A model generated the notes under the pieces. That model did no database searches and was not told the origin of the DNA. It saw only the letters and a program-made list of their open reading frames with translations. The position numbers and the translations under genes are program-made. A DNA stretch of 64,000 nucleotides, taken from contig JAFSYJ010000039.1 of assembly GCA_017450025.1 (NCBI GenBank), positions 150,681 through 214,680 on the forward strand. Reading direction: 5' to 3'. Shown here in pieces: positions 1 to 64,000 of the stretch. Origin of the DNA: Clostridia bacterium (GTDB taxonomy: Bacteria > Bacillota > Clostridia > UMGS1883 > UMGS1540). How positions within the stretch are numbered: the first letter of the stretch is position 1; the number at the start of each line of letters is the position of its first letter.

Positions 1-238
1 GCTCCAAAAATGCGTCGAGCGAAGCCTCGTCAGCCTTATAGCCAAACGACCTGACAGCGCGCGCCGCAAGCCGTGCGAGGTCCTTGTCGCGGCGCTTTAC
101 CGACGCTTTTATGTCCTTTATGTCGCGCTCTATTATATAATAGTTATCCAAAAGCCACTCCTCTGCCGTAGTGATGTTTTTTTTGCCGTACAGAGCGGCA
201 CATGTCCTGGATATAGTCTTGATGCTGCATATTTTCAT
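1..238 (-). CDS. N-terminal part of a possible cyclic beta-glucan synthetase / GT36-type protein (runs off window)
   Basis: An open frame starts with ATG at 238 and runs off the left edge, giving 79 codons. A GAGGTG ribosome site lies just upstream. The fragment contains AEEWLLDNYYIIERDIKDIK, which resembles the start of large glycosyltransferase-36/GH94-type proteins such as cyclic beta-1,2-glucan synthetase. That family link is from memory of the motif, and the catalytic domains are outside the window. The gene is divergent from the PP2C-like gene at 339. Confidence 0.5.
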   Translation of the reverse strand, partial: MKICSIKTISRTCAALYGKKNITTAEEWLLDNYYIIERDIKDIKASVKRRDKDLARLAARAVRSFGYKADEASLDAFLE

Positions 239-295
239 TTTGATTCACCTCAATTTAGATATTCCCCTTTGCAGGCGCATTTATCCAAATTAAAT

Positions 296-324
296 TTGAC
301 AAAGCACGACAAAAAATATATAAT
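296..324 (+). promoter_or_regulatory. Consensus sigma-A promoter for the PP2C-like gene
   Basis: TTGACA at 296-301 and TATAAT at 319-324 are separated by exactly 17 bp. Transcription would begin near 331, only a few bases before the GGAG at 335-338, so the leader is very short. Confidence 0.75.
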
Positions 325-338
325 GAACTTGAACGGAG

Positions 339-1409
339 TTGATTTTTATTTTTATTCCAAGATTTAACATCACCGTACACACCGTGACATCAGGCAAAAG
401 AATGGGCGACTGCTTTTACATAAACGGCTCAGTGCCGCCGCAGACCTCAAAGGTTATGAAAAAGCCGGCTATGCGTACTGTTCGCGGCAAAAGTGCGATG
501 TTTGCGCTGTTTCAGGCAAACGACAAAAATGAAGATTTCGAAGTACCGTCGTTCCGCTTTGCGGCGATGCTGCAAGACGCGCAGGACAAGCTTTTGAGCG
601 TGAACGACGACAGCCGCAAGCTCGCCTACAACGACTTTTTGCTTAACGCAAACGGCGAATTATGCTCGTTTGCGGCGGCAAATTCGCTCGAGGATTACGG
701 CGCGTCTGCCGCTGTTTTGGAGATTTCCGGCGGCGTTGCAGATGTCGTTAGTATCGGTAATGTTATGTGCTACCACAAGCGCCACGGCGAAGTAAAGCTC
801 TTGACGCGCGTTCCCGAAGCACAAAAAACCGCTGCTGTGGGCGGCGTCGCAGTCGGTGAAACACCCGCGCATTATACCTCCGAGCATGTCGAGGTAGATC
901 GCGACGATGTTTTTATGCTCTGCTCCGCCGGAATTACGGATTATGTATCAGAGCAGAGGCTTTCGTATATCCTGTCGCTTGACCTGTCGGACGAGAGAAT
1001 GGTCCGCAGAATAACGGGCGAGGCGATTGCAAAAGGCTCGGAACGCGATATAACCGTTGTTCTTGTGCGCAACGGCGGCAAGCCGATACGCTCCAAAAAG
1101 CTGATAAAAGCAGGTGTTGCCGTTATCGGCGCAGTCGTGATTTTATCCGTACTGTCGGCGTTTTTCTCGTCGCAGCTTGTGCATCTTTTCCGCAAGCCCG
1201 AAATAAGCGAGGAACCCTCGTCAGCTATTGCGCCCGCTGCCGCGCCTGCGGAATTTATACAGGTAGAGGATCCAAAAAATCCCATTCCGCCCGAGCCTTA
1301 TACACCGACTGAGGAAGATGAGGAAGAGACGGAAGAGACAGAAGGAACAGAAGAAACGGAAGATAGCGGCGAAACTGCGAAAGAAGCAACGGGTAGTAAT
1401 GAACAGTGA
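339..1409 (+). CDS. Membrane-anchored PP2C-like (degenerate) phosphatase-domain protein
   Basis: The protein is up to 356 residues. Residues ~1-250 resemble a PP2C/SpoIIE phosphatase fold, with a GNVMCYHKR segment and a late DDVFMLCSAGITDYV segment. Classical PP2C has SDG where this has SAG, so a metal ligand may be lost and the domain may be non-catalytic. One membrane helix follows at ~258-280, then a Pro-rich and very acidic Glu/Thr tail. The start is uncertain: the TTG at 339 abuts the GGAG, and an ATT codon at 348 would be better spaced. A strong promoter sits at 296-324 and a terminator follows the gene. It could be a regulator acting near the envelope, but the substrate is unknown. Confidence 0.6.
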   Translation: MIFIFIPRFNITVHTVTSGKRMGDCFYINGSVPPQTSKVMKKPAMRTVRGKSAMFALFQANDKNEDFEVPSFRFAAMLQDAQDKLLSVNDDSRKLAYNDFLLNANGELCSFAAANSLEDYGASAAVLEISGGVADVVSIGNVMCYHKRHGEVKLLTRVPEAQKTAAVGGVAVGETPAHYTSEHVEVDRDDVFMLCSAGITDYVSEQRLSYILSLDLSDERMVRRITGEAIAKGSERDITVVLVRNGGKPIRSKKLIKAGVAVIGAVVILSVLSAFFSSQLVHLFRKPEISEEPSSAIAPAAAPAEFIQVEDPKNPIPPEPYTPTEEDEEETEETEGTEETEDSGETAKEATGSNEQ

Positions 1410-1460
1410 ATAAATAATAATGAATAATTGAGGTGCAAAACCGCGTGGCGGTTTTGGATT
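1410..1460. repeat. Copy of dispersed AT-rich/hairpin repeat (family 1)
   Basis: The sequence AATAATGAATAATTGAGGTG is followed by AAAACCGC...GCGGTTTT. The same arrangement recurs in many intergenic gaps of this window, with the hairpin core varying between AAACCGC and AAATCGC. Confidence 0.7.
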
Positions 1461-1467
1461 GGATAAA

Positions 1468-1502
1468 AAAAACGGGCAGCGTTTTGCGTCGCCCGTTTTT
1501 TT
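1468..1502. terminator. Bidirectional intrinsic terminator
   Basis: AACGGGC (1471-1477) pairs with GCCCGTT (1491-1497). T runs lie on both sides, so it can end the PP2C-like gene on + and the 54-residue gene on -. Confidence 0.8.
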
Positions 1503-1513
1503 CTGATGTTTTA

Positions 1514-1678
1514 TTACAAAAAATTATCGGCGCACCTGCGCAAATCATCAAGGTTTCTTATGGTGTCCGCCCTGTCCTCAATGAATTCGCGCACATATTC
1601 GGGCAACTCCTGATAAAATTCCTCCGCCTCAAAATCCTCCTCCAACAAGTCAAACAAATCGTAAAATTGTTCTGACAT
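1514..1678 (-). CDS. Small acidic protein, 54 aa, unknown
   Basis: ATG at 1678 is preceded by a perfect AGGAGGTGA ribosome site. The product is 54 residues, strongly acidic and probably helical (begins MSEQFYDLFDLLEED). It ends at the bidirectional terminator at 1468-1502. I do not recognise the family. Support is the very strong ribosome site and the clean open frame; there is no functional clue from neighbours. Confidence 0.6.
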   Translation of the reverse strand: MSEQFYDLFDLLEEDFEAEEFYQELPEYVREFIEDRADTIRNLDDLRRCADNFL

Positions 1679-1726
1679 AAAATCACCTCCTGATTTAAGT
1701 ATTTACAAAAAAACAATTATAATACA

Positions 1727-2084
1727 GGCTTGTTAAAATCGCGCAGAACGCAAAATACAACAATGATTTAGATTTAGATAGCAAAGATTTATTGTAAATT
1801 TAATATGATAAACCCGAATACAATTCGGGTTTGATAATAAGCATTTTGCTACGAACAAACTTCGCCTCTCGAGCGTCGGCGTTTGTAGGTAACTTAGCTC
1901 CAATCCGCCCTTGACGGTCGGATTTTACGCCCGTACTACGACGCCTCCTTTTCCCCAAAAGGCAACAGCCTTTCGGGGACCCCATTATGTATGCCTTCAG
2001 GTAACCCAAAGCTGTCGCTTTGGCTCAGTTTGTCCGTTCTGCACCATTTTTCCTGCGCCTTAAATGGGCTTGTTAAAATCGCGC
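1727..2084. repeat. GGCTTGTTAAA-bounded intergenic element (family 3)
   Basis: An 18-bp direct repeat, GGCTTGTTAAAATCGCGC, occurs at 1727-1744 and 2067-2084. The interior carries GCTACGAACAAACTTCGCCT and CAAAGC...GCTTTG pieces that recur at 43243-43709 and, inverted, near 56315-56395. The open frame across it is only an accident of the repeat. No gene is visible. Confidence 0.65.
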
Positions 2085-2247
2085 ACAAGTGTATAAAAAA
2101 AGGGCGGTTTGTGAACCGCCCCTACAATTGAGATGTGAGATGTCAGACGACAGATGTCAGATGAACGAATAACGAATAATGAATAATGAATAATTGTTGT
2201 GCTAAATCGCCCCGCGATTTTGTTCCATACCTATTCCCTATTACCTA
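2085..2247. repeat. Family-1 repeat copy downstream of dut
   Basis: A GGGCGGTTTGTGAACCGCCC hairpin at about 2101-2120 is followed by TCAGA-rich AT repeats and the AAATCGCCCCGCGATTT hairpin (about 2206-2222). A CTATTCCCTATTACC tail comes next. It may also terminate dut. No gene is visible. Confidence 0.6.
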
Positions 2248-2685
2248 TTATTTGCTTCCCGTCGAGCCAAAACCGCCTGTTCCTCTTTGTGTATCGGAAA
2301 GCTCATCTGTTTCGGTAAACTCCGCCGCAAGAAACGGCATTATAACAAGCTGGGCGATTCTTTCGCCGCCGTCTATCGTCTGCGGCTCGGCGCTTTGATT
2401 ATATATGCTTACCATAACTTCGCCGCGGTAGTCGGCATCTATTACACCGACCTTGTTTGCAGGCGCAAGTCCGCGCTTTGTCGCAAGTCCGCTCCTCGCA
2501 AACACAAATCCGCCGTACCCCTCGGGTATCTCAAGCGCGATGCCTGTATGTATCATCACGGTTTCGCCCGGCTGCACCGTTATTTTATCACCCGCCAGTG
2601 CGTACAAGTCCGCTCCCGCCGAAAACGGACTTCCGTATGTCGGCACTATCGCGTTTTTATCAAGCTTTTTAAAATTTATTTTCAT
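2248..2685 (-). CDS. dut: dUTP diphosphatase (dUTPase)
   Basis: Hydrolyses dUTP to dUMP and diphosphate, keeping uracil out of DNA and supplying dUMP for thymidylate synthesis. The 145-residue length is normal for the homotrimeric family. All five motifs are present in order: SAGADLYA (~21), ARSGLA (~64), GVIDADYRGEV (~80), RIAQLVI (~108) and GTGGFGSTG near the C-terminus. The ATG at 2685 is chosen because AAAGGA lies 9 bases upstream; a longer frame only adds three codons. It is transcribed from its own promoter (2727-2755), divergent from the HAD phosphatase. Confidence 0.93.
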   Translation of the reverse strand: MKINFKKLDKNAIVPTYGSPFSAGADLYALAGDKITVQPGETVMIHTGIALEIPEGYGGFVFARSGLATKRGLAPANKVGVIDADYRGEVMVSIYNQSAEPQTIDGGERIAQLVIMPFLAAEFTETDELSDTQRGTGGFGSTGSK

Positions 2686-2726
2686 ACAAATCAATCCTTT
2701 GTGCGGCAGTTTAATTCTTTGACAAT

Positions 2727-2771
2727 ATTGTATAATTTTTTATTGCATTTGTCAATGTTTTGATGTAAAAT
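2727..2771. promoter_or_regulatory. Overlapping divergent promoters for dut and the HAD phosphatase
   Basis: On the minus strand, TTGACA (2755-2750) and TACAAT (2732-2727) are 17 bp apart and drive dut. On the plus strand, TTGCAT (2743-2748) and TAAAAT (2766-2771) are 17 bp apart and drive the HAD gene. The two sites interlock, so the polymerases would compete. Confidence 0.6.
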
Positions 2772-2790
2772 ACTGTCGAGGTGAATCATT

Positions 2791-3438
2791 ATGAATAAAA
2801 TATGCGTTTTTGACCTTGACGGCACGCTTTTGAATACGCTCGAAAGTATCGCTTTTTTTGTAAACAAGGCTTTTGAAAACCGCGGTTTAGGAAACGTTCC
2901 GACTGACAAGATACGCCAATTTGTCGGGCACGGCGCGCGCAACCTCATAACGCAGAGCCTTGCATACGCAGGCGGCGACAGTGCGGACCTTGACGATATT
3001 TTAAAGGAGTACATCGCGCTTTACAATTCCGACCCGACCTATCTTATCGAGCCGTATGAGGGGATTTGCGATATGCTTGAAGAACTGAAACAAGCAGGCG
3101 TGACGCTTGCGGTCTTATCAAACAAGCCGCACTCCTCAACATCGGAAATCGTTGCAAAAATCTTTGGTGCGGACTGCTTTTATAGGTGCGACGGTCAGCG
3201 CGACGGCGTTCCGCTAAAGCCTGACCCGACCGCGACGCTTTCGATAACCGAAGGCTTTGACAAAAAAGGCTGCTACTACATAGGCGACTCCCCCGGCGAC
3301 ATTGAGACAGCGCACAATGCAAAAATTCACAGCATTGCGGTAACCTGGGGATTCAGAAGCGCCCGGGAGCTTGAAAAGGCAAAGCCTGAATTTGTCGCAA
3401 ACAAGCCGCAGGATATTGTTGAATTTGTATTGAGGTAA
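2791..3438 (+). CDS. HAD-family hydrolase, phosphoglycolate phosphatase-like
   Basis: A 215-residue cytosolic HAD phosphatase. Motif I is FDLDGTLLNT (residues ~7-16), motif II is in AVLSNKP (~108), and motif IV is in YIGDSPGDIETA (~167). The helical cap at ~18-85 is the Gph/PGP type. The family removes phosphate from small metabolites such as 2-phosphoglycolate; the substrate cannot be told from sequence. ATG at 2791 follows GAGGTG. It is a single-gene unit with a promoter upstream and a GGGCGG terminator downstream. Confidence 0.85.
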   Translation: MNKICVFDLDGTLLNTLESIAFFVNKAFENRGLGNVPTDKIRQFVGHGARNLITQSLAYAGGDSADLDDILKEYIALYNSDPTYLIEPYEGICDMLEELKQAGVTLAVLSNKPHSSTSEIVAKIFGADCFYRCDGQRDGVPLKPDPTATLSITEGFDKKGCYYIGDSPGDIETAHNAKIHSIAVTWGFRSARELEKAKPEFVANKPQDIVEFVLR

Positions 3439-3530
3439 GGCTAAATGTAAAATGCTAAATGCTAAATGTAAAATTGAGGTGCAAAATCGTGCGGCGATTT
3501 TGTTTAATACTTATTCACTATTACATAAAA
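3439..3530. repeat. Family-1 repeat copy
   Basis: AAATGCTAAATGCTAAATG repeats lead into TTGAGGTGCAAAATCG...CGATTTTG and end in TTATTCACTATTAC, as in the other copies. Confidence 0.65.
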
Positions 3531-3560
3531 AAAGTGGGCGGAAAAATTTCCGCCCTTTTT
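3531..3560. terminator. Bidirectional intrinsic terminator
   Basis: GGGCGGAAAAATTTCCGCCC (3536-3555) is flanked by A and T runs. It serves the converging HAD gene and the 3568 gene. Confidence 0.85.
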
Positions 3561-3567
3561 GATTAGT

Positions 3568-4389
3568 CTATTCTCTGCATCCGCAGTCGCAGCCATTTTC
3601 GCCGTCTGTGTTAAAGTTGCACTTTGTCGGCGGAAAGAACTCGTCAACGGGGAAGTTAAGCGTTTCAAACAGGTCGCACGGATTTTCTTCCGTAGAAGCT
3701 ACGCACTCCTTATCGGGAATACAGAAGTCGTACGACGGGATAAGAAGCTGAACATTCCGCTCAAGCTTAACCATTGTAAAAATACCGAGCGATACGAACA
3801 CGCGTTTTTCGTCGCCGCTTAAAACAAGCGCGCCGTCAAATACCTTTTGCACGCTTGCGGGAACATTTGCAAAATCGACTTCGCAGTCGCACTTACAGCA
3901 CTCGTCGCAGGTATCGACCACCTTTGCCGCGAGGGCTATCGGGTCAACGACTTCAACAACGGCTTCGGGCATATTTGTTTTTTGCCACATCTGTATGTCG
4001 AGTCCATCTTCTCTGTATTTTGACGAGAAAATTCTGGCATTGCCTTCCGAACCGAACAAAACAATTTTCTTGTCATACATCGCAAGTCCCGAAACTCTCC
4101 TCGGCGTAGAAGGACCTGTATAAACATCAAGCGTGACCTTAAAGAAGTACTTGAGGTCAACCGTGTAAAAGCCCTTGTTGAACGGAACGGGCTCAACATC
4201 GGAGAAAACCCAGATGATTTCAGCTTTTCTGACCTTAACATTTATCGCTGTGTCGATGATGCACTGCGCCGCTTCCGTTACATAAACCCTTAAATTTTCA
4301 AGACATTCTTTTGATTTGCAAGAGTCATAAATCTGTTTTGTCTGGATGCAAACGGCGTCTCTTGCGCCGCCCAAATTTTTTTCACTCAT
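3568..4389 (-). CDS. Cys-rich conserved protein next to spoIVA, possible sporulation/coat protein
   Basis: 273 residues, no signal peptide or membrane segment. Two Cys clusters stand out: CDECCKCDCE (~160) and the terminal CDCGCRE. Paired Cys residues near the start (CKSKEC) may match them. The middle has beta-rich text such as GFYTVDLKYFFKVTLDVYTG. ATG at 4389 is used because AGGAAGG lies 8 bases upstream. Its position beside spoIVA on the same strand, and its cysteines, suggest a coat or spore-shell role; this is inference. I do not recognise a named family with certainty. Confidence 0.6.
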   Translation of the reverse strand: MSEKNLGGARDAVCIQTKQIYDSCKSKECLENLRVYVTEAAQCIIDTAINVKVRKAEIIWVFSDVEPVPFNKGFYTVDLKYFFKVTLDVYTGPSTPRRVSGLAMYDKKIVLFGSEGNARIFSSKYREDGLDIQMWQKTNMPEAVVEVVDPIALAAKVVDTCDECCKCDCEVDFANVPASVQKVFDGALVLSGDEKRVFVSLGIFTMVKLERNVQLLIPSYDFCIPDKECVASTEENPCDLFETLNFPVDEFFPPTKCNFNTDGENGCDCGCRE

Positions 4390-4463
4390 ATATTTCACCT
4401 TCCTGATAATATTCGGTTCTCATCTACATTGTATGTGAAATATATTCAAAGTGTGAAGAACGC

Positions 4464-5933
4464 TTACAGTATGATACAAATAAGTCCGCCTGAGCCTTCG
4501 TTGATGATTTTTTGGAGCGTTTCGCGCAGTTTTGCCTGTGCGTCGTGCGGCATCCGCGAAAGCTTATTGTGCAAGTCCTCGTTTACAAGCTCGTTGAGCG
4601 TCTTGCCGAAGAAGTTGGAGTCCCATATCTTCTGCGGATCGACCTCAAACTCCTCAAGCAGGTATTTTACAAGCTCCTCGGACTGCTTTTCCGTTCCGAC
4701 AATCGGCGACACTACGGTTTCGATATCCGCGCGTATCATATGGATAGACGGCGCGCTTGCACGCAGCCTTACTCCGAACTTACCGCCCTGCTTGACGATT
4801 TCGGGCTCTTCCAATGTCAATTCCTCTATCGAGGGCGACACGATGCCGTAGCCTGTTTCGCTGACCTCGTGCAGGGCGTATTCGAGCTTATCATAATTCT
4901 TTTTGGCAACTGAAAGCTCCTGCATAAGCCGCATAAGTCCGCCGTCGTCGTCAATCTCAAAGCCTGTCTCGTCACTGAGGATTTTGTAAAACAAGCCTTC
5001 GGGCGCGGTGATGCTCATATTTACCTTGCCGCTTCCGAGGTCTATCCCGTCGAGCGAAACCTTATCGGCAAATTCGTACTCGCTTATCGAATTTTTAAGC
5101 CCCGACGCCTCGCGTATGCAATGAATGTCATCTATGCTCGAGCGCACCTTTTCGTAAAGCCCCGCTCTGATGTAGTGGTCCGGCGCAAGGCTTGTTATCC
5201 ACGACGGCATATCTATCGAAATTTCGCTTAATGGAAATTCAAACAAAACCCCCTCAATTATCGCGTTTATATCAGATGTGCGTAGGTTTGCACAGTCAAC
5301 CGCCATAACCTTGACGCCGTATTTTTCTTCCAGCTCCGCCTTTAAGCTCTGACAGCGCTCGCCGTCAGGGTCGGTCGAGTTCAAAAGTACGATAAACGGC
5401 TTGTTTATGCCGCGAAGCTCGTCTATTACGCGCTCCTCGGCGGCGATGTAACCGCTTCGCTCTATCTCGGTCACGGTGCCGTCTGTCGTCACGACAAGCC
5501 CGATTGTGGAATGTTCGTTTATCACCTTTTGCGTGCCTATCTCCGCCGCCTTGCCAAAGGGTATCTCTTCTTCAAACCACGGGGTTTTGACCATTCGCAT
5601 TTTGCCGTCCTCCGTGTCGCCCAAAGCGCCGTCAACAATATATCCCACGCAGTCTATCATACGCACATTCATCTTAGCGTTGTCCGAAAGCTCTATCTCC
5701 ACCGCTTCGTTAGGGATAAACTTGGGCTCGGTCGTCATAATCGTTCTGCCTGCCGCGCTTTGCGGAAGCTCGTCTTGCGCGCGCATTTTTTGCGGCTCAC
5801 CCGTGATGTGCGGCAACACCAAAAGCTCCATAAACTTTTTGATAAATGTCGATTTGCCCGTCCTGACAGGTCCGACAACGCCTATGTATATGTCTCCCTG
5901 CGTCCTTTGTGCAATATCCTGGTATATGTTCAT
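4464..5933 (-). CDS. spoIVA: Stage IV sporulation protein A (spore coat morphogenetic ATPase)
   Basis: SpoIVA polymerises on the forespore outer membrane, using ATP hydrolysis, and forms the platform on which the coat assembles. The 489-residue length matches the family. The start MNIYQDIAQRTQGDIYIGVV and the P-loop GPVRTGKSTF (~26-35) are diagnostic, and the C-terminus ends in GGLICIIL. ATG at 5933 has GGAGG upstream; the longer frame is not needed. This gene is the main evidence that the organism sporulates. The upstream region (5934-6028) is short; expected control is by the mother-cell sigma-E, though I did not identify that promoter with confidence. Confidence 0.95.
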   Translation of the reverse strand: MNIYQDIAQRTQGDIYIGVVGPVRTGKSTFIKKFMELLVLPHITGEPQKMRAQDELPQSAAGRTIMTTEPKFIPNEAVEIELSDNAKMNVRMIDCVGYIVDGALGDTEDGKMRMVKTPWFEEEIPFGKAAEIGTQKVINEHSTIGLVVTTDGTVTEIERSGYIAAEERVIDELRGINKPFIVLLNSTDPDGERCQSLKAELEEKYGVKVMAVDCANLRTSDINAIIEGVLFEFPLSEISIDMPSWITSLAPDHYIRAGLYEKVRSSIDDIHCIREASGLKNSISEYEFADKVSLDGIDLGSGKVNMSITAPEGLFYKILSDETGFEIDDDGGLMRLMQELSVAKKNYDKLEYALHEVSETGYGIVSPSIEELTLEEPEIVKQGGKFGVRLRASAPSIHMIRADIETVVSPIVGTEKQSEELVKYLLEEFEVDPQKIWDSNFFGKTLNELVNEDLHNKLSRMPHDAQAKLRETLQKIINEGSGGLICIIL

Positions 5934-6028
5934 ACATATCCTCCTCAAAGTTTAATGTTTGTACATATATATTTGCACAAAGGGGGAAATATGACACGGA
6001 GCGTTATTTTAATAAAAAACCTGCAAAC

Positions 6029-6493
6029 TTACTTTGCAAGGTTGATTATTCTTATATTTTTCTTTTTTTCGGCGTACTCCATTGTCTGTGCCGCTCCGCC
6101 CCACGAGTGCCTGACATAGCATATCAGGTAATCCGAATTATCGACCATATAACGATTGGCATTTATGATTCGCAGTCTGGCAGGCGTTGTTTCGGGAATA
6201 TCGGCCATCAAGATACTGTCATATTTTGAATTGTAATAAACTATATATCTTTCCATCTCCTTTGTGGGATATGGAATGATAAGCTCAAGCTTTATGCCGG
6301 GGTAAAGTTTTTTTAAATTTCTGACGGCTGCCGCGGAGCATCTGTCAAAATCGCCGTAATTACCCACCCAAAATGTTTTGACGCCTTCATTTTCGATAAG
6401 AGTGATAACCGTCTCGCTGATTTTATCCGCTACTGAATTATCATAAATGTCTCTGTGACCTGCAAAACAACAAATTTTATTTATAAAAATCAC
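6029..6493 (-). CDS. SLOG-like (DUF1273/YpsA-type) putative nucleotide-binding protein, copy 1
   Basis: 154 residues, Rossmann-like. It starts with KICCFAGHRD (~6-15), has GVKTFWVGNYGDFDRCSAAA (~37-56), then NRYMVDNSDYLICY (~113-126) and SWGGAAQT. This layout fits the SLOG superfamily, which binds nucleotide-derived ligands. The start is GTG at 6493 after AACGGGG. Its own promoter (6527-6555) faces away from the XRE gene at 6639. A second gene of the same type lies at 50535, also divergent from an XRE gene. Function is not known from the sequence. Confidence 0.65.
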   Translation of the reverse strand: MIFINKICCFAGHRDIYDNSVADKISETVITLIENEGVKTFWVGNYGDFDRCSAAAVRNLKKLYPGIKLELIIPYPTKEMERYIVYYNSKYDSILMADIPETTPARLRIINANRYMVDNSDYLICYVRHSWGGAAQTMEYAEKKKNIRIINLAK

Positions 6494-6526
6494 CGCCCCG
6501 TTAAATAAACCAAATACTTTGATTGT

Positions 6527-6573
6527 ATTTTAACATAATATTGTTTTAAAGTCAATCTATTTAATTGTTTTAA
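6527..6573. promoter_or_regulatory. SLOG copy 1 promoter with candidate XRE operator
   Basis: On the minus strand, TTGACT (6555-6550) and TAAAAT (6532-6527) are spaced 17 bp. ATTGTTTTAA occurs twice (6540-6549 and 6564-6573), 24 bp apart; the first copy lies in the promoter spacer. The second sits in the palindromic TTGTTTTAACAA. These could be operators for the XRE protein. Confidence 0.5.
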
Positions 6574-6638
6574 CAACAATGTAGCTTGTCGATAAAAAAT
6601 GCTGATTTACATATAATATATGTGGTAGGTGATGAGCT

Positions 6639-6866
6639 ATGAAAAATAAAAACTTTGATATTTGGTTAGGTATAGGTCTTAACATTCTTCATTATCGAAA
6701 AGAACAAGGTATGACACAAATGCAACTTGCAGAAAAAGCGGGCATTAGCAAAAATCATATGCAAAGAATAGAAACAGCCGCCTGCTCCTGCACGCTTGAC
6801 ACTTTAATTGATATTGCCGAAGCACTCAATATCCCGCTGAAAAAGCTGTTTGAGTTCAGAGATTGA
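6639..6866 (+). CDS. XRE-family helix-turn-helix regulator, 75 aa
   Basis: Almost the whole protein is one HTH_3 domain: the recognition region reads MTQMQLAEKAGISKNHMQRI (~26-45) followed by TLIDIAEALNIPLKKLF. ATG follows AGGTG. A -10-like TATAAT lies at 6612-6617 without a good -35. It is divergent from the SLOG gene, so it probably regulates that gene and itself. No effector domain is present. Confidence 0.8.
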   Translation: MKNKNFDIWLGIGLNILHYRKEQGMTQMQLAEKAGISKNHMQRIETAACSCTLDTLIDIAEALNIPLKKLFEFRD

Positions 6867-6896
6867 TGCCGGCAAAATAGATATTTGGGCAAAAAG

Positions 6897-6925
6897 AAAA
6901 CCCTTGATTTTACAAGGGTTTTTGT
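6897..6925. terminator. Bidirectional terminator, probably the original lysS terminator
   Basis: AACCCTTG pairs with CAAGGGTT, with T runs on both strands. It sits directly left of the leftmost displaced lysS end (6930), so before the insertions it likely ended lysS as well as the XRE gene. Confidence 0.75.
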
Positions 6926-6929
6926 TATT

Positions 6930-6959
6930 TTTATTTATCGGGTGGCTTCATTGTCGGAA
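6930..6959. repeat. Attachment site copy A (displaced lysS 3' end)
   Basis: A 30-bp block whose minus strand encodes PTMKPPDK-stop, the LysS C-terminus. It matches copy B (8720-8749) at 27 of 30 positions. It marks the left edge of the tandem insertion. Confidence 0.8.
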
Positions 6960-6976
6960 CAGAAAAAGCAACAATT

Positions 6977-7063
6977 CATAAGCGCGCATAAGTCCTCATA
7001 TCCCCTCAAAACCTACACTTTCAAATTCCCGATTTGACATAAGCCTTCATAAGCTTTCATAAA
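6977..7063. promoter_or_regulatory. CATAAG repeats, candidate integrase arm-binding sites
   Basis: CATAAG starts at 6977, 6987, 7038 and 7048, with variants CATATC at 6997 and CATAAA at 7058. The 10-bp spacing next to an att copy resembles arm sites of tyrosine integrases. No integrase gene is present in the window. Confidence 0.45.
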
Positions 7064-7169
7064 ATATGTGCAAAATGGTGTAGTTGGCAAAGGGAACTCG
7101 AACACGAACCGCCTTTTAGTTGATATTTTGGGCTCTTTTTGCCTTGTTTGTCAAGACGATTGCTGTTTT

Positions 7170-8303
7170 TTAGGTGTCTTTTCTTAATATATCTAAGTAG
7201 TCTTTATAAGAAAATACCCTGTTTCGGTTTACATTACCCGTTTTTGAAAGAATACCACATTCTTCAAGTCTTTTTACACCGGCAGAAACAGTACTGAATG
7301 CAAGTGATAATTCTTCCGAAGTTTTCTTTATATCTATTATCGGATTTTGCTCCAAGTAATCAAAAATGGTCTTTGCAGTCTTTGATGCCCTGCCTATTTT
7401 ATTTATTTTTTCAATATTTTGATTATGCAGTTCGGTCAGTTTGTTTATTGTATCACAAGCATCTTCGGAAGATTCTTCTATTGCATGAAGGAAAAACTTT
7501 ACCCATTGCTCAAAATCTCCGCTTTTTCTCACTTCGCTCATACGGTCATAATACTCGATGCGATTATTCTTCAGATAGTATGAAATATAAAGTGCCGGTG
7601 TGCCAAGTCTCTTTTTATCCATTAAAAATAGTGTTATAAGCAGTCTTCCTATACGCCCGTTGCCGTCTAAAAATGGATGAATTGTTTCAAACTGATAATG
7701 TATAAGCGCCGCTTGAATAAGCAAATCCAATTCGTCATCCGAATTTATATATTTCTCCAAATCAGACATTGCTTTTTCCATATCATTTGGATTTGGAGGA
7801 ATATACCTTGCATTTTTAAGCGTACTACCGGCGCCTCCAATCCAGTTTTGTGAATAACGGAACTCACCCGGATTTTTCTCCTGACCTCTTACATTTTCCA
7901 TTAAAACTGCATGAGTTTCCTTTATAAGTCTGTTACATAACGGGAGGGTGTTAAGTCTTTTGATAGCAAACTCAGTTGCCTTTATATAATTGATTACATC
8001 TGCCACATTTTGGTTTGCATTTTGAGGAGCATTTGGATCAAGCACATCTTCCAAGGTTGCCTGTGTTCCTTCAATTTGTGAAGATAACAGTGCTTCTTTC
8101 CTTACATACATTGAAACAAACAAATTCATATTTGGAATATAACTTGACAGTGTATCAAGCATTGATAATGATTTTGTCGCTCTTGTGAGCAATGAAATCA
8201 TTTCATTATCCATTTTTATTTCTATTGGCAATGGTGAGGGTCTGAATGATTTATATTCAGCCTCTCCACTTAAATTAGATATATATTCACCAGCTTTGTT
8301 CAT
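7170..8303 (-). CDS. Fic-family protein with N-terminal inhibitory motif and C-terminal winged HTH
   Basis: 377 residues. The Fic core HPFLDGNGRIGR matches HxFx(D/E)GNGRxxR and would transfer AMP or another nucleotide onto a hydroxyl of a target protein. An SSQIEGTQ segment nearer the N-terminus fits the autoinhibitory (S/T)xxxE(G/N) helix, so the enzyme is probably self-restrained. The C-terminal ~70 residues look like a winged helix (KKTSEELSLAFSTVSAGVKR). ATG at 8303 is chosen over an upstream TTG because of its spacing from GGCGGTG. It is the only recognisable gene of the first inserted element. Its promoter overlaps an inverted repeat, which suggests autoregulation. The target is unknown. 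Confidence 0.88.
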   Translation of the reverse strand: MNKAGEYISNLSGEAEYKSFRPSPLPIEIKMDNEMISLLTRATKSLSMLDTLSSYIPNMNLFVSMYVRKEALLSSQIEGTQATLEDVLDPNAPQNANQNVADVINYIKATEFAIKRLNTLPLCNRLIKETHAVLMENVRGQEKNPGEFRYSQNWIGGAGSTLKNARYIPPNPNDMEKAMSDLEKYINSDDELDLLIQAALIHYQFETIHPFLDGNGRIGRLLITLFLMDKKRLGTPALYISYYLKNNRIEYYDRMSEVRKSGDFEQWVKFFLHAIEESSEDACDTINKLTELHNQNIEKINKIGRASKTAKTIFDYLEQNPIIDIKKTSEELSLAFSTVSAGVKRLEECGILSKTGNVNRNRVFSYKDYLDILRKDT

Positions 8304-8317
8304 ATCAGCACCGCCTG

Positions 8318-8378
8318 AAATCAAAATTACATATTAATTTTAACACTTTTATTTTGATTTGTCAAGCAAAATCAAAAT
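8318..8378 (-). promoter_or_regulatory. Fic gene promoter with three operator-like repeats
   Basis: TTGACA (8365-8360) and TAAAAT (8342-8337) on the minus strand are 17 bp apart. ATTTTGATTT (8351-8360) and AAATCAAAAT (8369-8378) form an inverted repeat around the -35, and a third AAATCAAAAT lies at 8318-8327 near the start codon. Confidence 0.65.
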
Positions 8379-8719
8379 AAGAAGCCGTTTTTGGAATGGT
8401 ATCACAAAATTCCTGCCAAATCAACCTTAAAAATCACATTTTTCCTTTTTTTATATACAGCATTTCAAAAAGTTGTTGTTTACTTTCCAAAATTTTGTGT
8501 ATTTACACATAATTAAAGATTGAGTTATATTTTTCACTAAACTGAAAGATTTTATCATTTTCTGAAAAATCTTTCAGTTTAAATGCAGATACGCCTATTA
8601 TCTCTGCACAACAAAAAAACTCTCTGCAACGGAGCAGAGAGCCTTTTGTTTGAATTTTATTTAATTGTAATGGTGCAGTAGGCGAGCGTAAAAAGCCCAC
8701 AAATGCCCATTTTATGCGG
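8379..8719. other. Gap between Fic gene and att copy B: hairpin and terminator, no gene
   Basis: AAACTGAAAGATTTT (8539-8553) and its complement (8566-8580) form a 15-bp stem with a 12-base loop. CTCTCTGC (8620-8627) and GCAGAGAG (8634-8641), followed by CCTTTTGTTT, form a rightward terminator. I see no credible gene. Confidence 0.6.
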
Positions 8720-9370
8720 TTTATTTATCGAGCGGCTTCATTGTCGGGAGCTGTAGACTATATTACACAAGCAATGTACCGCAACAGCCAAGCTTGGAGT
8801 GGTGCTTCAAAAGAGAAACAGGCATTGCTTGAAGCATCCAATATAAAGATGGCTGGATATATAGAAAACCTTACAGGACAAGAAGTCAGGATTAAAGACG
8901 GTGTTTGGTACATCGGGAACGACGAGCTTTATAAGTCCTATGGTTTTATATATCACGACGGCGGTATTGCTGGTAATATAGGTGGTATTAAAGACAATGA
9001 AATCCTTGCACTTCTCGAAAAGGGCGAACTTGTTTTAGACCAGCAAAAGAAGGATACTTTATACAGGTATATTGATATATCAGCATATATGATGAAGAAG
9101 TTCGGTGCTGCTATAGAAAATCTTAACGAAGTTACTTCTATAAATCCGCAGCTTCTTGACGGTGGGTACAGAAAGTTAAGTGATAAAACAGCTCTTTTAT
9201 CAGCAATATCTGAAAGAGAGAAAAAGTATGTTATAGAGTCTGTTCAGGTTACTGTACCCATTCAGGTATTGCAGAAACTTGATGAAGACGCTATTCGTGA
9301 ATATTCAAAGACAATCGGAGACATTTCTGCAAAATATATTCAGGAAGGGTTTTCGAGAAAAGGTATTTAA
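8714..9370 (+). pseudogene. C-terminal fragment of phage tail tape measure protein, cut at the att site
   Basis: The open frame gives 218 residues, but the first ~12 are read through the att repeat and are probably not native. The rest contains GIAGNIGGIKDNEILALLEKGE, a segment typical of the end of tape measure proteins, and stands directly before the tail-tip gene, where a tape measure gene belongs. The long coiled and hydrophobic body of a tape measure is missing. No ribosome site is evident. It would set tail length in an intact phage; here it is a remnant. Confidence 0.6.
8720..8749. repeat. Attachment site copy B (displaced lysS 3' end)
   Basis: Its minus strand encodes PTMKPLDK-stop. 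It shares 27 of 30 positions with copy C inside lysS, including the 17-bp core CGGCTTCATTGTCGGGA. It is the junction between the Fic element and the siphophage remnant. Confidence 0.82.
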
Positions 9371-9384
9371 CACCTAATGTTTAG

Positions 9385-9412
9385 GGGCGGGGCTACTTGT
9401 GTAGTCCTGCCC
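9385..9412 (+). other. Intergenic RNA hairpin between tape measure and tail-tip genes
   Basis: GGGCGGGGCTAC pairs with GTAGTCCTGCCC (two G-U pairs), with a TTGT loop. There is no T run, so it is not a classical terminator; it may be a processing or stability element. Confidence 0.4.
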
Positions 9413-9434
9413 ACTTTAGAAAGGAGGAAAGTTA

Positions 9435-12400
9435 TTGATTATTGATTTTTCTACAATTGATTTTAAGGAACGCCCAACACTTGTGTTGAGAAACGCAGAC
9501 GGAAAGGCAATTCAGGCACTTCAGTTTGCACATATTTTGCAGGCTGAAATTTATTATAATGAAATATCTTCAATCACATTTGACCTCCCTGCATATGTTG
9601 ACGAACAGAAAACGCCTTATTATGATGATGTAATAGGAATGCGTATAATTGATGTTGTCGGATATGGACAATTTATATTAGTTAACCCTGTTGTAAAAAA
9701 TGACGGATTAAAAGAAATAAAAAGCTGTAAGGCATACTCTTTGGAGTATGAGTTGACATATAAGAAAATGAGCCTTGAAGAAGGCACATACAATTTCTGG
9801 AACCCATTGTCCCCAGACAGTACGGTAATGGGTATTATCTTATCATACTTACCTTCGTGGAAAATCGGACATATTGACGAAGCGTTAATTGATAAGTACA
9901 GAACATTTAGTGAAAAGAATGTAAACATTTATAATTTTATCAAATCTACATTACAAGACACTTATAGCTGTATATTTGATTTTGATACATATAAAAGAGA
10001 AATCAATGTCAGGGCTGTAAGTAGTGTTGTTAACACAAAGCCTATTTATATTTCGTTTGACAATCTTGCTAAAAACATTGAGATAAGTGAAGATACGGAA
10101 AACATATTTACAGTTCTTGATGTGAATGGTGCTGAGGGTGTTGATATTCGTAGTGTCAATCCTATGGGGACTAACAAAATATATAATCTTGATTATTATA
10201 TGAACAGCACAAATTTTTCAAGTCAAATTATAAATAAGTGGACACAATGGAAGCAGGCTTATAGTGAAAGCCAGCAAACATATTATAATTTAACTATTGA
10301 AAGTATGCTTATTACTTCCGCTATTGTCACAAAAAAAGCTGAGTTGAACGAGTTAAGGAATAACGACCTTGCTATTCTTGAAAATCGCCGTTCGGTATAT
10401 ATAGAACAGCTTGCTTCTTTACCTCGTTCAAGCGATGATTATGATACATTTCAGGCTTTGCTATCAAATACAAATTCAGCTATCCGAACACTTGAAAATA
10501 AGATAGCACAAGTTGAATCAAGTATTGAAGACCTTGAGGATAATAGAGACACAATCACAAGTAGGTTAAGACAGATAAATAATAGTGTTTCTTTCCAAAG
10601 TTTCTTTACTACTGATGAGCTTGAAATCATTGATAGATATTTTAAAGAAGACTCAATTTCTGAAAGCAGCTTTGTTTTTAGTGATGTTGATTCATACTCA
10701 TCAAATGGTACTCTTATAAACATAGAGCAAGAGAATATTACGATAACAAATTCTGATAGAGAGCTAATAACCTCTAATAACGGAAACACGAACATATACA
10801 CTCTTGCTGGAGGAGCAATTTCTATGCCGTTTGACAGTTCTACCATAACTGCAAATATTATCAATGCTTCTTTGGAATATCACTCAGACAACTCGTTTAT
10901 CTTGTCATGCTATATTGGTAACGGAAGTATTGCGTCAAATGCTTTTAAGAGTGCAACACTGTCTGTTGTTGGAGATATGTCATCAATTACAGTTAGTGGC
11001 AGTTCGATAGTTGTAGCTATAGATTCTTGCAGTGTTTACTTTACTCAAAATCTTACAGAATATGAAAAGTATCAGGTTGAATGGGAGTTATATAAGTATG
11101 GTATAGACTGTCTTAACAAGCTTTCTCACCCATCCTATTCATTTGACATAGATGCTGCAAACTTCCTTATGCTTGAGGAATTCGATGCTTTTGCGAAAAA
11201 ACTTACTCTTGGAGACAAACTGTATCTATCAATAAAATCTGCAAACAATACTGATGCAGATGTTATTGAACCTATTTTTATAGGCGTTACAATAGATTTT
11301 GAGAACCCACAATCATTCAAACTTAACTTTGGAGATAAATATAATTTAGCTTCAAGTATGTTTGAATTAAGTGACTTACTCGAACAAAGCGTTTCTATGG
11401 GTAAAACTGTTGATACAAGCAGATTTAATTACAACAATTTTATCGACAGCGGAGCATCAACTGTTGTTAAGGAGTTTATTAGAAGTGCATTGGATGTTTC
11501 TAAAAATGCCATTTTGTCAAGTAATGGAATGTCTATCACTTGGGACTCAAGCGGTATTAAATGTAAAAAGCAAAGTGTCGGCGGTGGTTATGACCCAGAA
11601 CAATTAGCCATTATCAATAATAGCATTGTATTTACAGATGATGCTTGGAATACTGCAAAAATGGCAATAGGTAAAATTATTGATGAGAATATTGTAAAAT
11701 ATAACGAAACGACCGACACCACTTTTAATGAAAATAAGACATACTACTATCTAAATAGTGGAGAATATACAGCTTGGACTGGCGGGCAAAATGATTGGGC
11801 AAGCAGACCTACTCTTTATGAAAAGGACGCTACAGCCTACGGAATAGTTGCGCCATATATCGTTGGTACTTTACTTGCGGGAGAAAGCTTGGTTATTGAA
11901 AGTGCCAAGAAATCTGGCGGTGTGTCTGTGTTCAGAGTTGATAGTGAAGGTGCTTTCTTGCACAATGCGGATTTCAATATTGTTTCTAACAACACACAGA
12001 TTTCCTTAAATGCTTCGTGTGGTATAGGTATAGGCACATATCCCTTGTACAACCAAGATGGATTGATTACAAATAACGCAAAATTCTGGGTTGATGCAAG
12101 CGGTAATGTTAATCTTAAAGGAACCTTACAGGGTTGTGACGGAACATTTAATGGCATTATTAAAGCCTCGGACTTCCAAGATTTAAGCGGAACCTCTATG
12201 CTTGTAAACAAAAATAACGAATACAAGTTCAAGGCAGACTATCTTTCACTGAAAGGCATTGAAGTAAAGAATGGTAGCAACACTACAACATTTAAAGTTG
12301 ATTCATCAGGCAATGTTACAGTAAGCGGTAATATCACCTTGGGCTCTGGTAGTACTATTGACTGGAATAATGTCAGCGAGAGTCACCTCTATAATAATGA

Positions 12401-12902
12401 AGCATACAGTTTGGCTGACTCGGCTTACGACAATATTACTGCTCTTGCAGACGGAACATATTCTGGAGGTACTTTTATAAATAAAAAAGTAGTTTCCTCC
12501 CCCACTATAAGAGGTGGATATATCGTTGGAGGTAAATTCTTTGCAGTAAGTAATCCAAATCGTACAATCACTAATGGGGATATATCTGGCGTAGCGAGAA
12601 TAACAATAGATAGCAATGGCATACAATCATATGATTCCAATGATAACTTTCATGGTTTTGTAGCCCATCCCTCAGATATTAATTATAATGATGGTTATAG
12701 TTTTTATACAAGAGGATATGAGATGATTAATACTGCCAGATATGTAAACGATATTAGTACTCAGTATTATGGGTTCAGGAATGGTTTAAGAACATATTTT
12801 GGAGAAATTAGAGCATCGGCAAGCAAAGGTATGATGACTGTGAGTGGTTCTTGGGATTTTTCCTCTGCTACAGTTACAGGTATCGTAGCCAGATTTGCTT
12901 GA
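9435..12902 (+). CDS. Phage tail-tip / tail-associated lysin-like structural protein (Tal/prophage tail family)
   Basis: 1155 residues. The N-terminal ~380 residues (e.g. YYNEISSITFDLPAY, VIGMRIIDVVGYGQFILVNP) resemble the prophage tail-tip hub family. A coiled-coil follows around 290-390 (RSSDDYDTFQALLSNTNSAI). The C-terminal part is Gly/Ser/Asn-rich and beta-like, as in fibres. No endopeptidase motif is obvious. TTG at 9435 is the start, 5-8 bases after AGGAGGAAA. In a siphophage virion it would cap the tube and contact the host. It follows the tape measure fragment. Confidence 0.7.
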   Translation: MIIDFSTIDFKERPTLVLRNADGKAIQALQFAHILQAEIYYNEISSITFDLPAYVDEQKTPYYDDVIGMRIIDVVGYGQFILVNPVVKNDGLKEIKSCKAYSLEYELTYKKMSLEEGTYNFWNPLSPDSTVMGIILSYLPSWKIGHIDEALIDKYRTFSEKNVNIYNFIKSTLQDTYSCIFDFDTYKREINVRAVSSVVNTKPIYISFDNLAKNIEISEDTENIFTVLDVNGAEGVDIRSVNPMGTNKIYNLDYYMNSTNFSSQIINKWTQWKQAYSESQQTYYNLTIESMLITSAIVTKKAELNELRNNDLAILENRRSVYIEQLASLPRSSDDYDTFQALLSNTNSAIRTLENKIAQVESSIEDLEDNRDTITSRLRQINNSVSFQSFFTTDELEIIDRYFKEDSISESSFVFSDVDSYSSNGTLINIEQENITITNSDRELITSNNGNTNIYTLAGGAISMPFDSSTITANIINASLEYHSDNSFILSCYIGNGSIASNAFKSATLSVVGDMSSITVSGSSIVVAIDSCSVYFTQNLTEYEKYQVEWELYKYGIDCLNKLSHPSYSFDIDAANFLMLEEFDAFAKKLTLGDKLYLSIKSANNTDADVIEPIFIGVTIDFENPQSFKLNFGDKYNLASSMFELSDLLEQSVSMGKTVDTSRFNYNNFIDSGASTVVKEFIRSALDVSKNAILSSNGMSITWDSSGIKCKKQSVGGGYDPEQLAIINNSIVFTDDAWNTAKMAIGKIIDENIVKYNETTDTTFNENKTYYYLNSGEYTAWTGGQNDWASRPTLYEKDATAYGIVAPYIVGTLLAGESLVIESAKKSGGVSVFRVDSEGAFLHNADFNIVSNNTQISLNASCGIGIGTYPLYNQDGLITNNAKFWVDASGNVNLKGTLQGCDGTFNGIIKASDFQDLSGTSMLVNKNNEYKFKADYLSLKGIEVKNGSNTTTFKVDSSGNVTVSGNITLGSGSTIDWNNVSESHLYNNEAYSLADSAYDNITALADGTYSGGTFINKKVVSSPTIRGGYIVGGKFFAVSNPNRTITNGDISGVARITIDSNGIQSYDSNDNFHGFVAHPSDINYNDGYSFYTRGYEMINTARYVNDISTQYYGFRNGLRTYFGEIRASASKGMMTVSGSWDFSSATVTGIVARFA

Positions 12903-12924
12903 TTTGTAATAAGATAATTTTTTG

Positions 12925-12953
12925 TTGATAAAATTGTGCTTTTATATTATAAT
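12925..12953 (+). promoter_or_regulatory. Promoter of the tail-module moron
   Basis: TTGATA (12925-12930) and TATAAT (12948-12953) have a 17-bp spacer. It is an independent promoter inside a late structural operon, the usual sign of a moron. Confidence 0.7.
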
Positions 12954-12984
12954 AATATCATATTATATGAGGAGGTACAATTTA

Positions 12985-13638
12985 ATGAGGCAGAATTATA
13001 AATCATTTACAATTGGCATAATAATTGGTGGACTAATTTGTGGTGGCATTCCAGTTTTACCAGACAACATATATAATGTCGTGCCAAATCCATATGCTAT
13101 AAAAATCAATGGAGCTAATAGACAAATTGAGGGATATAACATTAACGGAAACACATATTTCAAGCTACGAGATATTGGAAAAGAACTCAATTTTGATGTG
13201 TCGTTTGTGGAGGATACAATTATGGTAAGTACAGAAAGTGAAATATTAACAGAAAATAGCAATGTCGAAAATAATACAAGTAGCGATGCTAAGGGATTTT
13301 ATGATGCAGTATTTAAAAAATGGGATTACACTAATAATTCCAGTAATATTGCTATTATAGAAAAAGGTGGCGAAACATATCTTGAAGGAGGTATGGTATC
13401 GTGTATTGGTGTGGATGGAAGTTCTGTTGATACAAAATATATAGTTACAAATACTATTTTGTTTAAAGCCGATGATGAAGGAATGTGGTTGTGCAATCAA
13501 AATACAGGACAGATTTTAACCGAAAAGATACCTATATATGAAATTGCTAATAATTTATATATAAAACAATCCGATTTTGAAAGTATAATAAAACCTCAAA
13601 TAGATATTGTATTAGATGAAAATGGAATAAAAAAATAA
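12985..13638 (+). CDS. Moron: exported protein with copper-amine-oxidase-N-like domain
   Basis: 217 residues from ATG 12985, which follows GAGGAGGT. Residues ~8-27 are a hydrophobic export or anchor segment. Residues ~36-85 (YAIKINGANRQIEGYNINGN, YFKLRDIGKELNF) match the small repeat domain called Cu_amine_oxidN1, common in Clostridial surface proteins and not an enzyme. The rest is unknown. With its own promoter and a shared terminator at 13942-13968 it is likely expressed from the prophage, perhaps altering the host surface. That role is inference. Confidence 0.65.
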   Translation: MRQNYKSFTIGIIIGGLICGGIPVLPDNIYNVVPNPYAIKINGANRQIEGYNINGNTYFKLRDIGKELNFDVSFVEDTIMVSTESEILTENSNVENNTSSDAKGFYDAVFKKWDYTNNSSNIAIIEKGGETYLEGGMVSCIGVDGSSVDTKYIVTNTILFKADDEGMWLCNQNTGQILTEKIPIYEIANNLYIKQSDFESIIKPQIDIVLDENGIKK

Positions 13639-13674
13639 GTTCTGGCATTGCTTTAAGGATTTAGGGAGAAAATT

Positions 13675-13929
13675 ATGGATGAAACAAATATTGAAAACAG
13701 TGTGTTGATAGAAGGAAAAAAATATATTTATTTTCAATACATTAACAACACATTACTCAGAAATACATTTATAACAACAAAGTGGGAAGATAATGAAAAT
13801 TATAGCTTGGTATTATGTAGAAGGAATCATTCAATTATTTTGGAACCAATTCCATTTCAAGCATTTTGTGAACACGCATATATAAGCGAAGATTATATTA
13901 ACAACAATATACTCCCACTTGATAATTAA
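13675..13929 (+). CDS. Second moron gene, 84 aa, unknown
   Basis: ATG at 13675 after AGGGAG. The product (begins MDETNIENSVLIEGKKYIYF) is a small soluble protein with no recognised motif. It lies between the exported moron protein and the terminator, so it is probably cotranscribed with it. Confidence 0.6.
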   Translation: MDETNIENSVLIEGKKYIYFQYINNTLLRNTFITTKWEDNENYSLVLCRRNHSIILEPIPFQAFCEHAYISEDYINNNILPLDN

Positions 13930-13941
13930 AAATACTGTCTC

Positions 13942-13968
13942 AAAGAGGGTTATTAAGACCCTCTTTTT
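13942..13968 (+). terminator. Terminator closing the moron unit
   Basis: AAAGAGGGT pairs with ACCCTCTTT around a TATTAAG loop, followed by Ts. Confidence 0.85.
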
Positions 13969-13983
13969 ATTACGGGAGGAAAT

Positions 13984-14682
13984 ATGTCAATAATTTTACA
14001 ACAAACAAGTCGCACTCAAAATAGTGTGACTTTTTCTATAAGCGGAATAACAAATGACAGAATGACATATGTATGGATGCCTATGATGTCATCAAATGGG
14101 CAGTGGGTTTCACTTAGTAGTGCATATTCTTTAGGGTATGTTAAAAGTTTTTCTACTACATCAAACACAAACGGTAGTATTACTGTTGAATTTTATCAAA
14201 GTGACGCAAACGAATATAAAGTTTGGCAGTTTTATGTTGCGAACTATAGTGGTGGTAGTGCAACAGAAACATCCGAAATGCTAAATACCATATTAAAATT
14301 TGAGTATGAGAATACTTCAACAAAACATTCTGGTAGTTCTGTTGATGTTACAGTAGATGATTTAAGACAATTAAATTTGTTTGGAGTATATATTTTTGAT
14401 TGGATAATTTATAGCGAAGGTGGTGCATCATATTATCCACTTAAAAATGCAAGTAGCGGAGACCCTATCTTAGCGAAATATTTGGTTTTACCAGCACAAA
14501 ATATTTATAATGCTGCAAACAAATTAACATCATCATATTATAATTCTCTATCAAATAGAACCACAATAAAAAATTATTTGAGTGATATAATTAACAATGC
14601 TTCGTCTGGGTCTGCATTTTATGCAGACTATTTTAATAATATAAAAAGTGCAATCAATAATTTCAATTGCAAAACAACATAA
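13984..14682 (+). CDS. Phage structural protein, unknown, 232 aa
   Basis: ATG after GGGAGG. The N-terminal ~110 residues look like a beta-sandwich (TQNSVTFSISGITNDRMTYV), perhaps an adhesin or fibronectin-like module. The C-terminal half is helical and Asn/Ser-rich. It lies between the moron and the distal tail gene. A host-binding or baseplate role is plausible, but I do not recognise the family. Confidence 0.55.
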   Translation: MSIILQQTSRTQNSVTFSISGITNDRMTYVWMPMMSSNGQWVSLSSAYSLGYVKSFSTTSNTNGSITVEFYQSDANEYKVWQFYVANYSGGSATETSEMLNTILKFEYENTSTKHSGSSVDVTVDDLRQLNLFGVYIFDWIIYSEGGASYYPLKNASSGDPILAKYLVLPAQNIYNAANKLTSSYYNSLSNRTTIKNYLSDIINNASSGSAFYADYFNNIKSAINNFNCKTT

Positions 14683-14701
14683 GTAACAGGAGTGATAAAG
14701 G

Positions 14702-14902
14702 GTGAAAAATAAGGAAGAATTGATACAAAAACTTAGTGCGGTTATTAACGCACTTGACAATGTAGAGGTCAAAGGCAGAGTTAATTTAATGAACCTTAGC
14801 GGTTGTATTGCATTGCTTGACGAGGTATGTCAGGATATTGTAAATATGGACAATGCTGATGATACTGGCAAGGCAGAAAAACAAACAAGTTTAAAGAGGT
14901 GA
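14702..14902 (+). CDS. Small phage protein, 66 aa, unknown
   Basis: GTG start at 14702, ten bases after CAGGAG. It is helical and mixed-charge (MKNKEELIQKLSAVINALDN). Its end lies 4 bases before the next ATG, so it is translated with the distal tail gene. No function can be assigned. Confidence 0.6.
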   Translation: MKNKEELIQKLSAVINALDNVEVKGRVNLMNLSGCIALLDEVCQDIVNMDNADDTGKAEKQTSLKR

Positions 14903-14906
14903 TATA

Positions 14907-15734
14907 ATGGCTTTTTGGGGGAACTCATTTATATTCAACGATATACCGTGTGAAGACTTTGAGTTGATGATATATAACATAGACAACAATACTCAAAGCG
15001 CAGGAAAATTCGCTTCAAATGTTGAGGCGGTTGAAGACCAAATCCCCGGTCGCTGGAAACCTTTTTTTTATAATACAAAAATGACTGGAAAACTTTCATT
15101 TTCAATTGTATTTGGTGTAAACCAAGAGCGTATTGATGAAGAAAAGTATTTGGATAGATATGAACTTGAAGCCATTGCAAGTTGGTTAACGGGACATAAC
15201 AAATATCATTGGTTAGAAGTTCAACAGGAAGACCTTGAATACGCTCGGTACAAATGTATAATCACAGAACTCAAGCAGATTGAATATGGAAACTTGCCTT
15301 GGGCTTTACAGGCTACAGTTACTTGTGACAGCCCATATGCTTATCTATATCCGCAAGTGTTTGAGTACACCGTAACCAATGAGGAGACAATCCAGTTTTT
15401 TAATGAAAGTAGCCACAATGGTTTCTATATGCCTAAAATAGAATTTAGCGTTAATAGCGGAAATCTTAGTGGTGGTTTTTCAATTACAAATTTATCTGAT
15501 GATGGACGCAAAACAGAGTTCAAGGGAACTACTCAAAACCCAATACCAACGAGCGTAACAAAAGTTGAAGTTGACAATGATACAGGGATAATTACCTCAA
15601 ATGACGGAACTAATATGTATCCATACTTTAATTTCAAGTTCCTCAGATTATTGCGTGGCAACAACTCCCTTAAAATAACTGGTAGCGGGACATTGAAGAT
15701 TTTTTGTGAATTTCCTATAAATATGGGAGGTTAA
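14907..15734 (+). CDS. Distal tail (Dit)-like phage protein
   Basis: 275 residues. The start AFWGNSFIFNDIPCEDFELM and the later ITELKQIEYGNLPWALQATV region are typical of siphophage distal tail proteins, which form the hub ring that joins tail tube and baseplate. The beta-rich C-terminal half (SGTLKIFCEFPINMGG) resembles a galectin-like domain. In most siphophages Dit precedes the tail-tip gene; here it follows it by 2 kb, separated by the moron. Confidence 0.65.
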   Translation: MAFWGNSFIFNDIPCEDFELMIYNIDNNTQSAGKFASNVEAVEDQIPGRWKPFFYNTKMTGKLSFSIVFGVNQERIDEEKYLDRYELEAIASWLTGHNKYHWLEVQQEDLEYARYKCIITELKQIEYGNLPWALQATVTCDSPYAYLYPQVFEYTVTNEETIQFFNESSHNGFYMPKIEFSVNSGNLSGGFSITNLSDDGRKTEFKGTTQNPIPTSVTKVEVDNDTGIITSNDGTNMYPYFNFKFLRLLRGNNSLKITGSGTLKIFCEFPINMGG

Positions 15735-15736
15735 TT

Positions 15737-16129
15737 ATGATTGGTGAAAAAGAAATAAAAGTACATACACTCCCTGACATTGAGATGTATGGTGGAGATA
15801 CAAATGCGTGGGAAATAACAATAATGCAAGATAGCGGAACAACGATGACACCAGCAATGATTTCTGAATGTGAAATAGTATTGAGCTTGATTCCATTTAA
15901 GGTTTCGTTCGGCGTAACGAGTGGCTCCGTTGCAATAACCCCCATTTTTACAAAGACTGGGACGCTTGTTATCTCCCCTGTTGACGGCCCCGTATTCCGT
16001 TTTGAGTTTAGTGAAAACGACACAAAACGGTTACGCGGTAAGTTTATTTATCAAATAGAAGTGAGACACGAAGATGATATACGATTGTGTCAGGGCAATA
16101 TGTATATTAAACAAAATATAAACAGATAG
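15737..16129 (+). CDS. Phage baseplate-associated protein, 130 aa
   Basis: The ATG lies within bases of the Dit stop, so translation is coupled. The protein is a beta-rich single domain (DAGDTNAWEIT-like start, ENDTKRLRGKFIYQIEVRHE near the end) that resembles the small N-terminal domain of upper-baseplate proteins, but without the fibre. I cannot assign a precise function. Confidence 0.5.
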   Translation: MIGEKEIKVHTLPDIEMYGGDTNAWEITIMQDSGTTMTPAMISECEIVLSLIPFKVSFGVTSGSVAITPIFTKTGTLVISPVDGPVFRFEFSENDTKRLRGKFIYQIEVRHEDDIRLCQGNMYIKQNINR

Positions 16130-16140
16130 GATGTGTTTTT

Positions 16141-16542
16141 ATGACTACAACATATTGGTTAAATTCAATTATGGATACTATGTATAAAGACAATTCAGGT
16201 AGCTTTTATATAGGTCTTTCAAGCACTTTGCCAACTGCAAGTGGCACAAATATTACTGAGCCAAGCGGAAATGCTTACCAGAGAGTTCGAATTGGTACTT
16301 TGTCCGCAGCAGCAAATGGAGTGGTGAAAAATTCAAATGATATTCAGTTCCCGAAGAGTACAGGTACTTGGTTTGGCTCATCAAACAAAGCAAAATATTG
16401 GTTATTATTTGATGGAAATACAGCAGGTGCACACCTACTTTCTTGGGGAGAATTAAGTAAGCAAAGAATAATTGAAGGCGATACCATAGTAACGATAAGC
16501 GCAAATTCAATTAGTTTTACACTTACGGATAGCAATAGTTAA
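16141..16542 (+). CDS. Phage tail-fibre-associated protein, 133 aa
   Basis: The segment FYIGLSSTLPTASGTNITEP followed by GNAYQRVRIG resembles a widespread small phage structural protein family that often sits next to fibres. It is a beta-rich single domain. ATG at 16141 starts it, and it is in a tight run with its neighbours. The function is probably virion-associated. Confidence 0.55.
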   Translation: MTTTYWLNSIMDTMYKDNSGSFYIGLSSTLPTASGTNITEPSGNAYQRVRIGTLSAAANGVVKNSNDIQFPKSTGTWFGSSNKAKYWLLFDGNTAGAHLLSWGELSKQRIIEGDTIVTISANSISFTLTDSNS

Positions 16543-16558
16543 TATGAGGTGATTTCAT

Positions 16559-17110
16559 ATGAAAACAATAATATTTCCTTATGAAGTCCAACCGAAGCAA
16601 ATTAAATTACCTTATAAAGTCAAACCGAAGCAAATTAAATTGCTTATTGAGGATATTGCTAATAAGTTTAATCTAAGTGTTGATGATGTTCTTTATTTAA
16701 TCACGAGCACAATCGGAGACGGTGGCTTTATAAGTCAAATTGACATTCTTGGCACTGGGATTAACATCTATCTTAAAAACCAACTCGATACCGATGAGAC
16801 CGAGACGGTTTTTTTAGATTTGAACAATATTAGTTATAATGGATATAATCTAAAAACTTTAGGACAGATGGATAGCTATGAGCTTGGAGAACTTGATGAT
16901 TTAACATTCCAAGAATTTGCAAGTTTGGCTTCATCGTGGCTATACATTTCTAATTCCGAAGTTGAGTTGGATATATTAATCGAAGATGAGGTGGTATTTT
17001 TAGATTTTGACAATATTTATAATCTAAAAACTTTAGGACAGATGGATAGCTATGAGCTTGGAGAACTTGATGATTTAACATTCCAAGCTCCAAGAGGTAA
17101 TTCTTGGTAG
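16559..17110 (+). CDS. Phage protein with internal duplication; probably a rearranged gene
   Basis: 183 residues. Early repeats (PYEVQPKQIKLPYKVKPKQI) are followed by two copies of NLKTLGQMDSYELGELDDLT. At DNA level, 70 bp at 16844-16913 are repeated at 17018-17087. Just after the second copy the frame changes and stops at 17110, while coding-like sequence continues in another frame to 17330. The gene is therefore probably a fusion or duplication product. Normal function, perhaps a baseplate or fibre protein, is unclear. Confidence 0.5.
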   Translation: MKTIIFPYEVQPKQIKLPYKVKPKQIKLLIEDIANKFNLSVDDVLYLITSTIGDGGFISQIDILGTGINIYLKNQLDTDETETVFLDLNNISYNGYNLKTLGQMDSYELGELDDLTFQEFASLASSWLYISNSEVELDILIEDEVVFLDFDNIYNLKTLGQMDSYELGELDDLTFQAPRGNSW

Positions 17111-17330
17111 TGCAGATAGTGAAAATACATCTTGGGACTCTAACACTGGGTTAAGCGTTCCATCAGTTGTGCTGGAAGAAATATCTATCCGTAACATTAC
17201 AAATTTTGCGAAACCGCTTGATTTATCTGCAAATGTTGAGCTTGAGTCGGTTGATACAAGAGGAACAACTGCTGGTATTATTTCCCTGCCGTCTTATGCA
17301 CCGTATACAATCCACAAAACGACTCTGTAG
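17088..17330 (+). pseudogene. Out-of-frame C-terminal remnant of a phage tail/fibre protein
   Basis: From 17088 an open frame in a different phase reads LQEVILGSADSENTSWDSNT, later LEEISIRNITNFAKPLDLSA, and ends at TAG 17328-17330. It has no start or ribosome site. The text is protein-like and resembles the end of a leucine-rich fibre protein. It looks like the tail of a longer gene cut by recombination at the 70-bp repeat. Confidence 0.45.
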
Positions 17331-17367
17331 ATAATTAAAAATTTTATGAATGAATTGGAGGAAAGAT

Positions 17368-18879
17368 ATGAGTTATACACCAAACATTAATTTGATGCTT
17401 ACTCCCGAAGACGATACTACCACCACTTTTAAAGCGTGGCGTACAGGTATCAACGGAGAAAGCAATTCTAATATGACAAAAATTGACACAGCCATTGGCG
17501 ATTTGGACGATAACTATGAAAGAGTAAACGCAAAGGTATCGGTTATTTCTGATAAATTATTCGGAGAATCTCCTAAGACATGGGCTGATGTTCAGTCAAT
17601 TGTTCGTAACGGCGCTGCGTCTCAGTACTTTAATATCGGAGACCAGTTTGTAGTCGAAAAATTATCTAATGCTACGGCCTCTAAAGGTACAAGCACGGGT
17701 ATTAGTGATGTAACAGTAGTTGCAGCTTCGTTTGTTGAAGGCATGGGTGAAACTCATGCAGGCACATATGTATTTGTATATGACGGAAAGTCTTGGCGCA
17801 ATGATAACGGTAAGGTTGTCGATTTAGATGATTACGGTATTACCGTAACCGGTACGCCTGCTGTCGGAGACAATGTAACAATAACCGAAACCACAAGTCA
17901 GCTTAAGTTTGATATTATTGGCATTGACCATGATACTCCCACAAATTCCAACTATACTCACAGTATGACATTACAGCTCCACGACCAGTGGGGTACTGCA
18001 TTAGTATACGACAGCCCCGAAGCGGCATTTTATATTGATGAGGATACATACCCTAACGGACTTGTAGCAGGGACATATAATTTTACTTGGAATTATGCAA
18101 CAGGCAGTATGGTAAACGGAACCTATCAGTTCACTCTTACAGAAGCCGTTCCGGTTGGAGGTCAAATCGTTATCGGTACAAATTCAAGCTCTACGGCACT
18201 CACCTCTTGTAAGATAAGAACCTATGCAACGGCAGGAAGCACTACTGCTATTGAGAGTAATATTGTGATTACTTCCGGTTCTGATGGTACAAGCCTTGGT
18301 ACGATTACTTCTACGGGTGTTACAAGCAGTATAAACTGCGCACAGCGTATTATGTGGGGTTCTAACAACTGGAAATTATCAGGTATTCGTCAATGGTTAA
18401 ATACAGATAGTGCCGCAAACGCTTGGTGGGAAGCTAAAACCGTATTTGACAGACCTACAAATGCAGATAAAGCAGGATTCCTGAGAAATATGGACGCTGC
18501 CTTTCTTGATATTATTGGAGAAGTAACTAAAACAACTCAGAAAAGTGTTTCTGATGAATATGGCTTGGAAACAACTACGGAGAAGTTCTTCTTACTTTCA
18601 AGGCCAGAAGTATATGCAGGTACAGAACGCAGTCAAGACGGCGCAGACGGAAAGGTATATGCTTATTACGGCGCTGGACGTCCTGATTTGACTGCACCGG
18701 GTACGGGAGCGGATACCAACAGAATTAAATACAGAGGCGGTTCCGCACAGTATTGGTGGTTGCGTACTCCTTATTCTGGTTGCGGTAATAATGTTCGTTA
18801 TGTGAACCCGGCAGGCTACTTGCGCGACTACGGTGCCAGCTACAGTCTCGGCGTCGTCCCCGCTTGCGTAATCGTGTAA
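17368..18879 (+). CDS. DGR variable protein: phage surface/tail protein with a diversified C-type-lectin-like end
   Basis: 503 residues from ATG 17368 after GGAGG. The N-terminal part (NLMLTPEDDTTTTFKAWRTG) is typical of phage tail or baseplate proteins. The middle has beta-rich, Thr/Gly-rich domains. The last ~90 residues (WWLRTPYSGCGNNVRYVNPA and GVVPACVIV) match the CLec-fold or DUF6273-like ends of DGR targets. Residues ~464-500 are encoded by the variable repeat (18758-18867). In known systems this is the receptor-binding surface, so the protein likely mediates attachment. The stop codon lies in a hairpin needed for targeting in the Bordetella phage DGR. Confidence 0.88.
   Translation: MSYTPNINLMLTPEDDTTTTFKAWRTGINGESNSNMTKIDTAIGDLDDNYERVNAKVSVISDKLFGESPKTWADVQSIVRNGAASQYFNIGDQFVVEKLSNATASKGTSTGISDVTVVAASFVEGMGETHAGTYVFVYDGKSWRNDNGKVVDLDDYGITVTGTPAVGDNVTITETTSQLKFDIIGIDHDTPTNSNYTHSMTLQLHDQWGTALVYDSPEAAFYIDEDTYPNGLVAGTYNFTWNYATGSMVNGTYQFTLTEAVPVGGQIVIGTNSSSTALTSCKIRTYATAGSTTAIESNIVITSGSDGTSLGTITSTGVTSSINCAQRIMWGSNNWKLSGIRQWLNTDSAANAWWEAKTVFDRPTNADKAGFLRNMDAAFLDIIGEVTKTTQKSVSDEYGLETTTEKFFLLSRPEVYAGTERSQDGADGKVYAYYGAGRPDLTAPGTGADTNRIKYRGGSAQYWWLRTPYSGCGNNVRYVNPAGYLRDYGASYSLGVVPACVIV
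18758..18867 (+). repeat. DGR variable repeat (VR)
   Basis: 110 bp aligned without gaps to the template repeat at 19562-19671 (offset 804). Of 20 differences, 17 are at template adenines (T, G or C in VR). The other three are T to G, C to T and G to C, the last at the boundary. This adenine bias is the signature of DGR retrohoming. Confidence 0.93.
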
Positions 18880-18907
18880 TAATCTACCCCGACAGGGGTG
18901 ATTATTA
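18877..18907 (+). promoter_or_regulatory. Hairpin/cruciform directly downstream of VR
   Basis: Thirteen paired bases (an outer TAATAATC/GATTATTA arm plus ACCCC/GGGGT) with one bulged T and a GACA loop. A hairpin in this place is required for target recognition in the Bordetella phage BPP-1 DGR. It may also affect transcription, though no T run follows. Confidence 0.7.
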
Positions 18908-18928
18908 TTCAGGCACACAAGGTTTAGT

Positions 18929-19020
18929 ACCCTTTGCGGTTTATAAAGAAAGCAGGATTACCTGTAAAGAATTTAACCCCTTTGCGGTAAAGAATGCAAG
19001 ATGGGTTGTCCCTATGCGGT
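18929..19020 (+). repeat. Three degenerate repeats between VR hairpin and avd
   Basis: CCTTTGCGGT at 18931-18940, CCTTTGCGGT at 18979-18988 and CCTATGCGGT at 19011-19020, each with an A-rich tail. Spacings are 48 and 32 bp. Function is unknown. Confidence 0.6.
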
Positions 19021-19043
19021 AATATATGACAGAAGGTAAAACA

Positions 19044-19508
19044 ATGAGTGTACCGGAAGGACAGAGAAGCAAGGGAAAACTTGCAATAGAAACAGAAACT
19101 GAGAAACTTCTGCAATACATTTTTGATGTTACAACAAAGTATTATCTTCCGCCTGAAAAGTCTGATAACGAAAAAGTGATGCGTGACAAGATTACAGAAT
19201 TTGCGAACGCACGGTGGCTTGCAGACCATATGCGTTCAGAAATACTATCTTGTCTTGCAAACATTCAGACGGCAAACAAAATAAAGATAGAAGATAATAT
19301 CAGCTTTTATGAGCGCAGAAAATATCAAGCACAGGCAGAGCGTGCGGTCGAAAATGTCCTCACCTCTGCTACATTGATGTATAGCAGAAAATTAATCAAA
19401 AGCAAAAGAGTCAAGTATATCGGTATACAAATCGGACACATTAAAGCGATGATACAAAATTGGCGCAAGTCCGATAAGTCTCGGTATACAAAAACAAACA
19501 AGAATTAG
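19044..19508 (+). CDS. DGR accessory protein (Avd-like, four-helix)
   Basis: 154 residues, almost all helical and basic (ARWLADHMRSEILSCLANIQ, then AQAERAVENVLTSATLMYSR). Length, charge and position between the variable protein and the template fit Avd, the pentameric four-helix protein that binds the reverse transcriptase and template RNA. ATG at 19044 is chosen because AGAAGG (19031-19036) is 7 bases upstream; an in-frame ATG at 19026 is poorly placed. Confidence 0.8.
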   Translation: MSVPEGQRSKGKLAIETETEKLLQYIFDVTTKYYLPPEKSDNEKVMRDKITEFANARWLADHMRSEILSCLANIQTANKIKIEDNISFYERRKYQAQAERAVENVLTSATLMYSRKLIKSKRVKYIGIQIGHIKAMIQNWRKSDKSRYTKTNKN

Positions 19509-19845
19509 TTTATATGGGGTAGTCGTTGTATGAAGTTCCGCGCCGTTGTGGTAGCCTTCAGGGTTGCGTACTCCTAATTCTGGTAACGGTAATAATGTTC
19601 GTAATGTTAACCCGACAGGCAACTTGAACAACAACAATGCCAACAACAGTAACGGCGTCGCCCCCGATTGGGTGGTATTAGTAAGTAGTAGCACATAATG
19701 TGACCAACCTGAATACCCACGCAAGGAACGACTATCCCTGCCGTAAAAGGTGAAACAGGTATGCTGATGCAGTCTACTCAACCAACGGTAGTAGGTACTG
19801 CTATACACGGCATACAAATTTATTATTATCAGAAAGAGGTGCCAA
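19509..19845 (+). ncRNA. DGR template RNA region containing the template repeat
   Basis: A 337-bp non-coding stretch between the Avd-like gene and the reverse transcriptase. It contains the template repeat at 19562-19671, which has 33 adenines and many AAC/AAT codons. Flanking sequence on both sides would serve as primer and spacer RNA. The exact transcript ends cannot be seen. Confidence 0.8.
19562..19671 (+). repeat. DGR template repeat (TR)
   Basis: The invariant donor for VR 18758-18867. In the reading phase of VP it encodes runs of Asn codons (AAC AAC AAC AAT), the codons that give the widest set of residues when adenines are changed. Confidence 0.93.
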
Positions 19846-20949
19846 ATGAACACTATGATTGCGCCTGATGTCCGTGAGACGGTCTGTGATTTTGAAAATT
19901 TATATAACGCCATGAATGTTTGTAAAAAGAGCGTTATGTGGAAAGACAGTGTTGCAGGCTGGACAAAGAACGGAATAATCAATTGTGCCAGACTTGAAGA
20001 ACAGTTAAAGAACGGTACTTATAATATAGATGAGTATTCGCGATTTATAATCTATGAACCGAAGAAACGGGATATTGTAAGTACGCGCTTCAAGGACAGT
20101 GTTTTCCAAAGAAGTCTTTGTGACAATTATCTGACAGAACAAATCACGAAATCTTTTATTTATGATAACGGGGCTTGTCTTACAGGCAAAGGAACAGAAT
20201 TTGCCAGAGGTAGATTAGTTGCTCATATACAAAAGTTTTATCGCAAGCACGGTCGTAATGGCTATGTTTTAAAATGTGACATAACAAACTTCTTTGGCTC
20301 TACACCTCATAGTGTTGTTAAGGAAAAGATGAGAAAATTATGTGACGATGATTGGGCTTACAGTGAGGTTTGTCGAATCATTGACAGTTTCGGCACCAAA
20401 GATAATCCGGAGGTCGGTATGGGATTGGGGTCGCAGGCGACGCAGCTTTGTCAGCTTGCCGTTCTTAACGATATCGACCACGGAATAAAGGAACATAAAC
20501 GAATCAAACACTATGTCCGATATATGGACGACCTTATACTTTTACATGAAAACAAAGATACTTTGAAGGACTGCCTGCAATATATACGAGATGAGCTTGA
20601 GAAAATGGGCTTGCAGCTTAGTGCGAAGAAAACCCAAATATTTCCTATCACGCAGGCGATACACTTTCTTGGATATTCTTTTAGGCTTGCAGAAACCGGT
20701 AAGGTTGTAAAGAAGGTGTTGCCTAATAAGTTCTCTCACGAACGCCATAAGCTCAAACGTATGAAGGGATTGGTTGAAGACGGCAAACTCACTCGTGATA
20801 AAATGGACAAGTGCTTTGAATCGTGGTTGGCACACGCTACGGCAGAACCGTCTGACCGCAGGAAAGGTTCTCCTTTTCTTTGCAGAACAGATGATTATCA
20901 TAGAATTGAAAATATGAAACGATTTTATAAATCTTTATGGGAGGTTTAG
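19846..20949 (+). CDS. DGR reverse transcriptase
   Basis: 367 residues, the usual size for this class. The RT palm motifs are visible: VLKCDITNFFGS (~141-152), GMGLGSQATQ (~191-200) in place of the group II-type GLPLGNxTSQ, and the catalytic YMDD at 226-229. There is no maturase or endonuclease domain. It would copy the template RNA with errors at adenines, together with the Avd-like protein. ATG at 19846 follows AGAAAGAGGT. Its position after TR and the matching VR leave little doubt about the class. The SQATQ variant of the fingers-palm motif is a point to note. Confidence 0.93.
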   Translation: MNTMIAPDVRETVCDFENLYNAMNVCKKSVMWKDSVAGWTKNGIINCARLEEQLKNGTYNIDEYSRFIIYEPKKRDIVSTRFKDSVFQRSLCDNYLTEQITKSFIYDNGACLTGKGTEFARGRLVAHIQKFYRKHGRNGYVLKCDITNFFGSTPHSVVKEKMRKLCDDDWAYSEVCRIIDSFGTKDNPEVGMGLGSQATQLCQLAVLNDIDHGIKEHKRIKHYVRYMDDLILLHENKDTLKDCLQYIRDELEKMGLQLSAKKTQIFPITQAIHFLGYSFRLAETGKVVKKVLPNKFSHERHKLKRMKGLVEDGKLTRDKMDKCFESWLAHATAEPSDRRKGSPFLCRTDDYHRIENMKRFYKSLWEV

Positions 20950-20950
20950 C

Positions 20951-21121
20951 ATGAAGTACATTTCACTTAATGACCAGCTTATTAAAGAGCGTCAGAAAAA
21001 TGCTGCGCTCAGTGCTGAGGCGAGAAAGAACGCAGCTGATATTGATTATATTGCGATGATGTGCGATGTGGAGTTAGAGTCGGATGAAGACAATATAAAC
21101 GCGCAGATTGAGGAGGATTAA
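20951..21121 (+). CDS. Small phage protein, 56 aa
   Basis: ATG one base after the RT stop, preceded by GGGAGG. It is helical, charged and ends in an acidic tail (DVELESDEDNINAQIEED). The gene is below usual size cut-offs, but the ribosome site, the tight packing and the following XkdX gene support it. It resembles small linker proteins before XkdX in other phages. No function is assigned. Confidence 0.65.
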   Translation: MKYISLNDQLIKERQKNAALSAEARKNAADIDYIAMMCDVELESDEDNINAQIEED

Positions 21122-21126
21122 AATAT

Positions 21127-21273
21127 ATGGAACACAGTGCAAAGTTTGAAAAGGTAAAAGGCTATTATGACAGCGGACTCTGGAATGAAACGCGGGTCAG
21201 AAATGCGGTAATTAAAGGATGGATTACCGAGGAAGAATACGAAGAAATAACCGGCAATGCTTATGCTGAATAA
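21127..21273 (+). CDS. XkdX-family phage protein
   Basis: 48 residues. The core KGYYDSGLWNETRVRNAVIK followed by GWITEEEYEEITG fits the XkdX family, small proteins found near the tail-fibre end of many Firmicutes phages and phage-like elements. The role is not known. AGGAGG lies just upstream. Confidence 0.82.
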   Translation: MEHSAKFEKVKGYYDSGLWNETRVRNAVIKGWITEEEYEEITGNAYAE

Positions 21274-21286
21274 TTGGAGGGATATT

Positions 21287-21499
21287 ATGGCATTTAGTGT
21301 TTACTATTACAATGATGAACCTAACGCACCGCACCGTACATTCTTGTGTGATGCAAGAACTGATATAGATTCTCTTCCGACGCAAACTGTAACAACCGAT
21401 ATGTTTCGTAATGGCACCCCAACGGGTTCCACGGCATTGGTGGCAGAAGATGCATCTGTCTGGATTTTAAATAATGCGGGCGTTTGGACTGAATTATAA
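21287..21499 (+). CDS. Small phage protein, 70 aa
   Basis: ATG at 21287, 6 bases after GGAGG; a longer frame from 21257 is rejected. The product (AFSVYYYNDEPNAPHRTFLC) is beta-rich and ends ...NNAGVWTEL, like small fibre-accessory proteins. Unknown function. Confidence 0.6.
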   Translation: MAFSVYYYNDEPNAPHRTFLCDARTDIDSLPTQTVTTDMFRNGTPTGSTALVAEDASVWILNNAGVWTEL

Positions 21500-21511
21500 G
21501 GAGGCGATTGT

Positions 21512-21940
21512 ATGTTTGATTTTTTTCTTACATATGCAACCGCTGTAAAAAAGGCAAAGGCGTATGCAGACCAGATTACTTCTTCGTCTGCGGTTAGATA
21601 CAAAGGGACAGTAAATTATTTTTCTGATTTACCTGCCAGTGCCGAGGTCGGAGATATGTACAGCGTTAAGTATTCGGGTACATCAGGCACGAGTCCCGAC
21701 GGACGCAGATATGTTTGGGGCGAATATCAGGGTACGAATCAGTGGCTTTTATATCCGGAAGTTCTGGATGTCAAAACAGCAGACGGTACTTCTCTTGTAT
21801 TAAATGGCGTTGCGGTTATCCCGGATGAAAATATAAATTCGGCTGAAGGCGCACACAATTTAAGATATTATAATAATACATTGCAGTATTATGATGGTAG
21901 CAAGTGGGTTACGCTTTCTCTTGCGAATTTATTGTTATAA
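21512..21940 (+). CDS. Phage fibre/baseplate accessory protein, 142 aa
   Basis: ATG after AAGGAGGC. A short N-terminal helix is followed by a beta-rich domain (VRYKGTVNYFSDLPASAEVG, then GTNQWLLYPEVLDV), a pattern seen in phage tail proteins with an insert between structural and lysis genes. It is the last gene before a terminator, so it closes the DGR-linked operon. Confidence 0.55.
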   Translation: MFDFFLTYATAVKKAKAYADQITSSSAVRYKGTVNYFSDLPASAEVGDMYSVKYSGTSGTSPDGRRYVWGEYQGTNQWLLYPEVLDVKTADGTSLVLNGVAVIPDENINSAEGAHNLRYYNNTLQYYDGSKWVTLSLANLLL

Positions 21941-21953
21941 TTTAAATACGAAA

Positions 21954-21989
21954 TACCGCCGGTGAGTTTGTCTCATTCGGCGGTTTTAT
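21954..21989 (+). terminator. Terminator after the structural operon
   Basis: ACCGCCGGTGAG pairs with CTCATTCGGCGGT around TTTGT, followed by TTTT. Confidence 0.75.
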
Positions 21990-22006
21990 CATGAGGGGCG
22001 ACATAT

Positions 22007-22387
22007 TTGGAAAAGAAATTTAAAAAATCTAAAAGCAAGGTTTCCGGTCTGATATGTCATATGAAAAAATCAATTAAAAGAGTTTCCAAAAAGCGCGACA
22101 AAGAGTATTCTAAAAGATTGCTCAACAGAATTATAAATCATTCCATGTTAATGATGTGGGCTTCGTATGTGCTTGCATGGTTTGGCAAGGTAGAGATAGC
22201 CGAAACATTATCCAAAACAATTGCGACATCTGTGATTGCTGTTGTTGTTGGATATCTCGCAAAATCCGTTGTCGAAAATATAAGCAAGCATACGGACACT
22301 TTTGGTAAGAACATTGATATGGTTGATTCAGAAAATATGATTTATCAGAACCGGGAAGATGATATAAATACATATCGTGATTGTTAA
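22007..22387 (+). CDS. Phage membrane protein, 126 aa (possible holin-related)
   Basis: TTG start at 22007 after GAGGGGCG. The N-terminus is very Lys/Arg-rich (KKFKKSKSKVSGLICHMKKS). Two hydrophobic segments lie at ~50-90 (MLMMWASYVLAWFG, TSVIAVVVGYLAKSVV). Its place before the amidase and holin-like genes suggests a lysis or membrane role, but that is inferred. Confidence 0.55.
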   Translation: MEKKFKKSKSKVSGLICHMKKSIKRVSKKRDKEYSKRLLNRIINHSMLMMWASYVLAWFGKVEIAETLSKTIATSVIAVVVGYLAKSVVENISKHTDTFGKNIDMVDSENMIYQNREDDINTYRDC

Positions 22388-22403
22388 CGAGGAGGTAATG
22401 AGT

Positions 22404-22580
22404 ATGGCTAACATTAATTTAGATAACACACCCGATACTTGGGCTAAAGAAGCGGTTGACTGGGCGGTTAAAAACAACATCTTACACGGTGATGAGAACG
22501 GTAATTACAAATTACACGAAAACTGCACAAGACAGGAAATGCTTGTATTTATTGATAGATTATATAAGCTGATTAAATAA
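22404..22580 (+). CDS. Standalone SLH-like domain protein, 58 aa
   Basis: ATG at 22404, 7 bases after GGAGGT. Nearly the whole protein (DTPDTWAKEAVDWAVKNNIL, then NCTRQEMLVFIDRLYKLI) is one S-layer-homology-like unit. It is very similar to the C-terminal domain of the amidase encoded just downstream, so one may derive from the other. It may bind cell-wall polymer. Confidence 0.7.
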   Translation: MANINLDNTPDTWAKEAVDWAVKNNILHGDENGNYKLHENCTRQEMLVFIDRLYKLIK

Positions 22581-22607
22581 TCCTGTCATTAGAGGAAGGT
22601 GACTTAT

Positions 22608-23597
22608 ATGAATTTGATAAAGAGTATTATGACAAACAATCCTTGCTATACTTCTGGTCGCAAAATATCCGTAAAGGGATTGATGCTTCATAGTGTTGGG
22701 TGTCCACAGCCATCTGCACAGGCTTTTATACGAAACTGGGATAAATCTACATATAAAAGTGCTTGTGTACACGGATTTATAGATGCCAACACTGGAGATG
22801 TTTATCAGACATTGCCGTGGAACCACAGGGGGTGGCACGGTGGCGGTTCTTCAAACAATACTCATATTGGCGTAGAAATGTGTGAGCCTTCTTGTATCAA
22901 ATATACAGGAGGGTCTTCTTTTACTTGTTCAGACGCAAAAACGGCACGAGCTTGTGTTGACAGAACATACAAATCTGCTGTGGAATTATTTGCATTTCTT
23001 TGCAAAGAGTTTGGATTAAACCCACTTGCTGACGGAGTAATTGTGTCACACAAAGAAGGTCACGCCAGAGGTATTGCGACTAATCACGGAGACCCAGAGC
23101 ATCTTTGGAATGGATTAAATACAGGATACACCATGGATAAATTTAGAAATGATGTTTATACCGCTATGGGAAACAAGGTTTTGTATAATGAGCACGATGA
23201 AAGTTATATTGGAACCATCACTGCAAGTAAGCTCAACATTAGGAAACAACCCTCTGCATCTTCAGACATAATAGGTCAGCACCAATTTGGCGACACTATA
23301 GATATTTGTGCTAAAACTGATAATGGTTGGTATAAAGTTATTTACCCAAATATAGGTGCTGGATATGTGTGTGCAGACTATGTATCTGTGAAGCCCAAAA
23401 ATGCCCCTCAGAGTAATGATAAGGCAGAGGTAATAAAAGATAACACCCCAGACAGTTGGGCTGTTGAGGCGATAGATAACGCCGTAAAAAATGGTATCCT
23501 GTGCGGTGACGACAATGGCGATTACAAATTACATAATATTTGTACAAGACAGGAGATTGTTGTATTCCTATATAGACTGTATAAAAAACTTAAATAA
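22608..23597 (+). CDS. Phage endolysin: N-acetylmuramoyl-L-alanine amidase with SH3 and SLH-like domains
   Basis: 329 residues. Residues ~20-180 form an Amidase_2 domain (ISVKGLMLHSVGCPQ, WHGGGSSNNTHIGVEM, IVSHKEGHARG) with a candidate zinc site of His residues. An SH3-type domain follows (~205-265; ASKLNIRKQPSASSDIIGQH), then an SLH-like end. It cleaves the amide between MurNAc and the stem peptide to lyse the host. ATG 22608 is used since GAGGAAGG is upstream; the GTG at 22599 overlaps that site. Confidence 0.9.
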   Translation: MNLIKSIMTNNPCYTSGRKISVKGLMLHSVGCPQPSAQAFIRNWDKSTYKSACVHGFIDANTGDVYQTLPWNHRGWHGGGSSNNTHIGVEMCEPSCIKYTGGSSFTCSDAKTARACVDRTYKSAVELFAFLCKEFGLNPLADGVIVSHKEGHARGIATNHGDPEHLWNGLNTGYTMDKFRNDVYTAMGNKVLYNEHDESYIGTITASKLNIRKQPSASSDIIGQHQFGDTIDICAKTDNGWYKVIYPNIGAGYVCADYVSVKPKNAPQSNDKAEVIKDNTPDSWAVEAIDNAVKNGILCGDDNGDYKLHNICTRQEIVVFLYRLYKKLK

Positions 23598-23611
23598 GGA
23601 GCGAACGATAT

Positions 23612-24037
23612 ATGATTACGGTATTTAATTACATTATTGAACATTGGGAAGAAATCATTTGTGTTATTGCTATGGTATGTGTTGTTGCTGTAACACTCAA
23701 GGAATTCTTCTCATTACCAAAAGCAGAACAGATTAACCAGATAAAAGGTTGGCTTCTTGCCGCAGTCACATTGGCAGAAAAAGAATATGGCGGCGGTACT
23801 GGTAGAATTAAATTGTCTGCTGTTTACAATGAATTTGTAGATAAATTTCCTTGGATTGCAAGAGCACTTACATTCAGTAAGTTCAGTGAATATGTAGATG
23901 AAGCATTGATAGAGATGAGAAAGCTCTTGTCTGATAATAATGCTGTTGCAGACTATGTTGAAAACAAGGACAATGAAATTATTATTGTTGAAGAAAAGGA
24001 AGTAAAAAACGAAATTGAGATTGATAAGGAGGGATAA
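23612..24037 (+). CDS. Phage holin-like protein (single N-terminal membrane segment)
   Basis: 141 residues. One membrane helix at ~13-31 (ICVIAMVCVVAVTLKEFF) is followed by a charged helical domain (QIKGWLLAAVTLAEKEYG). This arrangement fits the LLH/phage_holin_6-type proteins next to endolysins. The acidic Glu-rich tail is unusual. ATG follows AAGGAGCG. It lies directly after the amidase. Confidence 0.7.
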   Translation: MITVFNYIIEHWEEIICVIAMVCVVAVTLKEFFSLPKAEQINQIKGWLLAAVTLAEKEYGGGTGRIKLSAVYNEFVDKFPWIARALTFSKFSEYVDEALIEMRKLLSDNNAVADYVENKDNEIIIVEEKEVKNEIEIDKEG

Positions 24038-24040
24038 ACT

Positions 24041-24430
24041 ATGACTGAAAACGAGCGCACAATGCTTATAGAAACGGAACAAAGGTCAAAGTCTAACTCT
24101 CACAGAATTGATAGTATTGAGGAAGATATAAAAGAGATGAAAGAGGAAAATAAGGCTATATACCGAATTGCAACATCTGTTGAGGTAATGGCTGAAAAAC
24201 TCGGCAACATCGAAGAAAAAGTTGATGAAACCAAGCGCAAAGTTGACGAAACTGCCAAGGCTCAGCGAGCTACTGAAGACAGATTTCTACAAAGAGTTGC
24301 TGAAATTGAAAATGCCCCAGCAGTACAGACCGCAAAGAATATCAACGAAATTAAAGTCAAGGTAATCACAGCGATTATTACATTTTTGGTAACTGGTATT
24401 CTTGGTTCTATAATATACTTTGCGAAATAA
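24041..24430 (+). CDS. XhlA-like phage protein (coiled coil plus C-terminal membrane helix)
   Basis: 129 residues. A long coiled coil (~20-95; RIDSIEEDIKEMKEENKA, then NIEEKVDETKRKVDETAK) ends in one membrane helix (~105-126; VITAIITFLVTGILGSII). This is the form of XhlA-type haemolysin or holin partners in phage lysis cassettes. It starts three bases after the previous gene, so they are coupled. Confidence 0.75.
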   Translation: MTENERTMLIETEQRSKSNSHRIDSIEEDIKEMKEENKAIYRIATSVEVMAEKLGNIEEKVDETKRKVDETAKAQRATEDRFLQRVAEIENAPAVQTAKNINEIKVKVITAIITFLVTGILGSIIYFAK

Positions 24431-24436
24431 AAAATG

Positions 24437-24611
24437 AAAAGCAATCCGACCTTGTGTCGCTTATCGACGAACGATAACACGACGCTTCACAGTTCTGCGA
24501 ACTGTTACTTTAACTGTCACTTTGGCTTTAGCCATCATAACCCCTCCCTTCAATATACCACTCTGCTTAGCAGAAAATATTGAAAGGAATATAAATCATC
24601 GGATTGCTTTC
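24437..24611. repeat. 12-bp inverted repeat bracketing the basic-peptide gene, with nested hairpins
   Basis: AAAGCAATCCGA near 24438-24449 and TCGGATTGCTTT at 24599-24610 are inverted. Inside, CTTCAATAT and ATATTGAAAG flank TCTGCTTAGCAGA. This could be two convergent terminators or a structured leader of the minus-strand gene. Confidence 0.6.
24461..24538 (-). CDS. Very basic 25-residue peptide
   Basis: ATG at 24538 follows GGGAGGGGTT. The product, 25 residues, is an alternating Val/Thr/basic pattern (KVTVKVTVRRTVKRRVIVRR) with 10 Lys/Arg. The strong ribosome site and its place between lysis genes and the prophage right end favour a real gene. I recall similar small basic peptides in Clostridial phages, but the role is unknown; nucleic acid or membrane binding is a guess. 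Confidence 0.55.
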   Translation of the reverse strand: MMAKAKVTVKVTVRRTVKRRVIVRR

Positions 24612-24653
24612 CAACATATATTATAACAGAAAAGTTTTATGGGTGTAAAACAT

Positions 24654-24682
24654 TTGACAAACTTATTGTTTCTGAATATAAT
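24654..24682 (+). promoter_or_regulatory. Perfect consensus promoter in the prophage right end
   Basis: TTGACA (24654-24659) and TATAAT (24677-24682), spacer 17 bp. No reading frame follows within 200 bp, so it may make a short RNA or feed into the next promoter region. Confidence 0.7.
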
Positions 24683-24783
24683 ATTAGTAGAGGTTTTATC
24701 GATAATAATATTGATAGAAGATTTTGATTCGCTACCAAAATGAACCTTACAGCGCTTAAAGTTTAAAAACAGCAAAAAATGTA

Positions 24784-24812
24784 TTGACTTTTATATGAAA
24801 ATATGTTATAAT
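24784..24812 (+). promoter_or_regulatory. Promoter of the leader RNA and three-gene operon
   Basis: TTGACT (24784-24789) and TATAAT (24807-24812), spacer 17 bp, upstream of the putative leader. Confidence 0.75.
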
Positions 24813-24818
24813 ATATAT

Positions 24819-24930
24819 GTTGTACTTGTTAGTAAGCACAGTACCTAAGATTCAGGCATATCATAAGTCCTGCGGAGGGAAGATACAATATTGCGAAATG
24901 TATTAGCCCGCCGATTAGGTGGGTTTTTAT
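24819..24930 (+). ncRNA. Candidate leader RNA / attenuator ending in an intrinsic terminator
   Basis: About 110 nt lie between the 24784-24812 promoter and a terminator, CCCGCC-GATTA-GGTGGG-TTTTT (24907-24928). Before the terminator is a GATACA...TGTAT hairpin and a GTCCTGCGGAGGGAAG stretch. The terminator stands 15 bases before the ribosome site of the next gene, so the operon must be read through. I do not recognise the RNA class. It could also be a free small RNA. Confidence 0.55.
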
Positions 24931-24944
24931 ATTGGGAGGAAAAA

Positions 24945-25337
24945 ATGAGTAGCATACGAAAGACATATGGCATAGAATCTCTATACGAATGTTTGCCAAA
25001 ATTTGGGGTATTGCTTGTTACCTTAATTATTGGGTTGGCGTGCGGTTATAAAGATTCTTATGCTTCTTTTTATTTAACAGTAATGGTTCAATCTCTTGCA
25101 AATAGTTATGATTCAGCATCATATTTAAAAGGATATGATATACATATTACTGTGGGCTATGTTCTCGTGTTTATATTTTCGGTAATTGCATTTACGATAG
25201 CAGTTTTACATTTTACTGCTTTTGGGAAAATGTGTGATAACAAGATTTTCGTTATTATAATTGGTATAATACTTAGTGCTCCATTGGTGATTTCTTGTGT
25301 TCAAGCATATTTATTAATAAAAAACAAACAATATTGA
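24945..25337 (+). CDS. Membrane protein, 130 aa (first gene of the right-end operon)
   Basis: ATG at 24945 after GGGAGGA. Three hydrophobic segments are visible (FGVLLVTLIIGLACGY, VGYVLVFIFSVIAFTIAVL, IFVIIIGIILSAPLVI). No family is recognised. It is followed at short spacing by a one-helix membrane protein and a soluble helical protein. Confidence 0.6.
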   Translation: MSSIRKTYGIESLYECLPKFGVLLVTLIIGLACGYKDSYASFYLTVMVQSLANSYDSASYLKGYDIHITVGYVLVFIFSVIAFTIAVLHFTAFGKMCDNKIFVIIIGIILSAPLVISCVQAYLLIKNKQY

Positions 25338-25357
25338 AATAGGAGGATGGTGACATT

Positions 25358-25651
25358 ATGTTGAAATTTATTATATTATGGATAGCAGGACTGATTTTGA
25401 TATCTATAGTTGTAGCTGAGCTCTTATCTCAATTTGTTTTAAAATTCCATTGTAAAAAAACAACATTGGATTTGTCTATTGATGATGACATTGATAAAAA
25501 TTTTGGTAATATGAGAATAGAAAATTATACATTTGCCCCCATGTCATCTTTACAAAAAAGGGGGTCTTGGCGTATTGCTCAAGACCAAGTATTATGTTAT
25601 GATGATTACAAGAGTCTTGAAGCGGAAGAGTACAGAAAGTATTTAAAGTGA
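25358..25651 (+). CDS. Single-pass membrane protein, 97 aa
   Basis: ATG after AGGAGGATG. Residues ~3-24 are a membrane helix (KFIILWIAGLILISIVVAEL); the rest is a charged soluble tail. Second gene of the operon. Unknown function. Confidence 0.6.
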   Translation: MLKFIILWIAGLILISIVVAELLSQFVLKFHCKKTTLDLSIDDDIDKNFGNMRIENYTFAPMSSLQKRGSWRIAQDQVLCYDDYKSLEAEEYRKYLK

Positions 25652-25659
25652 GGATTTAG

Positions 25660-26220
25660 ATGAATCAAGTAGATATATTGAGAGAATTAAACTCAGAAAA
25701 AAACCTAAAGAAATTAAGCGAGCTTGGCGAACTTCATATTCTCACTAAACATTATTTATTGCTTGCTGAAGAATTATCTGAAGATGGAATTTCTTTTTTG
25801 CAACCACTAAAGGAACACCGTGATGCGTATGACCATTTTATGCGAATATTTGCTTTACCGCACAGAAATGAGCAGGAGTTTGGCAAAAATTTTGATGTAG
25901 TCAAGTATATTGAAGAAAACGTAAGCAAGGCTTACGGGCATGAATATCGTGCTTTTTTTGATACTGCTGATTGGTTGACATTTATATGTCGTAAATATAT
26001 ACGACAAGCCTTAAGTTATCATTCAATTAAAAAACGATATGAAAATGATTATAAAGATTATAACGATATAAAGTCGATTATAAATGATATCCCCTATAAA
26101 ATAGCTAAATATAGGGAGCAGAAAGATATTAGTGATAACAATGTAATTAAGGAAGTGTATAAATATAAAGATACATTAGAAGAGTTGTTAAAGATATATA
26201 AGCGTATTAAGGATATGTAA
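25660..26220 (+). CDS. Soluble helical protein, 186 aa, unknown
   Basis: ATG after GAGG, 8 bases past the previous stop. It is helix-rich and charged, with regular Tyr/Lys/Glu (YHSIKKRYENDYKDYNDIKS) and no known motif. Third gene of the right-end operon. Possible partner of the two membrane proteins; a superinfection-exclusion or similar lysogen function is speculative. Confidence 0.6.
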   Translation: MNQVDILRELNSEKNLKKLSELGELHILTKHYLLLAEELSEDGISFLQPLKEHRDAYDHFMRIFALPHRNEQEFGKNFDVVKYIEENVSKAYGHEYRAFFDTADWLTFICRKYIRQALSYHSIKKRYENDYKDYNDIKSIINDIPYKIAKYREQKDISDNNVIKEVYKYKDTLEELLKIYKRIKDM

Positions 26221-26460
26221 AGAGAGCCAATCTGTCAGAGTCAGACGGCTCACTTTTTTTCTGTCGGAATAGAGACTTTAAACCTTCATCAAGTGCAGAT
26301 GTAAACTGCTAAAAAACAAATAAAGGGACTTCTGTTTTTACACAGACAGTCCCAAAATTTTTGCCGAGTGAGGCGGCTGTTTTTATTTATGAAAGAATAG
26401 TTTTATATAAACAAAAAAAGACAGACCAGTTGATTAAACCAGTCTGCCTTTATTTTTTGC
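26221..26460. terminator. Cluster of three hairpin terminators at the prophage right end
   Basis: GAGCC...GGCTC then a T run (about 26222-26260); GGGACT...AGTCCC then AAAATTTTT (about 26326-26360); and CAGACCAG...CTGGTCTG-type stem with A and T runs on either side (about 26420-26455). The cluster insulates the operon from lysS. Confidence 0.65.
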
Positions 26461-26581
26461 TTCATACTTGTATTATGAGCTTTAGTCATTTTTAGTAAAT
26501 TTTTAGTAAAGTAATGATTAAAATTTTTAAAATCACAACATATTGTTTGATTATGCTGATATAGCATACTACATATTGCGT

Positions 26582-26611
26582 TTTATTTCTCTATCGGCTT
26601 CATTGTCGGGA
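26582..26611. repeat. Attachment site copy C, the functional lysS 3' end
   Basis: Overlaps the last codons of lysS; minus strand encodes PTMKPIEK-stop. It matches copy B at 27 of 30 positions. Integration here rebuilds the end of lysS, which explains the intact gene. Confidence 0.82.
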
Positions 26612-28073
26612 AGAGCAGCACATCTCTTATCGAGTACGAATCGGTGAGGAGCATTACGAGTCTATCGATGCCGATGCCGAGTCCGCCTGTGGGAGGCATA
26701 CCGTACTCGAGGGCGTTGATATAGTCGGTGTCCATCATATTGGCTTCTTCGTCGCCCTTTTCGCGTGCTTCAACCTGCTTTTCAAAGCGGTATTTCTGGT
26801 CTATCGGGTCGTTAAGCTCGGAGAACGCGTTGCCGTATTCTCTGCCCATAATAAAGAACTCAAAGCGTTCTGTCAGGCGCGGGTCAGACGGCTTTCTCTT
26901 AGCGAGGGGCGATACCTCAACGGGATAGTCGATTACAAATGTCGGCTGAACAAGCTTGTCCTCAACGAGTTCCTCAAACGCGAGGCTGATGCATTCGCCT
27001 CTTACGGGCTCGCCTTCAAGCTCGATGCCTGCATTTTTGAGTGCGGCTCTTGCTTCGTCGTCAGTTTCGATTGTGTTAAAGTCAATGCCGCCGTACTTTT
27101 TGACAGCGTCAATCATTGAAATTCTCTCCCAGCCCTTGCCGAGATGCAGCTCCGTACCCTGATATGTCACATCTGTTGTGCCGAGAACTTTTTCGCACAC
27201 ATAGCCTATCATATCCTCGGTAATGTCCATCATACCGTGGTAATCTGTAAACGCCTCGTAAAGCTCGATAGTTGTAAATTCGGGGTTATGCTTTATATCC
27301 ATACCCTCGTTGCGGAATATTCTGCCTATCTCGTAAACCTTTTCAAGTCCGCCGACGATAAGCCTTTTGAGGTGCAATTCCGTCGCAATTCTCAAATACA
27401 TATCAATATCGAGAGTATTGTGATGCGTGATAAAAGGTCTTGCAGCCGCTCCGCCGGGGATAGTGTTCAGGATAGGAGTTTCAACCTCAATATATCCCTT
27501 GGCGTCGAGGAAGTCTCGGATATATTTGATAATTTTGCTTCGGATTATAAATGTCTTTTTAACATCGGGGTTTACGATAAGGTCAACATATCTCTGGCGG
27601 TAACGAAGCTCCTGATCGCGCAGTCCGTGAAACTTTTCGGGCAGGGGCTGCAGTGATTTAGCCAAAAGTGTTATGCTGTCGGCGTGGATAGAAGTCTCGC
27701 CTGTTTTGGTCTTGAACACCTTGCCGCGTATGCCGACAATATCGCCGATGTCAAACTTTTTGAAGTCCTTATAAGGCTCTTCGCCCACGCAGTCGCGCGC
27801 AACATAGGACTGTATCTGACCTTCTCTGTCCTGAATATGGCAAAACGAAGCCTTGCCCATAATGCGCTTTGACATAAGTCTGCCTGCGACTGAAACCTCT
27901 TTATCCTCGTATTCTTCGTAGTTTTCCAAAATTCCTGCGCTTGTCGCATCCCTGTCGTACTTCATAATCTGAAACGGGTCACGGCCGCTCTCCTGAAGGT
28001 CTTTAAGTTTATCTCTGCGGATTTTTAAAATTTCGTTCAAATCCTGCTGAATATTTTTATTTTCTTCACTCAT
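26583..28073 (-). CDS. lysS: Lysyl-tRNA synthetase, class II
   Basis: 496 residues, normal length. An OB-fold anticodon domain (~60-150; [20 protein letters not shown]) precedes the class II catalytic core, with motif 2 in [20 protein letters not shown] and motif 3 in [14 protein letters not shown]. It charges tRNA-Lys with lysine. ATG at 28073 follows GGGAGGA; the ORF could start earlier but lacks support. Its last residues come from the element-borne att copy, so two elements have used this gene as an integration site. Confidence 0.95.
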
Positions 28074-28186
28074 CTGATGTTCCTCCCAAGTACATACTTC
28101 CATAATTATACATCAAATAGCGATGTGTTGTCAATAGGTATAAATTTGATTTTAACGGACAAAATACAAGCAAAAGGAGAAATATT

Positions 28187-28540
28187 ATGAACTACTTAAA
28201 TGCTTTTTGGGTTGGCGGACTTATTTGCGCCATCGGACAGATTTTAATTGACAAAACAAAGCTCACGCCTGCGAGAATTCTTGTTTCGTTTGTGTGCATC
28301 GGGGCGTTTTTGTCGCTTGTCGGGGTTTATAAGCCGTTTGTTGAATACGCAGGGGCAGGTGCGTCTGTGCCTATACTCGGGTTTGGACATTCGCTGTTTC
28401 AGGGCATTGTAAAGTCGATAGAAGAAGACGGTTTTATCGGAATTTTAAAAGGCGGTCTCGCCGCGGTGTCGGCAGGTCTGACGGCGGTGATACTGTTTGG
28501 ATTTTTGGCAGGGCTGATTTTTAAGCCAAAGACAAAATAA
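28187..28540 (+). CDS. spoVAE: SpoVAE-like stage V sporulation protein
   Basis: 117 residues with several membrane segments (AFWVGGLICAIGQILIDKTK and GLAAVSAGLTAVILFGFLAG). The start LNAFWVGGLICAIGQILIDK is typical of the SpoVAE/SpoVAEB subunit of the dipicolinic acid channel. In many genomes it sits with spoVAC and spoVAD; here it stands alone. ATG follows AAAGGAG. It would act in the forespore inner membrane during sporulation or germination. Confidence 0.85.
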   Translation: MNYLNAFWVGGLICAIGQILIDKTKLTPARILVSFVCIGAFLSLVGVYKPFVEYAGAGASVPILGFGHSLFQGIVKSIEEDGFIGILKGGLAAVSAGLTAVILFGFLAGLIFKPKTK

Positions 28541-28571
28541 AAAACGGGCAAATAGCAATTTGTCCGTTTAA
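28541..28571. terminator. Terminator after spoVAE-like gene
   Basis: AACGGGCAAAT pairs with ATTTGTCCGTT, with a short loop and AT tract. Confidence 0.7.
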
Positions 28572-28582
28572 TTATTATTCTA

Positions 28583-29683
28583 TCAATCGCTCAAGTCCGA
28601 ATCGAGAATTACATCGAATTTATAATCGGGGTACTTCATTTGCATTTCCGCGACGATTTCAGAGCGTACCTGTTCGGCGTTTTCCTTAAAGTCCACGATA
28701 ATATCAAACATAACCCTTTTATGCTCCCTGTCGCCGTAAAATCCGTGCGTTTGGAGAATTTCGGGGCGCTGTGCCTCGATTTTTGCAAGTGTTTTCTTCA
28801 TCTCGGCAAATTCGTCCTCGGAGTTATTTGTCGCATAGATGCCGACAGTTAAGACAACGCCGTACTTTATGTATATTTCCTCGGCAATACGCCTTGTGAG
28901 TATGTGTATTGCACGCGCGGACATATCGTCGGGCAGTTCTATATGGATAGAGCCTATTATCTGCGTCGGGCCGTAGTTGTGCAGCGAAATGTCGTAAACT
29001 CCGCGCACGCCGTCAAACTGCATAACCCTTTCTTTAATATCTTTTACGAGGTCGCCGTCAGCACGCGAGCCTATGATAGACGAAAGCGTATCAGCGAGAA
29101 TCTCAAGCCCTGATTTGATGATAAAGAGCGAGATTATTGCGCCCAGGATGCCTTCAAGCCCTACGCCAAACGCCATATTGATAATCGCCGCAACGAATGT
29201 TGCAATCGAAATCACCGCGTCAAAAAATGCGTCTGTTCCCGATGCTATAAGAGAGCCTGAGTTAAGCTCCTCGCCCTTCTTTTTTACATATTTGCCGCAA
29301 AAGAACTTTGCAACTACCGCTCCTGCGACAACAACAAGCGACGCGGCGGTGTAATACACGGGCTCGGGATGGAATATATTTACGATTGATTCCTTAAGAG
29401 AGCTGATACCTGCAAAAAGCATAATGACGGCGATAAGAACGCTTGTGAGGTACTCTATTCTGCCGTGACCGTATGGGTGCTTTTTGTCGGGCTTTCTGCC
29501 TGCGAGCTTTGTGCCGATTATCGTTATGACCGATGAAAGCGCGTCTGACAGGTTGTTTACGGCGTCAAGAATTATGGCGATGGAGTTTGCCAAAAGCCCC
29601 ACTATCATTTTAAAAATCACGAGAACGATATTAACTGCGATGCCGATAAGACTTGTGCGGATAATTTTTTTATTTCTGCTCAT
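28583..29683 (-). CDS. Cation diffusion facilitator (CDF) family metal transporter
   Basis: 366 residues. Six membrane segments span ~10-205, with metal-site motifs DAVNNLSDALSS and HPYGHGRIEYL. A soluble C-terminal domain (~210-290) is the CDF dimerisation domain; the last ~70 residues extend it (ERKRVMFDIIVDF-like). The family exports divalent metals such as Zn, Fe or Mn by proton antiport. The metal cannot be set from sequence. ATG follows GAGGGT. It overlaps nothing and stands alone on the minus strand. Confidence 0.88.
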   Translation of the reverse strand: MSRNKKIIRTSLIGIAVNIVLVIFKMIVGLLANSIAIILDAVNNLSDALSSVITIIGTKLAGRKPDKKHPYGHGRIEYLTSVLIAVIMLFAGISSLKESIVNIFHPEPVYYTAASLVVVAGAVVAKFFCGKYVKKKGEELNSGSLIASGTDAFFDAVISIATFVAAIINMAFGVGLEGILGAIISLFIIKSGLEILADTLSSIIGSRADGDLVKDIKERVMQFDGVRGVYDISLHNYGPTQIIGSIHIELPDDMSARAIHILTRRIAEEIYIKYGVVLTVGIYATNNSEDEFAEMKKTLAKIEAQRPEILQTHGFYGDREHKRVMFDIIVDFKENAEQVRSEIVAEMQMKYPDYKFDVILDSDLSD

Positions 29684-29693
29684 AACAATACCC

Positions 29694-29948
29694 TCAACTG
29701 CACTTCGAGTATGCTTCTCTGACCGCTATTGCGAGCTGGTCCGCGCACGAAGTAGGTTTAAAGCCGCAGGTATTGCCGCGCAGCTTTGATTCTATCTGTT
29801 CAACGGTCATACCGTCGACAAGCTTTGATATTGCCTTGAGATTGCCGTTGCATCCGCCTGTAAAATTTATGTTTGACACAACATCTCCGTCAATATCAAA
29901 ATCTATCTGCATTGAGCAGACGCCTTTTGTTTTATAGGAATACTTCAT
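29694..29948 (-). CDS. TSCPD-domain protein, 84 aa
   Basis: 84 residues from ATG 29948, which is 9 bases after AAAGGAG. Cys residues occur at KGVCSMQ, TGGCNGN and GNTCGFKPTSCADQ. This spacing fits the small TSCPD family (TIGR03905 type), related to the C-terminal part of class II ribonucleotide reductases. The role of the standalone form is unknown. It lies 10 bp upstream of the CDF gene on the same strand and may be cotranscribed with it. Confidence 0.75.
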   Translation of the reverse strand: MKYSYKTKGVCSMQIDFDIDGDVVSNINFTGGCNGNLKAISKLVDGMTVEQIESKLRGNTCGFKPTSCADQLAIAVREAYSKCS

Positions 29949-30071
29949 CTTTTGCATCTCCTTTAACGGACAAAAATAATTACTCAAATTATAACACTCC
30001 CCTCTGTTTTTTGTCAAGGAATATAAATTAAAATTATGAATACAATATTATATGAAAGGAAGTGTAAAGTC

Positions 30072-30542
30072 GTGAAAAAATGGATTGTTCCGGCTATATT
30101 TATTATTTTGCCTCTTGTTTTGGGGTTTGCGGTATCGGTGCCGATTGATATTAAAGAGATATACGCACCTCTTGCAAAGCCGCCTTTATCGCCGCCGCCC
30201 ACTCTGTTCCCTATCGTATGGACAGTACTTTATCTTTTGATGGGTATTGGCTCGTACCTTGCGTATAAGTCCGCTCCCGACAGGGGCATAAGACCTGCCG
30301 AAATTTTAAAGCCGTACATCATTCAGCTTATATTTAACCTCTTGTGGACGCCTGTGTTCTTCGGCTCGCAGATGTTTTTGACAGGCTCCGTTATAAGCGT
30401 TTTGATAATAGTATTCCTTATATGGACAATGGCGTCGTTTGCGCGCGTCAATAAAACCGCGGCGTATCTGCAAATCCCGTATCTTATATGGTCGGTGTTT
30501 GCGTCTTATCTGAGCTTTGGCATATACTTTTTAAACAGATGA
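30072..30542 (+). CDS. tspO: TspO/MBR-family membrane protein
   Basis: 156 residues, five membrane helices. LAKPPLSPPPTLFPIVWTVL and FNLLWTPVFFGSQM are the family's Trp- and Pro-rich motifs. TspO proteins bind porphyrins and cholesterol-like ligands; the cellular job in Clostridia is unclear. GTG at 30072 is chosen since AAAGGAAG is 9 bases upstream; the ATG at 30036 lacks a ribosome site. Its end overlaps the convergent amidase by 12 bp. Confidence 0.9.
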   Translation: MKKWIVPAIFIILPLVLGFAVSVPIDIKEIYAPLAKPPLSPPPTLFPIVWTVLYLLMGIGSYLAYKSAPDRGIRPAEILKPYIIQLIFNLLWTPVFFGSQMFLTGSVISVLIIVFLIWTMASFARVNKTAAYLQIPYLIWSVFASYLSFGIYFLNR

Positions 30543-31193
30543 CATATTTCTGATGCGGTTTACCGCCTTACGCGCGAGCCAATAGGCGTTTTGGTCGTCT
30601 GCAAGCTTTTTAAGCCACAGCTTTTTATCGGAAATCACGCCCAGTTCGGCAAGCTCCCAAACAATGTCGTTTACGCTTACAAGCTCGGTCATTTCTATCA
30701 TCTCCTTAAATCTTTCCCACTGCTCCGCGCTGTTTACGAACGGTGCGGGGCAAATTTTATTCCACACATCGTAGTGTCGGATAACATTTTGGGGCGGAAT
30801 ATCATACTTTTTCATAAGCTCCCTGACGAGGTTTGCCGCGTTTTTGACTGTTTCTTCCTTAAAGTACCAGCCGCCGTCTGCGGCAGGTCTGCCGCCTCCG
30901 TTTTTGTTGCGCGAGCACAGCTCGACCGAAATCGAATTGGCGTTGCGACATTCGGGGTGCTTATAGATTTTTGTACCGCCCACCGCCCACGCGGTGTCAA
31001 AGTCAGGAACGCTCTGCCAGACTTCGTTTTCGTCAACAAAGTAGTGCGCCGAGGCGGACACGGCATTATTTGCGTAGTAATCAACATTATTTTTTGCCGT
31101 GTCGCCGTTTCCTGCCGTATAGTGAATGACGATATATTTTATTTTGTCCGTGCGGCCTTTGCGGTAGTTTGCCTTGTTGCACTCTTTAAACAT
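30531..31193 (-). CDS. Phage-type N-acetylmuramoyl-L-alanine amidase (endolysin)
   Basis: 220 residues. An Amidase_2 fold covers ~20-165, with zinc-ligand candidates in IKYIVIHYTAGNGD, SASAHYFVDENE and RHYDVWNKICPAPF. The last ~50 residues are a short helical tail (YWLARKAVNRIRNM). It is the last gene of the podovirus-like cluster and follows the holin, overlapping its end by 8 bp. It would cut peptidoglycan for lysis. Confidence 0.9.
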   Translation of the reverse strand: MFKECNKANYRKGRTDKIKYIVIHYTAGNGDTAKNNVDYYANNAVSASAHYFVDENEVWQSVPDFDTAWAVGGTKIYKHPECRNANSISVELCSRNKNGGGRPAADGGWYFKEETVKNAANLVRELMKKYDIPPQNVIRHYDVWNKICPAPFVNSAEQWERFKEMIEMTELVSVNDIVWELAELGVISDKKLWLKKLADDQNAYWLARKAVNRIRNMSSV

Positions 31194-31605
31194 CTTTGCC
31201 GCCTTTCTTTAAAAGCTCAATAGCGTTTTCAACAGCAGGCGAGGTTATGCCCATTAAAGCGGCGTTTTCGACTATCGAGATAAGCTCGTTTGCCATAAAG
31301 CCCACGATGACCGCCGTTCTTATAAAGTGCGTGCCGAGGTACAAATCGAGCATATTGCCGATAACGACAAAAAGAAGTATCTCGATTTTGCGGCACAGAC
31401 CGCGAAAGCTTTCCTTAGAGCTGAGCGCGCCGTTTTCGGTCTTACTGCTTTTTTTGAACACCGCCGCGAGGATAACCCCCGAAATAAAGTCAACGCCGAT
31501 AAACGCCAAAAGCGTTATGAGGTCGCTGCTCCAACCTCCGAAAAGGAACGCCGCCGCTCCGCCGAGCGCGCCTGCCAAAGTGCAAATAATGTCCTTAAAA
31601 TTCAT
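31186..31605 (-). CDS. Phage holin (holin-4/TcdE-type)
   Basis: 139 residues from ATG 31605 after GAAGAGGAAGG. Three or four membrane segments (TLAGALGGAAAFLFGG, LLAFIGVDFISGVILAAV, ILLFVVIGNMLDLYLG) and the FKKSSKTENGALSSKESFRG loop are typical of the TcdE/holin-4-like family. It opens the membrane for the amidase encoded next. The ORF could start at 31752 but this would overlap the previous gene out of frame. Confidence 0.85.
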   Translation of the reverse strand: MNFKDIICTLAGALGGAAAFLFGGWSSDLITLLAFIGVDFISGVILAAVFKKSSKTENGALSSKESFRGLCRKIEILLFVVIGNMLDLYLGTHFIRTAVIVGFMANELISIVENAALMGITSPAVENAIELLKKGGKDV

Positions 31606-31828
31606 CGTAACCTTCCTCTTCCTCAAGTCCGTCTGCAAAGCCGCGCTCCGTGACTTCCGTATAGTCATATTCGCCTTCGCCTGCATCAAGCGCGGGCGTT
31701 TCGTACCATTCGTCTTCATCTGCGCCCTCCGCAAGATATACCCTTGTTCCAAAGGTCTCGCCGTTTGTCAGCAAAAAGCCGTTTTCGGCATAAAGTGCGG
31801 TGTAATCGCCTGTTTTTGTTTTTATCAT
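31595..31828 (-). CDS. Small acidic phage protein, 77 aa
   Basis: 77 residues, strongly acidic end (LEEEEGYDEF). Overlaps the start of the holin gene by 11 bp, so translation is coupled. No recognised motif; small acidic proteins are common before holins. Confidence 0.6.
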   Translation of the reverse strand: MIKTKTGDYTALYAENGFLLTNGETFGTRVYLAEGADEDEWYETPALDAGEGEYDYTEVTERGFADGLEEEEGYDEF

Positions 31829-31843
31829 TTCGGCATTCCCCCC

Positions 31844-33082
31844 TTAAATCACAACAGTCCAGTTTTTAGCTGTCATTGCCGCAATATCGTCTTCCGTAAG
31901 CTCCTTTGCGCCACGCGTACCCGTCAGCGTGAGCGTCCTTGCCGCTTGTGCTTCGGGAATTGATGCAAGCGTATCAAGAAGCGCGTCATACGACAGAGCG
32001 CACCTTATTATTTGTATTGATGACGGCACTTTATTCTCTGTCGAAAATATAAGCTCCGCAAGCGAATAAAGCTCTGAAAACACAACTCCTTCCGTCATAG
32101 AAGTCGTGTCCATATGAAACCGCTTTAGAGATGTCAATCCCGAAAGTTCAAAAGCTCTTGAAATATTTGATGTATCAATATCAAGTTCTTCCAGAGAGGC
32201 GCATGACTGAAAAGTTTTGTTGTATGCTCTTGTTATTTTTTCGCTGTTTTGCACTTCAATTTTGTGCAGACCCGAATTGTAGAAAGCGTATGAAAAAACA
32301 ACAGTACTTACAAGCTTTATTACCGGCATAGCGAGAAGCTTAGGACAGTCTTTACAGAAATAGTCAAACGCCATTCCTAATGCTGCGCTTGTATCAAGCT
32401 CAAGAATTGCAATAATATTTGGAAGTCCGTTGCATAATTCAGTGACCTTTGTAATCCTGTTAGGACCTGCAACCCTTATGTAACGCAGGCTGTGAAGTCT
32501 TTTGTACGGATTGGAGCTGTCGCTGAGATATATTTTTTGACATCTCGGCAACCTGCCCCACCATTCAACAACCTTCCACGACATAAAAGACAGTGTTGAT
32601 CCTTTGCTGTGCGCGTCAATATAAAAATTTGTAATATTTCCGCTTCCGTTAATGCGTATCATAATCTGCCTTGTACCATCGTCAAGCTCTGAATAAGCGT
32701 CTTGATACATAATCTCATTTTCATATCTCACGCCGTTTGTAACAGTCTGTGCCGAACCCTCATCGGCTACAAACACGCCGTCAACCGATGTACCTGTTTC
32801 AACGGTGCAGTCACAGCCTGTCATATAAAACGCTATAAGCTCACTTGAGTCTGAAATATGCATGAGCATATATATTTCGTTGTCTTCAGGCTCGGGCATT
32901 TTCAGCCACTTTGGATTTCTTGTCGCACGATAGACCGCGTCAGGTGACGAATATGTATCCTCCTCATAGTTAAATGTTCTGCCTGACGGCAACGATATTT
33001 TGTCGCCGTTTTTAAAAGTCAAGCCGCACGCGTTGCCGTCGCCCTTTAACACCATACCGCTTGCTCCTTCAAGTTTTCCCAT
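31844..33082 (-). CDS. Leucine-rich repeat (BspA-like) putative tail fibre or adhesin
   Basis: 412 residues. The N-terminal ~150 residues are beta-rich. The centre and C-terminal half carry irregular leucine-rich repeats of the BspA/LRR_5 type (LHSLRYIRVAGPNRITKVTE, SCASLEELDIDTSNISRAFE), used for binding host surfaces. Located among structural genes of the podovirus-like cluster, it is probably the receptor-binding fibre. No signal peptide. Confidence 0.65.
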   Translation of the reverse strand: MGKLEGASGMVLKGDGNACGLTFKNGDKISLPSGRTFNYEEDTYSSPDAVYRATRNPKWLKMPEPEDNEIYMLMHISDSSELIAFYMTGCDCTVETGTSVDGVFVADEGSAQTVTNGVRYENEIMYQDAYSELDDGTRQIMIRINGSGNITNFYIDAHSKGSTLSFMSWKVVEWWGRLPRCQKIYLSDSSNPYKRLHSLRYIRVAGPNRITKVTELCNGLPNIIAILELDTSAALGMAFDYFCKDCPKLLAMPVIKLVSTVVFSYAFYNSGLHKIEVQNSEKITRAYNKTFQSCASLEELDIDTSNISRAFELSGLTSLKRFHMDTTSMTEGVVFSELYSLAELIFSTENKVPSSIQIIRCALSYDALLDTLASIPEAQAARTLTLTGTRGAKELTEDDIAAMTAKNWTVVI

Positions 33083-33099
33083 ATATAACGCCCCCTCTC

Positions 33100-34152
33100 T
33101 TATTTGTAAAGGTATCTGAAAAGTGCCTGCTTTTCAGCGAGAGTAATGCTGTCTGCAAGCTCTCTGTCCTGCTTTTTCTGCCAAAGCTCGTAATCCGTAT
33201 ATTTGCCCTGTTCTTCGATTTCCTTGAGTTCGCGTTGCGCCTGTCTGTTCTGCGCCGCGTTTTGCGCCTCATAGCTCGGAGTACCTGCGGGAACGCCCAA
33301 AATCTTGCTGTCGCCCTCCGTTACATAGCCGAGTGCCTTTGTCCTGTTTATAGCCGCCTGCAGGCTTTCGGCGTCTTTTTCCTGCGCCTGCGAAATATAT
33401 TCCGCGTGATTTTGCGCATTAAGCTTTTCGGCGTCTGTATTTGCGCGGAATCCGTAAACATCGCTTTCCGAAAGCTCGCGTGCCGCGTCAATGACATCAC
33501 GGAGCCTTGAATTTTCGTCAAGATAACGCTTGTAGTGCGCGTTTTCAAATTCGGGCATCAGCCTTTTTGCGCCCTGCGACGCGTAATACGACGCAAGCGA
33601 ATCCGAAATCAGTCCGCGCGAGCCCATATCCGCCTTTGCCGATTTCATAAAGTCGTCAAAAGCGTTTTGGTAGTTTGTGTCACGCTCGGGGTCGTAGCCC
33701 TCGTATTTGCGCGTGCTGAGCCTGTCGAGCGCGTTTTGCTCCGTTGATTCGTAGTTGTTTTCGTACTTCGGCGAGCGTATGGAATTAAGATAGCTCGTCT
33801 TGCCGTAAATCTTGTCGCCTATTTTGACAAGATTTTCGCCGTCAAGGTTGTACGCCTTACCGTTTAATGTCATCTGCCCCGTTTTGTCGTTGTAGCCGAC
33901 ATAATCCGTGCCGCCGAGGTAGTTGCGCACACCTTTAAATCCCTTGCCTGCGCCGAGACCGTTTTTGGCGAGTGCCGAATACACATCGTTTGCCGATTGG
34001 GCGTAGTATCTGCCGTCGTTTTTAAGCGTAAAGCCGTCTGAACCGAGATTTACGCTTTTTCCGCCGTTTGACACGACAACGCCGCCCGAATCCGGATCGT
34101 ACGACACATCGTAGCCGAGCTTTTCCAGCGTGTCTCTTACTTTTACTGCCAT
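33100..34152 (-). CDS. Phage structural protein, 350 aa, possible internal/ejection protein
   Basis: The N-terminal half is repetitive and Gly-rich (GYDVSYDPDSGGVVVSNGGK; YVGYNDKTGQMTLNGKAYNL). The C-terminal half is helical and charged (YEAQNAAQNRQAQRELKEIE). Such proteins with coiled C-terminal halves sit among podovirus ejection or tail genes. I do not recognise a specific family. ATG follows AAAGGGGGT-type purines. Confidence 0.6.
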   Translation of the reverse strand: MAVKVRDTLEKLGYDVSYDPDSGGVVVSNGGKSVNLGSDGFTLKNDGRYYAQSANDVYSALAKNGLGAGKGFKGVRNYLGGTDYVGYNDKTGQMTLNGKAYNLDGENLVKIGDKIYGKTSYLNSIRSPKYENNYESTEQNALDRLSTRKYEGYDPERDTNYQNAFDDFMKSAKADMGSRGLISDSLASYYASQGAKRLMPEFENAHYKRYLDENSRLRDVIDAARELSESDVYGFRANTDAEKLNAQNHAEYISQAQEKDAESLQAAINRTKALGYVTEGDSKILGVPAGTPSYEAQNAAQNRQAQRELKEIEEQGKYTDYELWQKKQDRELADSITLAEKQALFRYLYK

Positions 34153-34182
34153 ATTTTTAAAACCCCCTTTTTATATTTTGAT

Positions 34183-34806
34183 CTATCTGAAATTTACAGG
34201 GTAATCAACTCCGTTTATTGTCACATACGCGCTGTACGGAGTTGCAGTCACAAAGCTGTTGCCCACGCTGTCAACAACGCCCGAAAGCGTCGAAAGTGCG
34301 ATTTTGTCCGCTATAATCCTGAGCGTTGCAAAGCCCTGCGCGTCTTTGTGCGCCTTTATCCTGACATGCTTTGAATCGTCGTTTCCGCCGTCGTAGAACC
34401 TGATTTCCTTGTCGTCGGTATCACCTATCCCAAGATAGAGGTTGTCCCCGATGTACGCGTCTTCCTCCGTTGATATATCGCCCGAAAACACCGCGTCACC
34501 GTCTGACGAAAGCGTGAGGCTTGTCCTGCCGTGCCTGTTTTTTAACAGGAACTTGAAGGTTCCGTCGTCCTCGCCTATCTCAAGGCGCGTCGTGCCGTTT
34601 GCATCTTTCATCACAAGCTTTGCGCCGTCGATTGAGGTACAGCCGTTTTCCGAAGAAATCTTTGTCTTGTCCGTCGTCAGCGACTTTATGTTTTTGCTGT
34701 CGAGCGATGTAAACATCACCCCCAGCGAGCGGTACAGCCTGATGAGGGCTGTTTCCACTTCTTCGAGAGTCTCCGCTCTCGCGTCTTCTATCAAAAAATC
34801 TGCCAT
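34183..34806 (-). CDS. Phage tail protein, 207 aa
   Basis: An N-terminal helix (RAETLEEVETALIRLYRSLG) is followed by a beta-rich stretch with repeats like SKNIKSLTTDKTKISS and GDISTEEDAYIGDNLYLGIG. This resembles short tail spike or fibre-adaptor proteins. Unknown precise role. Confidence 0.5.
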   Translation of the reverse strand: MADFLIEDARAETLEEVETALIRLYRSLGVMFTSLDSKNIKSLTTDKTKISSENGCTSIDGAKLVMKDANGTTRLEIGEDDGTFKFLLKNRHGRTSLTLSSDGDAVFSGDISTEEDAYIGDNLYLGIGDTDDKEIRFYDGGNDDSKHVRIKAHKDAQGFATLRIIADKIALSTLSGVVDSVGNSFVTATPYSAYVTINGVDYPVNFR

Positions 34807-34829
34807 TTTTTCTCCCTTCCGCCGCTTTT

Positions 34830-35000
34830 AGGCGGTTAATAATAACGCATTTAATCTAATATCTCACATCTAATGTCCCTACACACCCACCGTTTGATAG
34901 TCGTATCAATCAAAACCGCCACGCGGTTTTGCACATTAATTATTCATTATTCATTTTTCATTATTCACTATTCAGCGGTTTGTGCATAGTGAGGTGGCTT
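34830..35000. repeat. Family-1 repeat copy inside the podovirus-like cluster (inverse orientation)
   Basis: AAAACCGCCACGCGGTTTTG with ATTCATTATTCATTTTTCATTATTCACT on its right. It stands between intact phage genes. No gene is visible in the gap. Confidence 0.65.
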
Positions 35001-36380
35001 CTACGCCGAGCGGAATTTAACTTCAACCGCATAAACCTTGCACTTTCCCTCGCCCGAAAGCCGCAGCTTAAATGTATCGTTTGCGTGGAAAAACGACGGG
35101 TGCAGGCGTATTTGTGCAAATGTCCGCCCTCCCGTAAAGGTCTCCTGTGCCGTTTCGCCGCGGTCGTTTATGCAGGTTACGGTCATTTCGCCGTCGATGT
35201 CCGCGATAACATTTACACGGCTGATGTTTTCGCGCTCTGCGGGTGCGATGCGCCACACCTTGCTATCCCAGCTCCATTCGGGGCAGGTCTCGGCCTGCCA
35301 AAGCGTATAAATGCCGTTCTCCGTCGCAGCGTACAGTACATCGCCCATTTTGGCAAAGCCTACGAACTTTTGCGTATCCTCGCAGAACCACTCGCCTGTG
35401 TCGATGTTCAAAACGCAGTTAATAAACGAGCCGCCAATCTGCGGAAGGCAAATAATATACCTCCGCCCGTCTGTGCCTGCGACGGCTTCCGAAAGCCTTG
35501 TGCGGTCGAGGTTTTGAATGTATTTTTCGATTTTGCCCGAGATGACCTTTGGTGCAGCGCCGCCCGAATAAATGCAAACGCCTTTGCCCGAAAGCCATAT
35601 AAGGCTGCGGTCTGAACACACCGTTTTGCCGGCGATACAGCCGATAGATTCCGACACTGTTATCATCTTGTATGTGTCGGGCGTGTTGCCGTAAAGCTCG
35701 GAGACGGAGTGACCTTTGAGGTACACGATATGGTCGGCGTAAGCGGCTATTGCCTCGCCGTTTTCGCCGTCTTGCGTGATTATATTTTCGTCAAGTCCGT
35801 CAGCTATGTCAAACCACACATCAGAATCCATTATGCCGCCGAGGTACAGCTTGTCTGTCTGCGTGTACGCGGCACAAATCCTGCCGTTTATAGTTTCTAT
35901 CATATCGGCGGCGGGCATCACCGTTTTGTTCCCCGATGTGACCGTGCCGTTTGTGAGCCGCGCCCAGTAGCTTTTTGTTTTTTCGATACCGCTGACCTGA
36001 TAGACCTTGCCCGTGACGAGTATTGTCTTGTCTATGAATTTGAGCATATCGTAGCGCCCTGTCGGGCTTTCGTCAACCTGACAAATCGTCACCCAGCCGC
36101 TATCGTAATACTTCCAGTAGCACGAGCCGCTTTGCTTTATCACCGCCGAAATATACTTGCCCTCAAAAACGCCGATAAACTGAACTTCGCCGTCTGCGCT
36201 TGCAAAAACCGTCCGTTCTTCGCACGGCGAAAGCGCGCCGTTTGCTACCGCTGATATATTTTGCATCAGGGGCGATTCGGAAGGCGACAGCCCAAACTCT
36301 GATACTGCGGTGTTGAGGCCGCCGAACGAGCTTATCAGCTTTTCTGTTTTTGTCTTTAAATTACCGAGGTATGCTTTCAT
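35001..36380 (-). CDS. Podovirus-type stabilisation/head-completion protein (beta-propeller-like)
   Basis: 459 residues from ATG 36380 (an ATG at 36392 abuts the purine tract and is less likely). It is a run of beta-blades (FIGVFEGKYISAVIKQSGSC; ICAAYTQTDKLYLGGIMDSD) ending in a C-terminal beta domain. Layout and position after TerL fit P22 gp10-type packaged-DNA stabilisation proteins. It would plug the portal after packaging. Confidence 0.55.
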   Translation of the reverse strand: MKAYLGNLKTKTEKLISSFGGLNTAVSEFGLSPSESPLMQNISAVANGALSPCEERTVFASADGEVQFIGVFEGKYISAVIKQSGSCYWKYYDSGWVTICQVDESPTGRYDMLKFIDKTILVTGKVYQVSGIEKTKSYWARLTNGTVTSGNKTVMPAADMIETINGRICAAYTQTDKLYLGGIMDSDVWFDIADGLDENIITQDGENGEAIAAYADHIVYLKGHSVSELYGNTPDTYKMITVSESIGCIAGKTVCSDRSLIWLSGKGVCIYSGGAAPKVISGKIEKYIQNLDRTRLSEAVAGTDGRRYIICLPQIGGSFINCVLNIDTGEWFCEDTQKFVGFAKMGDVLYAATENGIYTLWQAETCPEWSWDSKVWRIAPAERENISRVNVIADIDGEMTVTCINDRGETAQETFTGGRTFAQIRLHPSFFHANDTFKLRLSGEGKCKVYAVEVKFRSA

Positions 36381-36399
36381 AGATATAACCATTCCTTTC

Positions 36400-36505
36400 C
36401 GGTGTACAAAAGAAAAAGACTAAATCAAAATGCAGCGCATTTTGTACCGCACCTATTCACTATTACCTTTTCCTTATTGCCTGTCTGAATTTATTCAGAC
36501 ATTCA
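36400..36505. repeat. Family-1 repeat copy inside the podovirus-like cluster
   Basis: AAATGCAGCGCATTTTGTAC hairpin followed by CTATTCACTATTACC-type tail. It separates the stabilisation gene from the zinc-ribbon gene. Confidence 0.6.
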
Positions 36506-36509
36506 CCCC

Positions 36510-36746
36510 CTACTTATAAAGCTCATTTTTCAGATACTCCGCAAGAGTTGTGTCCATACGCCCGTGGTAGCCGCAATGCGGACAGCGCGCGATTTTGTTT
36601 TCCGTGTAGCCCGTATCGCGCAGGGCAACTCTTTCGCACCGCGGACAAACGGGATTGTTTTTTGCTTTTTCAATGTCAAGTCCTTTTAAATATTCGTGCT
36701 TTAAAATCCGCCTGTAAACCGTAGGCGGCAAATAAATTGCAGGCAT
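36510..36746 (-). CDS. Small zinc-ribbon protein, 78 aa
   Basis: Two CxxC pairs (CPRCERVALRDTGYT and CPHCGYHGRM) form a zinc ribbon. The ends are helical. It follows the large terminase; small zinc-binding proteins near packaging genes are common, but its role is not known. Confidence 0.7.
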   Translation of the reverse strand: MPAIYLPPTVYRRILKHEYLKGLDIEKAKNNPVCPRCERVALRDTGYTENKIARCPHCGYHGRMDTTLAEYLKNELYK

Positions 36747-36761
36747 TTTCTCACTCCCTTT

Positions 36762-38114
36762 TTACTGCCTTTTGACCGTTTGAACCCTTTCGGGCTTCAT
36801 ATCCTCAAGCTCTGTTTTTGTAAATACGCCCCTTCGCACCTTTCTGACGGGCGCGGGGCAGGGCCGCGACATAAGCGCGTACCGCAGAGCCTCGGGCGCG
36901 TGCGTCAGCTCGTGCGGCTCGTCCGCCGCGTCGCCGGGGACATTTTTGTCGTAGCACAGAGCCGTCAGACCTTTTATGAGGTTTACGCAGGTCTCAAAAA
37001 TCATAAACTTGCCGCTTTTGAGGTATTCCTTTACAACTCTCCAGCCTGCAATGCGCCTGTTGTCTGCGCGCGTAAGCGAACACAGTCCGCTTTTTGCCAT
37101 AATCTCTATGCCCGAAAACCCCGTGTCCTGCCGCCTGTTGTAAAGGTCGGGCGAAGCGGCGGTATAGGTTATTCTCTCGTTTTGCGAAAGCCCCACTATA
37201 ACCTCCGCCGCTTCGGAAAGCGTTTTGTTTTTTTCGTGGTATTCGCGGTAGACATATACTGTACCCTCCGGCGATACCGCCAGCCACAGACACGCCGTCA
37301 TATCAAGACCGTAGTCAAGACCGCAAAACCTTTTCCACGAAGAAGGTATCGCGAACGGCGCGCAGATGTGCGTTGCTCTGTCAAATTCCGTAAAGAACTG
37401 CCCCTCAAATATATTCCAGTCGCCGTACAAGAGCGCCTTTTTTTCGTTGTCGGGCAGGGCGTGAAGCCGCTCTGCATAACCGGGGTCGCTCGCCATCAAA
37501 AACGAGTTGTCCTGCACCCTTGCGGGTATAAAGATAAGCCTTCTGCCGCCCAATTCAAATTCCGTATTTGGCGGCGCGGCGTCGATAAACCGCTCCTTTA
37601 CCCATGCGTGACCGCGGCTGCCGGGGTTTGTCGATGACTTTATCTGCTTTGGAAAGTCATTTACGCCCCTTATTCTCGACTGCATATACCTGTATTGGTA
37701 TTCCGAAAAGTGTGTAAGCTCGTCAAAGCGGATAATGTCGTACTCCGCCGATTGGTATTTTGTCACATCGGCGTCAGACGCGAGGTAGCCGAACTCGATG
37801 ACAGAGCCGTTTAAAAAGGTCATGCGGTGCTTTGAGCCGTTGTATTTGTATAGGCTTTTCGGGATAAGCTCGAGTGCCGTTATAATGAGCGAGCGTTCCA
37901 GCTCGGGGAATGACGAGCGCAGTATAAGCTGCTTTATTTTGGGGAACTCCAGAGCCTTTAAAAACGCGTCAGCCACTTGCCCAAAGCTTTTTCCGCCGCC
38001 TGCCGCGCCTCCGTACAACACTTCGTCGCAGGAGGCGCGTATGAACCTTTCTTGCTTTTTTGTGATAGTAAAATTTATATCCATAACCGCTGTTGATGCC
38101 GCTTTGCGCTGCAA
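36762..38114 (-). CDS. Terminase large subunit (phage DNA packaging motor)
   Basis: 450 residues. The ATPase P-loop is GGAAGGGKSFG (~35-45), with the Walker B acidic pair in YDIIRFDELTH (~125) and a following coupling motif. The C-terminal nuclease domain starts at FCGLDYGLDMTACLW. It pumps DNA into the prohead and cuts it. TTG at 38114 is used; AAGG lies five bases before it, while the ATG (MDIN) has no good site. It belongs to the podovirus-like set of TerL proteins. Confidence 0.9.
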   Translation of the reverse strand: MQRKAASTAVMDINFTITKKQERFIRASCDEVLYGGAAGGGKSFGQVADAFLKALEFPKIKQLILRSSFPELERSLIITALELIPKSLYKYNGSKHRMTFLNGSVIEFGYLASDADVTKYQSAEYDIIRFDELTHFSEYQYRYMQSRIRGVNDFPKQIKSSTNPGSRGHAWVKERFIDAAPPNTEFELGGRRLIFIPARVQDNSFLMASDPGYAERLHALPDNEKKALLYGDWNIFEGQFFTEFDRATHICAPFAIPSSWKRFCGLDYGLDMTACLWLAVSPEGTVYVYREYHEKNKTLSEAAEVIVGLSQNERITYTAASPDLYNRRQDTGFSGIEIMAKSGLCSLTRADNRRIAGWRVVKEYLKSGKFMIFETCVNLIKGLTALCYDKNVPGDAADEPHELTHAPEALRYALMSRPCPAPVRKVRRGVFTKTELEDMKPERVQTVKRQ

Positions 38115-38129
38115 TGCGACCTTAATTTA

Positions 38130-39044
38130 TTACACGCCGGTCGAGCCGACCAAGCCTCTCCAATCTACATAACCGCAGTCAAATCTGCAATATCCGTAGA
38201 AGCGGTAGTCCATTTTGTTGTCGATTTTTTCGGAGTCGAAAATCGGCTTTTCTCTCCAGAGGAACATCAGGTTGTCCATAGTGGTATCCTGAACATACCA
38301 AATCTTGTTGCCCGATGTGTCGTCTGCGAGGTAGTCCCAAACGAGAACGCTGAGGTGCGGCAAGGTGTTGGCGTCGTTGAGCTGTGTGCCTGCCTGAAGC
38401 TCGGAGCCGATAAGTGCTCTTGCGGTGAATTCCCAGTCGGGGTGAACTACAAGCTGGTTTGCGTGTGCGGCAATTTTTACGCCTGCCTCGTCTGTCTGAA
38501 GTCTCATCTTTGTAAGCGCTGCTTTGAGGTTTTCGTCTGTGAGCGCGCCTGAAATGGTGTTGTCAACGGTGTCGGCAGAATCTATAAGCGGGTGCGCCTG
38601 TGAGAAAAGCGAAACGCCGTCATAGCCTGTATTGGCAAAGCCGCCGATGATAACCGAAGCCGCGTTTGATTCTTCTGTTGCGGCAAGTCCTCTTGCGAGC
38701 TTCTGCGCGCTGCCGCCCTTGCCTGCGCCCTTAAACACATTGTACTGGTCGTCCTGAACAAGCTCCCATGTGACCTCATAAGCCTTGTCAAAGCGCTTTG
38801 CGGTAAATGTTGCAACATCGCCCTCTGCGATGTCGGAGAGGTTAAAGTCAGAGCCTTCCGTGTTCTCCGCCCACTGACCGAAAGAGCCGAGGTGCGGATA
38901 TGTAGCCTGTTTTGCGTTCATTTCGTCGATTTTAAAGGTTTTGTCGTACTGCTTTTTCTTTTCGTCGTAGGCATCAAAAAACACCTTTTTGTGTACGGGT
39001 GTCAAAAGCTCCCCGAAGTTAGTTCTTGTAAGTTTGTTTGGCAT
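38130..39044 (-). CDS. Major capsid protein (Mu gpT-like family)
   Basis: 304 residues from ATG 39044, which follows GGAG at 9 bases. It has a NFGELLTPVHKKVFFDAYDE start, a central AAHANQLVVHPDWEFTARAL, and a C-terminal SEKIDNKMDYRFYGYCRFDC. This layout fits the Mu gpT major head family, used also by some small phages. It would build the icosahedral shell with the scaffold encoded next to it. Confidence 0.82.
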   Translation of the reverse strand: MPNKLTRTNFGELLTPVHKKVFFDAYDEKKKQYDKTFKIDEMNAKQATYPHLGSFGQWAENTEGSDFNLSDIAEGDVATFTAKRFDKAYEVTWELVQDDQYNVFKGAGKGGSAQKLARGLAATEESNAASVIIGGFANTGYDGVSLFSQAHPLIDSADTVDNTISGALTDENLKAALTKMRLQTDEAGVKIAAHANQLVVHPDWEFTARALIGSELQAGTQLNDANTLPHLSVLVWDYLADDTSGNKIWYVQDTTMDNLMFLWREKPIFDSEKIDNKMDYRFYGYCRFDCGYVDWRGLVGSTGV

Positions 39045-39122
39045 AATTTTAATCTCCATTCCGCCGCTCCGCACGGCAAATAATTTTTTTCTCTTATCCG
39101 CGGAGAGAGTTAATAAGAGATG

Positions 39123-39527
39123 TTACCTGTTTTTGTACTTGAGGTAGTCTGCAAGGCTCATACCTGCTCTTTTAGCCGCCCAGTATTCGCTGTGCGAGAG
39201 CGCGCCTTCCTCAAAGTTGTCGTCTGCGGCGTTGCCCTCCTGCGAGAGCGCGCCAATCTTTTTGCCTTCGCGTTCTGCGTCGCCCGCCTTTTTTTCGGCA
39301 TACAGAGCGCCGTAGGCCTCGCGCATGGAAAGCCCGTGTTCGCCTGCGTACTGCGCGACCTCGCCGCGAACAGAGTCAATGTCGCTGTAATAGGGATTTT
39401 TCTTCATCTCGGAAATTTCAGCGTCATTTTCCTCCTGCGCGGACTGTTGAGCCTTGAGAGAGGCAATTTCGTTTTCGTATTGCCCGATAAGCTTTCTCAT
39501 AAGCTCTTTTGCCTGTTCCTCGTTCAT
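39123..39527 (-). CDS. Scaffold/head-assembly protein
   Basis: 134 residues, helical and highly charged (LIGQYENEIASLKAQQSAQE). Placed between portal and capsid, it has the usual features of a scaffold: coiled coil, no domains, overlap with the portal stop (ATGA at 39524). It would be removed after prohead assembly. Confidence 0.65.
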   Translation of the reverse strand: MNEEQAKELMRKLIGQYENEIASLKAQQSAQEENDAEISEMKKNPYYSDIDSVRGEVAQYAGEHGLSMREAYGALYAEKKAGDAEREGKKIGALSQEGNAADDNFEEGALSHSEYWAAKRAGMSLADYLKYKNR

Positions 39528-41056
39528 TGTCCCAACTCCTTTCTGTTTTGTTCCAATTCTTCCTCCGCAATCGGCGAAATCGGTAACCCCAGCTCGGACT
39601 GCAAATATTTGCGCGCCTCGCTTTGAGAAATCACGCCCGACTGCATAAGCTCCTTCATCACCTCGTAAACAAAAGCCTTGTTTTTCGGCATACCTGCGCC
39701 GACGGAAACAATAATATCGAATTCTGCGCTTCCCGTGCTTGCCCCGCGTGAGATGTCCGAAAGTTTTGAAGGCGTGAAGTACACAAAATCGTCGCTGTCA
39801 GTCACTCTGAACGCCATTTCGCGCGTCCAGAACTCCTTGCACAGCTCAAGCGCGTATGTAAACACCTCGGCAAGGGTCTCGCCAAGCATCGCTTTTTTGT
39901 GGTTTAGCGACACATTGGCGGACTGCTGCAAGGCGAGTGCCTCGGTTGCCGTTTTGATGTTTGTCTGCGCGCTGCCTGCCATCTGGTCCGAGAACCTCGT
40001 CACTCTTTGGCTTTCGTACTGCAAAGCCGTGTTTCGCCGCGACTCTATGTACGACGGAAGCTGTGGTGCTTCAAGGTTTTTCACGCTTGCGACATTTGTG
40101 ACGGGTATGTTAAGCCCCGCCTCGTTTGTGAGACATTCGAGGTCAATGCCGCTGCCTGTTTCGATAAGCCTTTGCGGATTGCCCGAAAGCCGCGCGTTTA
40201 TTCTTATCTGGTCGTCGAGATCGTTTATTAAATCCTGAACGGGTATCAAAAGCTCCACATCGCCCTTGCCCCATATCGAGCCTTCGCGGAAGTAAAGCGG
40301 CGTAAAAAAGTACGGATATGCGTTTGTCTTGTAAAATCCCTCTCCGCTGTCCGATAGGATAATTCCGCAGCCTGTCATTTCAACAAGCCTGAGCTTTCCG
40401 CCCTTTTTAGTCCATACCAAAAGATGCACATACCAGTCGGAATCGCCCTCCGCGTCAAAGTCAGCGTCGGGTGCGTCATAGGCAGGGTCATAATTCGGCT
40501 TGATTTTAGAAGCAATTTCAATTCCGTAACGCTCCTTTGCCCACCAAACCGACTTTTTAACTCTTTCGATAATGAACTCCGCCTCGCCGATTCTGTAAAC
40601 ATCTGTGATGCACGGATCGACATAAACGGCGTTCAGGTCAACTGCTTCGATTTCGGGCATACCCATACCGCCGAGCGCGCAAGGGTTAAATGTAACTCTC
40701 AGGATACCGGTGCCGTATTTTTCTCTGCGCCTCTCGTGAATATCCAAAGTCCGCAAAAGGTGGTTTTTGTTCTGTATAAATTCAAGAATCCGCTCCGCCG
40801 TTTTGGCAAAAGGCTTGTCGTAAGGCGATACGGGCAGCACCGATACGGACACCGTCTGGTCTGTAAGCTGGCATACCTGACCTTCGACATTGGCGTGGCA
40901 GATGTTAACGCTTGAGCCGGGGTCGTTTTCGCTTTTGGGCTTATTTACATCGCCCTCCCAGTAGCGGTCAAACTTTTTAAACATCTCGTAAATGCGGCTT
41001 TTGCTCCGCGAAGCGTCAATGTAATACCTGATGTAGCGTTCTGCTAACTTGTTCAA
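39524..41056 (-). CDS. Portal protein (P22-like)
   Basis: 510 residues. NICHANVEGQVCQLTDQTVS, NKNHLLRTLDIHERRREKYG and GKGDVELLIPVQDLINDLDD match P22-type portals. It forms the twelve-subunit ring through which DNA enters. Overlaps the adaptor gene by 4 bp (ATGA). Full length, no breaks. Confidence 0.85.
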   Translation of the reverse strand: MNKLAERYIRYYIDASRSKSRIYEMFKKFDRYWEGDVNKPKSENDPGSSVNICHANVEGQVCQLTDQTVSVSVLPVSPYDKPFAKTAERILEFIQNKNHLLRTLDIHERRREKYGTGILRVTFNPCALGGMGMPEIEAVDLNAVYVDPCITDVYRIGEAEFIIERVKKSVWWAKERYGIEIASKIKPNYDPAYDAPDADFDAEGDSDWYVHLLVWTKKGGKLRLVEMTGCGIILSDSGEGFYKTNAYPYFFTPLYFREGSIWGKGDVELLIPVQDLINDLDDQIRINARLSGNPQRLIETGSGIDLECLTNEAGLNIPVTNVASVKNLEAPQLPSYIESRRNTALQYESQRVTRFSDQMAGSAQTNIKTATEALALQQSANVSLNHKKAMLGETLAEVFTYALELCKEFWTREMAFRVTDSDDFVYFTPSKLSDISRGASTGSAEFDIIVSVGAGMPKNKAFVYEVMKELMQSGVISQSEARKYLQSELGLPISPIAEEELEQNRKELGQ

Positions 41057-41628
41057 AGTGTCATCTCCCTTCGCTTAATGACTTTAGTGCGTGGGTAGCA
41101 GCCTCTTTTTCGGTAATGGTTCTGCAAGCCCTCGCCGTAAAGCCTGTTGTACTCGGCGCGCAGATTGTTGGAGAGCGAAATATCCTCCATAGCGGCCGCA
41201 ATATCCGCCGCCGCGCCCGTGATGAGTAGGGGCAAATACTCTCTGTCAAGAGCAATATCCGTGTCGCCCTCCTGTATTTGACAAAGCGCGCCGAATAATA
41301 TTTCGATTTTAGCGCCGGCTTTAGGGGCTGACGAAAACCCGATATATCCGCTCGGCAGCAGAAAATAAAAGCTGTCGCCTGCTTCGCCGCCGTAAGCGGG
41401 AGGTATATCGCTTCCGTTCACGGCGACGCCTTTGATGCACTCGGCACTGATACATTCGGGCAAGGGGTACATCTTAAGCCCCGTCGCAGTAAATTTGTAA
41501 ACATCTGTCTCGCCTGCAAAGCGCTTTATGTCCTCGATAACCGCATTAAGAAACACGGTTTTTTCACTTTCGGAATACGGCGAAGTGATTTTAAGGTCCA
41601 AAGCGTCAATAATTTTAGTAAGCTCCAC
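41053..41628 (-). CDS. Head-tail connector/adaptor protein
   Basis: 191 residues, helical start (IIDALDLKITSPYSESEKTV) then a beta-rich middle (FYFLLPSGYIGFSSAPKAGA) and a basic end. Its place before the portal and its size fit adaptor proteins of P22-like phages. The family call is moderate. Confidence 0.55.
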   Translation of the reverse strand: MELTKIIDALDLKITSPYSESEKTVFLNAVIEDIKRFAGETDVYKFTATGLKMYPLPECISAECIKGVAVNGSDIPPAYGGEAGDSFYFLLPSGYIGFSSAPKAGAKIEILFGALCQIQEGDTDIALDREYLPLLITGAAADIAAAMEDISLSNNLRAEYNRLYGEGLQNHYRKRGCYPRTKVIKRREMTL

Positions 41629-41640
41629 TCTATCACTTCC

Positions 41641-42663
41641 TTAACTGTTAAGATTTATAATGTTTTTAAGGCGAACTGCCACACGCCATTTAAGCGTTTT
41701 TCCTGTCACTCCCGTTGCATTGAAAACAATAGTCTTAACATAACCGTTTTGAATTGTTAAAGCGGGTGTTTCATCCTGAAGATTGCTCTTCATATCATAA
41801 ACTGCAATAGTGCTCAAAACAGGCTTCACTATTGCATTTATATGTGCGATAGCCCCCTCTGTGCGGAAAAAGCAAGTCCCCGTCGGGCTGTTTATTATGT
41901 ACTTACCCTCCTGACTGTCATACGCATAGCAAACACAGCCGCCCACAATTTCCACATTTGCCGCAACGCCTTCGGGCATTGTAAAACTGCCGTCATATTG
42001 TGAGCCTTCGGAATATACAAAATCGCTGTCCTGATTGCTTGTAAGGCGGACCGTTTCAGCTCCCGTAGTTTCGCCCTCAAAAATAATGACCTCGTCAAGC
42101 CTGTCCTCAAGCCCCGTTATTGCCGAAATCGGGTGCGCGTCTGCATAATCCGTGTTCAAAAGCTCATCGTGATACATCGTACCGCCGCCGCCCTCGATTA
42201 CAAGCTCGTCAATTTTTTGCTTGACCGTATGGCTTTCGGAATAGTCAATATCGTCTGCCGTATGCCTGTCGGCAGTTCCCGACTTGTGCGCATTATATTC
42301 CGCTTTTGTCGCCTGCTCGTCGTTTGTAACATTCCCAAGCCCCACCTGCGCCTTCGTAACTCCGTGCGGATTCCCTGTATTGTTTTTGTGCGCGTCGAAC
42401 TCCGCCTTTGTCGCCTGTTCAGCGTTTAACACACTGCCGAGCCCGACTTGAGCCTTTGTCACGCCGTGTGGGTTGCCCGCATCGTTTGCGTGCGCGTTGA
42501 ATTCTGTTTTTGTCGCCTGCTCAGCATTTGCCACATTACCGAGCCCGACCTGTTCCTTTGTTACGCCATGTGGGTTGTCTCTTGCGCTTTCATGCGCGTC
42601 AAGCTCAGGCACTTTTTCCAAAAAGTCCTCAATCGCCTGACTCATTGCTTCAGATACTCTCAT
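41641..42663 (-). CDS. Phage tail fibre protein with HGVTK repeats
   Basis: 340 residues. Three to four tandem copies of a ~30-residue unit (NPHGVTKAQVGLGNV ... EQATKAEF) occupy residues ~30-125. This is the phage tail-fibre repeat common in Firmicutes phages. The rest is beta-rich. It is probably a host-binding fibre. Unusually it sits between the small terminase and the adaptor, away from other tail genes. Confidence 0.82.
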   Translation of the reverse strand: MRVSEAMSQAIEDFLEKVPELDAHESARDNPHGVTKEQVGLGNVANAEQATKTEFNAHANDAGNPHGVTKAQVGLGSVLNAEQATKAEFDAHKNNTGNPHGVTKAQVGLGNVTNDEQATKAEYNAHKSGTADRHTADDIDYSESHTVKQKIDELVIEGGGGTMYHDELLNTDYADAHPISAITGLEDRLDEVIIFEGETTGAETVRLTSNQDSDFVYSEGSQYDGSFTMPEGVAANVEIVGGCVCYAYDSQEGKYIINSPTGTCFFRTEGAIAHINAIVKPVLSTIAVYDMKSNLQDETPALTIQNGYVKTIVFNATGVTGKTLKWRVAVRLKNIINLNS

Positions 42664-42689
42664 TTAAAAAACTCCTTTCGTTTTATTCA

Positions 42690-42810
42690 TTCATCTGACA
42701 TCTCATATCTCAATCGTAGCCGCCATATTTTATCCAAACAAAATCGCGGGGTGATTTTGCACCTCAATTCTGCATTTTGCATTCAGCATTTTGCATTATT
42801 CCCAACTTTC
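42690..42810. repeat. Family-1 repeat copy inside the podovirus-like cluster
   Basis: CATCTGACATCTCATATCTC then AAAATCGCGGGGTGATTTTG and the CTGCATTTTGCATTCAGC series. It lies between tail fibre and small terminase. Confidence 0.65.
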
Positions 42811-42813
42811 GGT

Positions 42814-43170
42814 TTATTCAATAACCTTAACATTAACATTTACCTCGCTGTCTTGTTCATCCGTTGCTTCCTCGCCCCAGCCAAAACGCTCTTTAAGGTA
42901 AAACATCATCGCGCTTGAAACCTTGTCGCGCGTGAGTAAAAGCTCCTCTGCATAACGCTCGATTTCAAGCTCCGCGAGCTTTAAAACGCGTGAATACACA
43001 TTTTTTTGAGTGTCAAACGCGCCGCTCATACAGCGCATATACTCGTCTTTTGTGATGCCGAGGTAAATAGCCAGCGCAGACCTCGTAACAGGGGCTTCGC
43101 TGCCGCGCGCCTCGGAAAAAAACTGCTTGACCTTGGAATCAAGCTCCTTCGCGCTCTTGTAGAATTGCAT
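42814..43170 (-). CDS. Small terminase subunit (P22 gp3-like) candidate
   Basis: 118 residues from ATG 43170 after AAAGGA. A helical protein (ALAIYLGITKDEYMRCMSG; YSRVLKLAELEIERYAEELL; SSAMMFYLKERFGWGEE) that fits the small terminase type which recognises the packaging site. It begins the minus-strand cluster, as in P22-like order. Confidence 0.7.
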   Translation of the reverse strand: MQFYKSAKELDSKVKQFFSEARGSEAPVTRSALAIYLGITKDEYMRCMSGAFDTQKNVYSRVLKLAELEIERYAEELLLTRDKVSSAMMFYLKERFGWGEEATDEQDSEVNVNVKVIE

Positions 43171-43242
43171 TTTTATCAATCCTTTCTGCTTCGTCTGATA
43201 TCATATCACAAGGATATACTGACATTTAATGACAACATTGTT

Positions 43243-43709
43243 TTGGGCTTGTTAAAATGGTGTATATCGCATAAAGCATAAAAAAATACATAAGATAGCG
43301 CTAAAATATGCTTTGGCGGCTTATATCATTTCATAGCAGAAAATTCGCTTTTCAGCGAATTTTTTAATTTGATGTTTTATGCTACGAACAAACTTCGCCT
43401 CGCTGTATACACATACAGCTTCGGTACCCCAAAGCTCCGCTTTGGCTCAGTTTATTCGTTCTACACCATTTTCCCTGCGCCAAGGCTTGTTAAAATGTTA
43501 TATATCGCATAAAGCATAAAAAAATTACATAAAGAAAGCACTAAAATCCAATAATGTGCCTTATAGCAGAAAATTCGCTTTTCAGCGAATTTTTTTATTA
43601 TATGCTTTATGCTACGGACAACCGTCACCTCTCGGCGTACCCTTGTACGCCTTCGGGTAACCCCTACGGGTTCCGTTTGTCCGTTCTACCCCATTTTTCC
43701 TGCGCCCAC
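43243..43709. repeat. Two tandem GGCTTGTTAAA-bounded elements (family 3)
   Basis: Units start at 43243 and 43494 and a third GGCTTGTT occurs at 43710. Each unit has CGCATAAAGCATAAAAAAAT, an AAATTCGCT...AGCGAATTT hairpin with T run, GCTACG(A/G)ACAA and GCGCC at the end. About 250 and 216 bp. No gene is visible. Confidence 0.75.
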
Positions 43710-43860
43710 GGCTTGTTAAATTTTAATGTAAAATTCAAAATGCAAAATTCAAAATTGTGGTAGCTTTGCAACGCAAAGCAACATAAATTCTGCATTCTGC
43801 ATTCAGCATTCTGCATTTTGCATTAAAAAAAAGACTCTTCCGAGTCTTTTTTCATTATTC
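43710..43860. repeat. Mixed family-1-like repeats and terminator for the ImmA-like gene
   Basis: AAAATTCAAAATGCAAAATT repeats and CTGCATTCTGCATTCAGC series lead to AAAAAAAGACTCTTCCGAGTCTTTTTTC, a bidirectional hairpin at about 43826-43853. Confidence 0.65.
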
Positions 43861-43861
43861 C

Positions 43862-44284
43862 CTATTCCAATCTGAGGTCAATCAAAAACTTCGGCGCGCC
43901 GAGTGCCGCCGCTATCTGCCCTGTGTCATAGCCCTCATATTCCGCCAAAACTTCATCGGGGAACAGCAAATGCGACGCGAACAAATTTGCCTGCCGCTCG
44001 TACTTGTCGGGGAGCATCATAGTCGAATTTATCAAAAAATAAGTATTCAGGTCGTCGTGCATCAGGGCGTGACCGAGCTCGTGCGCGCAGCAGATTTTTT
44101 GCCTTTCGGGCGAAAGATTTTCGTTAAGATGAATACTTTTAACGCCGTATGCGCTTGTAAAATATCCGTTGACCGCGCCAAGATCCTCGCGGATAATATA
44201 AATACCGCAGCAGTCGGCAATTTCAAACGGGTCGCGTGTTTTGTATTCGGAAGCAATCTTCAAAACGGTATCTTTAATGTTCAT
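43862..44284 (-). CDS. ImmA/IrrE-family metallo-endopeptidase
   Basis: 140 residues. The zinc motif HELGHALMH (~70-78) with a downstream Glu in YERQANLFASHLLFPDEV is diagnostic. In Bacillus elements ImmA cleaves the ImmR repressor and triggers excision. No ImmR-type repressor lies directly next to it here; the nearest XRE gene is at 48092. ATG at 44284 follows GAAGGAGGG. It could be a leftover of a mobile element regulation unit. Confidence 0.85.
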   Translation of the reverse strand: MNIKDTVLKIASEYKTRDPFEIADCCGIYIIREDLGAVNGYFTSAYGVKSIHLNENLSPERQKICCAHELGHALMHDDLNTYFLINSTMMLPDKYERQANLFASHLLFPDEVLAEYEGYDTGQIAAALGAPKFLIDLRLE

Positions 44285-44400
44285 TTCTGTCCCTCCTTCG
44301 GCAGTTCTTTTGTAAACGCGGAATTTGTACTCAAAAAATTCCAACCTTTCCCTTGTGTGCAAAGCTATTTTATAAATATGCCTGTCCTATAAAAAGGACT

Positions 44401-44786
44401 TTGCCACTTTGAGATATCAGACATCAAATGTCAGACTTGAGACTTTTATTGTCAAGGGGACGGTTCTATTGTCAAGGGTTGTCAAGGGGACGGTTCTATT
44501 GACACCCTTGACACACGCAGTTAATTTGCCATTTCATTCATCTGACATCTGTTATCTGTTATCTCATATCTCATTTTCGTCTTTGTCAAGGGGACGGTTC
44601 TTTGTCAAGGGGACGGTTCTATTGACAACCTTGACACACGCAGTTAATTTACCATTTCATTCATCTGACATCTGTTATCTGTTATCTCATATCTCATTTT
44701 CGACAATTCGTGATTTGCCCCTACAACACTTCTTTACTGTTACATATTACTTCAAATTGGGGCGGCGCAAAAGCCGCCCCTTCAAA
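44401..44786. repeat. CAAGGGGACGGTTCT repeats (family 2), several copies
   Basis: TTGTCAAGGGGACGGTTCTA occurs repeatedly (about 44450, 44480, 44585, 44600). Each set ends with GACACACGCAGTTAATTTGC and the TCATCTGACATCTGTTATCT series. A GGGGCGGC...GCCGCCCC hairpin lies at about 44758-44780. No gene is visible. Confidence 0.8.
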
Positions 44787-44804
44787 GCAGCTCCCTCCGG
44801 CACA

Positions 44805-45383
44805 TCATTTTTGATTTTGAAAAAAATCCGGAATATACACCTGCTTATCTGTTATACGCTCCGCAGTAAAAGTGTTATAAATAAGATTGTCAATTCCTTC
44901 TCCGTTTTTATAAAAGCTTACCGCAATTCTATCTTCGAAAACAGTATCCCATCGAATCTCATCATAATCAATCCCCAATTCCGAAGCGGCTTCCAAAGCT
45001 ATCTCAATATTGAATTTCCAATTTTCTATATTTACATATTGATCTTCTCCATATAGCCTGTGAGCATTTGTCTGACACATATATCTAATTTCGTTATTGA
45101 CAGTATCAACTATTACAAAATAGCCATCAGGGAAATGCTCTACTCTTTTAGTATATATGAATTTAATTTCGCCGTTAAAATCTTTGTCGTGATTTCCTTC
45201 TATTCTATACAATTCATATTTGTCCCCCAAATTTCTTTTTGCATAGTTGTCAGCATAGGCATAAGCCACTCTTATTGAAGATATTTTGATGTTTTTGTCA
45301 ATTTGCTCGGTTGGTTTTTGGGTACTGCAAGCATTAAGAAAAAGAAACGACAGCAAAATTAATATTATCCCGATTTTTTTCAT
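44805..45383 (-). CDS. Lipoprotein, 192 aa, unknown
   Basis: Signal sequence MKKIGIILILLSFLFLNACS with lipobox LNAC (Cys ~19). The mature part is alpha/beta with an acidic patch (GNHDKDFNGEIKFIYTKR), which resembles no known family for me. It lies among repeat-separated lipoprotein genes. Ribosome site AAGGAGT. Confidence 0.75.
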   Translation of the reverse strand: MKKIGIILILLSFLFLNACSTQKPTEQIDKNIKISSIRVAYAYADNYAKRNLGDKYELYRIEGNHDKDFNGEIKFIYTKRVEHFPDGYFVIVDTVNNEIRYMCQTNAHRLYGEDQYVNIENWKFNIEIALEAASELGIDYDEIRWDTVFEDRIAVSFYKNGEGIDNLIYNTFTAERITDKQVYIPDFFQNQK

Positions 45384-45660
45384 TTGCTTACTCCTTCAAA
45401 ATAGTTATTTTAATAATTCATTAATGTATGGCATATATTCCATTACCTTATCGTTATGTGTCAAGGGGACGGTTCTGTCAAGGGGACGGTTCTATTGACA
45501 CCCTTGACACACGCAGTTAATTTGCCATTTCATTCATCTGACATCTGTTATCTGTCATCTCATATCTCATTTTCGGACAATTCGTGAATTGCCCCTACAA
45601 CACTTCTTTACTGTTACATATTACTTCAAATTGGGGCGGCGTAAAAGCCGCCCTGTCTTA
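45384..45660. repeat. Family-2 repeat set
   Basis: Two CAAGGGGACGGTTCT copies (about 45460 and 45480), ACACGCAGTTAATTTGCC, the ATCTGTTATCTG series, GACAATTCGTGAATTGCCCC and a GGGCGGC...GCCGCCC hairpin. Nearly the same as 44583-44786. Confidence 0.8.
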
Positions 45661-46161
45661 TCATTTTATTAAGTTAAATACAGCCTGTTCTTCTTCCGAA
45701 AACAAATTATAATCGTCTATGTATTTTACCTCTTTTATTTTTTTGAATATTTTGCATTTATGCCCGTCTTTTACAAAAATCCTGCAAGTGTTGTCAACAT
45801 CAATTATTGCAAACCCGTCAGGAGAAGCAACAAACATCTTGCCGTCGTCGGAGAATGTGTGATCATATACTTTGCTTAACAGCGTTAAATAATTATCGGA
45901 TCCTATAATTTTGTCTTTGCAAAACTCCAGGCCTTTGCCGTCGGAATGATGATTTATCTGAAATAAGCCAAGTCCGTAATAAATTATATTAAAATCCTCT
46001 CCAACAACTCTTTCCGTATCTTTTTCCAAGATGTTCCCAATCATAACCAATATTTTATGTTGTACCCGTTCGGTATTATTGAAAATATAAGAGTAGAAAA
46101 GAACATCAAACAATAAAATAAAGCAAATCACGCAAATAATAATAATTTTTTTCTTGTTCAA
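45661..46161 (-). CDS. Membrane-anchored protein, 166 aa, unknown
   Basis: N-terminal membrane helix (IIIICVICFILLFDVLFYSY). The rest is soluble, with DGFAIIDVDNTCRIFVKDGH, which matches the DGYAVIDKKDFCRIF segment of the lipoproteins at 46235 and 46848. It is thus a divergent member of the same family, without a clear lipobox. Confidence 0.65.
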   Translation of the reverse strand: MNKKKIIIICVICFILLFDVLFYSYIFNNTERVQHKILVMIGNILEKDTERVVGEDFNIIYYGLGLFQINHHSDGKGLEFCKDKIIGSDNYLTLLSKVYDHTFSDDGKMFVASPDGFAIIDVDNTCRIFVKDGHKCKIFKKIKEVKYIDDYNLFSEEEQAVFNLIK

Positions 46162-46234
46162 AATCTTTCACCTCACTGTGTGTCAAGGGTATGTGTCAAG
46201 GGGACGGTTCTATTGACACCCTTGACACACGCAG
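46162..46234. repeat. Family-2 repeat
   Basis: GTGTCAAGGGGACGGTTCTA and GACACCCTTGACACACGCAG, running into the stop codon of the next gene (GTTAATTTGCC). Confidence 0.75.
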
Positions 46235-46717
46235 TTAATTTGCCAGTTGTTTTAGTATTTTTTGTTCTTTATCCGAATAATCTGTAAAATCAACAATATA
46301 TTCGATTAAGTCATTATCTACCTTTTTACTGACATAAATCGGATTTCCGGTTCTATCATAACCAACTTTCTTGACATATTCTTCGTCAGGGGTTGTAAGA
46401 AATATTCTGCAAAAATCCTTTTTATCTATTACTGCATATCCGTCCTCTGCAACAATATATAACTTACCCCATATGACCTTATGCTTTTTTATATTGCTTA
46501 AAACTTTGTAATAAGACTCCTTTGTTTCCCATATAAACAAGTGGTTGCCGTCAACATAATGCCCGATATCATAAGTGTCGTTCCAGACCAGCACCGTATC
46601 CCTGCCGCGTCCGATTTTGCGCGTATTCTTGATGCTGCAAGCAACAAGTGCTTGACTGACAAAAGCTAAAACAAAAACGGTAACTGCGGTAAATATTATG
46701 TATTTCGGTAATTTCAT
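46235..46717 (-). CDS. Small lipoprotein (family copy 1)
   Basis: 160 residues. Signal peptide with lipobox-like LVAC (Cys ~27). The core DGYAVIDKKDFCRIFLTTPD is shared with copies at 46848, 47418 and (weakly) 45661. Its last codons (..LAN-stop) lie within the family-2 repeat sequence. Nearly identical DNA to copy 2 for long stretches, so a recent duplication. Function unknown. Confidence 0.75.
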   Translation of the reverse strand: MKLPKYIIFTAVTVFVLAFVSQALVACSIKNTRKIGRGRDTVLVWNDTYDIGHYVDGNHLFIWETKESYYKVLSNIKKHKVIWGKLYIVAEDGYAVIDKKDFCRIFLTTPDEEYVKKVGYDRTGNPIYVSKKVDNDLIEYIVDFTDYSDKEQKILKQLAN

Positions 46718-46847
46718 TAAGAATGCCTCCTCACATGGTATGTTGTAAAGAATTCAACGGTAATTTTATATGTCAAGGGGAGGTGTCAAACCGTGTGTCA
46801 AGGGTGTGTCAAGGGGACGGTTCTATTGACACCCTTGACACACGCAG
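46718..46847. repeat. Family-2 repeat between lipoprotein copies
   Basis: AAGGGGAGGTGTCAAACCGT, CAAGGGTGTGTCAAGGGGAC and CGGTTCTATTGACACCCTTG. The same downstream half as elsewhere. Confidence 0.75.
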
Positions 46848-47330
46848 TTAATTTGCCATCTGTTTTAAGATTTTTTGTTCTTCATCCGAATAATCAGAAA
46901 AATCTTCTAAATATTCGATTAAATGATTATCTACCCGTTTACTGATGTAAATCGGATTCCCATTTATATCAGTACCGGTTGACTCAACAAATTCTTCTTC
47001 CGGGATTGTCAGAAATATTCTGCATAAATCCTTTTTATCTATTACTGCATATCCGTCTTCTGCAACAACATATAACTTACCCCATATGACCTTATGCTTT
47101 TTTATATTGCTTAAAACCTCGTGATAAGACTCCTTTGTTTCCCATATAAACAAGTGGTTGCCGTCAATAAAACGCCCGATATCATAAGTGTCGTTCCAGA
47201 CCAGCACCGTATCCCTGCCGCGTCCGATTTTGCGCGTATTCTTGATGCTGCAAGCAACAAGTGCTTGACTGACAAAAGCTAAAACAAAAACAGTAACTAC
47301 AGTAAATATTATGTATTTCAGGAATTTCAT
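46848..47330 (-). CDS. Small lipoprotein (family copy 2)
   Basis: 160 residues from ATG 47330 after GAGGAGGC. Differs from copy 1 by scattered residues. Same lipobox (LVAC), same DGYAVIDKKDLCRIFLTIPE. Tandem paralogue. Function unknown. Confidence 0.75.
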   Translation of the reverse strand: MKFLKYIIFTVVTVFVLAFVSQALVACSIKNTRKIGRGRDTVLVWNDTYDIGRFIDGNHLFIWETKESYHEVLSNIKKHKVIWGKLYVVAEDGYAVIDKKDLCRIFLTIPEEEFVESTGTDINGNPIYISKRVDNHLIEYLEDFSDYSDEEQKILKQMAN

Positions 47331-47417
47331 TATGAATGCCTCCTCACATTGTAGGTTGTAAACACAAGGGGACAACAAACCGTCTCCCTGTGTTTACCCA
47401 TGTGTTTTTGATGTCAG

Positions 47418-47937
47418 TCATTTTAACTTGTTCAATATGGCTTTTTCTTCCTCAGAAAACTCATCAAAATCAGATAAATATTGGATATGTTCATCTTCTA
47501 TACGCCGGCTTCGGTAAATAAGATTTCCTTGGGAATCTTTGCTATATTCCTCTACAAATTCTTTTTCAGGTATTGTTATATACACTCTGCAAAGATTATT
47601 TTTATCTATAACAGCATAGCCTTCATCTGATGTTATATACAACTTCTTTTTCTTAACTTTGTGTTTCAAAACCTTTTGTAAAATAACATCTGATATTTCT
47701 TTTGTTTTAATACCCAAATGATCGCTATCCGGATAGTGTCCTATTACATACATATTTTCCCAAATCAATATAGTATCCTTGCCGCGGACAATTTCACCAT
47801 TTTTAGCTCTCCTAACTCTTTCCTGTTCTTCTTTATCCCACTCTTTTGCAACAAATCCCCAAAATCTGTCAGATACAGCATTTGTTATCGGTTTTATGCT
47901 ACAGGCACTTACGGAACAAAGGAGTATAAATAAGTGT
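47418..47937 (-). pseudogene. N-terminally truncated lipoprotein (family copy 3)
   Basis: In one frame the sequence reads ILLCSVSACSIKPITNAVSD, a lipobox (VSAC), then the DEGYAVIDKNNLCRVYITIP core to the stop at 47418. Upstream the frame runs into TGA where the family-2 repeat begins (about 47936). No start codon or ribosome site is left in the signal region; the first ATG (47768) would drop the signal peptide. The repeat has cut off the start. Confidence 0.65.
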
Positions 47938-48080
47938 CAAAGTGTCAAGGGAGTGTCAAGGGGACGGTTCTATTGACACCCTTGACACACGCAGTTAATT
48001 TGCCATTTCATTCATCTGACATCTGTTATCTGTCATCTCATATCTCATTTTCGGACAATTCGTGAATTGCCCCTCAATTA
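47938..48080. repeat. Family-2 repeat cutting lipoprotein copy 3
   Basis: GTGTCAAGGGAGTGTCAAGG, GGACGGTTCTATTGACACCC, ACGCAGTTAATTTGCCATTT, CATCTGACATCTGTTATCTG and GACAATTCGTGAATTGCCCC in the usual order. Confidence 0.8.
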
Positions 48081-48091
48081 TTCATTATACT

Positions 48092-48439
48092 TTATTCGTT
48101 TTTCTTCCGCTGTTCCGACACCGACCTCGCCATTTCAAGCGAATTGCGGATACTTATTTGCAATAAGTCCCTTGTCCTCTCGTCAATCGGAATACCGTCA
48201 AACATCAGCGCGCAGTCGGAATCAAGCCGCGCGAGCGATTCCTCCAAAAGGGCGGAGATATCGCCCTCCATGCCTATTTCAAGCACGCGGCAGATTTTTT
48301 CGTACGCGTCCTGCGGTATTTTTTTGGTCACGCCCGTTTCGTAGCGCTGCAATGTAGCCTTGGAAATTCCTGTTCTGTCGGCGAGCTGCTGCAGGCTTAG
48401 CCCGAGTTCTTCGCGCCGTTTTTTCATTTGATTATACAT
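48092..48439 (-). CDS. XRE-family repressor of a phage remnant
   Basis: 115 residues. N-terminal HTH (GLSLQQLADRTGISKATLQR, ~13-32); the rest is helical (LEESLARLDSDCALMFDGIP). It is divergent from a promoter with two TGTCTCAAA/TTTGAGACA palindromes, likely its operators. This is a CI-like repressor for the 48.6-49.7 kb genes. Confidence 0.85.
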   Translation of the reverse strand: MYNQMKKRREELGLSLQQLADRTGISKATLQRYETGVTKKIPQDAYEKICRVLEIGMEGDISALLEESLARLDSDCALMFDGIPIDERTRDLLQISIRNSLEMARSVSEQRKKNE

Positions 48440-48507
48440 AATGACACACCTCGGACATATTTTAACACACTTGTCTCAAAAATGCAACGGTTTTTTCAAA
48501 ATTTTTC

Positions 48508-48592
48508 TTGACAAATTTCCAAAAGTGTGCTATACTAAGCTTGTCTCAAAATTGAGACATATTTTTTGAGGCGTATGTCTCATTTTTGAGAC
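48508..48592 (+). promoter_or_regulatory. Phage early promoter with repressor operators
   Basis: TTGACA (48508-48513) and TATACT (48531-48536), spacer 17. TGTCTCAAAATTGAGACA (about 48542-48559) and GTCTCATTTTTGAGAC (about 48576-48591) are palindromic; a TGTCTCAAAAA half site is near 48472. Confidence 0.8.
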
Positions 48593-48610
48593 GGAAAGGA
48601 GTATGATTTA

Positions 48611-48823
48611 GTGTATGATTTTAAGACAGAAGAAGGCAGGAGGGCATTTTTGGAATTACTGTGGAGGTATGTAAACATATCGCACGATTACGAAAGCGTA
48701 AAAAGGCAAATCGGGTTAAAGACCGCGCTTAGCCTCAAGAATTTTTTAGCGGATTTTTTGGAGAGCCGCTACGACGACATAAACGAATTTTTAAAGACAT
48801 ACGAAGGGGTGGTGCGAATATGA
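48611..48823 (+). CDS. Small phage early protein, 70 aa
   Basis: GTG start at 48611, about 10 bases after GGAAAGGAG. Helical (RAFLELLWRYVNISHDYESV). Its end overlaps the next ATG (ATGA at 48820). Unknown role. Confidence 0.65.
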   Translation: MYDFKTEEGRRAFLELLWRYVNISHDYESVKRQIGLKTALSLKNFLADFLESRYDDINEFLKTYEGVVRI

Positions 48824-49293
48824 ATTATTTCAGACAGCTCAATGGGTTCAAGCGGCAGCGGAGGATAAAGCCGCTCACATCGAACGCGATACTTTTGTAC
48901 TTTATACTGCTGGAATACGCAAACGAGCTGTATTTTCCCGAGAGCTTTACGGTGGCAAACAGCGTGCTGTGCGGACTGTGTGCGTTCACACGGTCAACGC
49001 TTACACGGCGGCGCGATGAGCTGATAAATAAGGGCTACATAAAGTATAAAGACGGACAGATAGGGCAATGCGGAACATACAAAATTGTGCCGATTGTTTT
49101 CCAAAACGCAGGCGCATATGAACCAATATCCGAACAACATCTGACACCATTAAAAAATAAAAAAGATAATTATAAAAGAACTTATAACAAATTTAATGAC
49201 TTCACATACAACGGCGAAGCAGATTATGATTTGGAAGGTTTTGAGCAGAGGGCATTGCAAAAAAGGATAGAGGGTGCCGACTATGAGAGCTGA
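48820..49293 (+). CDS. Phage replication/DnaD-like winged-helix protein
   Basis: 157 residues. RQRRIKPLTSNAILLYFILL, then STLTRRRDELINKGYIKYKD, a winged-helix domain as in the N-terminal part of phage DnaD/replication initiator proteins. The C-terminal half is short and charged, shorter than full-size initiators. It overlaps the previous and next genes. Confidence 0.65.
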   Translation: MNYFRQLNGFKRQRRIKPLTSNAILLYFILLEYANELYFPESFTVANSVLCGLCAFTRSTLTRRRDELINKGYIKYKDGQIGQCGTYKIVPIVFQNAGAYEPISEQHLTPLKNKKDNYKRTYNKFNDFTYNGEADYDLEGFEQRALQKRIEGADYES

Positions 49294-49663
49294 GAAATTT
49301 TTGAAGTCGGTCAAACATCTTTCAATGGAGACAAAGGCGCTGACGGGCGCTCTTGAAACGATAAAAAAGGAATATGAAGCCGTGAGCGGCACAAACAGGG
49401 TATCGGACGAGCTTTTGCTGCGGAAGAATGAGCTTCAGGCGGAGGTATCGTCAAGACTTGCGTATATTTATAAGCTGAAAAAAGAGCTGATAACAGCGAT
49501 TTCACGGGTAAAGTCGGAGCAGGAGCGCGCCGTCCTGACGATGTACTATGTAAATAATATGACAAACGAAAAGATAGCCGAGGAGCTGTGCTATGACGAG
49601 AGGAGCATATATAGAATACATAAAAAAGCGACAGCATCGCTTGACGCTGTCTTGAATGGATAG
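49283..49663 (+). CDS. Phage sigma-like regulator (ArpU/DUF1492-type)
   Basis: 126 residues from ATG 49283. A helical first half, then a sigma-region-4-like HTH (QERAVLTMYYVNNMTNEKIA then ELCYDERSIYRIHKKATASL). Fits small late-gene regulators of Firmicutes phages. No late genes follow it here, so the module is orphaned. Confidence 0.75.
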   Translation: MRAEKFLKSVKHLSMETKALTGALETIKKEYEAVSGTNRVSDELLLRKNELQAEVSSRLAYIYKLKKELITAISRVKSEQERAVLTMYYVNNMTNEKIAEELCYDERSIYRIHKKATASLDAVLNG

Positions 49664-49677
49664 CCTGATGGCTCCTG

Positions 49678-49818
49678 CCTCGCAACACTCCCTGCCCAAC
49701 ACCACCCGGCAACTTCCATGCCACAGCACATATAATAGCGGTTAGTCTTGTCTAACCGCTTTTAAAAACATCTAATATTATATCCATTTAACATCTGGTG
49801 CTTCCTTTTACCCTAGCC
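49678..49818. repeat. Direct repeat copy 1 flanking the second XRE/SLOG pair
   Basis: The best part, 49737-49818 (82 bp), matches 51184-51265 without gaps: AGCGGTTAG...CTAACCGCT hairpin, then TTTTAAAAACATCTAATATT and CCATTTAACATCTG. Only the hairpin loop and a few bases differ. A CCTCGCAAC segment about 60 bp upstream is shared too. The hairpin with T run may act as a terminator. Confidence 0.85.
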
Positions 49819-50083
49819 TGATGGCGCTAATTTGAACTACGGTTTTACACATCTTCATTCAAGCCAAAACCGCATATCGGTTTTGTACATCACTTTTTCA
49901 CTATTCACTATTACTTACCGTCCCAGCGGTTTTCACATCAATTATTCATTTTTCTTTGTTATTTATATATGTTCTCTCACATTTCAATCGTAGGGGCGAT
50001 TTGTGAATCGCCCCCCTACAATACTTTTTTTATGATTATTTGTCTTATTTCTTTTTTACTTACGGGTTGGCTTAACTATACTT
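49819..50083. other. Gap with family-1-like repeats, no gene
   Basis: AAAACCGCATATCGGTTTTG hairpin (about 49865-49885), CACTATTCACTATTACTTAC and a GGGGCGATTTGTGAATCGCCCC hairpin (about 49992-50013). No gene visible. Confidence 0.6.
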
Positions 50084-50395
50084 TTATTTATTGGCTAAAT
50101 TTTTTACAAGATTCTCAACAATTTCAAGTTGCTCATCATCTAATTTCTTTAATGATTCATTTATTTTGTTTAATTTTATGGGATTAGCGGAATCGAAATC
50201 AAAAAATTCACTCATAGTTATTCCGAGATAATCGCAGATATACGATAATCCCGATAACGACGGAGTGGCGTTTCCTGTTTCAATATGATTTATATAATTT
50301 GGGTTTTGTCCTATTGCCAAACTCATTTCGCGTGCGGAAACTTTTTTCTTTGTGCGAAGAGTAGCAAGTCGCAATGAAATATCCTTTTCTTCCAT
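50084..50395 (-). CDS. XRE-family helix-turn-helix regulator, 103 aa
   Basis: HTH_3 in VSAREMSLAIGQNPNYINHI (~19-38), followed by helical C-terminal region (LKKLDDEQLEIVENLVKNLA). ATG 50395 follows AAGGAAGGTG; the longer frame is rejected. Divergent from the SLOG-like gene, with a perfect palindrome between them. Similar pairing to 6029/6639. Confidence 0.85.
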   Translation of the reverse strand: MEEKDISLRLATLRTKKKVSAREMSLAIGQNPNYINHIETGNATPSLSGLSYICDYLGITMSEFFDFDSANPIKLNKINESLKKLDDEQLEIVENLVKNLANK

Positions 50396-50420
50396 AGTTA
50401 TCACCTTCCTTATGATATAT

Positions 50421-50442
50421 TTTATCTTACACATAAGATAAA
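50421..50442. promoter_or_regulatory. Perfect operator palindrome for the XRE protein
   Basis: TTTATCTTA (50421-50429), CACA, TAAGATAAA (50434-50442). Nine-bp arms, four-base spacer, between divergent genes. Confidence 0.75.
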
Positions 50443-50469
50443 AATACATCTTAAAAAGTCTTATTTCTA

Positions 50470-50498
50470 TTGCCGTGCGCTTAAATATATGGTATAAT
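50470..50498 (+). promoter_or_regulatory. Promoter of SLOG copy 2
   Basis: TTGCCG (50470-50475) and TATAAT (50493-50498), spacer 17 bp. Confidence 0.6.
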
Positions 50499-50534
50499 AT
50501 AAAAAATACCACATATTAAGTGAGGTCAAATATT

Positions 50535-51020
50535 ATGGAAAACAAGAATAAAACCTGTTGTTTTTTCGGTCACAGAACAGTTAATGTTACTGACGGGTTA
50601 GTAAAAAGTCTGCGTGAAATTATTGAAGATTTGATCGTGTCAAATGGGGTTGATACATTTTTGTTCGGGAGCAACAGCGAATTTAACGATTTGTGCTTGG
50701 CGTGTGTTTCAAAGCTAAAAGAAAAATACCCACACATAAAACGGATTTATGTGAGGGCGGACTCCCCTACATTAAGTGATAATCATATGGCTTTTCTTTT
50801 GAGAAAATACGAATATACATACTACCCACAGCAAATCGCCAATGCGGGGCGAGCGACTTACATAAAGCGGAATTATGAAATGATTGACAAAAGCAATTAT
50901 TGCGTTATTTATTATGACAGTAAATATCTGCCGCAAAGAGGAATAAACAGCGGCACAAAAGTTGCTTATGATTATGCCGCCCAAAAAGGCTTAAAAATTA
51001 TAAATGTTTTTGATTATTAA
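50535..51020 (+). CDS. SLOG-like (DUF1273/YpsA-type) putative nucleotide-binding protein, copy 2
   Basis: 161 residues from ATG 50535 after GAGGT. KTCCFFGHRT (~6-15), GVDTFLFGSNSEFNDLCLAC (~38-57), KRNYEMIDKSNYCVIYYDSK (~116) and a SGTKVAYDYAAQKG end match copy 1 at 6029 in order and spacing, with clear divergence elsewhere. The fold suggests binding of a nucleotide-like ligand. Role unknown; both copies are paired with an XRE gene. Confidence 0.65.
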   Translation: MENKNKTCCFFGHRTVNVTDGLVKSLREIIEDLIVSNGVDTFLFGSNSEFNDLCLACVSKLKEKYPHIKRIYVRADSPTLSDNHMAFLLRKYEYTYYPQQIANAGRATYIKRNYEMIDKSNYCVIYYDSKYLPQRGINSGTKVAYDYAAQKGLKIINVFDY

Positions 51021-51338
51021 AATCATAAAATAAGTAGGGGAGGTTCACGAATCGCCCGTAATCCCTTACCGCCGCTCGAAATATCCACCGCCACGCCACC
51101 CCTTAAATCCACACGGACACGCCCTCGCAACGCTCTCTACCCAAACACACGCCCCCAATTCCCCAAAAACCCGCACACTAAAAAGCGGTTAGCGTAAACT
51201 AACCGCTTTTAAAAACATCTAATATTATATCCATTTAACATCTGCTGCTTCCTTTTACCCTAGCCCTCTGCAAATCAAACCCGTCTTTGCGGTTTTACAC
51301 ATCTTTTATTCACTGTTTCCTCAACCCGTATGGGTGCT
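51021..51338. repeat. Gap with direct repeat copy 2; C-rich, G-poor stretch
   Basis: 51100-51180 is unusually C-rich and G-poor on the plus strand. The 82-bp repeat copy is 51184-51265. The hairpin with T run may serve as terminator. No gene visible. Confidence 0.75.
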
Positions 51339-52703
51339 TCACCTTATCATCTCGGATAGTGCCTCGCGGAGCGTTTTTGCACCGATGAGGTTTGCCGATT
51401 TTGAGACGGCTTTAGCGGCTTTGAGGTTTCCGCTCGGCAGGACTATTGTCTTAAAGCCGAGCTTTTCGCTTTCGGAGACGCGCTTTGCAATGTCGGAGAC
51501 AGAGCGCAGCTCGCCGCCGAGACCGACTTCGCCCAAAAAGAGCATATCGCGCGGGACATCGATACCCTTAAGGCTTGACACCGCCGCCGCGGCGACGGGT
51601 AAATCGGCGGCAGGCTCGTCAAGACGAAGTCCGCCTATAATATTAACATAAACATCGTGTTCCCAAAACTTCAGCCCCAGCCGTTTTTCAAGCACGGCAA
51701 GGAGTAGATTGAGCCTGCCCAAGTCAAAGCCGAGTGCCATTCTGCGCGGCATACCGAAGCCCGTTTTAGCGGCTAAAGACTGCACCTCGGCAAGAATCGG
51801 GCGTGAGCCTTCTATGGCGCAGAACGCGGCAGTTCCCTGACCGTCCTGCGGCCTTTCGGATAACAGCGCAGCGGAGGGGTTTTCCACCTCGCAAAGTCCT
51901 GCGTCGGACATCTCAAAAACGCCTATTTCGTTTGTCGAGCCAAATCTGTTTTTAACGGCGCGCAGAATCCTGTGGCTCTGCCGCCTGTCGCCTTCAAAGT
52001 ATAGAACGCAGTCAACCATATGCTCCAGAACGCGCGGCCCTGCGATAGCGCCGTCTTTTGTGACATGACCCACAAGGAAAACGCACGCCTCGCCCGACTT
52101 GGCAAAGCGCATAAGGCGCATAGTTACCTCGCGCACCTGACTGACGCTGCCCGATGCGCTTCGCAGCTCCGAAGTGTACATAGTCTGAACGGAATCTACG
52201 ATAACGGCGGCAGGCTTGAGCTTTTCGGCATACGCCAGAGCGCGATCGATGTCTGTTTCTGCGAGTATGTAGAGCTTCTTTTCGTGAACTCCGAGCCTGT
52301 CGGCGCGGATTTTTATTTGGCGCGGAGATTCCTCGCCCGATACATATAAAACGCTGCCGTGGGCGCATAGTGCGGTGCAGATTTGGAGAAGTAGCGTTGA
52401 TTTACCAATCCCGGGCTCGCCGCCGACAAGCGTCAAGGATGACGGAACAATGCCGCCGCCCATAACGATATCCAGCTCGCCCACGCCGGTTTTTATGCGC
52501 CTGTCCGAGTCGGCGGAAATAAAATCCACCGCGGTCAAGTCCGAAATATCCGCATTTATGGCAGGTTTTTTCGGATTTTGAGCAGGTTCTTCATCTGTTT
52601 CTTCCTGAAAAGTGTTCCAATTTCCGCAATCGGGGCATTTACCGAGCCACTTGGCTGTTTCGTACCCACATTCGGAGCATACAAATCTTGTTTTTATTTT
52701 CAT
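51339..52703 (-). CDS. radA: DNA repair protein RadA
   Basis: 454 residues. A C4 zinc finger (CSECGYETAKWLGKCPDCGN, ~9-28) is followed by the RecA-like ATPase with GGEPGIGKSTLL (Walker A, ~93), the KNRFGSTNEIG motif (~256) typical of RadA, and a Lon-like C-terminal domain. RadA aids branch migration in homologous recombination. Normal length. It sits downstream of the nucleoside kinase, 3 bp apart. Confidence 0.95.
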   Translation of the reverse strand: MKIKTRFVCSECGYETAKWLGKCPDCGNWNTFQEETDEEPAQNPKKPAINADISDLTAVDFISADSDRRIKTGVGELDIVMGGGIVPSSLTLVGGEPGIGKSTLLLQICTALCAHGSVLYVSGEESPRQIKIRADRLGVHEKKLYILAETDIDRALAYAEKLKPAAVIVDSVQTMYTSELRSASGSVSQVREVTMRLMRFAKSGEACVFLVGHVTKDGAIAGPRVLEHMVDCVLYFEGDRRQSHRILRAVKNRFGSTNEIGVFEMSDAGLCEVENPSAALLSERPQDGQGTAAFCAIEGSRPILAEVQSLAAKTGFGMPRRMALGFDLGRLNLLLAVLEKRLGLKFWEHDVYVNIIGGLRLDEPAADLPVAAAAVSSLKGIDVPRDMLFLGEVGLGGELRSVSDIAKRVSESEKLGFKTIVLPSGNLKAAKAVSKSANLIGAKTLREALSEMIR

Positions 52704-52706
52704 AGC

Positions 52707-54179
52707 TTATACCAATCCGTTTCCGATAAATTCTCTTATGACAGACATAGGCGGCACAAAAGATGCATCAAGCCCGTCAAAGTACGATAAAAGCTCCGAC
52801 AGCCGCTTGCACCTGTAATCGCCGCCGAGTTCCCTGTCGGCGTTTTCGATAAGCGGGAGCGCGATTTTTTTGTAAACGGCAAATTCGTAGCATAAAGACG
52901 AGTTGAAAACTGTGTCGGCGTCGTCTTCGTAGGGGAATACATTTTTGACCTCGCCGCGTGAGATGTTGTCCCAGATTTTAATTGTTTCCGCCGCCGAAAG
53001 CGAGCGAAACTGCGAATCTCTTATAATTCTGCGCAAAAGGCGCGTATCGGTGGGTGAAATCGGGTTAAAATTGTCAAAGCAGAGCGTCGTCAATGCGCTG
53101 CAATACACCTTGTAAAGTGCTTTTGACGGCAAACCGAGCGTGAGCTTTTCGGACAGGGCGTGAATCCCCTCAACGATAAGGACCTCGCTTTTTTTGAGCT
53201 GTATTTTGCGCGCGTTTGGAACGCTTTTGCCGTGTTCAAAGTCGTAGCGCGGAACGCTGACCTCGCCGCCGTTTATAAGAGTGCCCATATCGGCGCGGCA
53301 ACGCTCGTAGTCGAGACATTCGATGCCTTCAAAGTCGTAGTTACCGTTTTCGTCGCGCGGTGCTTTGTCCCTGTCGTAAAAATAGTCGTCAAGATTTATA
53401 ACAAGCGGTGTAATACCGCAGACGCGCAGATGCAGCATAAGGCGCTCTGCAAAGGTCGTTTTGCCCGAGGACGACGGTCCCGAAATCAAAATAATCCTCT
53501 TGTCCAGAATGTCGGACTTTATCGTGTCGGCGATAGAAGCGAGCGTTTTGCCGTGCATAATTTCCGAAATATTTATAAGCTCGCGTATTTTGCCGTTTCG
53601 TATGAGTTCGTTCAGTGCAAAGACATCTTCGGGGCCTGTCAGCTTGCGCCAGGCGTGGTAGTCGTCGATAGTCTTTATTATCTTTTTACCCTGCGAAAAC
53701 GGCGGAAAGCCGTCGTAGTACGGGTGCGGATATTTCAGGAGTAGCCCCGATTCAAAGCATATAAGGTCAAACGAGCCGAGACAGCCTGCGGAGTCAAAAA
53801 TCTCGCCGTAAACGCTGTAAAACCGCCCCGAATCCTCAAAAAGACGGATATTTTCACGCGGGGTAAAGGCTATTTTGCGCGCGGCTTCGTCCTGATGCGC
53901 ACTTTTGAACAGCTGCGCTGCCGCATTGCGTGTGACCTCGGTAGTTTTAAGCGGAAAGTCAGCCGTAATAAGCCTCTGCATCTCATCTTTTATTTGGGCG
54001 GCTGTTTTGGCGCTGACAGGCGACGGGAACTCGATGTAGGTCGAGCGGTTGACGGATTGGCGCACGGAAATCTGTGCGTCCTTTAAAACTCTGTTCAAAG
54101 CCGCAAAAAACACAAGCAAAAGACTGTGGCGGTATTTGCGGTAGCCCTCGTCATTTTTGCATATTTCTTTTGGAGTCAT
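52707..54179 (-). CDS. Uridine kinase-like nucleoside kinase
   Basis: 490 residues from ATG 54179. The N-terminal part (~1-240) resembles ThrRS-like TGS/SAD regions (TAAQIKDEMQRLITADFPLK). The C-terminal kinase holds GPSSSGKTTFAERL (~265), NLDDYFYDRD, and RLLRRIIRDS. This architecture, common in Clostridia, is annotated as nucleoside or uridine kinase. Substrate is not proven. Confidence 0.82.
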   Translation of the reverse strand: MTPKEICKNDEGYRKYRHSLLLVFFAALNRVLKDAQISVRQSVNRSTYIEFPSPVSAKTAAQIKDEMQRLITADFPLKTTEVTRNAAAQLFKSAHQDEAARKIAFTPRENIRLFEDSGRFYSVYGEIFDSAGCLGSFDLICFESGLLLKYPHPYYDGFPPFSQGKKIIKTIDDYHAWRKLTGPEDVFALNELIRNGKIRELINISEIMHGKTLASIADTIKSDILDKRIILISGPSSSGKTTFAERLMLHLRVCGITPLVINLDDYFYDRDKAPRDENGNYDFEGIECLDYERCRADMGTLINGGEVSVPRYDFEHGKSVPNARKIQLKKSEVLIVEGIHALSEKLTLGLPSKALYKVYCSALTTLCFDNFNPISPTDTRLLRRIIRDSQFRSLSAAETIKIWDNISRGEVKNVFPYEDDADTVFNSSLCYEFAVYKKIALPLIENADRELGGDYRCKRLSELLSYFDGLDASFVPPMSVIREFIGNGLV

Positions 54180-54194
54180 CTGTCGCACCCCCTG

Positions 54195-54300
54195 TCGTAA
54201 AGTAATAAGTAATAGGTAATAGTGAATAGGTTTTGAAGAAAATCGCCCCGCGATTTTCCACATCAATTATTCATTATTCACTGTTCATTATTCATTTTCA
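54195..54300. repeat. Family-1 repeat copy between nucleoside kinase and hemZ
   Basis: AAGTAATAAGTAATAGGTAA, AAATCGCCCCGCGATTTTCC and CATTATTCACTGTTCATTAT, complete with both AT-rich arms. Confidence 0.75.
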
Positions 54301-55619
54301 TAAAATTCCGTAATCAATTTCTTTTTTTCTATTATTTTATCAAAATCCGATATGTATAAGTCGGCGTTTTTAAAGTTCGAATATCTTTCGGTACGCGCGC
54401 CGTCCGTAAGCTTGGTCACGCCGCCTGCGCCGAGCGCGATGACAGACGATAAGTCGCCCATAGTGTCTATGTTGAAAATACATTCTCTGCCGCTTTTGGC
54501 GTAGCCGATGTTTTCAAGGTTTGAGACTGTTTTTTTCTGCCTGTATAGGTAATACGGCAAAAGACCTGCGCCGCGGCACTTTAAAAGCGCGTACTCCGTC
54601 ATTTTTACGGCGTCCTCCGAGTACGGCTCTATCCCGCCGCCTGCGCGGCTGCCGCGCTTTACATAAAGCGCGTGAACTGTCACGCCGTCAGGCTTTAAGC
54701 TTAATAGGCTGTCAATACTTTTTTCAAAGTCGCGCGCCTCTTCGTCCTCAAGCCCTGCAATAAGGTCGCAGTTTATGTTGTCAAAGCCGACTTCGCGCGC
54801 TAATTTGTATTTTGCCGTAAAATCCTCCCAAGTATGCGCCCTGCCGATTTTTTGCAAAGTTTCGTTTTTGGCGGTCTGCGGATTTATGCAAATCCTGCCT
54901 GCGCCTGCACTTTTAATAATTTCAAGCTTTTCGCGGTTTATGGTGTCGGGTCTGCCTGCCTCAACGCAGAACTCGTCTGCGCCTTTTGAAAGCACCTGCG
55001 CCTTGCATAAAAGCCGCGCAAGGTTATCTTCTCCGAGCGCGGTCGGAGTGCCGCCGCCGATATAAACCGACCGTATTTTAAGCCCTGCGCTTTTTATGAT
55101 ACCAGTTGTCGCGTCGATTTCGTCGCAAAGCCTGTCTGTGTACTCGCCCTCAAGCCTACGCATCAAAACTGCGTCGTGCGAGATAAAGGAGCAGTACGAG
55201 CATCGCGTCGGGCAAAACGGGATACCGATATATACGGCAATTTCGCCCTGCTTGCTCGCAAGCCGTTCAAATGCCGATGCCGTTTCTTCCATAAGGCTTA
55301 TTTTGGACTCCGACACAAGGTAATCAGCGCGCATTATTTCCCTTGCGCGTGCCTTGTCAGCGCCCTCATCATAAAGCCTGCGGAGAACAAAGTCAGGGCG
55401 GATTCCTGTCAAAATTCCCCACGGCGGAGTGATGCCGCTTATCCCGCGGCACGCCTGCCACACCGCACGCAGAGCGCGCGTTTCCGCGTTGCCCACGGCG
55501 CTTGCCGCCGCGCTTTTGCCCATATAACTGACCGTAGCCGTACACACGCCGCCCTCGTCAGAGAGCGCTATTTCGGCTTTTTTCGGATATTTAAAAAAAA
55601 GTGAAAGTAAGTTTTCCAT
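54288..55619 (-). CDS. hemZ: Oxygen-independent coproporphyrinogen III oxidase-like radical SAM protein (HemZ)
   Basis: 443 residues. The radical-SAM cluster motif is CPTRCSYCSF (~165-174), with the IYIGGGTPTAL segment and an extra N-terminal domain as in HemZ. Ends in VITEFYENE. It may oxidise coproporphyrinogen III in anaerobes, though several HemW/HemZ proteins have other roles. The ATG overlaps the stop of the MBL gene by one base, so translation is coupled. Confidence 0.85.
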   Translation of the reverse strand: MENLLSLFFKYPKKAEIALSDEGGVCTATVSYMGKSAAASAVGNAETRALRAVWQACRGISGITPPWGILTGIRPDFVLRRLYDEGADKARAREIMRADYLVSESKISLMEETASAFERLASKQGEIAVYIGIPFCPTRCSYCSFISHDAVLMRRLEGEYTDRLCDEIDATTGIIKSAGLKIRSVYIGGGTPTALGEDNLARLLCKAQVLSKGADEFCVEAGRPDTINREKLEIIKSAGAGRICINPQTAKNETLQKIGRAHTWEDFTAKYKLAREVGFDNINCDLIAGLEDEEARDFEKSIDSLLSLKPDGVTVHALYVKRGSRAGGGIEPYSEDAVKMTEYALLKCRGAGLLPYYLYRQKKTVSNLENIGYAKSGRECIFNIDTMGDLSSVIALGAGGVTKLTDGARTERYSNFKNADLYISDFDKIIEKKKLITEFYENE

Positions 55620-56233
55620 TAAATAAAGTTCCAGTTTCTTTCCTCAAAATACGGGTTTTGGCGTTTTTCTGTGCCAATGTCGGTCGCGTCGCCGTGACCC
55701 GGGAATACTCTTATATTGTCGGGTAGCTGTGCAAGCGACATAACAGACTTTTTCATAAGCTCTGCGTTTTTGCCGTCAAACTTGCCTATCGTGCCTTCAA
55801 AAAGCGTGTCGCCCGATAAAAGCACATCGCCCGAAAGATAGCAAACGCTCCCCTTCGTGTGACCGGGCGTTTTTATGACCTCAAAGGTTGAGCCGCCTAT
55901 TTTTATCTCGGCTTCCTCCGCGAATAAGTCCGCCGTAAACGGAGCGACAAAAACGCCGTAATCCTCGCCGCAGTTGCCGTCGCCTTCGGTCATTTGCGCG
56001 TCCTCGTGTGAAATCACAATCTTTGCGCCGAGCCTGTCGCGCAGCTCCTTTGCCGCCATGATGTGGTCAAAATGCCCGTGTGTGAGCAGAATATACTTCG
56101 GCACAGCGTTCTCCAGCGCGCCGATAATTTCATCAGCCGCGCCGCCCGGGTCGCATATAATCGCCTCCCCGCCGTCTGTGCAGATGTAGGCGTTTTCTCC
56201 CATAATATTAGTAACTATTTGTTTTATCAGCAT
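55619..56233 (-). CDS. MBL-fold metallo-hydrolase (glyoxalase II-like)
   Basis: 204 residues from ATG 56233 after GGGGGG. The metal site THGHFDHI (~57) is present, with GHTKGSVCYL and a late His in FPGHGDATDIG. The family hydrolyses thioesters such as lactoylglutathione; the true substrate is unknown. Stop overlaps the hemZ start. Confidence 0.88.
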   Translation of the reverse strand: MLIKQIVTNIMGENAYICTDGGEAIICDPGGAADEIIGALENAVPKYILLTHGHFDHIMAAKELRDRLGAKIVISHEDAQMTEGDGNCGEDYGVFVAPFTADLFAEEAEIKIGGSTFEVIKTPGHTKGSVCYLSGDVLLSGDTLFEGTIGKFDGKNAELMKKSVMSLAQLPDNIRVFPGHGDATDIGTEKRQNPYFEERNWNFI

Positions 56234-56251
56234 AACTTGCCCCCCTCTCAA

Positions 56252-56523
56252 CTGTGTGCTACGGGCATTTAACCTCCCGTTTGTATGGGGATAGGAAAAA
56301 ATGTTTCAGAATGGACAAACTGAGCCAAAGCAAAGCTTTGGGTTACCCGAAGGCGTATATAGATACGCCGAGAGGCGAAGTTTGTTCATAGCAAAAAGGC
56401 TTTTTAATAAAAAAATCGAATATATGAGATTTTTTTCTTTATATCTAATTGTTTTTTCCTATAATACTGCGGTTTTATTATTTTGTTGCCTTTTTGCGCT
56501 CTGGACATTTTTAACATCCCCCA
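56252..56523. repeat. Gap with inverted family-3 repeat fragment
   Basis: CAAACTGAGCCAAAGCAAAG...GAGAGGCGAAGTTTGTTCATAGC (about 56317-56392) is the reverse complement of the core of the elements at 1727 and 43243. The rest is AT-rich and empty. Confidence 0.65.
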
Positions 56524-58671
56524 TCAACTGTGCGCTCTTATTATTTTGTAAACTCCGGGAACTGTGTACAATCTCTTTACCAGCGCGTCAAGTAGCTGTG
56601 TATCGGTAACCTCAAGCGTTGTTTCGATAACGGCGAGGTTGTTTTTCATAGTCCGCAGGTTAAGCGCCGCTATGGGTATTTTGTAGTCGCCTATGCCGAG
56701 CGTGACATCGGTCAAAAGACCGCGCCGCGTCGTAGCTTCAATTATAAGGTCGCAAAGGTATCTGCCCTTCGTCTCGTCGGCCCATACACACTCGATAAGA
56801 CGCGCCTTTGCCTTGTCGGGCAGGTTTTGCAGGTTTACGCAGTCCTTGCGGTGAACGCTGACGCCGCGCCCTTTTGTGATAAAGCCGACTATTTCGTCGC
56901 CGGGCAGTGGCGTGCAGCAGCGCGACACGCGCACAAGGCAGTTGTCGATGCCCTTGACGGCGATATTGGAGCCGGGCGCGGGCTTGGGCGGAGCGTCGAG
57001 AACGAGCTCGCTCTCCTGCGATGTAAGCTCGCGGTTGTATTCCTTAAGTTTAGACGCGACCTTGCTTGCCTGAACGCTGCCAAAGCCGATAGCGGCGTAT
57101 AGGTCGTCGAGGTTTGCGTAGCCAAAGCGCCGCAGATATTGCTCCAGATACTCCTTTTTCATAAGCGTTTGGAGCGGAATACCGAGCTTTTTGGCTTCTT
57201 TTTCTATTGATTCTCTGCCTATTTCTATATTCTTTTCGCGGTTTTCCTTTTTAAACCATTGATTTATTTTGCTTTTAGCCTGCGAGGTCTTGCAAATAGC
57301 AAGCCAATCCCTGCTCGGGCCGTGAACATTGGGCGAGGTTATGATTTCGACGATGTCGCCTGTTTTGAGCTTGTAGTCTATCGGCACTATTTTGGAGTTA
57401 ACGCGCGCGCCCTGCATTTTGCAGCCTATCGCCGAGTGAATGGCAAACGCAAAGTCGATGGGCGTAGAGCCTGCGGGCAGGTTAATAACATCGCCGCGCG
57501 GCGTGAACACGAAAACCTCGTCGGCGAAGAGGTCGATTTTGAGCGTTTCCATAAAGTCCTCGGCGTTGTCGAGGTCCTTTTGAATATCGAGAAGCTGGCG
57601 AATCCAGGCGATGTTTTGGTCGGTCTTGTCTATTTTGCCGCCTTCCTTGTAGCGCCAGTGCGCCGCGATACCGAGTTCGGCAGTTTGGTGCATCTCGTGG
57701 GTGCGTATCTGAATTTCGCACGGCTTGCCCTCGGGTCCTATAACTGTCGAATGGAGCGAGCGGTACATATTGGGCTTGGGCATAGCGATATAATCCTTAA
57801 ACCGCCCCGGCATCGGCATATACATTTCGTGGACCATACCGAGAACGGCGTAACATTCGTTTATGGTGTTCACGATAACGCGCACGGCAAAAAGGTCGTA
57901 TATCTCGTCTATCGACTTGTTTTGCGTGTACATCTTGCGGTAAATCGAATAAATATTCTTTGCTCTGCCGTAAACGGTTGCCTCAATGCCGATAGCGTCG
58001 AGCTTTTCTTTAAGCACGGCAACGATGTCGTCTATATACTTTTCGCGTGCTGTTTTTTTCTGTTTTATGTTTTCTGCTATCTCGTAATAAGCCACGCTGT
58101 CGAGGTAGCGGAGCGACATATCCTCAAGCTCGCTCTTGATAGACTGAATACCGAGCCTGTGCGCGAGAGGCGCATAAACCTCCAGCGTTTCGCGCGCTTT
58201 TATCCTCTGCTTTTCGGGCGGGATATTGCGAAGTGTACGCATATTGTGCAGTCTGTCTGCAAGCTTAATCAGTATAACGCGCACATCTTTAGCCATAGCC
58301 AAAAACATCTTTCTGAGGCTTTCTATCTGCTGTTCTTCCTTGTTTGTGAACTGTATCAAATCAAGCTTTGTAACGCCGTCAACGAGCATTGCGACTTCTG
58401 CGCCAAATTGATCCGAAATCTCCTGCAGGGTGCAGGAGGTATCCTCCACAACATCGTGCAGAATAGCCGCGATAACGGCGCTTGAATCCATCTGCAAATC
58501 AGCCAGAATATGAGCGACCTCAAGCGGATGCGTAATGTACGGCTCGCCCGACACTCTTTTTTGGTCACGGTGCAGCTCGCGCGCAAATTCATAAGCCCTC
58601 TGCAGCTTATCAAAGTCGGCATTCGGACCGTATGCTTTAATTTTTTCAACTAAACCTTCGTAAGTGTTCAT
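56524..58671 (-). CDS. relA: Bifunctional (p)ppGpp synthetase/hydrolase (RelA/SpoT)
   Basis: 715 residues. HD hydrolase (~30-180; ITHPLEVAHIL, LHDVVEDT, RLHNMRTL), synthetase (~230-350; YGRAKNIYSIYRKM), TGS (~400-460), helical, then ACT domain at the end. All expected parts are present, so it likely both makes and degrades the alarmone (p)ppGpp. It controls the stringent response. It is 2 bp downstream of recJ, on the same strand. Confidence 0.96.
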   Translation of the reverse strand: MNTYEGLVEKIKAYGPNADFDKLQRAYEFARELHRDQKRVSGEPYITHPLEVAHILADLQMDSSAVIAAILHDVVEDTSCTLQEISDQFGAEVAMLVDGVTKLDLIQFTNKEEQQIESLRKMFLAMAKDVRVILIKLADRLHNMRTLRNIPPEKQRIKARETLEVYAPLAHRLGIQSIKSELEDMSLRYLDSVAYYEIAENIKQKKTAREKYIDDIVAVLKEKLDAIGIEATVYGRAKNIYSIYRKMYTQNKSIDEIYDLFAVRVIVNTINECYAVLGMVHEMYMPMPGRFKDYIAMPKPNMYRSLHSTVIGPEGKPCEIQIRTHEMHQTAELGIAAHWRYKEGGKIDKTDQNIAWIRQLLDIQKDLDNAEDFMETLKIDLFADEVFVFTPRGDVINLPAGSTPIDFAFAIHSAIGCKMQGARVNSKIVPIDYKLKTGDIVEIITSPNVHGPSRDWLAICKTSQAKSKINQWFKKENREKNIEIGRESIEKEAKKLGIPLQTLMKKEYLEQYLRRFGYANLDDLYAAIGFGSVQASKVASKLKEYNRELTSQESELVLDAPPKPAPGSNIAVKGIDNCLVRVSRCCTPLPGDEIVGFITKGRGVSVHRKDCVNLQNLPDKAKARLIECVWADETKGRYLCDLIIEATTRRGLLTDVTLGIGDYKIPIAALNLRTMKNNLAVIETTLEVTDTQLLDALVKRLYTVPGVYKIIRAHS

Positions 58672-58673
58672 AT

Positions 58674-60362
58674 TTACCTCTTTAACCTGGACCTTTTTAT
58701 ATCTATCACCTGAAATTGCGGTGTAATGTTGCCTTGATATTCGTTTATGTCGAGCGTTGCGGCGATGTCTATGATGTCGCCTTCCCCGAGCGTGTCAATA
58801 AGCGCGCCAAATCCAAAGCCGATGGCAGAAAATATGTTGCCGCGCTTTAAAAAGCGGAGCATAAGATGCCTGCCGTCGCGCGTTTGGCGAAGCGCCGTTA
58901 TCTGTGCGCCCATAACGGCAAATACGGGCTTGCGGTTGCCCTCGCCAAAGGGTTCTAAAAGCGCCTGCTCGTCGCAAAGCTGCAGGAGGCTTGTCTCGCA
59001 CGAGATAGCGCAGTCTATGTAAAGCTTTGGGATAAGGTCGTCGGGCTTCATAGTTTTGTCGGCGTATTCGTTTATAATGCGGTCAAATTCGGGGATATTT
59101 TCTTCCTTTACCGTTAGTCCTGCCGCCTTTTCGTGACCGCCGAACTTAATAAGCGAGTCCTTTGCATATGTCAACGCGTCGTATAGGTTAAACCCCTGAA
59201 CCGCTCTGCCCGAGCCTTTGCCTTCGCCGTCCTTGAGTGAAATAAGGATAACGCTCTTGTGGTAGAGCTCGGCAATTCTCGACGCTGCGATACCGATAAC
59301 GCCTGCGTGCCAGCCCTCGCCTGCGAGTACAAGCACCTTTTTGCCGTCTGCGCCCTTTATCTGCTCGGAGGCTTCTTTTAAAACGGCGTCACCCAGCTCC
59401 TTGCGCCGCGCGTTTGCCTGTTCCAGCTCCTGCGCTATCCTGCGTGCCGTGCCTGCGTCTTTCACCTTTAAAAGCTCCAGCGCGAGATATGCGTTGTTGA
59501 GCCTGCCTGCGGCGTTTATTCTCGGCGCTATCATAAATGCCGCCTGATACGAATTTACGCCCGCCTTGTTAAGCCCCGAAGCCTTTGCAAGCTCGTCAAA
59601 CCACGGAACAGACTCGGTGCGCAGTTTTTTAAGTCCTTCGCACACAAGCGTTCTGTTTTCGCCCGACAGCGGAACTACATCTGCAAGCGTCGCCATAGCG
59701 ACATACTCTCCCCAAGCCTTAAGGCACGCGCCCGAGTCGCCCTCCATAGCGCAGATAAGCTTAAACGCCACACCTGCGCCTGCCAGCATCTTAAAAGGAT
59801 ACCCGCAGTCGCGCCTTTTTGGGTTTATCACGGCGCAGGCGTCAGGTATATTGTCACCGCACTCGTGGTGGTCTGTAATTATCATATCTATTCCGAGTTC
59901 TTTGGCAAGCTCCGCCTCAAAGACGGCGGAGATACCCGTGTCAACTGTCAAAATAATATCCGCGCCGCCTTCTGCTATTTTGCGCACGGCGTCGGCGTTT
60001 ACGCCGTAGCCCTCGCCCTCGCGCGACGGAATATACACATCACACTCTATACCCTTTGCGGCAAAATACCCGTACATCATGGCAGAGCTCGAAACACCGT
60101 CGGCGTCGTAATCGCCGTAAATGCAGATTTTTTCGCGGTTTTCGATTGCTCTTTTGAGCCTTTCCGTACCCTTTGCCATATCCGCCATCAAAAACGGGTC
60201 GTGCAAAACCGAAGGGTGCAAAAATTCTTCCGCATTATCGGCGTTAATGCCGCGGTTGAGCATAGCCATACTGATAGCAGGCGATATTTTAAGCCGCCTG
60301 CTCAAACTGAGCAAAGCGTCTTTGTCGTAATTTTCACTTAAAAAAATCCATTGTTTTTCCAT
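58674..60362 (-). CDS. recJ: Single-stranded-DNA-specific exonuclease RecJ
   Basis: 562 residues. DHH motifs: ICIYGDYDADGVSSSAMM (~78-95), VDTGISAV, TDHHECGD, and the DHHA1 region with KFGGHEKAAGLTV. It degrades 5' single-stranded ends in repair. The length is near the usual one for Clostridia. Stop and relA start are close, implying one transcript. Confidence 0.95.
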   Translation of the reverse strand: MEKQWIFLSENYDKDALLSLSRRLKISPAISMAMLNRGINADNAEEFLHPSVLHDPFLMADMAKGTERLKRAIENREKICIYGDYDADGVSSSAMMYGYFAAKGIECDVYIPSREGEGYGVNADAVRKIAEGGADIILTVDTGISAVFEAELAKELGIDMIITDHHECGDNIPDACAVINPKRRDCGYPFKMLAGAGVAFKLICAMEGDSGACLKAWGEYVAMATLADVVPLSGENRTLVCEGLKKLRTESVPWFDELAKASGLNKAGVNSYQAAFMIAPRINAAGRLNNAYLALELLKVKDAGTARRIAQELEQANARRKELGDAVLKEASEQIKGADGKKVLVLAGEGWHAGVIGIAASRIAELYHKSVILISLKDGEGKGSGRAVQGFNLYDALTYAKDSLIKFGGHEKAAGLTVKEENIPEFDRIINEYADKTMKPDDLIPKLYIDCAISCETSLLQLCDEQALLEPFGEGNRKPVFAVMGAQITALRQTRDGRHLMLRFLKRGNIFSAIGFGFGALIDTLGEGDIIDIAATLDINEYQGNITPQFQVIDIKRSRLKR

Positions 60363-60433
60363 AATAATCCCTCAATCATATAATTTTATCATAAATTGTA
60401 CAAAAAAACAATACGGAAAATCAAAACAAGACA

Positions 60434-60468
60434 TAAAAAAAGTGCAGACACATCTGCACGCTTTTTTA
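60434..60468 (-). terminator. Terminator after the 79-residue gene
   Basis: AAAAAAGTGCAGA-CACA-TCTGCACGCTTTTTT, bidirectional, overlapping the last codon area of the gene at 60466. Confidence 0.8.
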
Positions 60469-60705
60469 ACCGAAATCATGCCTGAATCCGAAATCCAATC
60501 TGTATTTTTCAAATATACAGACTATTTCCTCAACGGCATCAAAGTCAGATAAATCATCGTTTGCAATCACTCCCTGAATCTCTCGCAGAGCCTTAATTGC
60601 CGTTGTTTCGGCAATTTCGTCAGGGTCTATTCCGATGTCGCCTATTTTTAAATTTATCAAATCCGTTATACAGCCCTTTAACAGCTCCAATTTAATTTCC
60701 GCCAT
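60466..60705 (-). CDS. Small acidic helical protein, 79 aa
   Basis: ATG at 60705 after GGGAGGA (a longer frame to 60774 is not supported). Residues such as LLKGCITDLINLKIGDIGID and DFDAVEEIVCIFEKYRLDFG suggest a helical single domain. I do not recognise the family. Close to the two hairpin elements at 60777 and 60996. Confidence 0.65.
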   Translation of the reverse strand: MAEIKLELLKGCITDLINLKIGDIGIDPDEIAETTAIKALREIQGVIANDDLSDFDAVEEIVCIFEKYRLDFGFRHDFG

Positions 60706-60776
60706 AATTTTCCTCCCTAAAATCAAAAAATGCGTCGGACAAAGCCGACGCACCGCAATACGCAGCTTTGACAACT

Positions 60777-60890
60777 ATTGCAACATAGATCATAAAGTCA
60801 ATTCGGATAGGACTTATGACATCAAAGCTAACATTATTGCCAATGTTAGCCTAACCAAATTAACTTTACAATATTAATCTATGTTGCAAT
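60777..60890. repeat. Long hairpin element, 114 bp (MITE-like or structured RNA)
   Basis: ATTGCAACATAGAT (60777-60790) and ATCTATGTTGCAAT (60877-60890) are perfect inverted ends. Pairing continues inward (AAAGTCAATTCGGATAGG with CCTAACCAAATTAACTTT). A GCTAACATT-ATTGCC-AATGTTAGC hairpin stands in the middle. Confidence 0.75.
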
Positions 60891-60995
60891 TATAATATAA
60901 CACAGATTTTTTAAAAACACAACATTTTTTTATCCTAAAATTAAAAAATGCGCCAACCAAAGTCAGCGCACGAAAAACGCCGATTTCAGTTGATC

Positions 60996-61142
60996 GCCAA
61001 AAGAACTGAATATGAGAATAATTACCGCACGCAAAATACAGTATTTTTCATACAATTTAATCGGCATTTTTACCAATGTTTATTTGTATAAAAAAAACTA
61101 TATTATTTGCGTGTTTCCTAACCCATATTAAGTTCTTTTGGC
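60996..61142. repeat. Second long hairpin element, 147 bp
   Basis: GCCAAAAGAACT (60996-61007) and AGTTCTTTTGGC (61131-61142) are perfect inverted ends; pairing goes inward through AATATG/CATATT and CACGCAAAATA/TATTATTTGCGTG. Different sequence from the first element. Confidence 0.7.
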
Positions 61143-61192
61143 AACATAATTTTACCATATTTTGGAAGTTTTGTCAATCGTTTTTTTATTCC

Positions 61193-61221
61193 TTGCAATA
61201 ATTTCAAAAATATGGTATTAT
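61193..61221 (+). promoter_or_regulatory. Promoter of the flavodiiron gene
   Basis: TTGCAA (61193-61198) and TATTAT (61216-61221), spacer 17 bp. Confidence 0.6.
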
Positions 61222-61253
61222 GTAAATATCTGATAAGAAAGGACTGCAATACT

Positions 61254-63047
61254 ATGAAAATAACAAACGACATCACCTACATCGGCGTAAACGACCACTC
61301 TATCGACCTTTTTGAGGGGCAGTACGATGTCTCAAACGGAATGGCGTACAACTCGTATGTTATAACGGATAAAAAAATCGCCGTTTTCGACACGGTTGAC
61401 GCGCGCTTCGGTCACGAATGGCTCGATAATATCGATAAGGCAATCTCTCCGCGCAAGCCCGATTACCTTATCGTTCAGCATATGGAGCCCGACCACTCCG
61501 CAAATATCGCAAACTTTATGAGGAACTACCCGAACGCTACCGTTGTATCGTCGGAAAAGGCGTTTGCAATGATGCAAAACTTTTTCGGCACGGACTATGA
61601 GGACAGACGCATCGTTGTCGGCGAGGGCGACACGCTTGAGCTCGGCGCGCATACTCTGACATTTGTAACAGCTCCGATGGTGCATTGGCCCGAGGTTATC
61701 GTGACTTATGACAGCCGTGACAAGGTGCTGTTCTCGGCTGACGGCTTCGGCAAGTTCGGCGCGCTTGACGCTGATGAGGACTGGGCGTGTGAAGCAAGAC
61801 GCTATTACTTCGGTATTGTCGGCAAGTACGGTGCACAGGTGCAGGCGCTTCTCAAAAAGGCGGCAGGTCTCGAAATCGAAAAAATCTGCCCACTCCACGG
61901 CCCTATCCTTACGGAAAACCTCGGTTATTACCTCAATTTATATAATATCTGGTCGTCGTACGGCGTGGAGTCCGAGGGCATAATGATAGCTTACACTTCG
62001 GTTTACGGCAACACAAAAAAGGCAGTTGAGATACTTTCGGAAAAGCTCAAATCCCTCGGCTGCCCAAAGGTCGCAGTAACCGACCTCGCGCGCGACGATA
62101 TGGCAGAAGCCGTTGAGGACGCGTTCCGCTACGGCAAGATAGTGCTTGCTACGACGACATATAACGCGGAGATATTCCCGTTTATGCGCGAATTTATAAA
62201 CCACCTCACGGAACGCGGCTATAAGAACCGCACCGTCGCGTTTATCGAGAACGGCTCGTGGGCTCCGATGGCGGAGAGAACGATGCGCAAAATGCTTGAG
62301 GGTATGAAGAATTTGCATATTCTTGATAAGGCAGTTCATATCAAGTCTGCGTTAAACGAAGAATCAAAGGCGGAAATCGACGCGCTCGCAGAGGAGCTTT
62401 GTCAGGACTACATCGCCCAGAGCGGCGAAACAGCCGACAAGAACGACCTCACCGCGCTTTTCAATATTGGCTACGGTCTGTATGTTGTAACATCAAACGA
62501 CGGCAAAAAGGACAACGGACTTATCGTTAACACCGTAACGCAGGTCACGAACTCGCCAAACCGCATCGCAGTTACGATAAATAAAGAAAACTACTCGCAC
62601 CATGTAATCAAAAATTCGGGCATAATGAATATAAACTGCCTGTCAGTTGAAGCTCCGTTTTCTGTTTTTGAGAACTTCGGATTCCAGAGCGGCAGAAACG
62701 CCGATAAATTCGCGTCAATAAAGCCTTTGCGCTCGGATAACGGGCTTGCGTTCCTGCCGAGATATATCAATTCGTTTATGTCGCTCAAGGTCGAACAGTA
62801 CATAGACCTTGACACACACGGAATGTTCATCTGCTCCGTAACGGAATCGCGCGTTATGTCAAAGGAAGACACAATGACCTACACATACTATCAGAAGTAT
62901 GTTAAGCCAAAGCCCGAAACCGAAGGCAAAAAAGGCTTTGTATGTAAGGTATGCGGATATGTTTATGAGGGCGATAAACTGCCCGATGATTTCATCTGCC
63001 CGCTTTGCAAACACGGCGTCGCCGATTTTGAACCTGTCGGGATGTAA
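61254..63047 (+). CDS. Four-domain flavodiiron protein (MBL, flavodoxin, flavin reductase, rubredoxin)
   Basis: 597 residues. Metallo-beta-lactamase-like diiron domain (~1-250; HMEPDHSANI, VHWPEVIV), flavodoxin (~255-395; AYTSVYGNTKKAVEIL), flavin-reductase-like domain (~405-555; NGLIVNTVTQVTNSPNRIAV), and a C-terminal rubredoxin with FVCKVCGYVYEG and FICPLCKHG. Such fusions reduce O2 (or NO) to water using electrons carried in one chain. Protects anaerobes. ATG 61254 is after AAAGGA. Own promoter. Confidence 0.93.
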   Translation: MKITNDITYIGVNDHSIDLFEGQYDVSNGMAYNSYVITDKKIAVFDTVDARFGHEWLDNIDKAISPRKPDYLIVQHMEPDHSANIANFMRNYPNATVVSSEKAFAMMQNFFGTDYEDRRIVVGEGDTLELGAHTLTFVTAPMVHWPEVIVTYDSRDKVLFSADGFGKFGALDADEDWACEARRYYFGIVGKYGAQVQALLKKAAGLEIEKICPLHGPILTENLGYYLNLYNIWSSYGVESEGIMIAYTSVYGNTKKAVEILSEKLKSLGCPKVAVTDLARDDMAEAVEDAFRYGKIVLATTTYNAEIFPFMREFINHLTERGYKNRTVAFIENGSWAPMAERTMRKMLEGMKNLHILDKAVHIKSALNEESKAEIDALAEELCQDYIAQSGETADKNDLTALFNIGYGLYVVTSNDGKKDNGLIVNTVTQVTNSPNRIAVTINKENYSHHVIKNSGIMNINCLSVEAPFSVFENFGFQSGRNADKFASIKPLRSDNGLAFLPRYINSFMSLKVEQYIDLDTHGMFICSVTESRVMSKEDTMTYTYYQKYVKPKPETEGKKGFVCKVCGYVYEGDKLPDDFICPLCKHGVADFEPVGM

Positions 63048-63155
63048 AAAAGTAATGAACAGTGAATAATAAATAATGAATAATTGATGTGCAAAATCGC
63101 GGGGCGATTTTGTACCTAACCTATTCACTATTCACTATTACTTATTACCTCAATA
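63048..63155. repeat. Family-1 repeat copy, complete
   Basis: AAGTAATGAACAGTGAATAA, AATAATTGATGTGCAAAATC, CGATTTTGTACC and CTATTCACTATTCACTATTA. Hairpin core AAAATCGC/GCGATTTT. Confidence 0.8.
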
Positions 63156-63176
63156 CAGACCGTTTGGAGGAATTTT

Positions 63177-64000
63177 ATGGAAGCCAAAAGAAGCAGTTTT
63201 ACAGGCAAAATCGGATTTATCCTTGCCGCGGCAGGCTCTGCGGTCGGTCTCGGCAATATATGGCGCTTTCCGTACCTTGCTGCAAAATACGGCGGCGGAA
63301 TATTTCTGCTCGTGTATCTTATTCTTGCCGTAACATTCGGCTTTGCGCTTATGATAGCGGAGATATCAATAGGAAGAAAAACAGGCGTCAGCGGTATCAA
63401 GGCGTTCGGTATGCTCAGTAAAAACTGGAGGTTTGCAGGTATTTTTGCCGCGATAGTTCCGATGATAATACTGCCGTACTATTCCGTAATAGGCGGCTGG
63501 GTAACAAAGTACTTTGTCACATTTGTCACAGGCGGAATGACTAACGCCGCAGACGATGCGTTTTTCGGCACATTCATTTCAGGCGTCACCGAGCCGCTTT
63601 TGTGGTTTGCGCTGTTCCTTTTCCTCACCGCCGTTGTCGTATTCTTCGGGGTGGAAAAGGGCATCGAAAAGGCGAGTAAGGTTCTGATGCCCGTACTTGT
63701 TGTTTTGTCGCTGTTTATCGCAGTATATTCTCTTTTTATCGACGGAGCTCTCGAAGGCGTCAAGTATTACTTTGTGCCTGATTTTTCCAAATTCTCGTCG
63801 GGCACGGTGCTTGCGGCAATGGGGCAGCTTTTTTATTCGATGTCTCTTGCGATGGGAATTATGATAACCTACGGCTCGTATATGCCAAAGGAGACAAGCA
63901 TCGAAAAGTCCGTGCGCCATATCGAGATTTTTGACACGGGGATAGCCTTTATCGCGGGGCTAATGATAATTCCGCCGATTTTTGCGGTCGGAACGCCCGA
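63177..64000 (+). CDS. Sodium-dependent transporter of the SNF/NSS family (partial, runs off window)
   Basis: ATG at 63177 after TGGAGGA; 274 codons before the window ends. The first membrane segment holds GSAVGLGNIWRFPYL, the sodium and substrate binding motif of the neurotransmitter:sodium symporter family, and several more helices follow (e.g. VPMIILPYYSVIGGWVTKYF). It imports amino acids or similar solutes with sodium. The substrate is unknown. The gene is directly downstream of the family-1 repeat. Confidence 0.9.
   Translation, partial: MEAKRSSFTGKIGFILAAAGSAVGLGNIWRFPYLAAKYGGGIFLLVYLILAVTFGFALMIAEISIGRKTGVSGIKAFGMLSKNWRFAGIFAAIVPMIILPYYSVIGGWVTKYFVTFVTGGMTNAADDAFFGTFISGVTEPLLWFALFLFLTAVVVFFGVEKGIEKASKVLMPVLVVLSLFIAVYSLFIDGALEGVKYYFVPDFSKFSSGTVLAAMGQLFYSMSLAMGIMITYGSYMPKETSIEKSVRHIEIFDTGIAFIAGLMIIPPIFAVGTP

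Follow-up and report, generated by a model that had tools for sequence, protein, structure and literature searches.

Does a prophage in which no head genes are recognized still house a diversity-generating retroelement (DGR), what would such an element diversify, and how recently has it been at work? These questions are raised by a stretch of 64,000 nucleotides (the window) from the genome of a Clostridia bacterium, in which the initial annotation had placed a complete DGR within a prophage remnant. The host genome carries spoIVA, which marks the host as spore-forming and Bacillota-like. We conclude, with a probability of about 0.96, that the locus is a complete BPP-1-type DGR in the degenerate tailed-phage prophage of this spore-forming, Bacillota-like host. 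Open reading frames (ORFs) and profile matches bear out the annotated order of variable protein (VP), Avd, template repeat (TR) and YMDD reverse transcriptase (RT) (Table 1), and adenine bias, RT, Avd, VP, an IMH/IMH* difference and a GRNA-type hairpin were all found, as befits the DGR class. The order and strand of the parts are identical to those of BPP-1 (mtd-VR, avd, TR, brt), in which VR likewise lies at the 3' end of a tail protein gene and differs from TR adenine-specifically. The window differs from BPP-1 in its RT, only ~27% identical, in its VP, a DUF6273 protein, and in the defective state of its prophage.

Table 1. Positions of the DGR parts and of the prophage remnant in the window
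Feature	Position	Strand	Description and basis
Prophage remnant carrying the DGR	8715..26611	.	About 17.9 kb; tail and lysis profiles, flanking direct repeats
VP gene	17368..18879	+	503 aa; ORF, VR at 3' end
VR diversified core	18758..18862	+	105 bp; 16/18 differences from TR at TR adenines
Putative IMH, VR 3' end	18863..18876	+	GCTTGCGTAATCGTG region; position and comparison of six loci
DNA hairpin/cruciform right after VR	18877..18907	+	Stem TAATAATC(T)ACCCC / GGGGTGATTATTA, loop GACA
avd (accessory variability determinant)	19044..19508	+	phrog_3206 'Avd protein of DGR', E 7.5e-12
TR core (template repeat)	19562..19666	+	105 bp; VR/TR alignment
IMH* counterpart, TR 3' end	19667..19680	+	ATTGGGTGG...; six-locus comparison
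TR-RT spacer	19667..19845	+	Noncoding; conserved in comparison with L042
DGR reverse transcriptase	19846..20949	+	367 aa; YMDD, motif LGSQATQ, profiles, tree

The repeat pair was reproduced exactly as first described: VR (18758-18867) and TR (19562-19671) form a gapless alignment of 110 bp, and 17 of their 20 differences fall at TR adenines, of which the alignment holds 33 (hypergeometric p ~2e-8). Read from TR to VR, the 17 changes are A to T seven times, A to G seven times and A to C three times. Within the 105-bp core, 16 of the 32 adenines are changed (50%) as against 2 of the 73 other sites (2.7%). Adenine changes in a DGR template are expected never to create stop codons, and no TR codon here could be turned into a stop in this way; nearly all codons altered between TR and VR read AAC or AAT in TR. 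No second VR was detected in the window or elsewhere in the genome (completeness, 87.5%). Two copies lying 804 bp apart could also be the product of an ordinary gene duplication, with differences left by chance or selection. We rejected this explanation, to which we grant next to no probability, in view of the adenine bias, the adjacent RT, Avd and hairpin, and two patterns described below, the concerted evolution of TR and VR with those of a related genome (G016) and the adenine-only differences that recur in 32 of 40 relatives.

The profile searches that the initial annotation had proposed agree with the DGR identity. The RT matches RVT_1 (E 6.6e-17) and phrog_1423 (E 1.7e-79), and Avd, with a preferred start at 19044, matches phrog_3206; no sequence match to Avd was found among solved proteins, and the Avd copy of G016 is 68% identical. 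The closest solved relative of the RT is 8ub7 ('Reverse transcriptase'; E 1.7e-23), which we take to be the Bordetella DGR bRT and which outscores maturases and retron-type RTs by a wide margin. Motif 4 reads LGSQATQ and fits LGxxx[ST]Q, the SQ-type of DGR RTs, here with T in place of S; in those group II and retron RTs from the same order in which it is recognizable, the motif reads QGxxxSP. In a quick tree of 39 RTs, with some long branches elsewhere in it, 18 TR/VR-bearing RTs lie on one side of a branch with support of 82. The window RT groups with that of the human-gut phage MT835664 and those of loci L030, L003 and L032, for each of which a TR/VR pair can be demonstrated; group II and retron RTs stand apart, and the sets that contain the window RT hold DGR RTs only. 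Tree and motif 4 together place it among DGR RTs, in agreement with the first reading. That an RT of another class (retron, group II intron or defence RT) should have come to lie beside VR/TR by chance is extremely improbable in the light of this placement and of the BPP-1-type bRT as nearest solved RT; the NCBIfam group II and Drt models do match the protein, but weakly, and all far below their cut-offs.

The 3' ends of the two repeats differ in a manner that is shared across loci. In all six homologous-VP loci that were aligned in detail (the window, L042 of G016, L079 of phage MT835664, L030, L032 and L003), the terminal sequence is GATTG in TR and GCTTG in VR. Because this difference is fixed in all six, we excluded it and the next change, G to C, from the mutagenesis count; of the 17 adenine differences originally ascribed to mutagenesis, 16 stand, and the last (GATTG to GCTTG) is instead a fixed IMH*/IMH difference. 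As judged from these alignments, GATTG/GCTTG plus the adjacent G/C difference marks the IMH*/IMH boundary, and the putative IMH encodes the conserved PAC-I terminus of the VP. The hairpin that follows takes in the VP stop codon and is predicted to fold at -9.8 to -10.3 kcal/mol (z -4.4), with no shuffle equally stable. G016 has a hairpin with a GACA loop at the same place, less stable than that of the window, and the loop reads GATA in L030 and L079. BPP-1, too, has a hairpin with a 4-nt GRNA-type loop after VR; this target-site hairpin is required there, its loop consensus is GRNA, and its stem measures 7-10 bp (PMC3240598). Our candidate appears to fit this model, with a GACA loop that agrees with the GRNA consensus and a position that agrees with that of the BPP-1 hairpin; its stem departs from BPP-1 in being partly AT-rich and bulged, with a GC-rich portion that is shorter, at 5 bp.

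Profiles and the predicted fold both support the annotated view that a phage tail protein is the diversified target. The VP has a tail-fibre-like N-terminus and a DUF6273 C-terminus (PF19789, aa 331-502; E 4.9e-19). An AlphaFold2 model of aa 171-503, built from the window protein and 39 homologues from viral contigs, reached a pLDDT of 92.8 (40 sequences); an earlier fold with 5 sequences had given 42. C-type lectin domains, 4eps among them, predominate in the Foldseek and VIA-align lists for this model, and its structural matches include 1ixx_B (Z 7.0, rmsd 2.7, 99 aligned) and 4eps (Z 6.1), Z values being middling for all except 9qa6. The fold prediction that had been suggested as a check thus yielded a confident model, and the VP C-terminus is predicted with high confidence to share the C-type-lectin-like fold of published DGR targets. 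No sequence match was found between the VP and solved proteins. Of solved structures, 9qa6 matches the model best (Z 19.1, 28% identity); it represents the N-terminal portion of an IgA peptidase from Thomasclavelia ramosa, and a similar fold is thus also present in a gut bacterial enzyme.

DUF6273 targets have been described as C-lec folds, with 4eps, a Bacteroides fimbrial C-lec protein, used for comparison (PMC10743442), and since VRs have been located in the DUF6273 C-termini of Faecalibacterium phages (PMC11792537), this class of target is already known. As in the window, VR lies in the DUF6273 C-type-lectin-like C-terminus in the Faecalibacterium phages Roos, Pioen, Lelie and CP11 and in phages nd4/nd12 (PMC11792537, PMC10743442); the window differs from these in having a single VR, a single target and no Ig domains after the VP. 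By analogy with BPP-1, the tail-associated VP is probably a receptor-binding protein. We also considered a domesticated cell-surface adhesin and put it low, because the profile matches of the VP are phage protein families and no secretion or anchoring signal was seen in it by eye.

By analogy with BPP-1, an RT-Avd complex would reverse transcribe an RNA that contains TR and the spacer preceding the RT gene, placing random bases opposite the adenines of the template. The resulting cDNA, now mutated, would take the place of VR in the 3' end of the VP gene, directed there by IMH and the hairpin that follows VR, and the outcome would be the randomization of mainly those C-type-lectin-like domain residues that TR encodes with Asn codons, with TR itself unchanged. 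The spacer is probably part of the DGR RNA: between the window and G016 its identity is 85%, in comparison with 76% for the RT gene and 70% for the VP gene, a degree of conservation consistent with a functional RNA. An Rfam search of the window returned no match.

Alignment of VR and TR in related genomes, proposed at the outset, shows that the adenine-biased pattern recurs: for 32 of 40 VP homologues, a TR lies ~500-700 bp downstream and differs from VR at 0-2 non-adenine sites. As a positive control, the VR/TR scan recovered the BPP-1 pair, with 19 adenine and 0 other differences. The closest phage record with an intact cassette, MT835664, has the same order VP-Avd-TR-RT, an RT 58% identical to ours, and 16 adenine and 0 other differences between VR and TR; it keeps a packaging gene (terminase match), whereas none was found in the window prophage. 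In a related cassette, two phages (L111 and L113) that are 99.9% identical in the VP body and RT region, with identical TRs, differ at 20 of 90 VR sites, 18 of them at TR adenines. G016, a genome of the same order as the host, carries the most closely related DGR, in a syntenic VP-Avd-TR-RT-lysis module (VP 69% and RT ~79% identical). Its TR differs from that of the window at 12 sites. At 10 of these each VR follows its own TR, and at the remaining 2 one VR does so; the mirrored differences indicate that TR overwrote VR after the two lineages split, and we read them as concerted evolution of TR and VR between the two prophages.

Unlike that of the window, the RT frame of G016 is broken, by a one-base shift in a T run (L042 9360-9400), and its integrase is truncated; this tyrosine integrase (L042 14914-17445) is cut short where an opposite-strand serine recombinase gene starts. 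A further RT, in L002, reads frameshifted near 8873, and either decay or assembly error would account for both shifts. L002 has neither VP nor TR and was dropped as a further source of VRs. Two DNA patterns retrieved no identical or near-identical VR/TR from IMG/VR, no near-match of the prophage was found among phage records, and the RT was not found in five other genomes of the host's family.

These comparisons give good support to mutagenic homing in the recent evolutionary past. The annotated claim that the system was recently active holds in this evolutionary sense only, on the strength of the contrast between changed adenines and other changed sites and of TR-to-VR copying after the split from G016; the two non-adenine differences in the core imply that some time has elapsed since the last full homing.

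The prophage was rightly called a remnant. It is bounded by an attachment-like 35-bp direct repeat (8715-8749 and 26577-26611; 31/35 identical) that 0 of 400 random region pairs matched as well. The right copy, formed by the 3' end of lysS (tRNA synthetase class II match), encodes PTMKPIEK-stop; the left encodes PTMKPLDK-stop. Between them lie a truncated tape-measure-like ORF, a minor tail protein, a Dit-like protein, the VP and DGR, a holin and an amidase. The tape-measure-like ORF (8714-9370), called by reading the sequence and without a profile match, is cut off at the left repeat, which leads directly into it; misassembly may have produced this left end, but the repeat favours a genuine boundary. 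No terminase, portal, capsid or integrase was recognized between the repeats, either with phrog_2, the profile used for terminase, or in the annotation of the larger ORFs, which served for other terminase families and integrase, and it is this result that makes 'remnant' the correct term.

Several other features of the neighbourhood deserve mention. The prophage amidase and a small neighbour protein (22377-22577 and 22599-23594) both have SLH-type (S-layer homology) matches, and an intact Fic/DOC-family gene (7170-8324, minus strand) adjoins the left end of the prophage. A second prophage (30531-42663, minus strand) has profile matches to an amidase, a holin, a terminase large subunit, a head protein, a portal and a tail fibre, and contains the sole phrog_2 terminase of the genome.

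The DGR is a canonical one of a well-known kind; its survival in a headless phage without packaging or integration genes is a little unusual. Because the prophage is decayed, there may be no virion left to carry a diversified VP. Homing may have taken place while the phage was intact and ended with its decay, the RT merely not having been lost yet, an account that bears on present activity and leaves the DGR identity untouched. We give it slightly less than an even chance. The missing terminase, the unrecognized head and integrase genes and the cut tape-measure-like ORF speak for it, as do a tail gene (16559-17110) with a perfect 70-bp direct repeat (16844-16913 and 17018-17087) and an apparent continuation in another frame, and the frameshifted RTs of two close relatives (G016 and L002); VP, Avd, RT, TR, IMH and hairpin are nevertheless all intact in the window, and non-adenine differences between VR and TR amount to only 2/73. 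The same intactness beside lost head genes would be expected if the cassette were functional and the tail/receptor module of the remnant were used in trans by other phages, or recombined into them, as a reservoir of receptor-binding tips. The second prophage (~30.5-42.7 kb), which has terminase, portal and head genes, is close by, and related DGR modules occur in diverse phages, but this prophage is on the opposite strand and we saw no sign of shared tail-tip genes; we regard such use as unlikely. More doubtful still is the proposal that selection keeps the DGR and its tail-tip/lysis neighbourhood after loss of the head, the remnant then supplying other phages, or the host, with a diversifying receptor-binding module.

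With the reading that we prefer, a complete BPP-1-type DGR in a degenerate prophage, a bacterial lineage that has been poorly sampled gains a well-documented DGR whose target is a C-type-lectin-like DUF6273 domain. Sequence alone suffices here to reveal copy-and-replace evolution between related prophages. If the cassette is active in its headless remnant, it would provide a test case for the fate of DGRs after phage decay.
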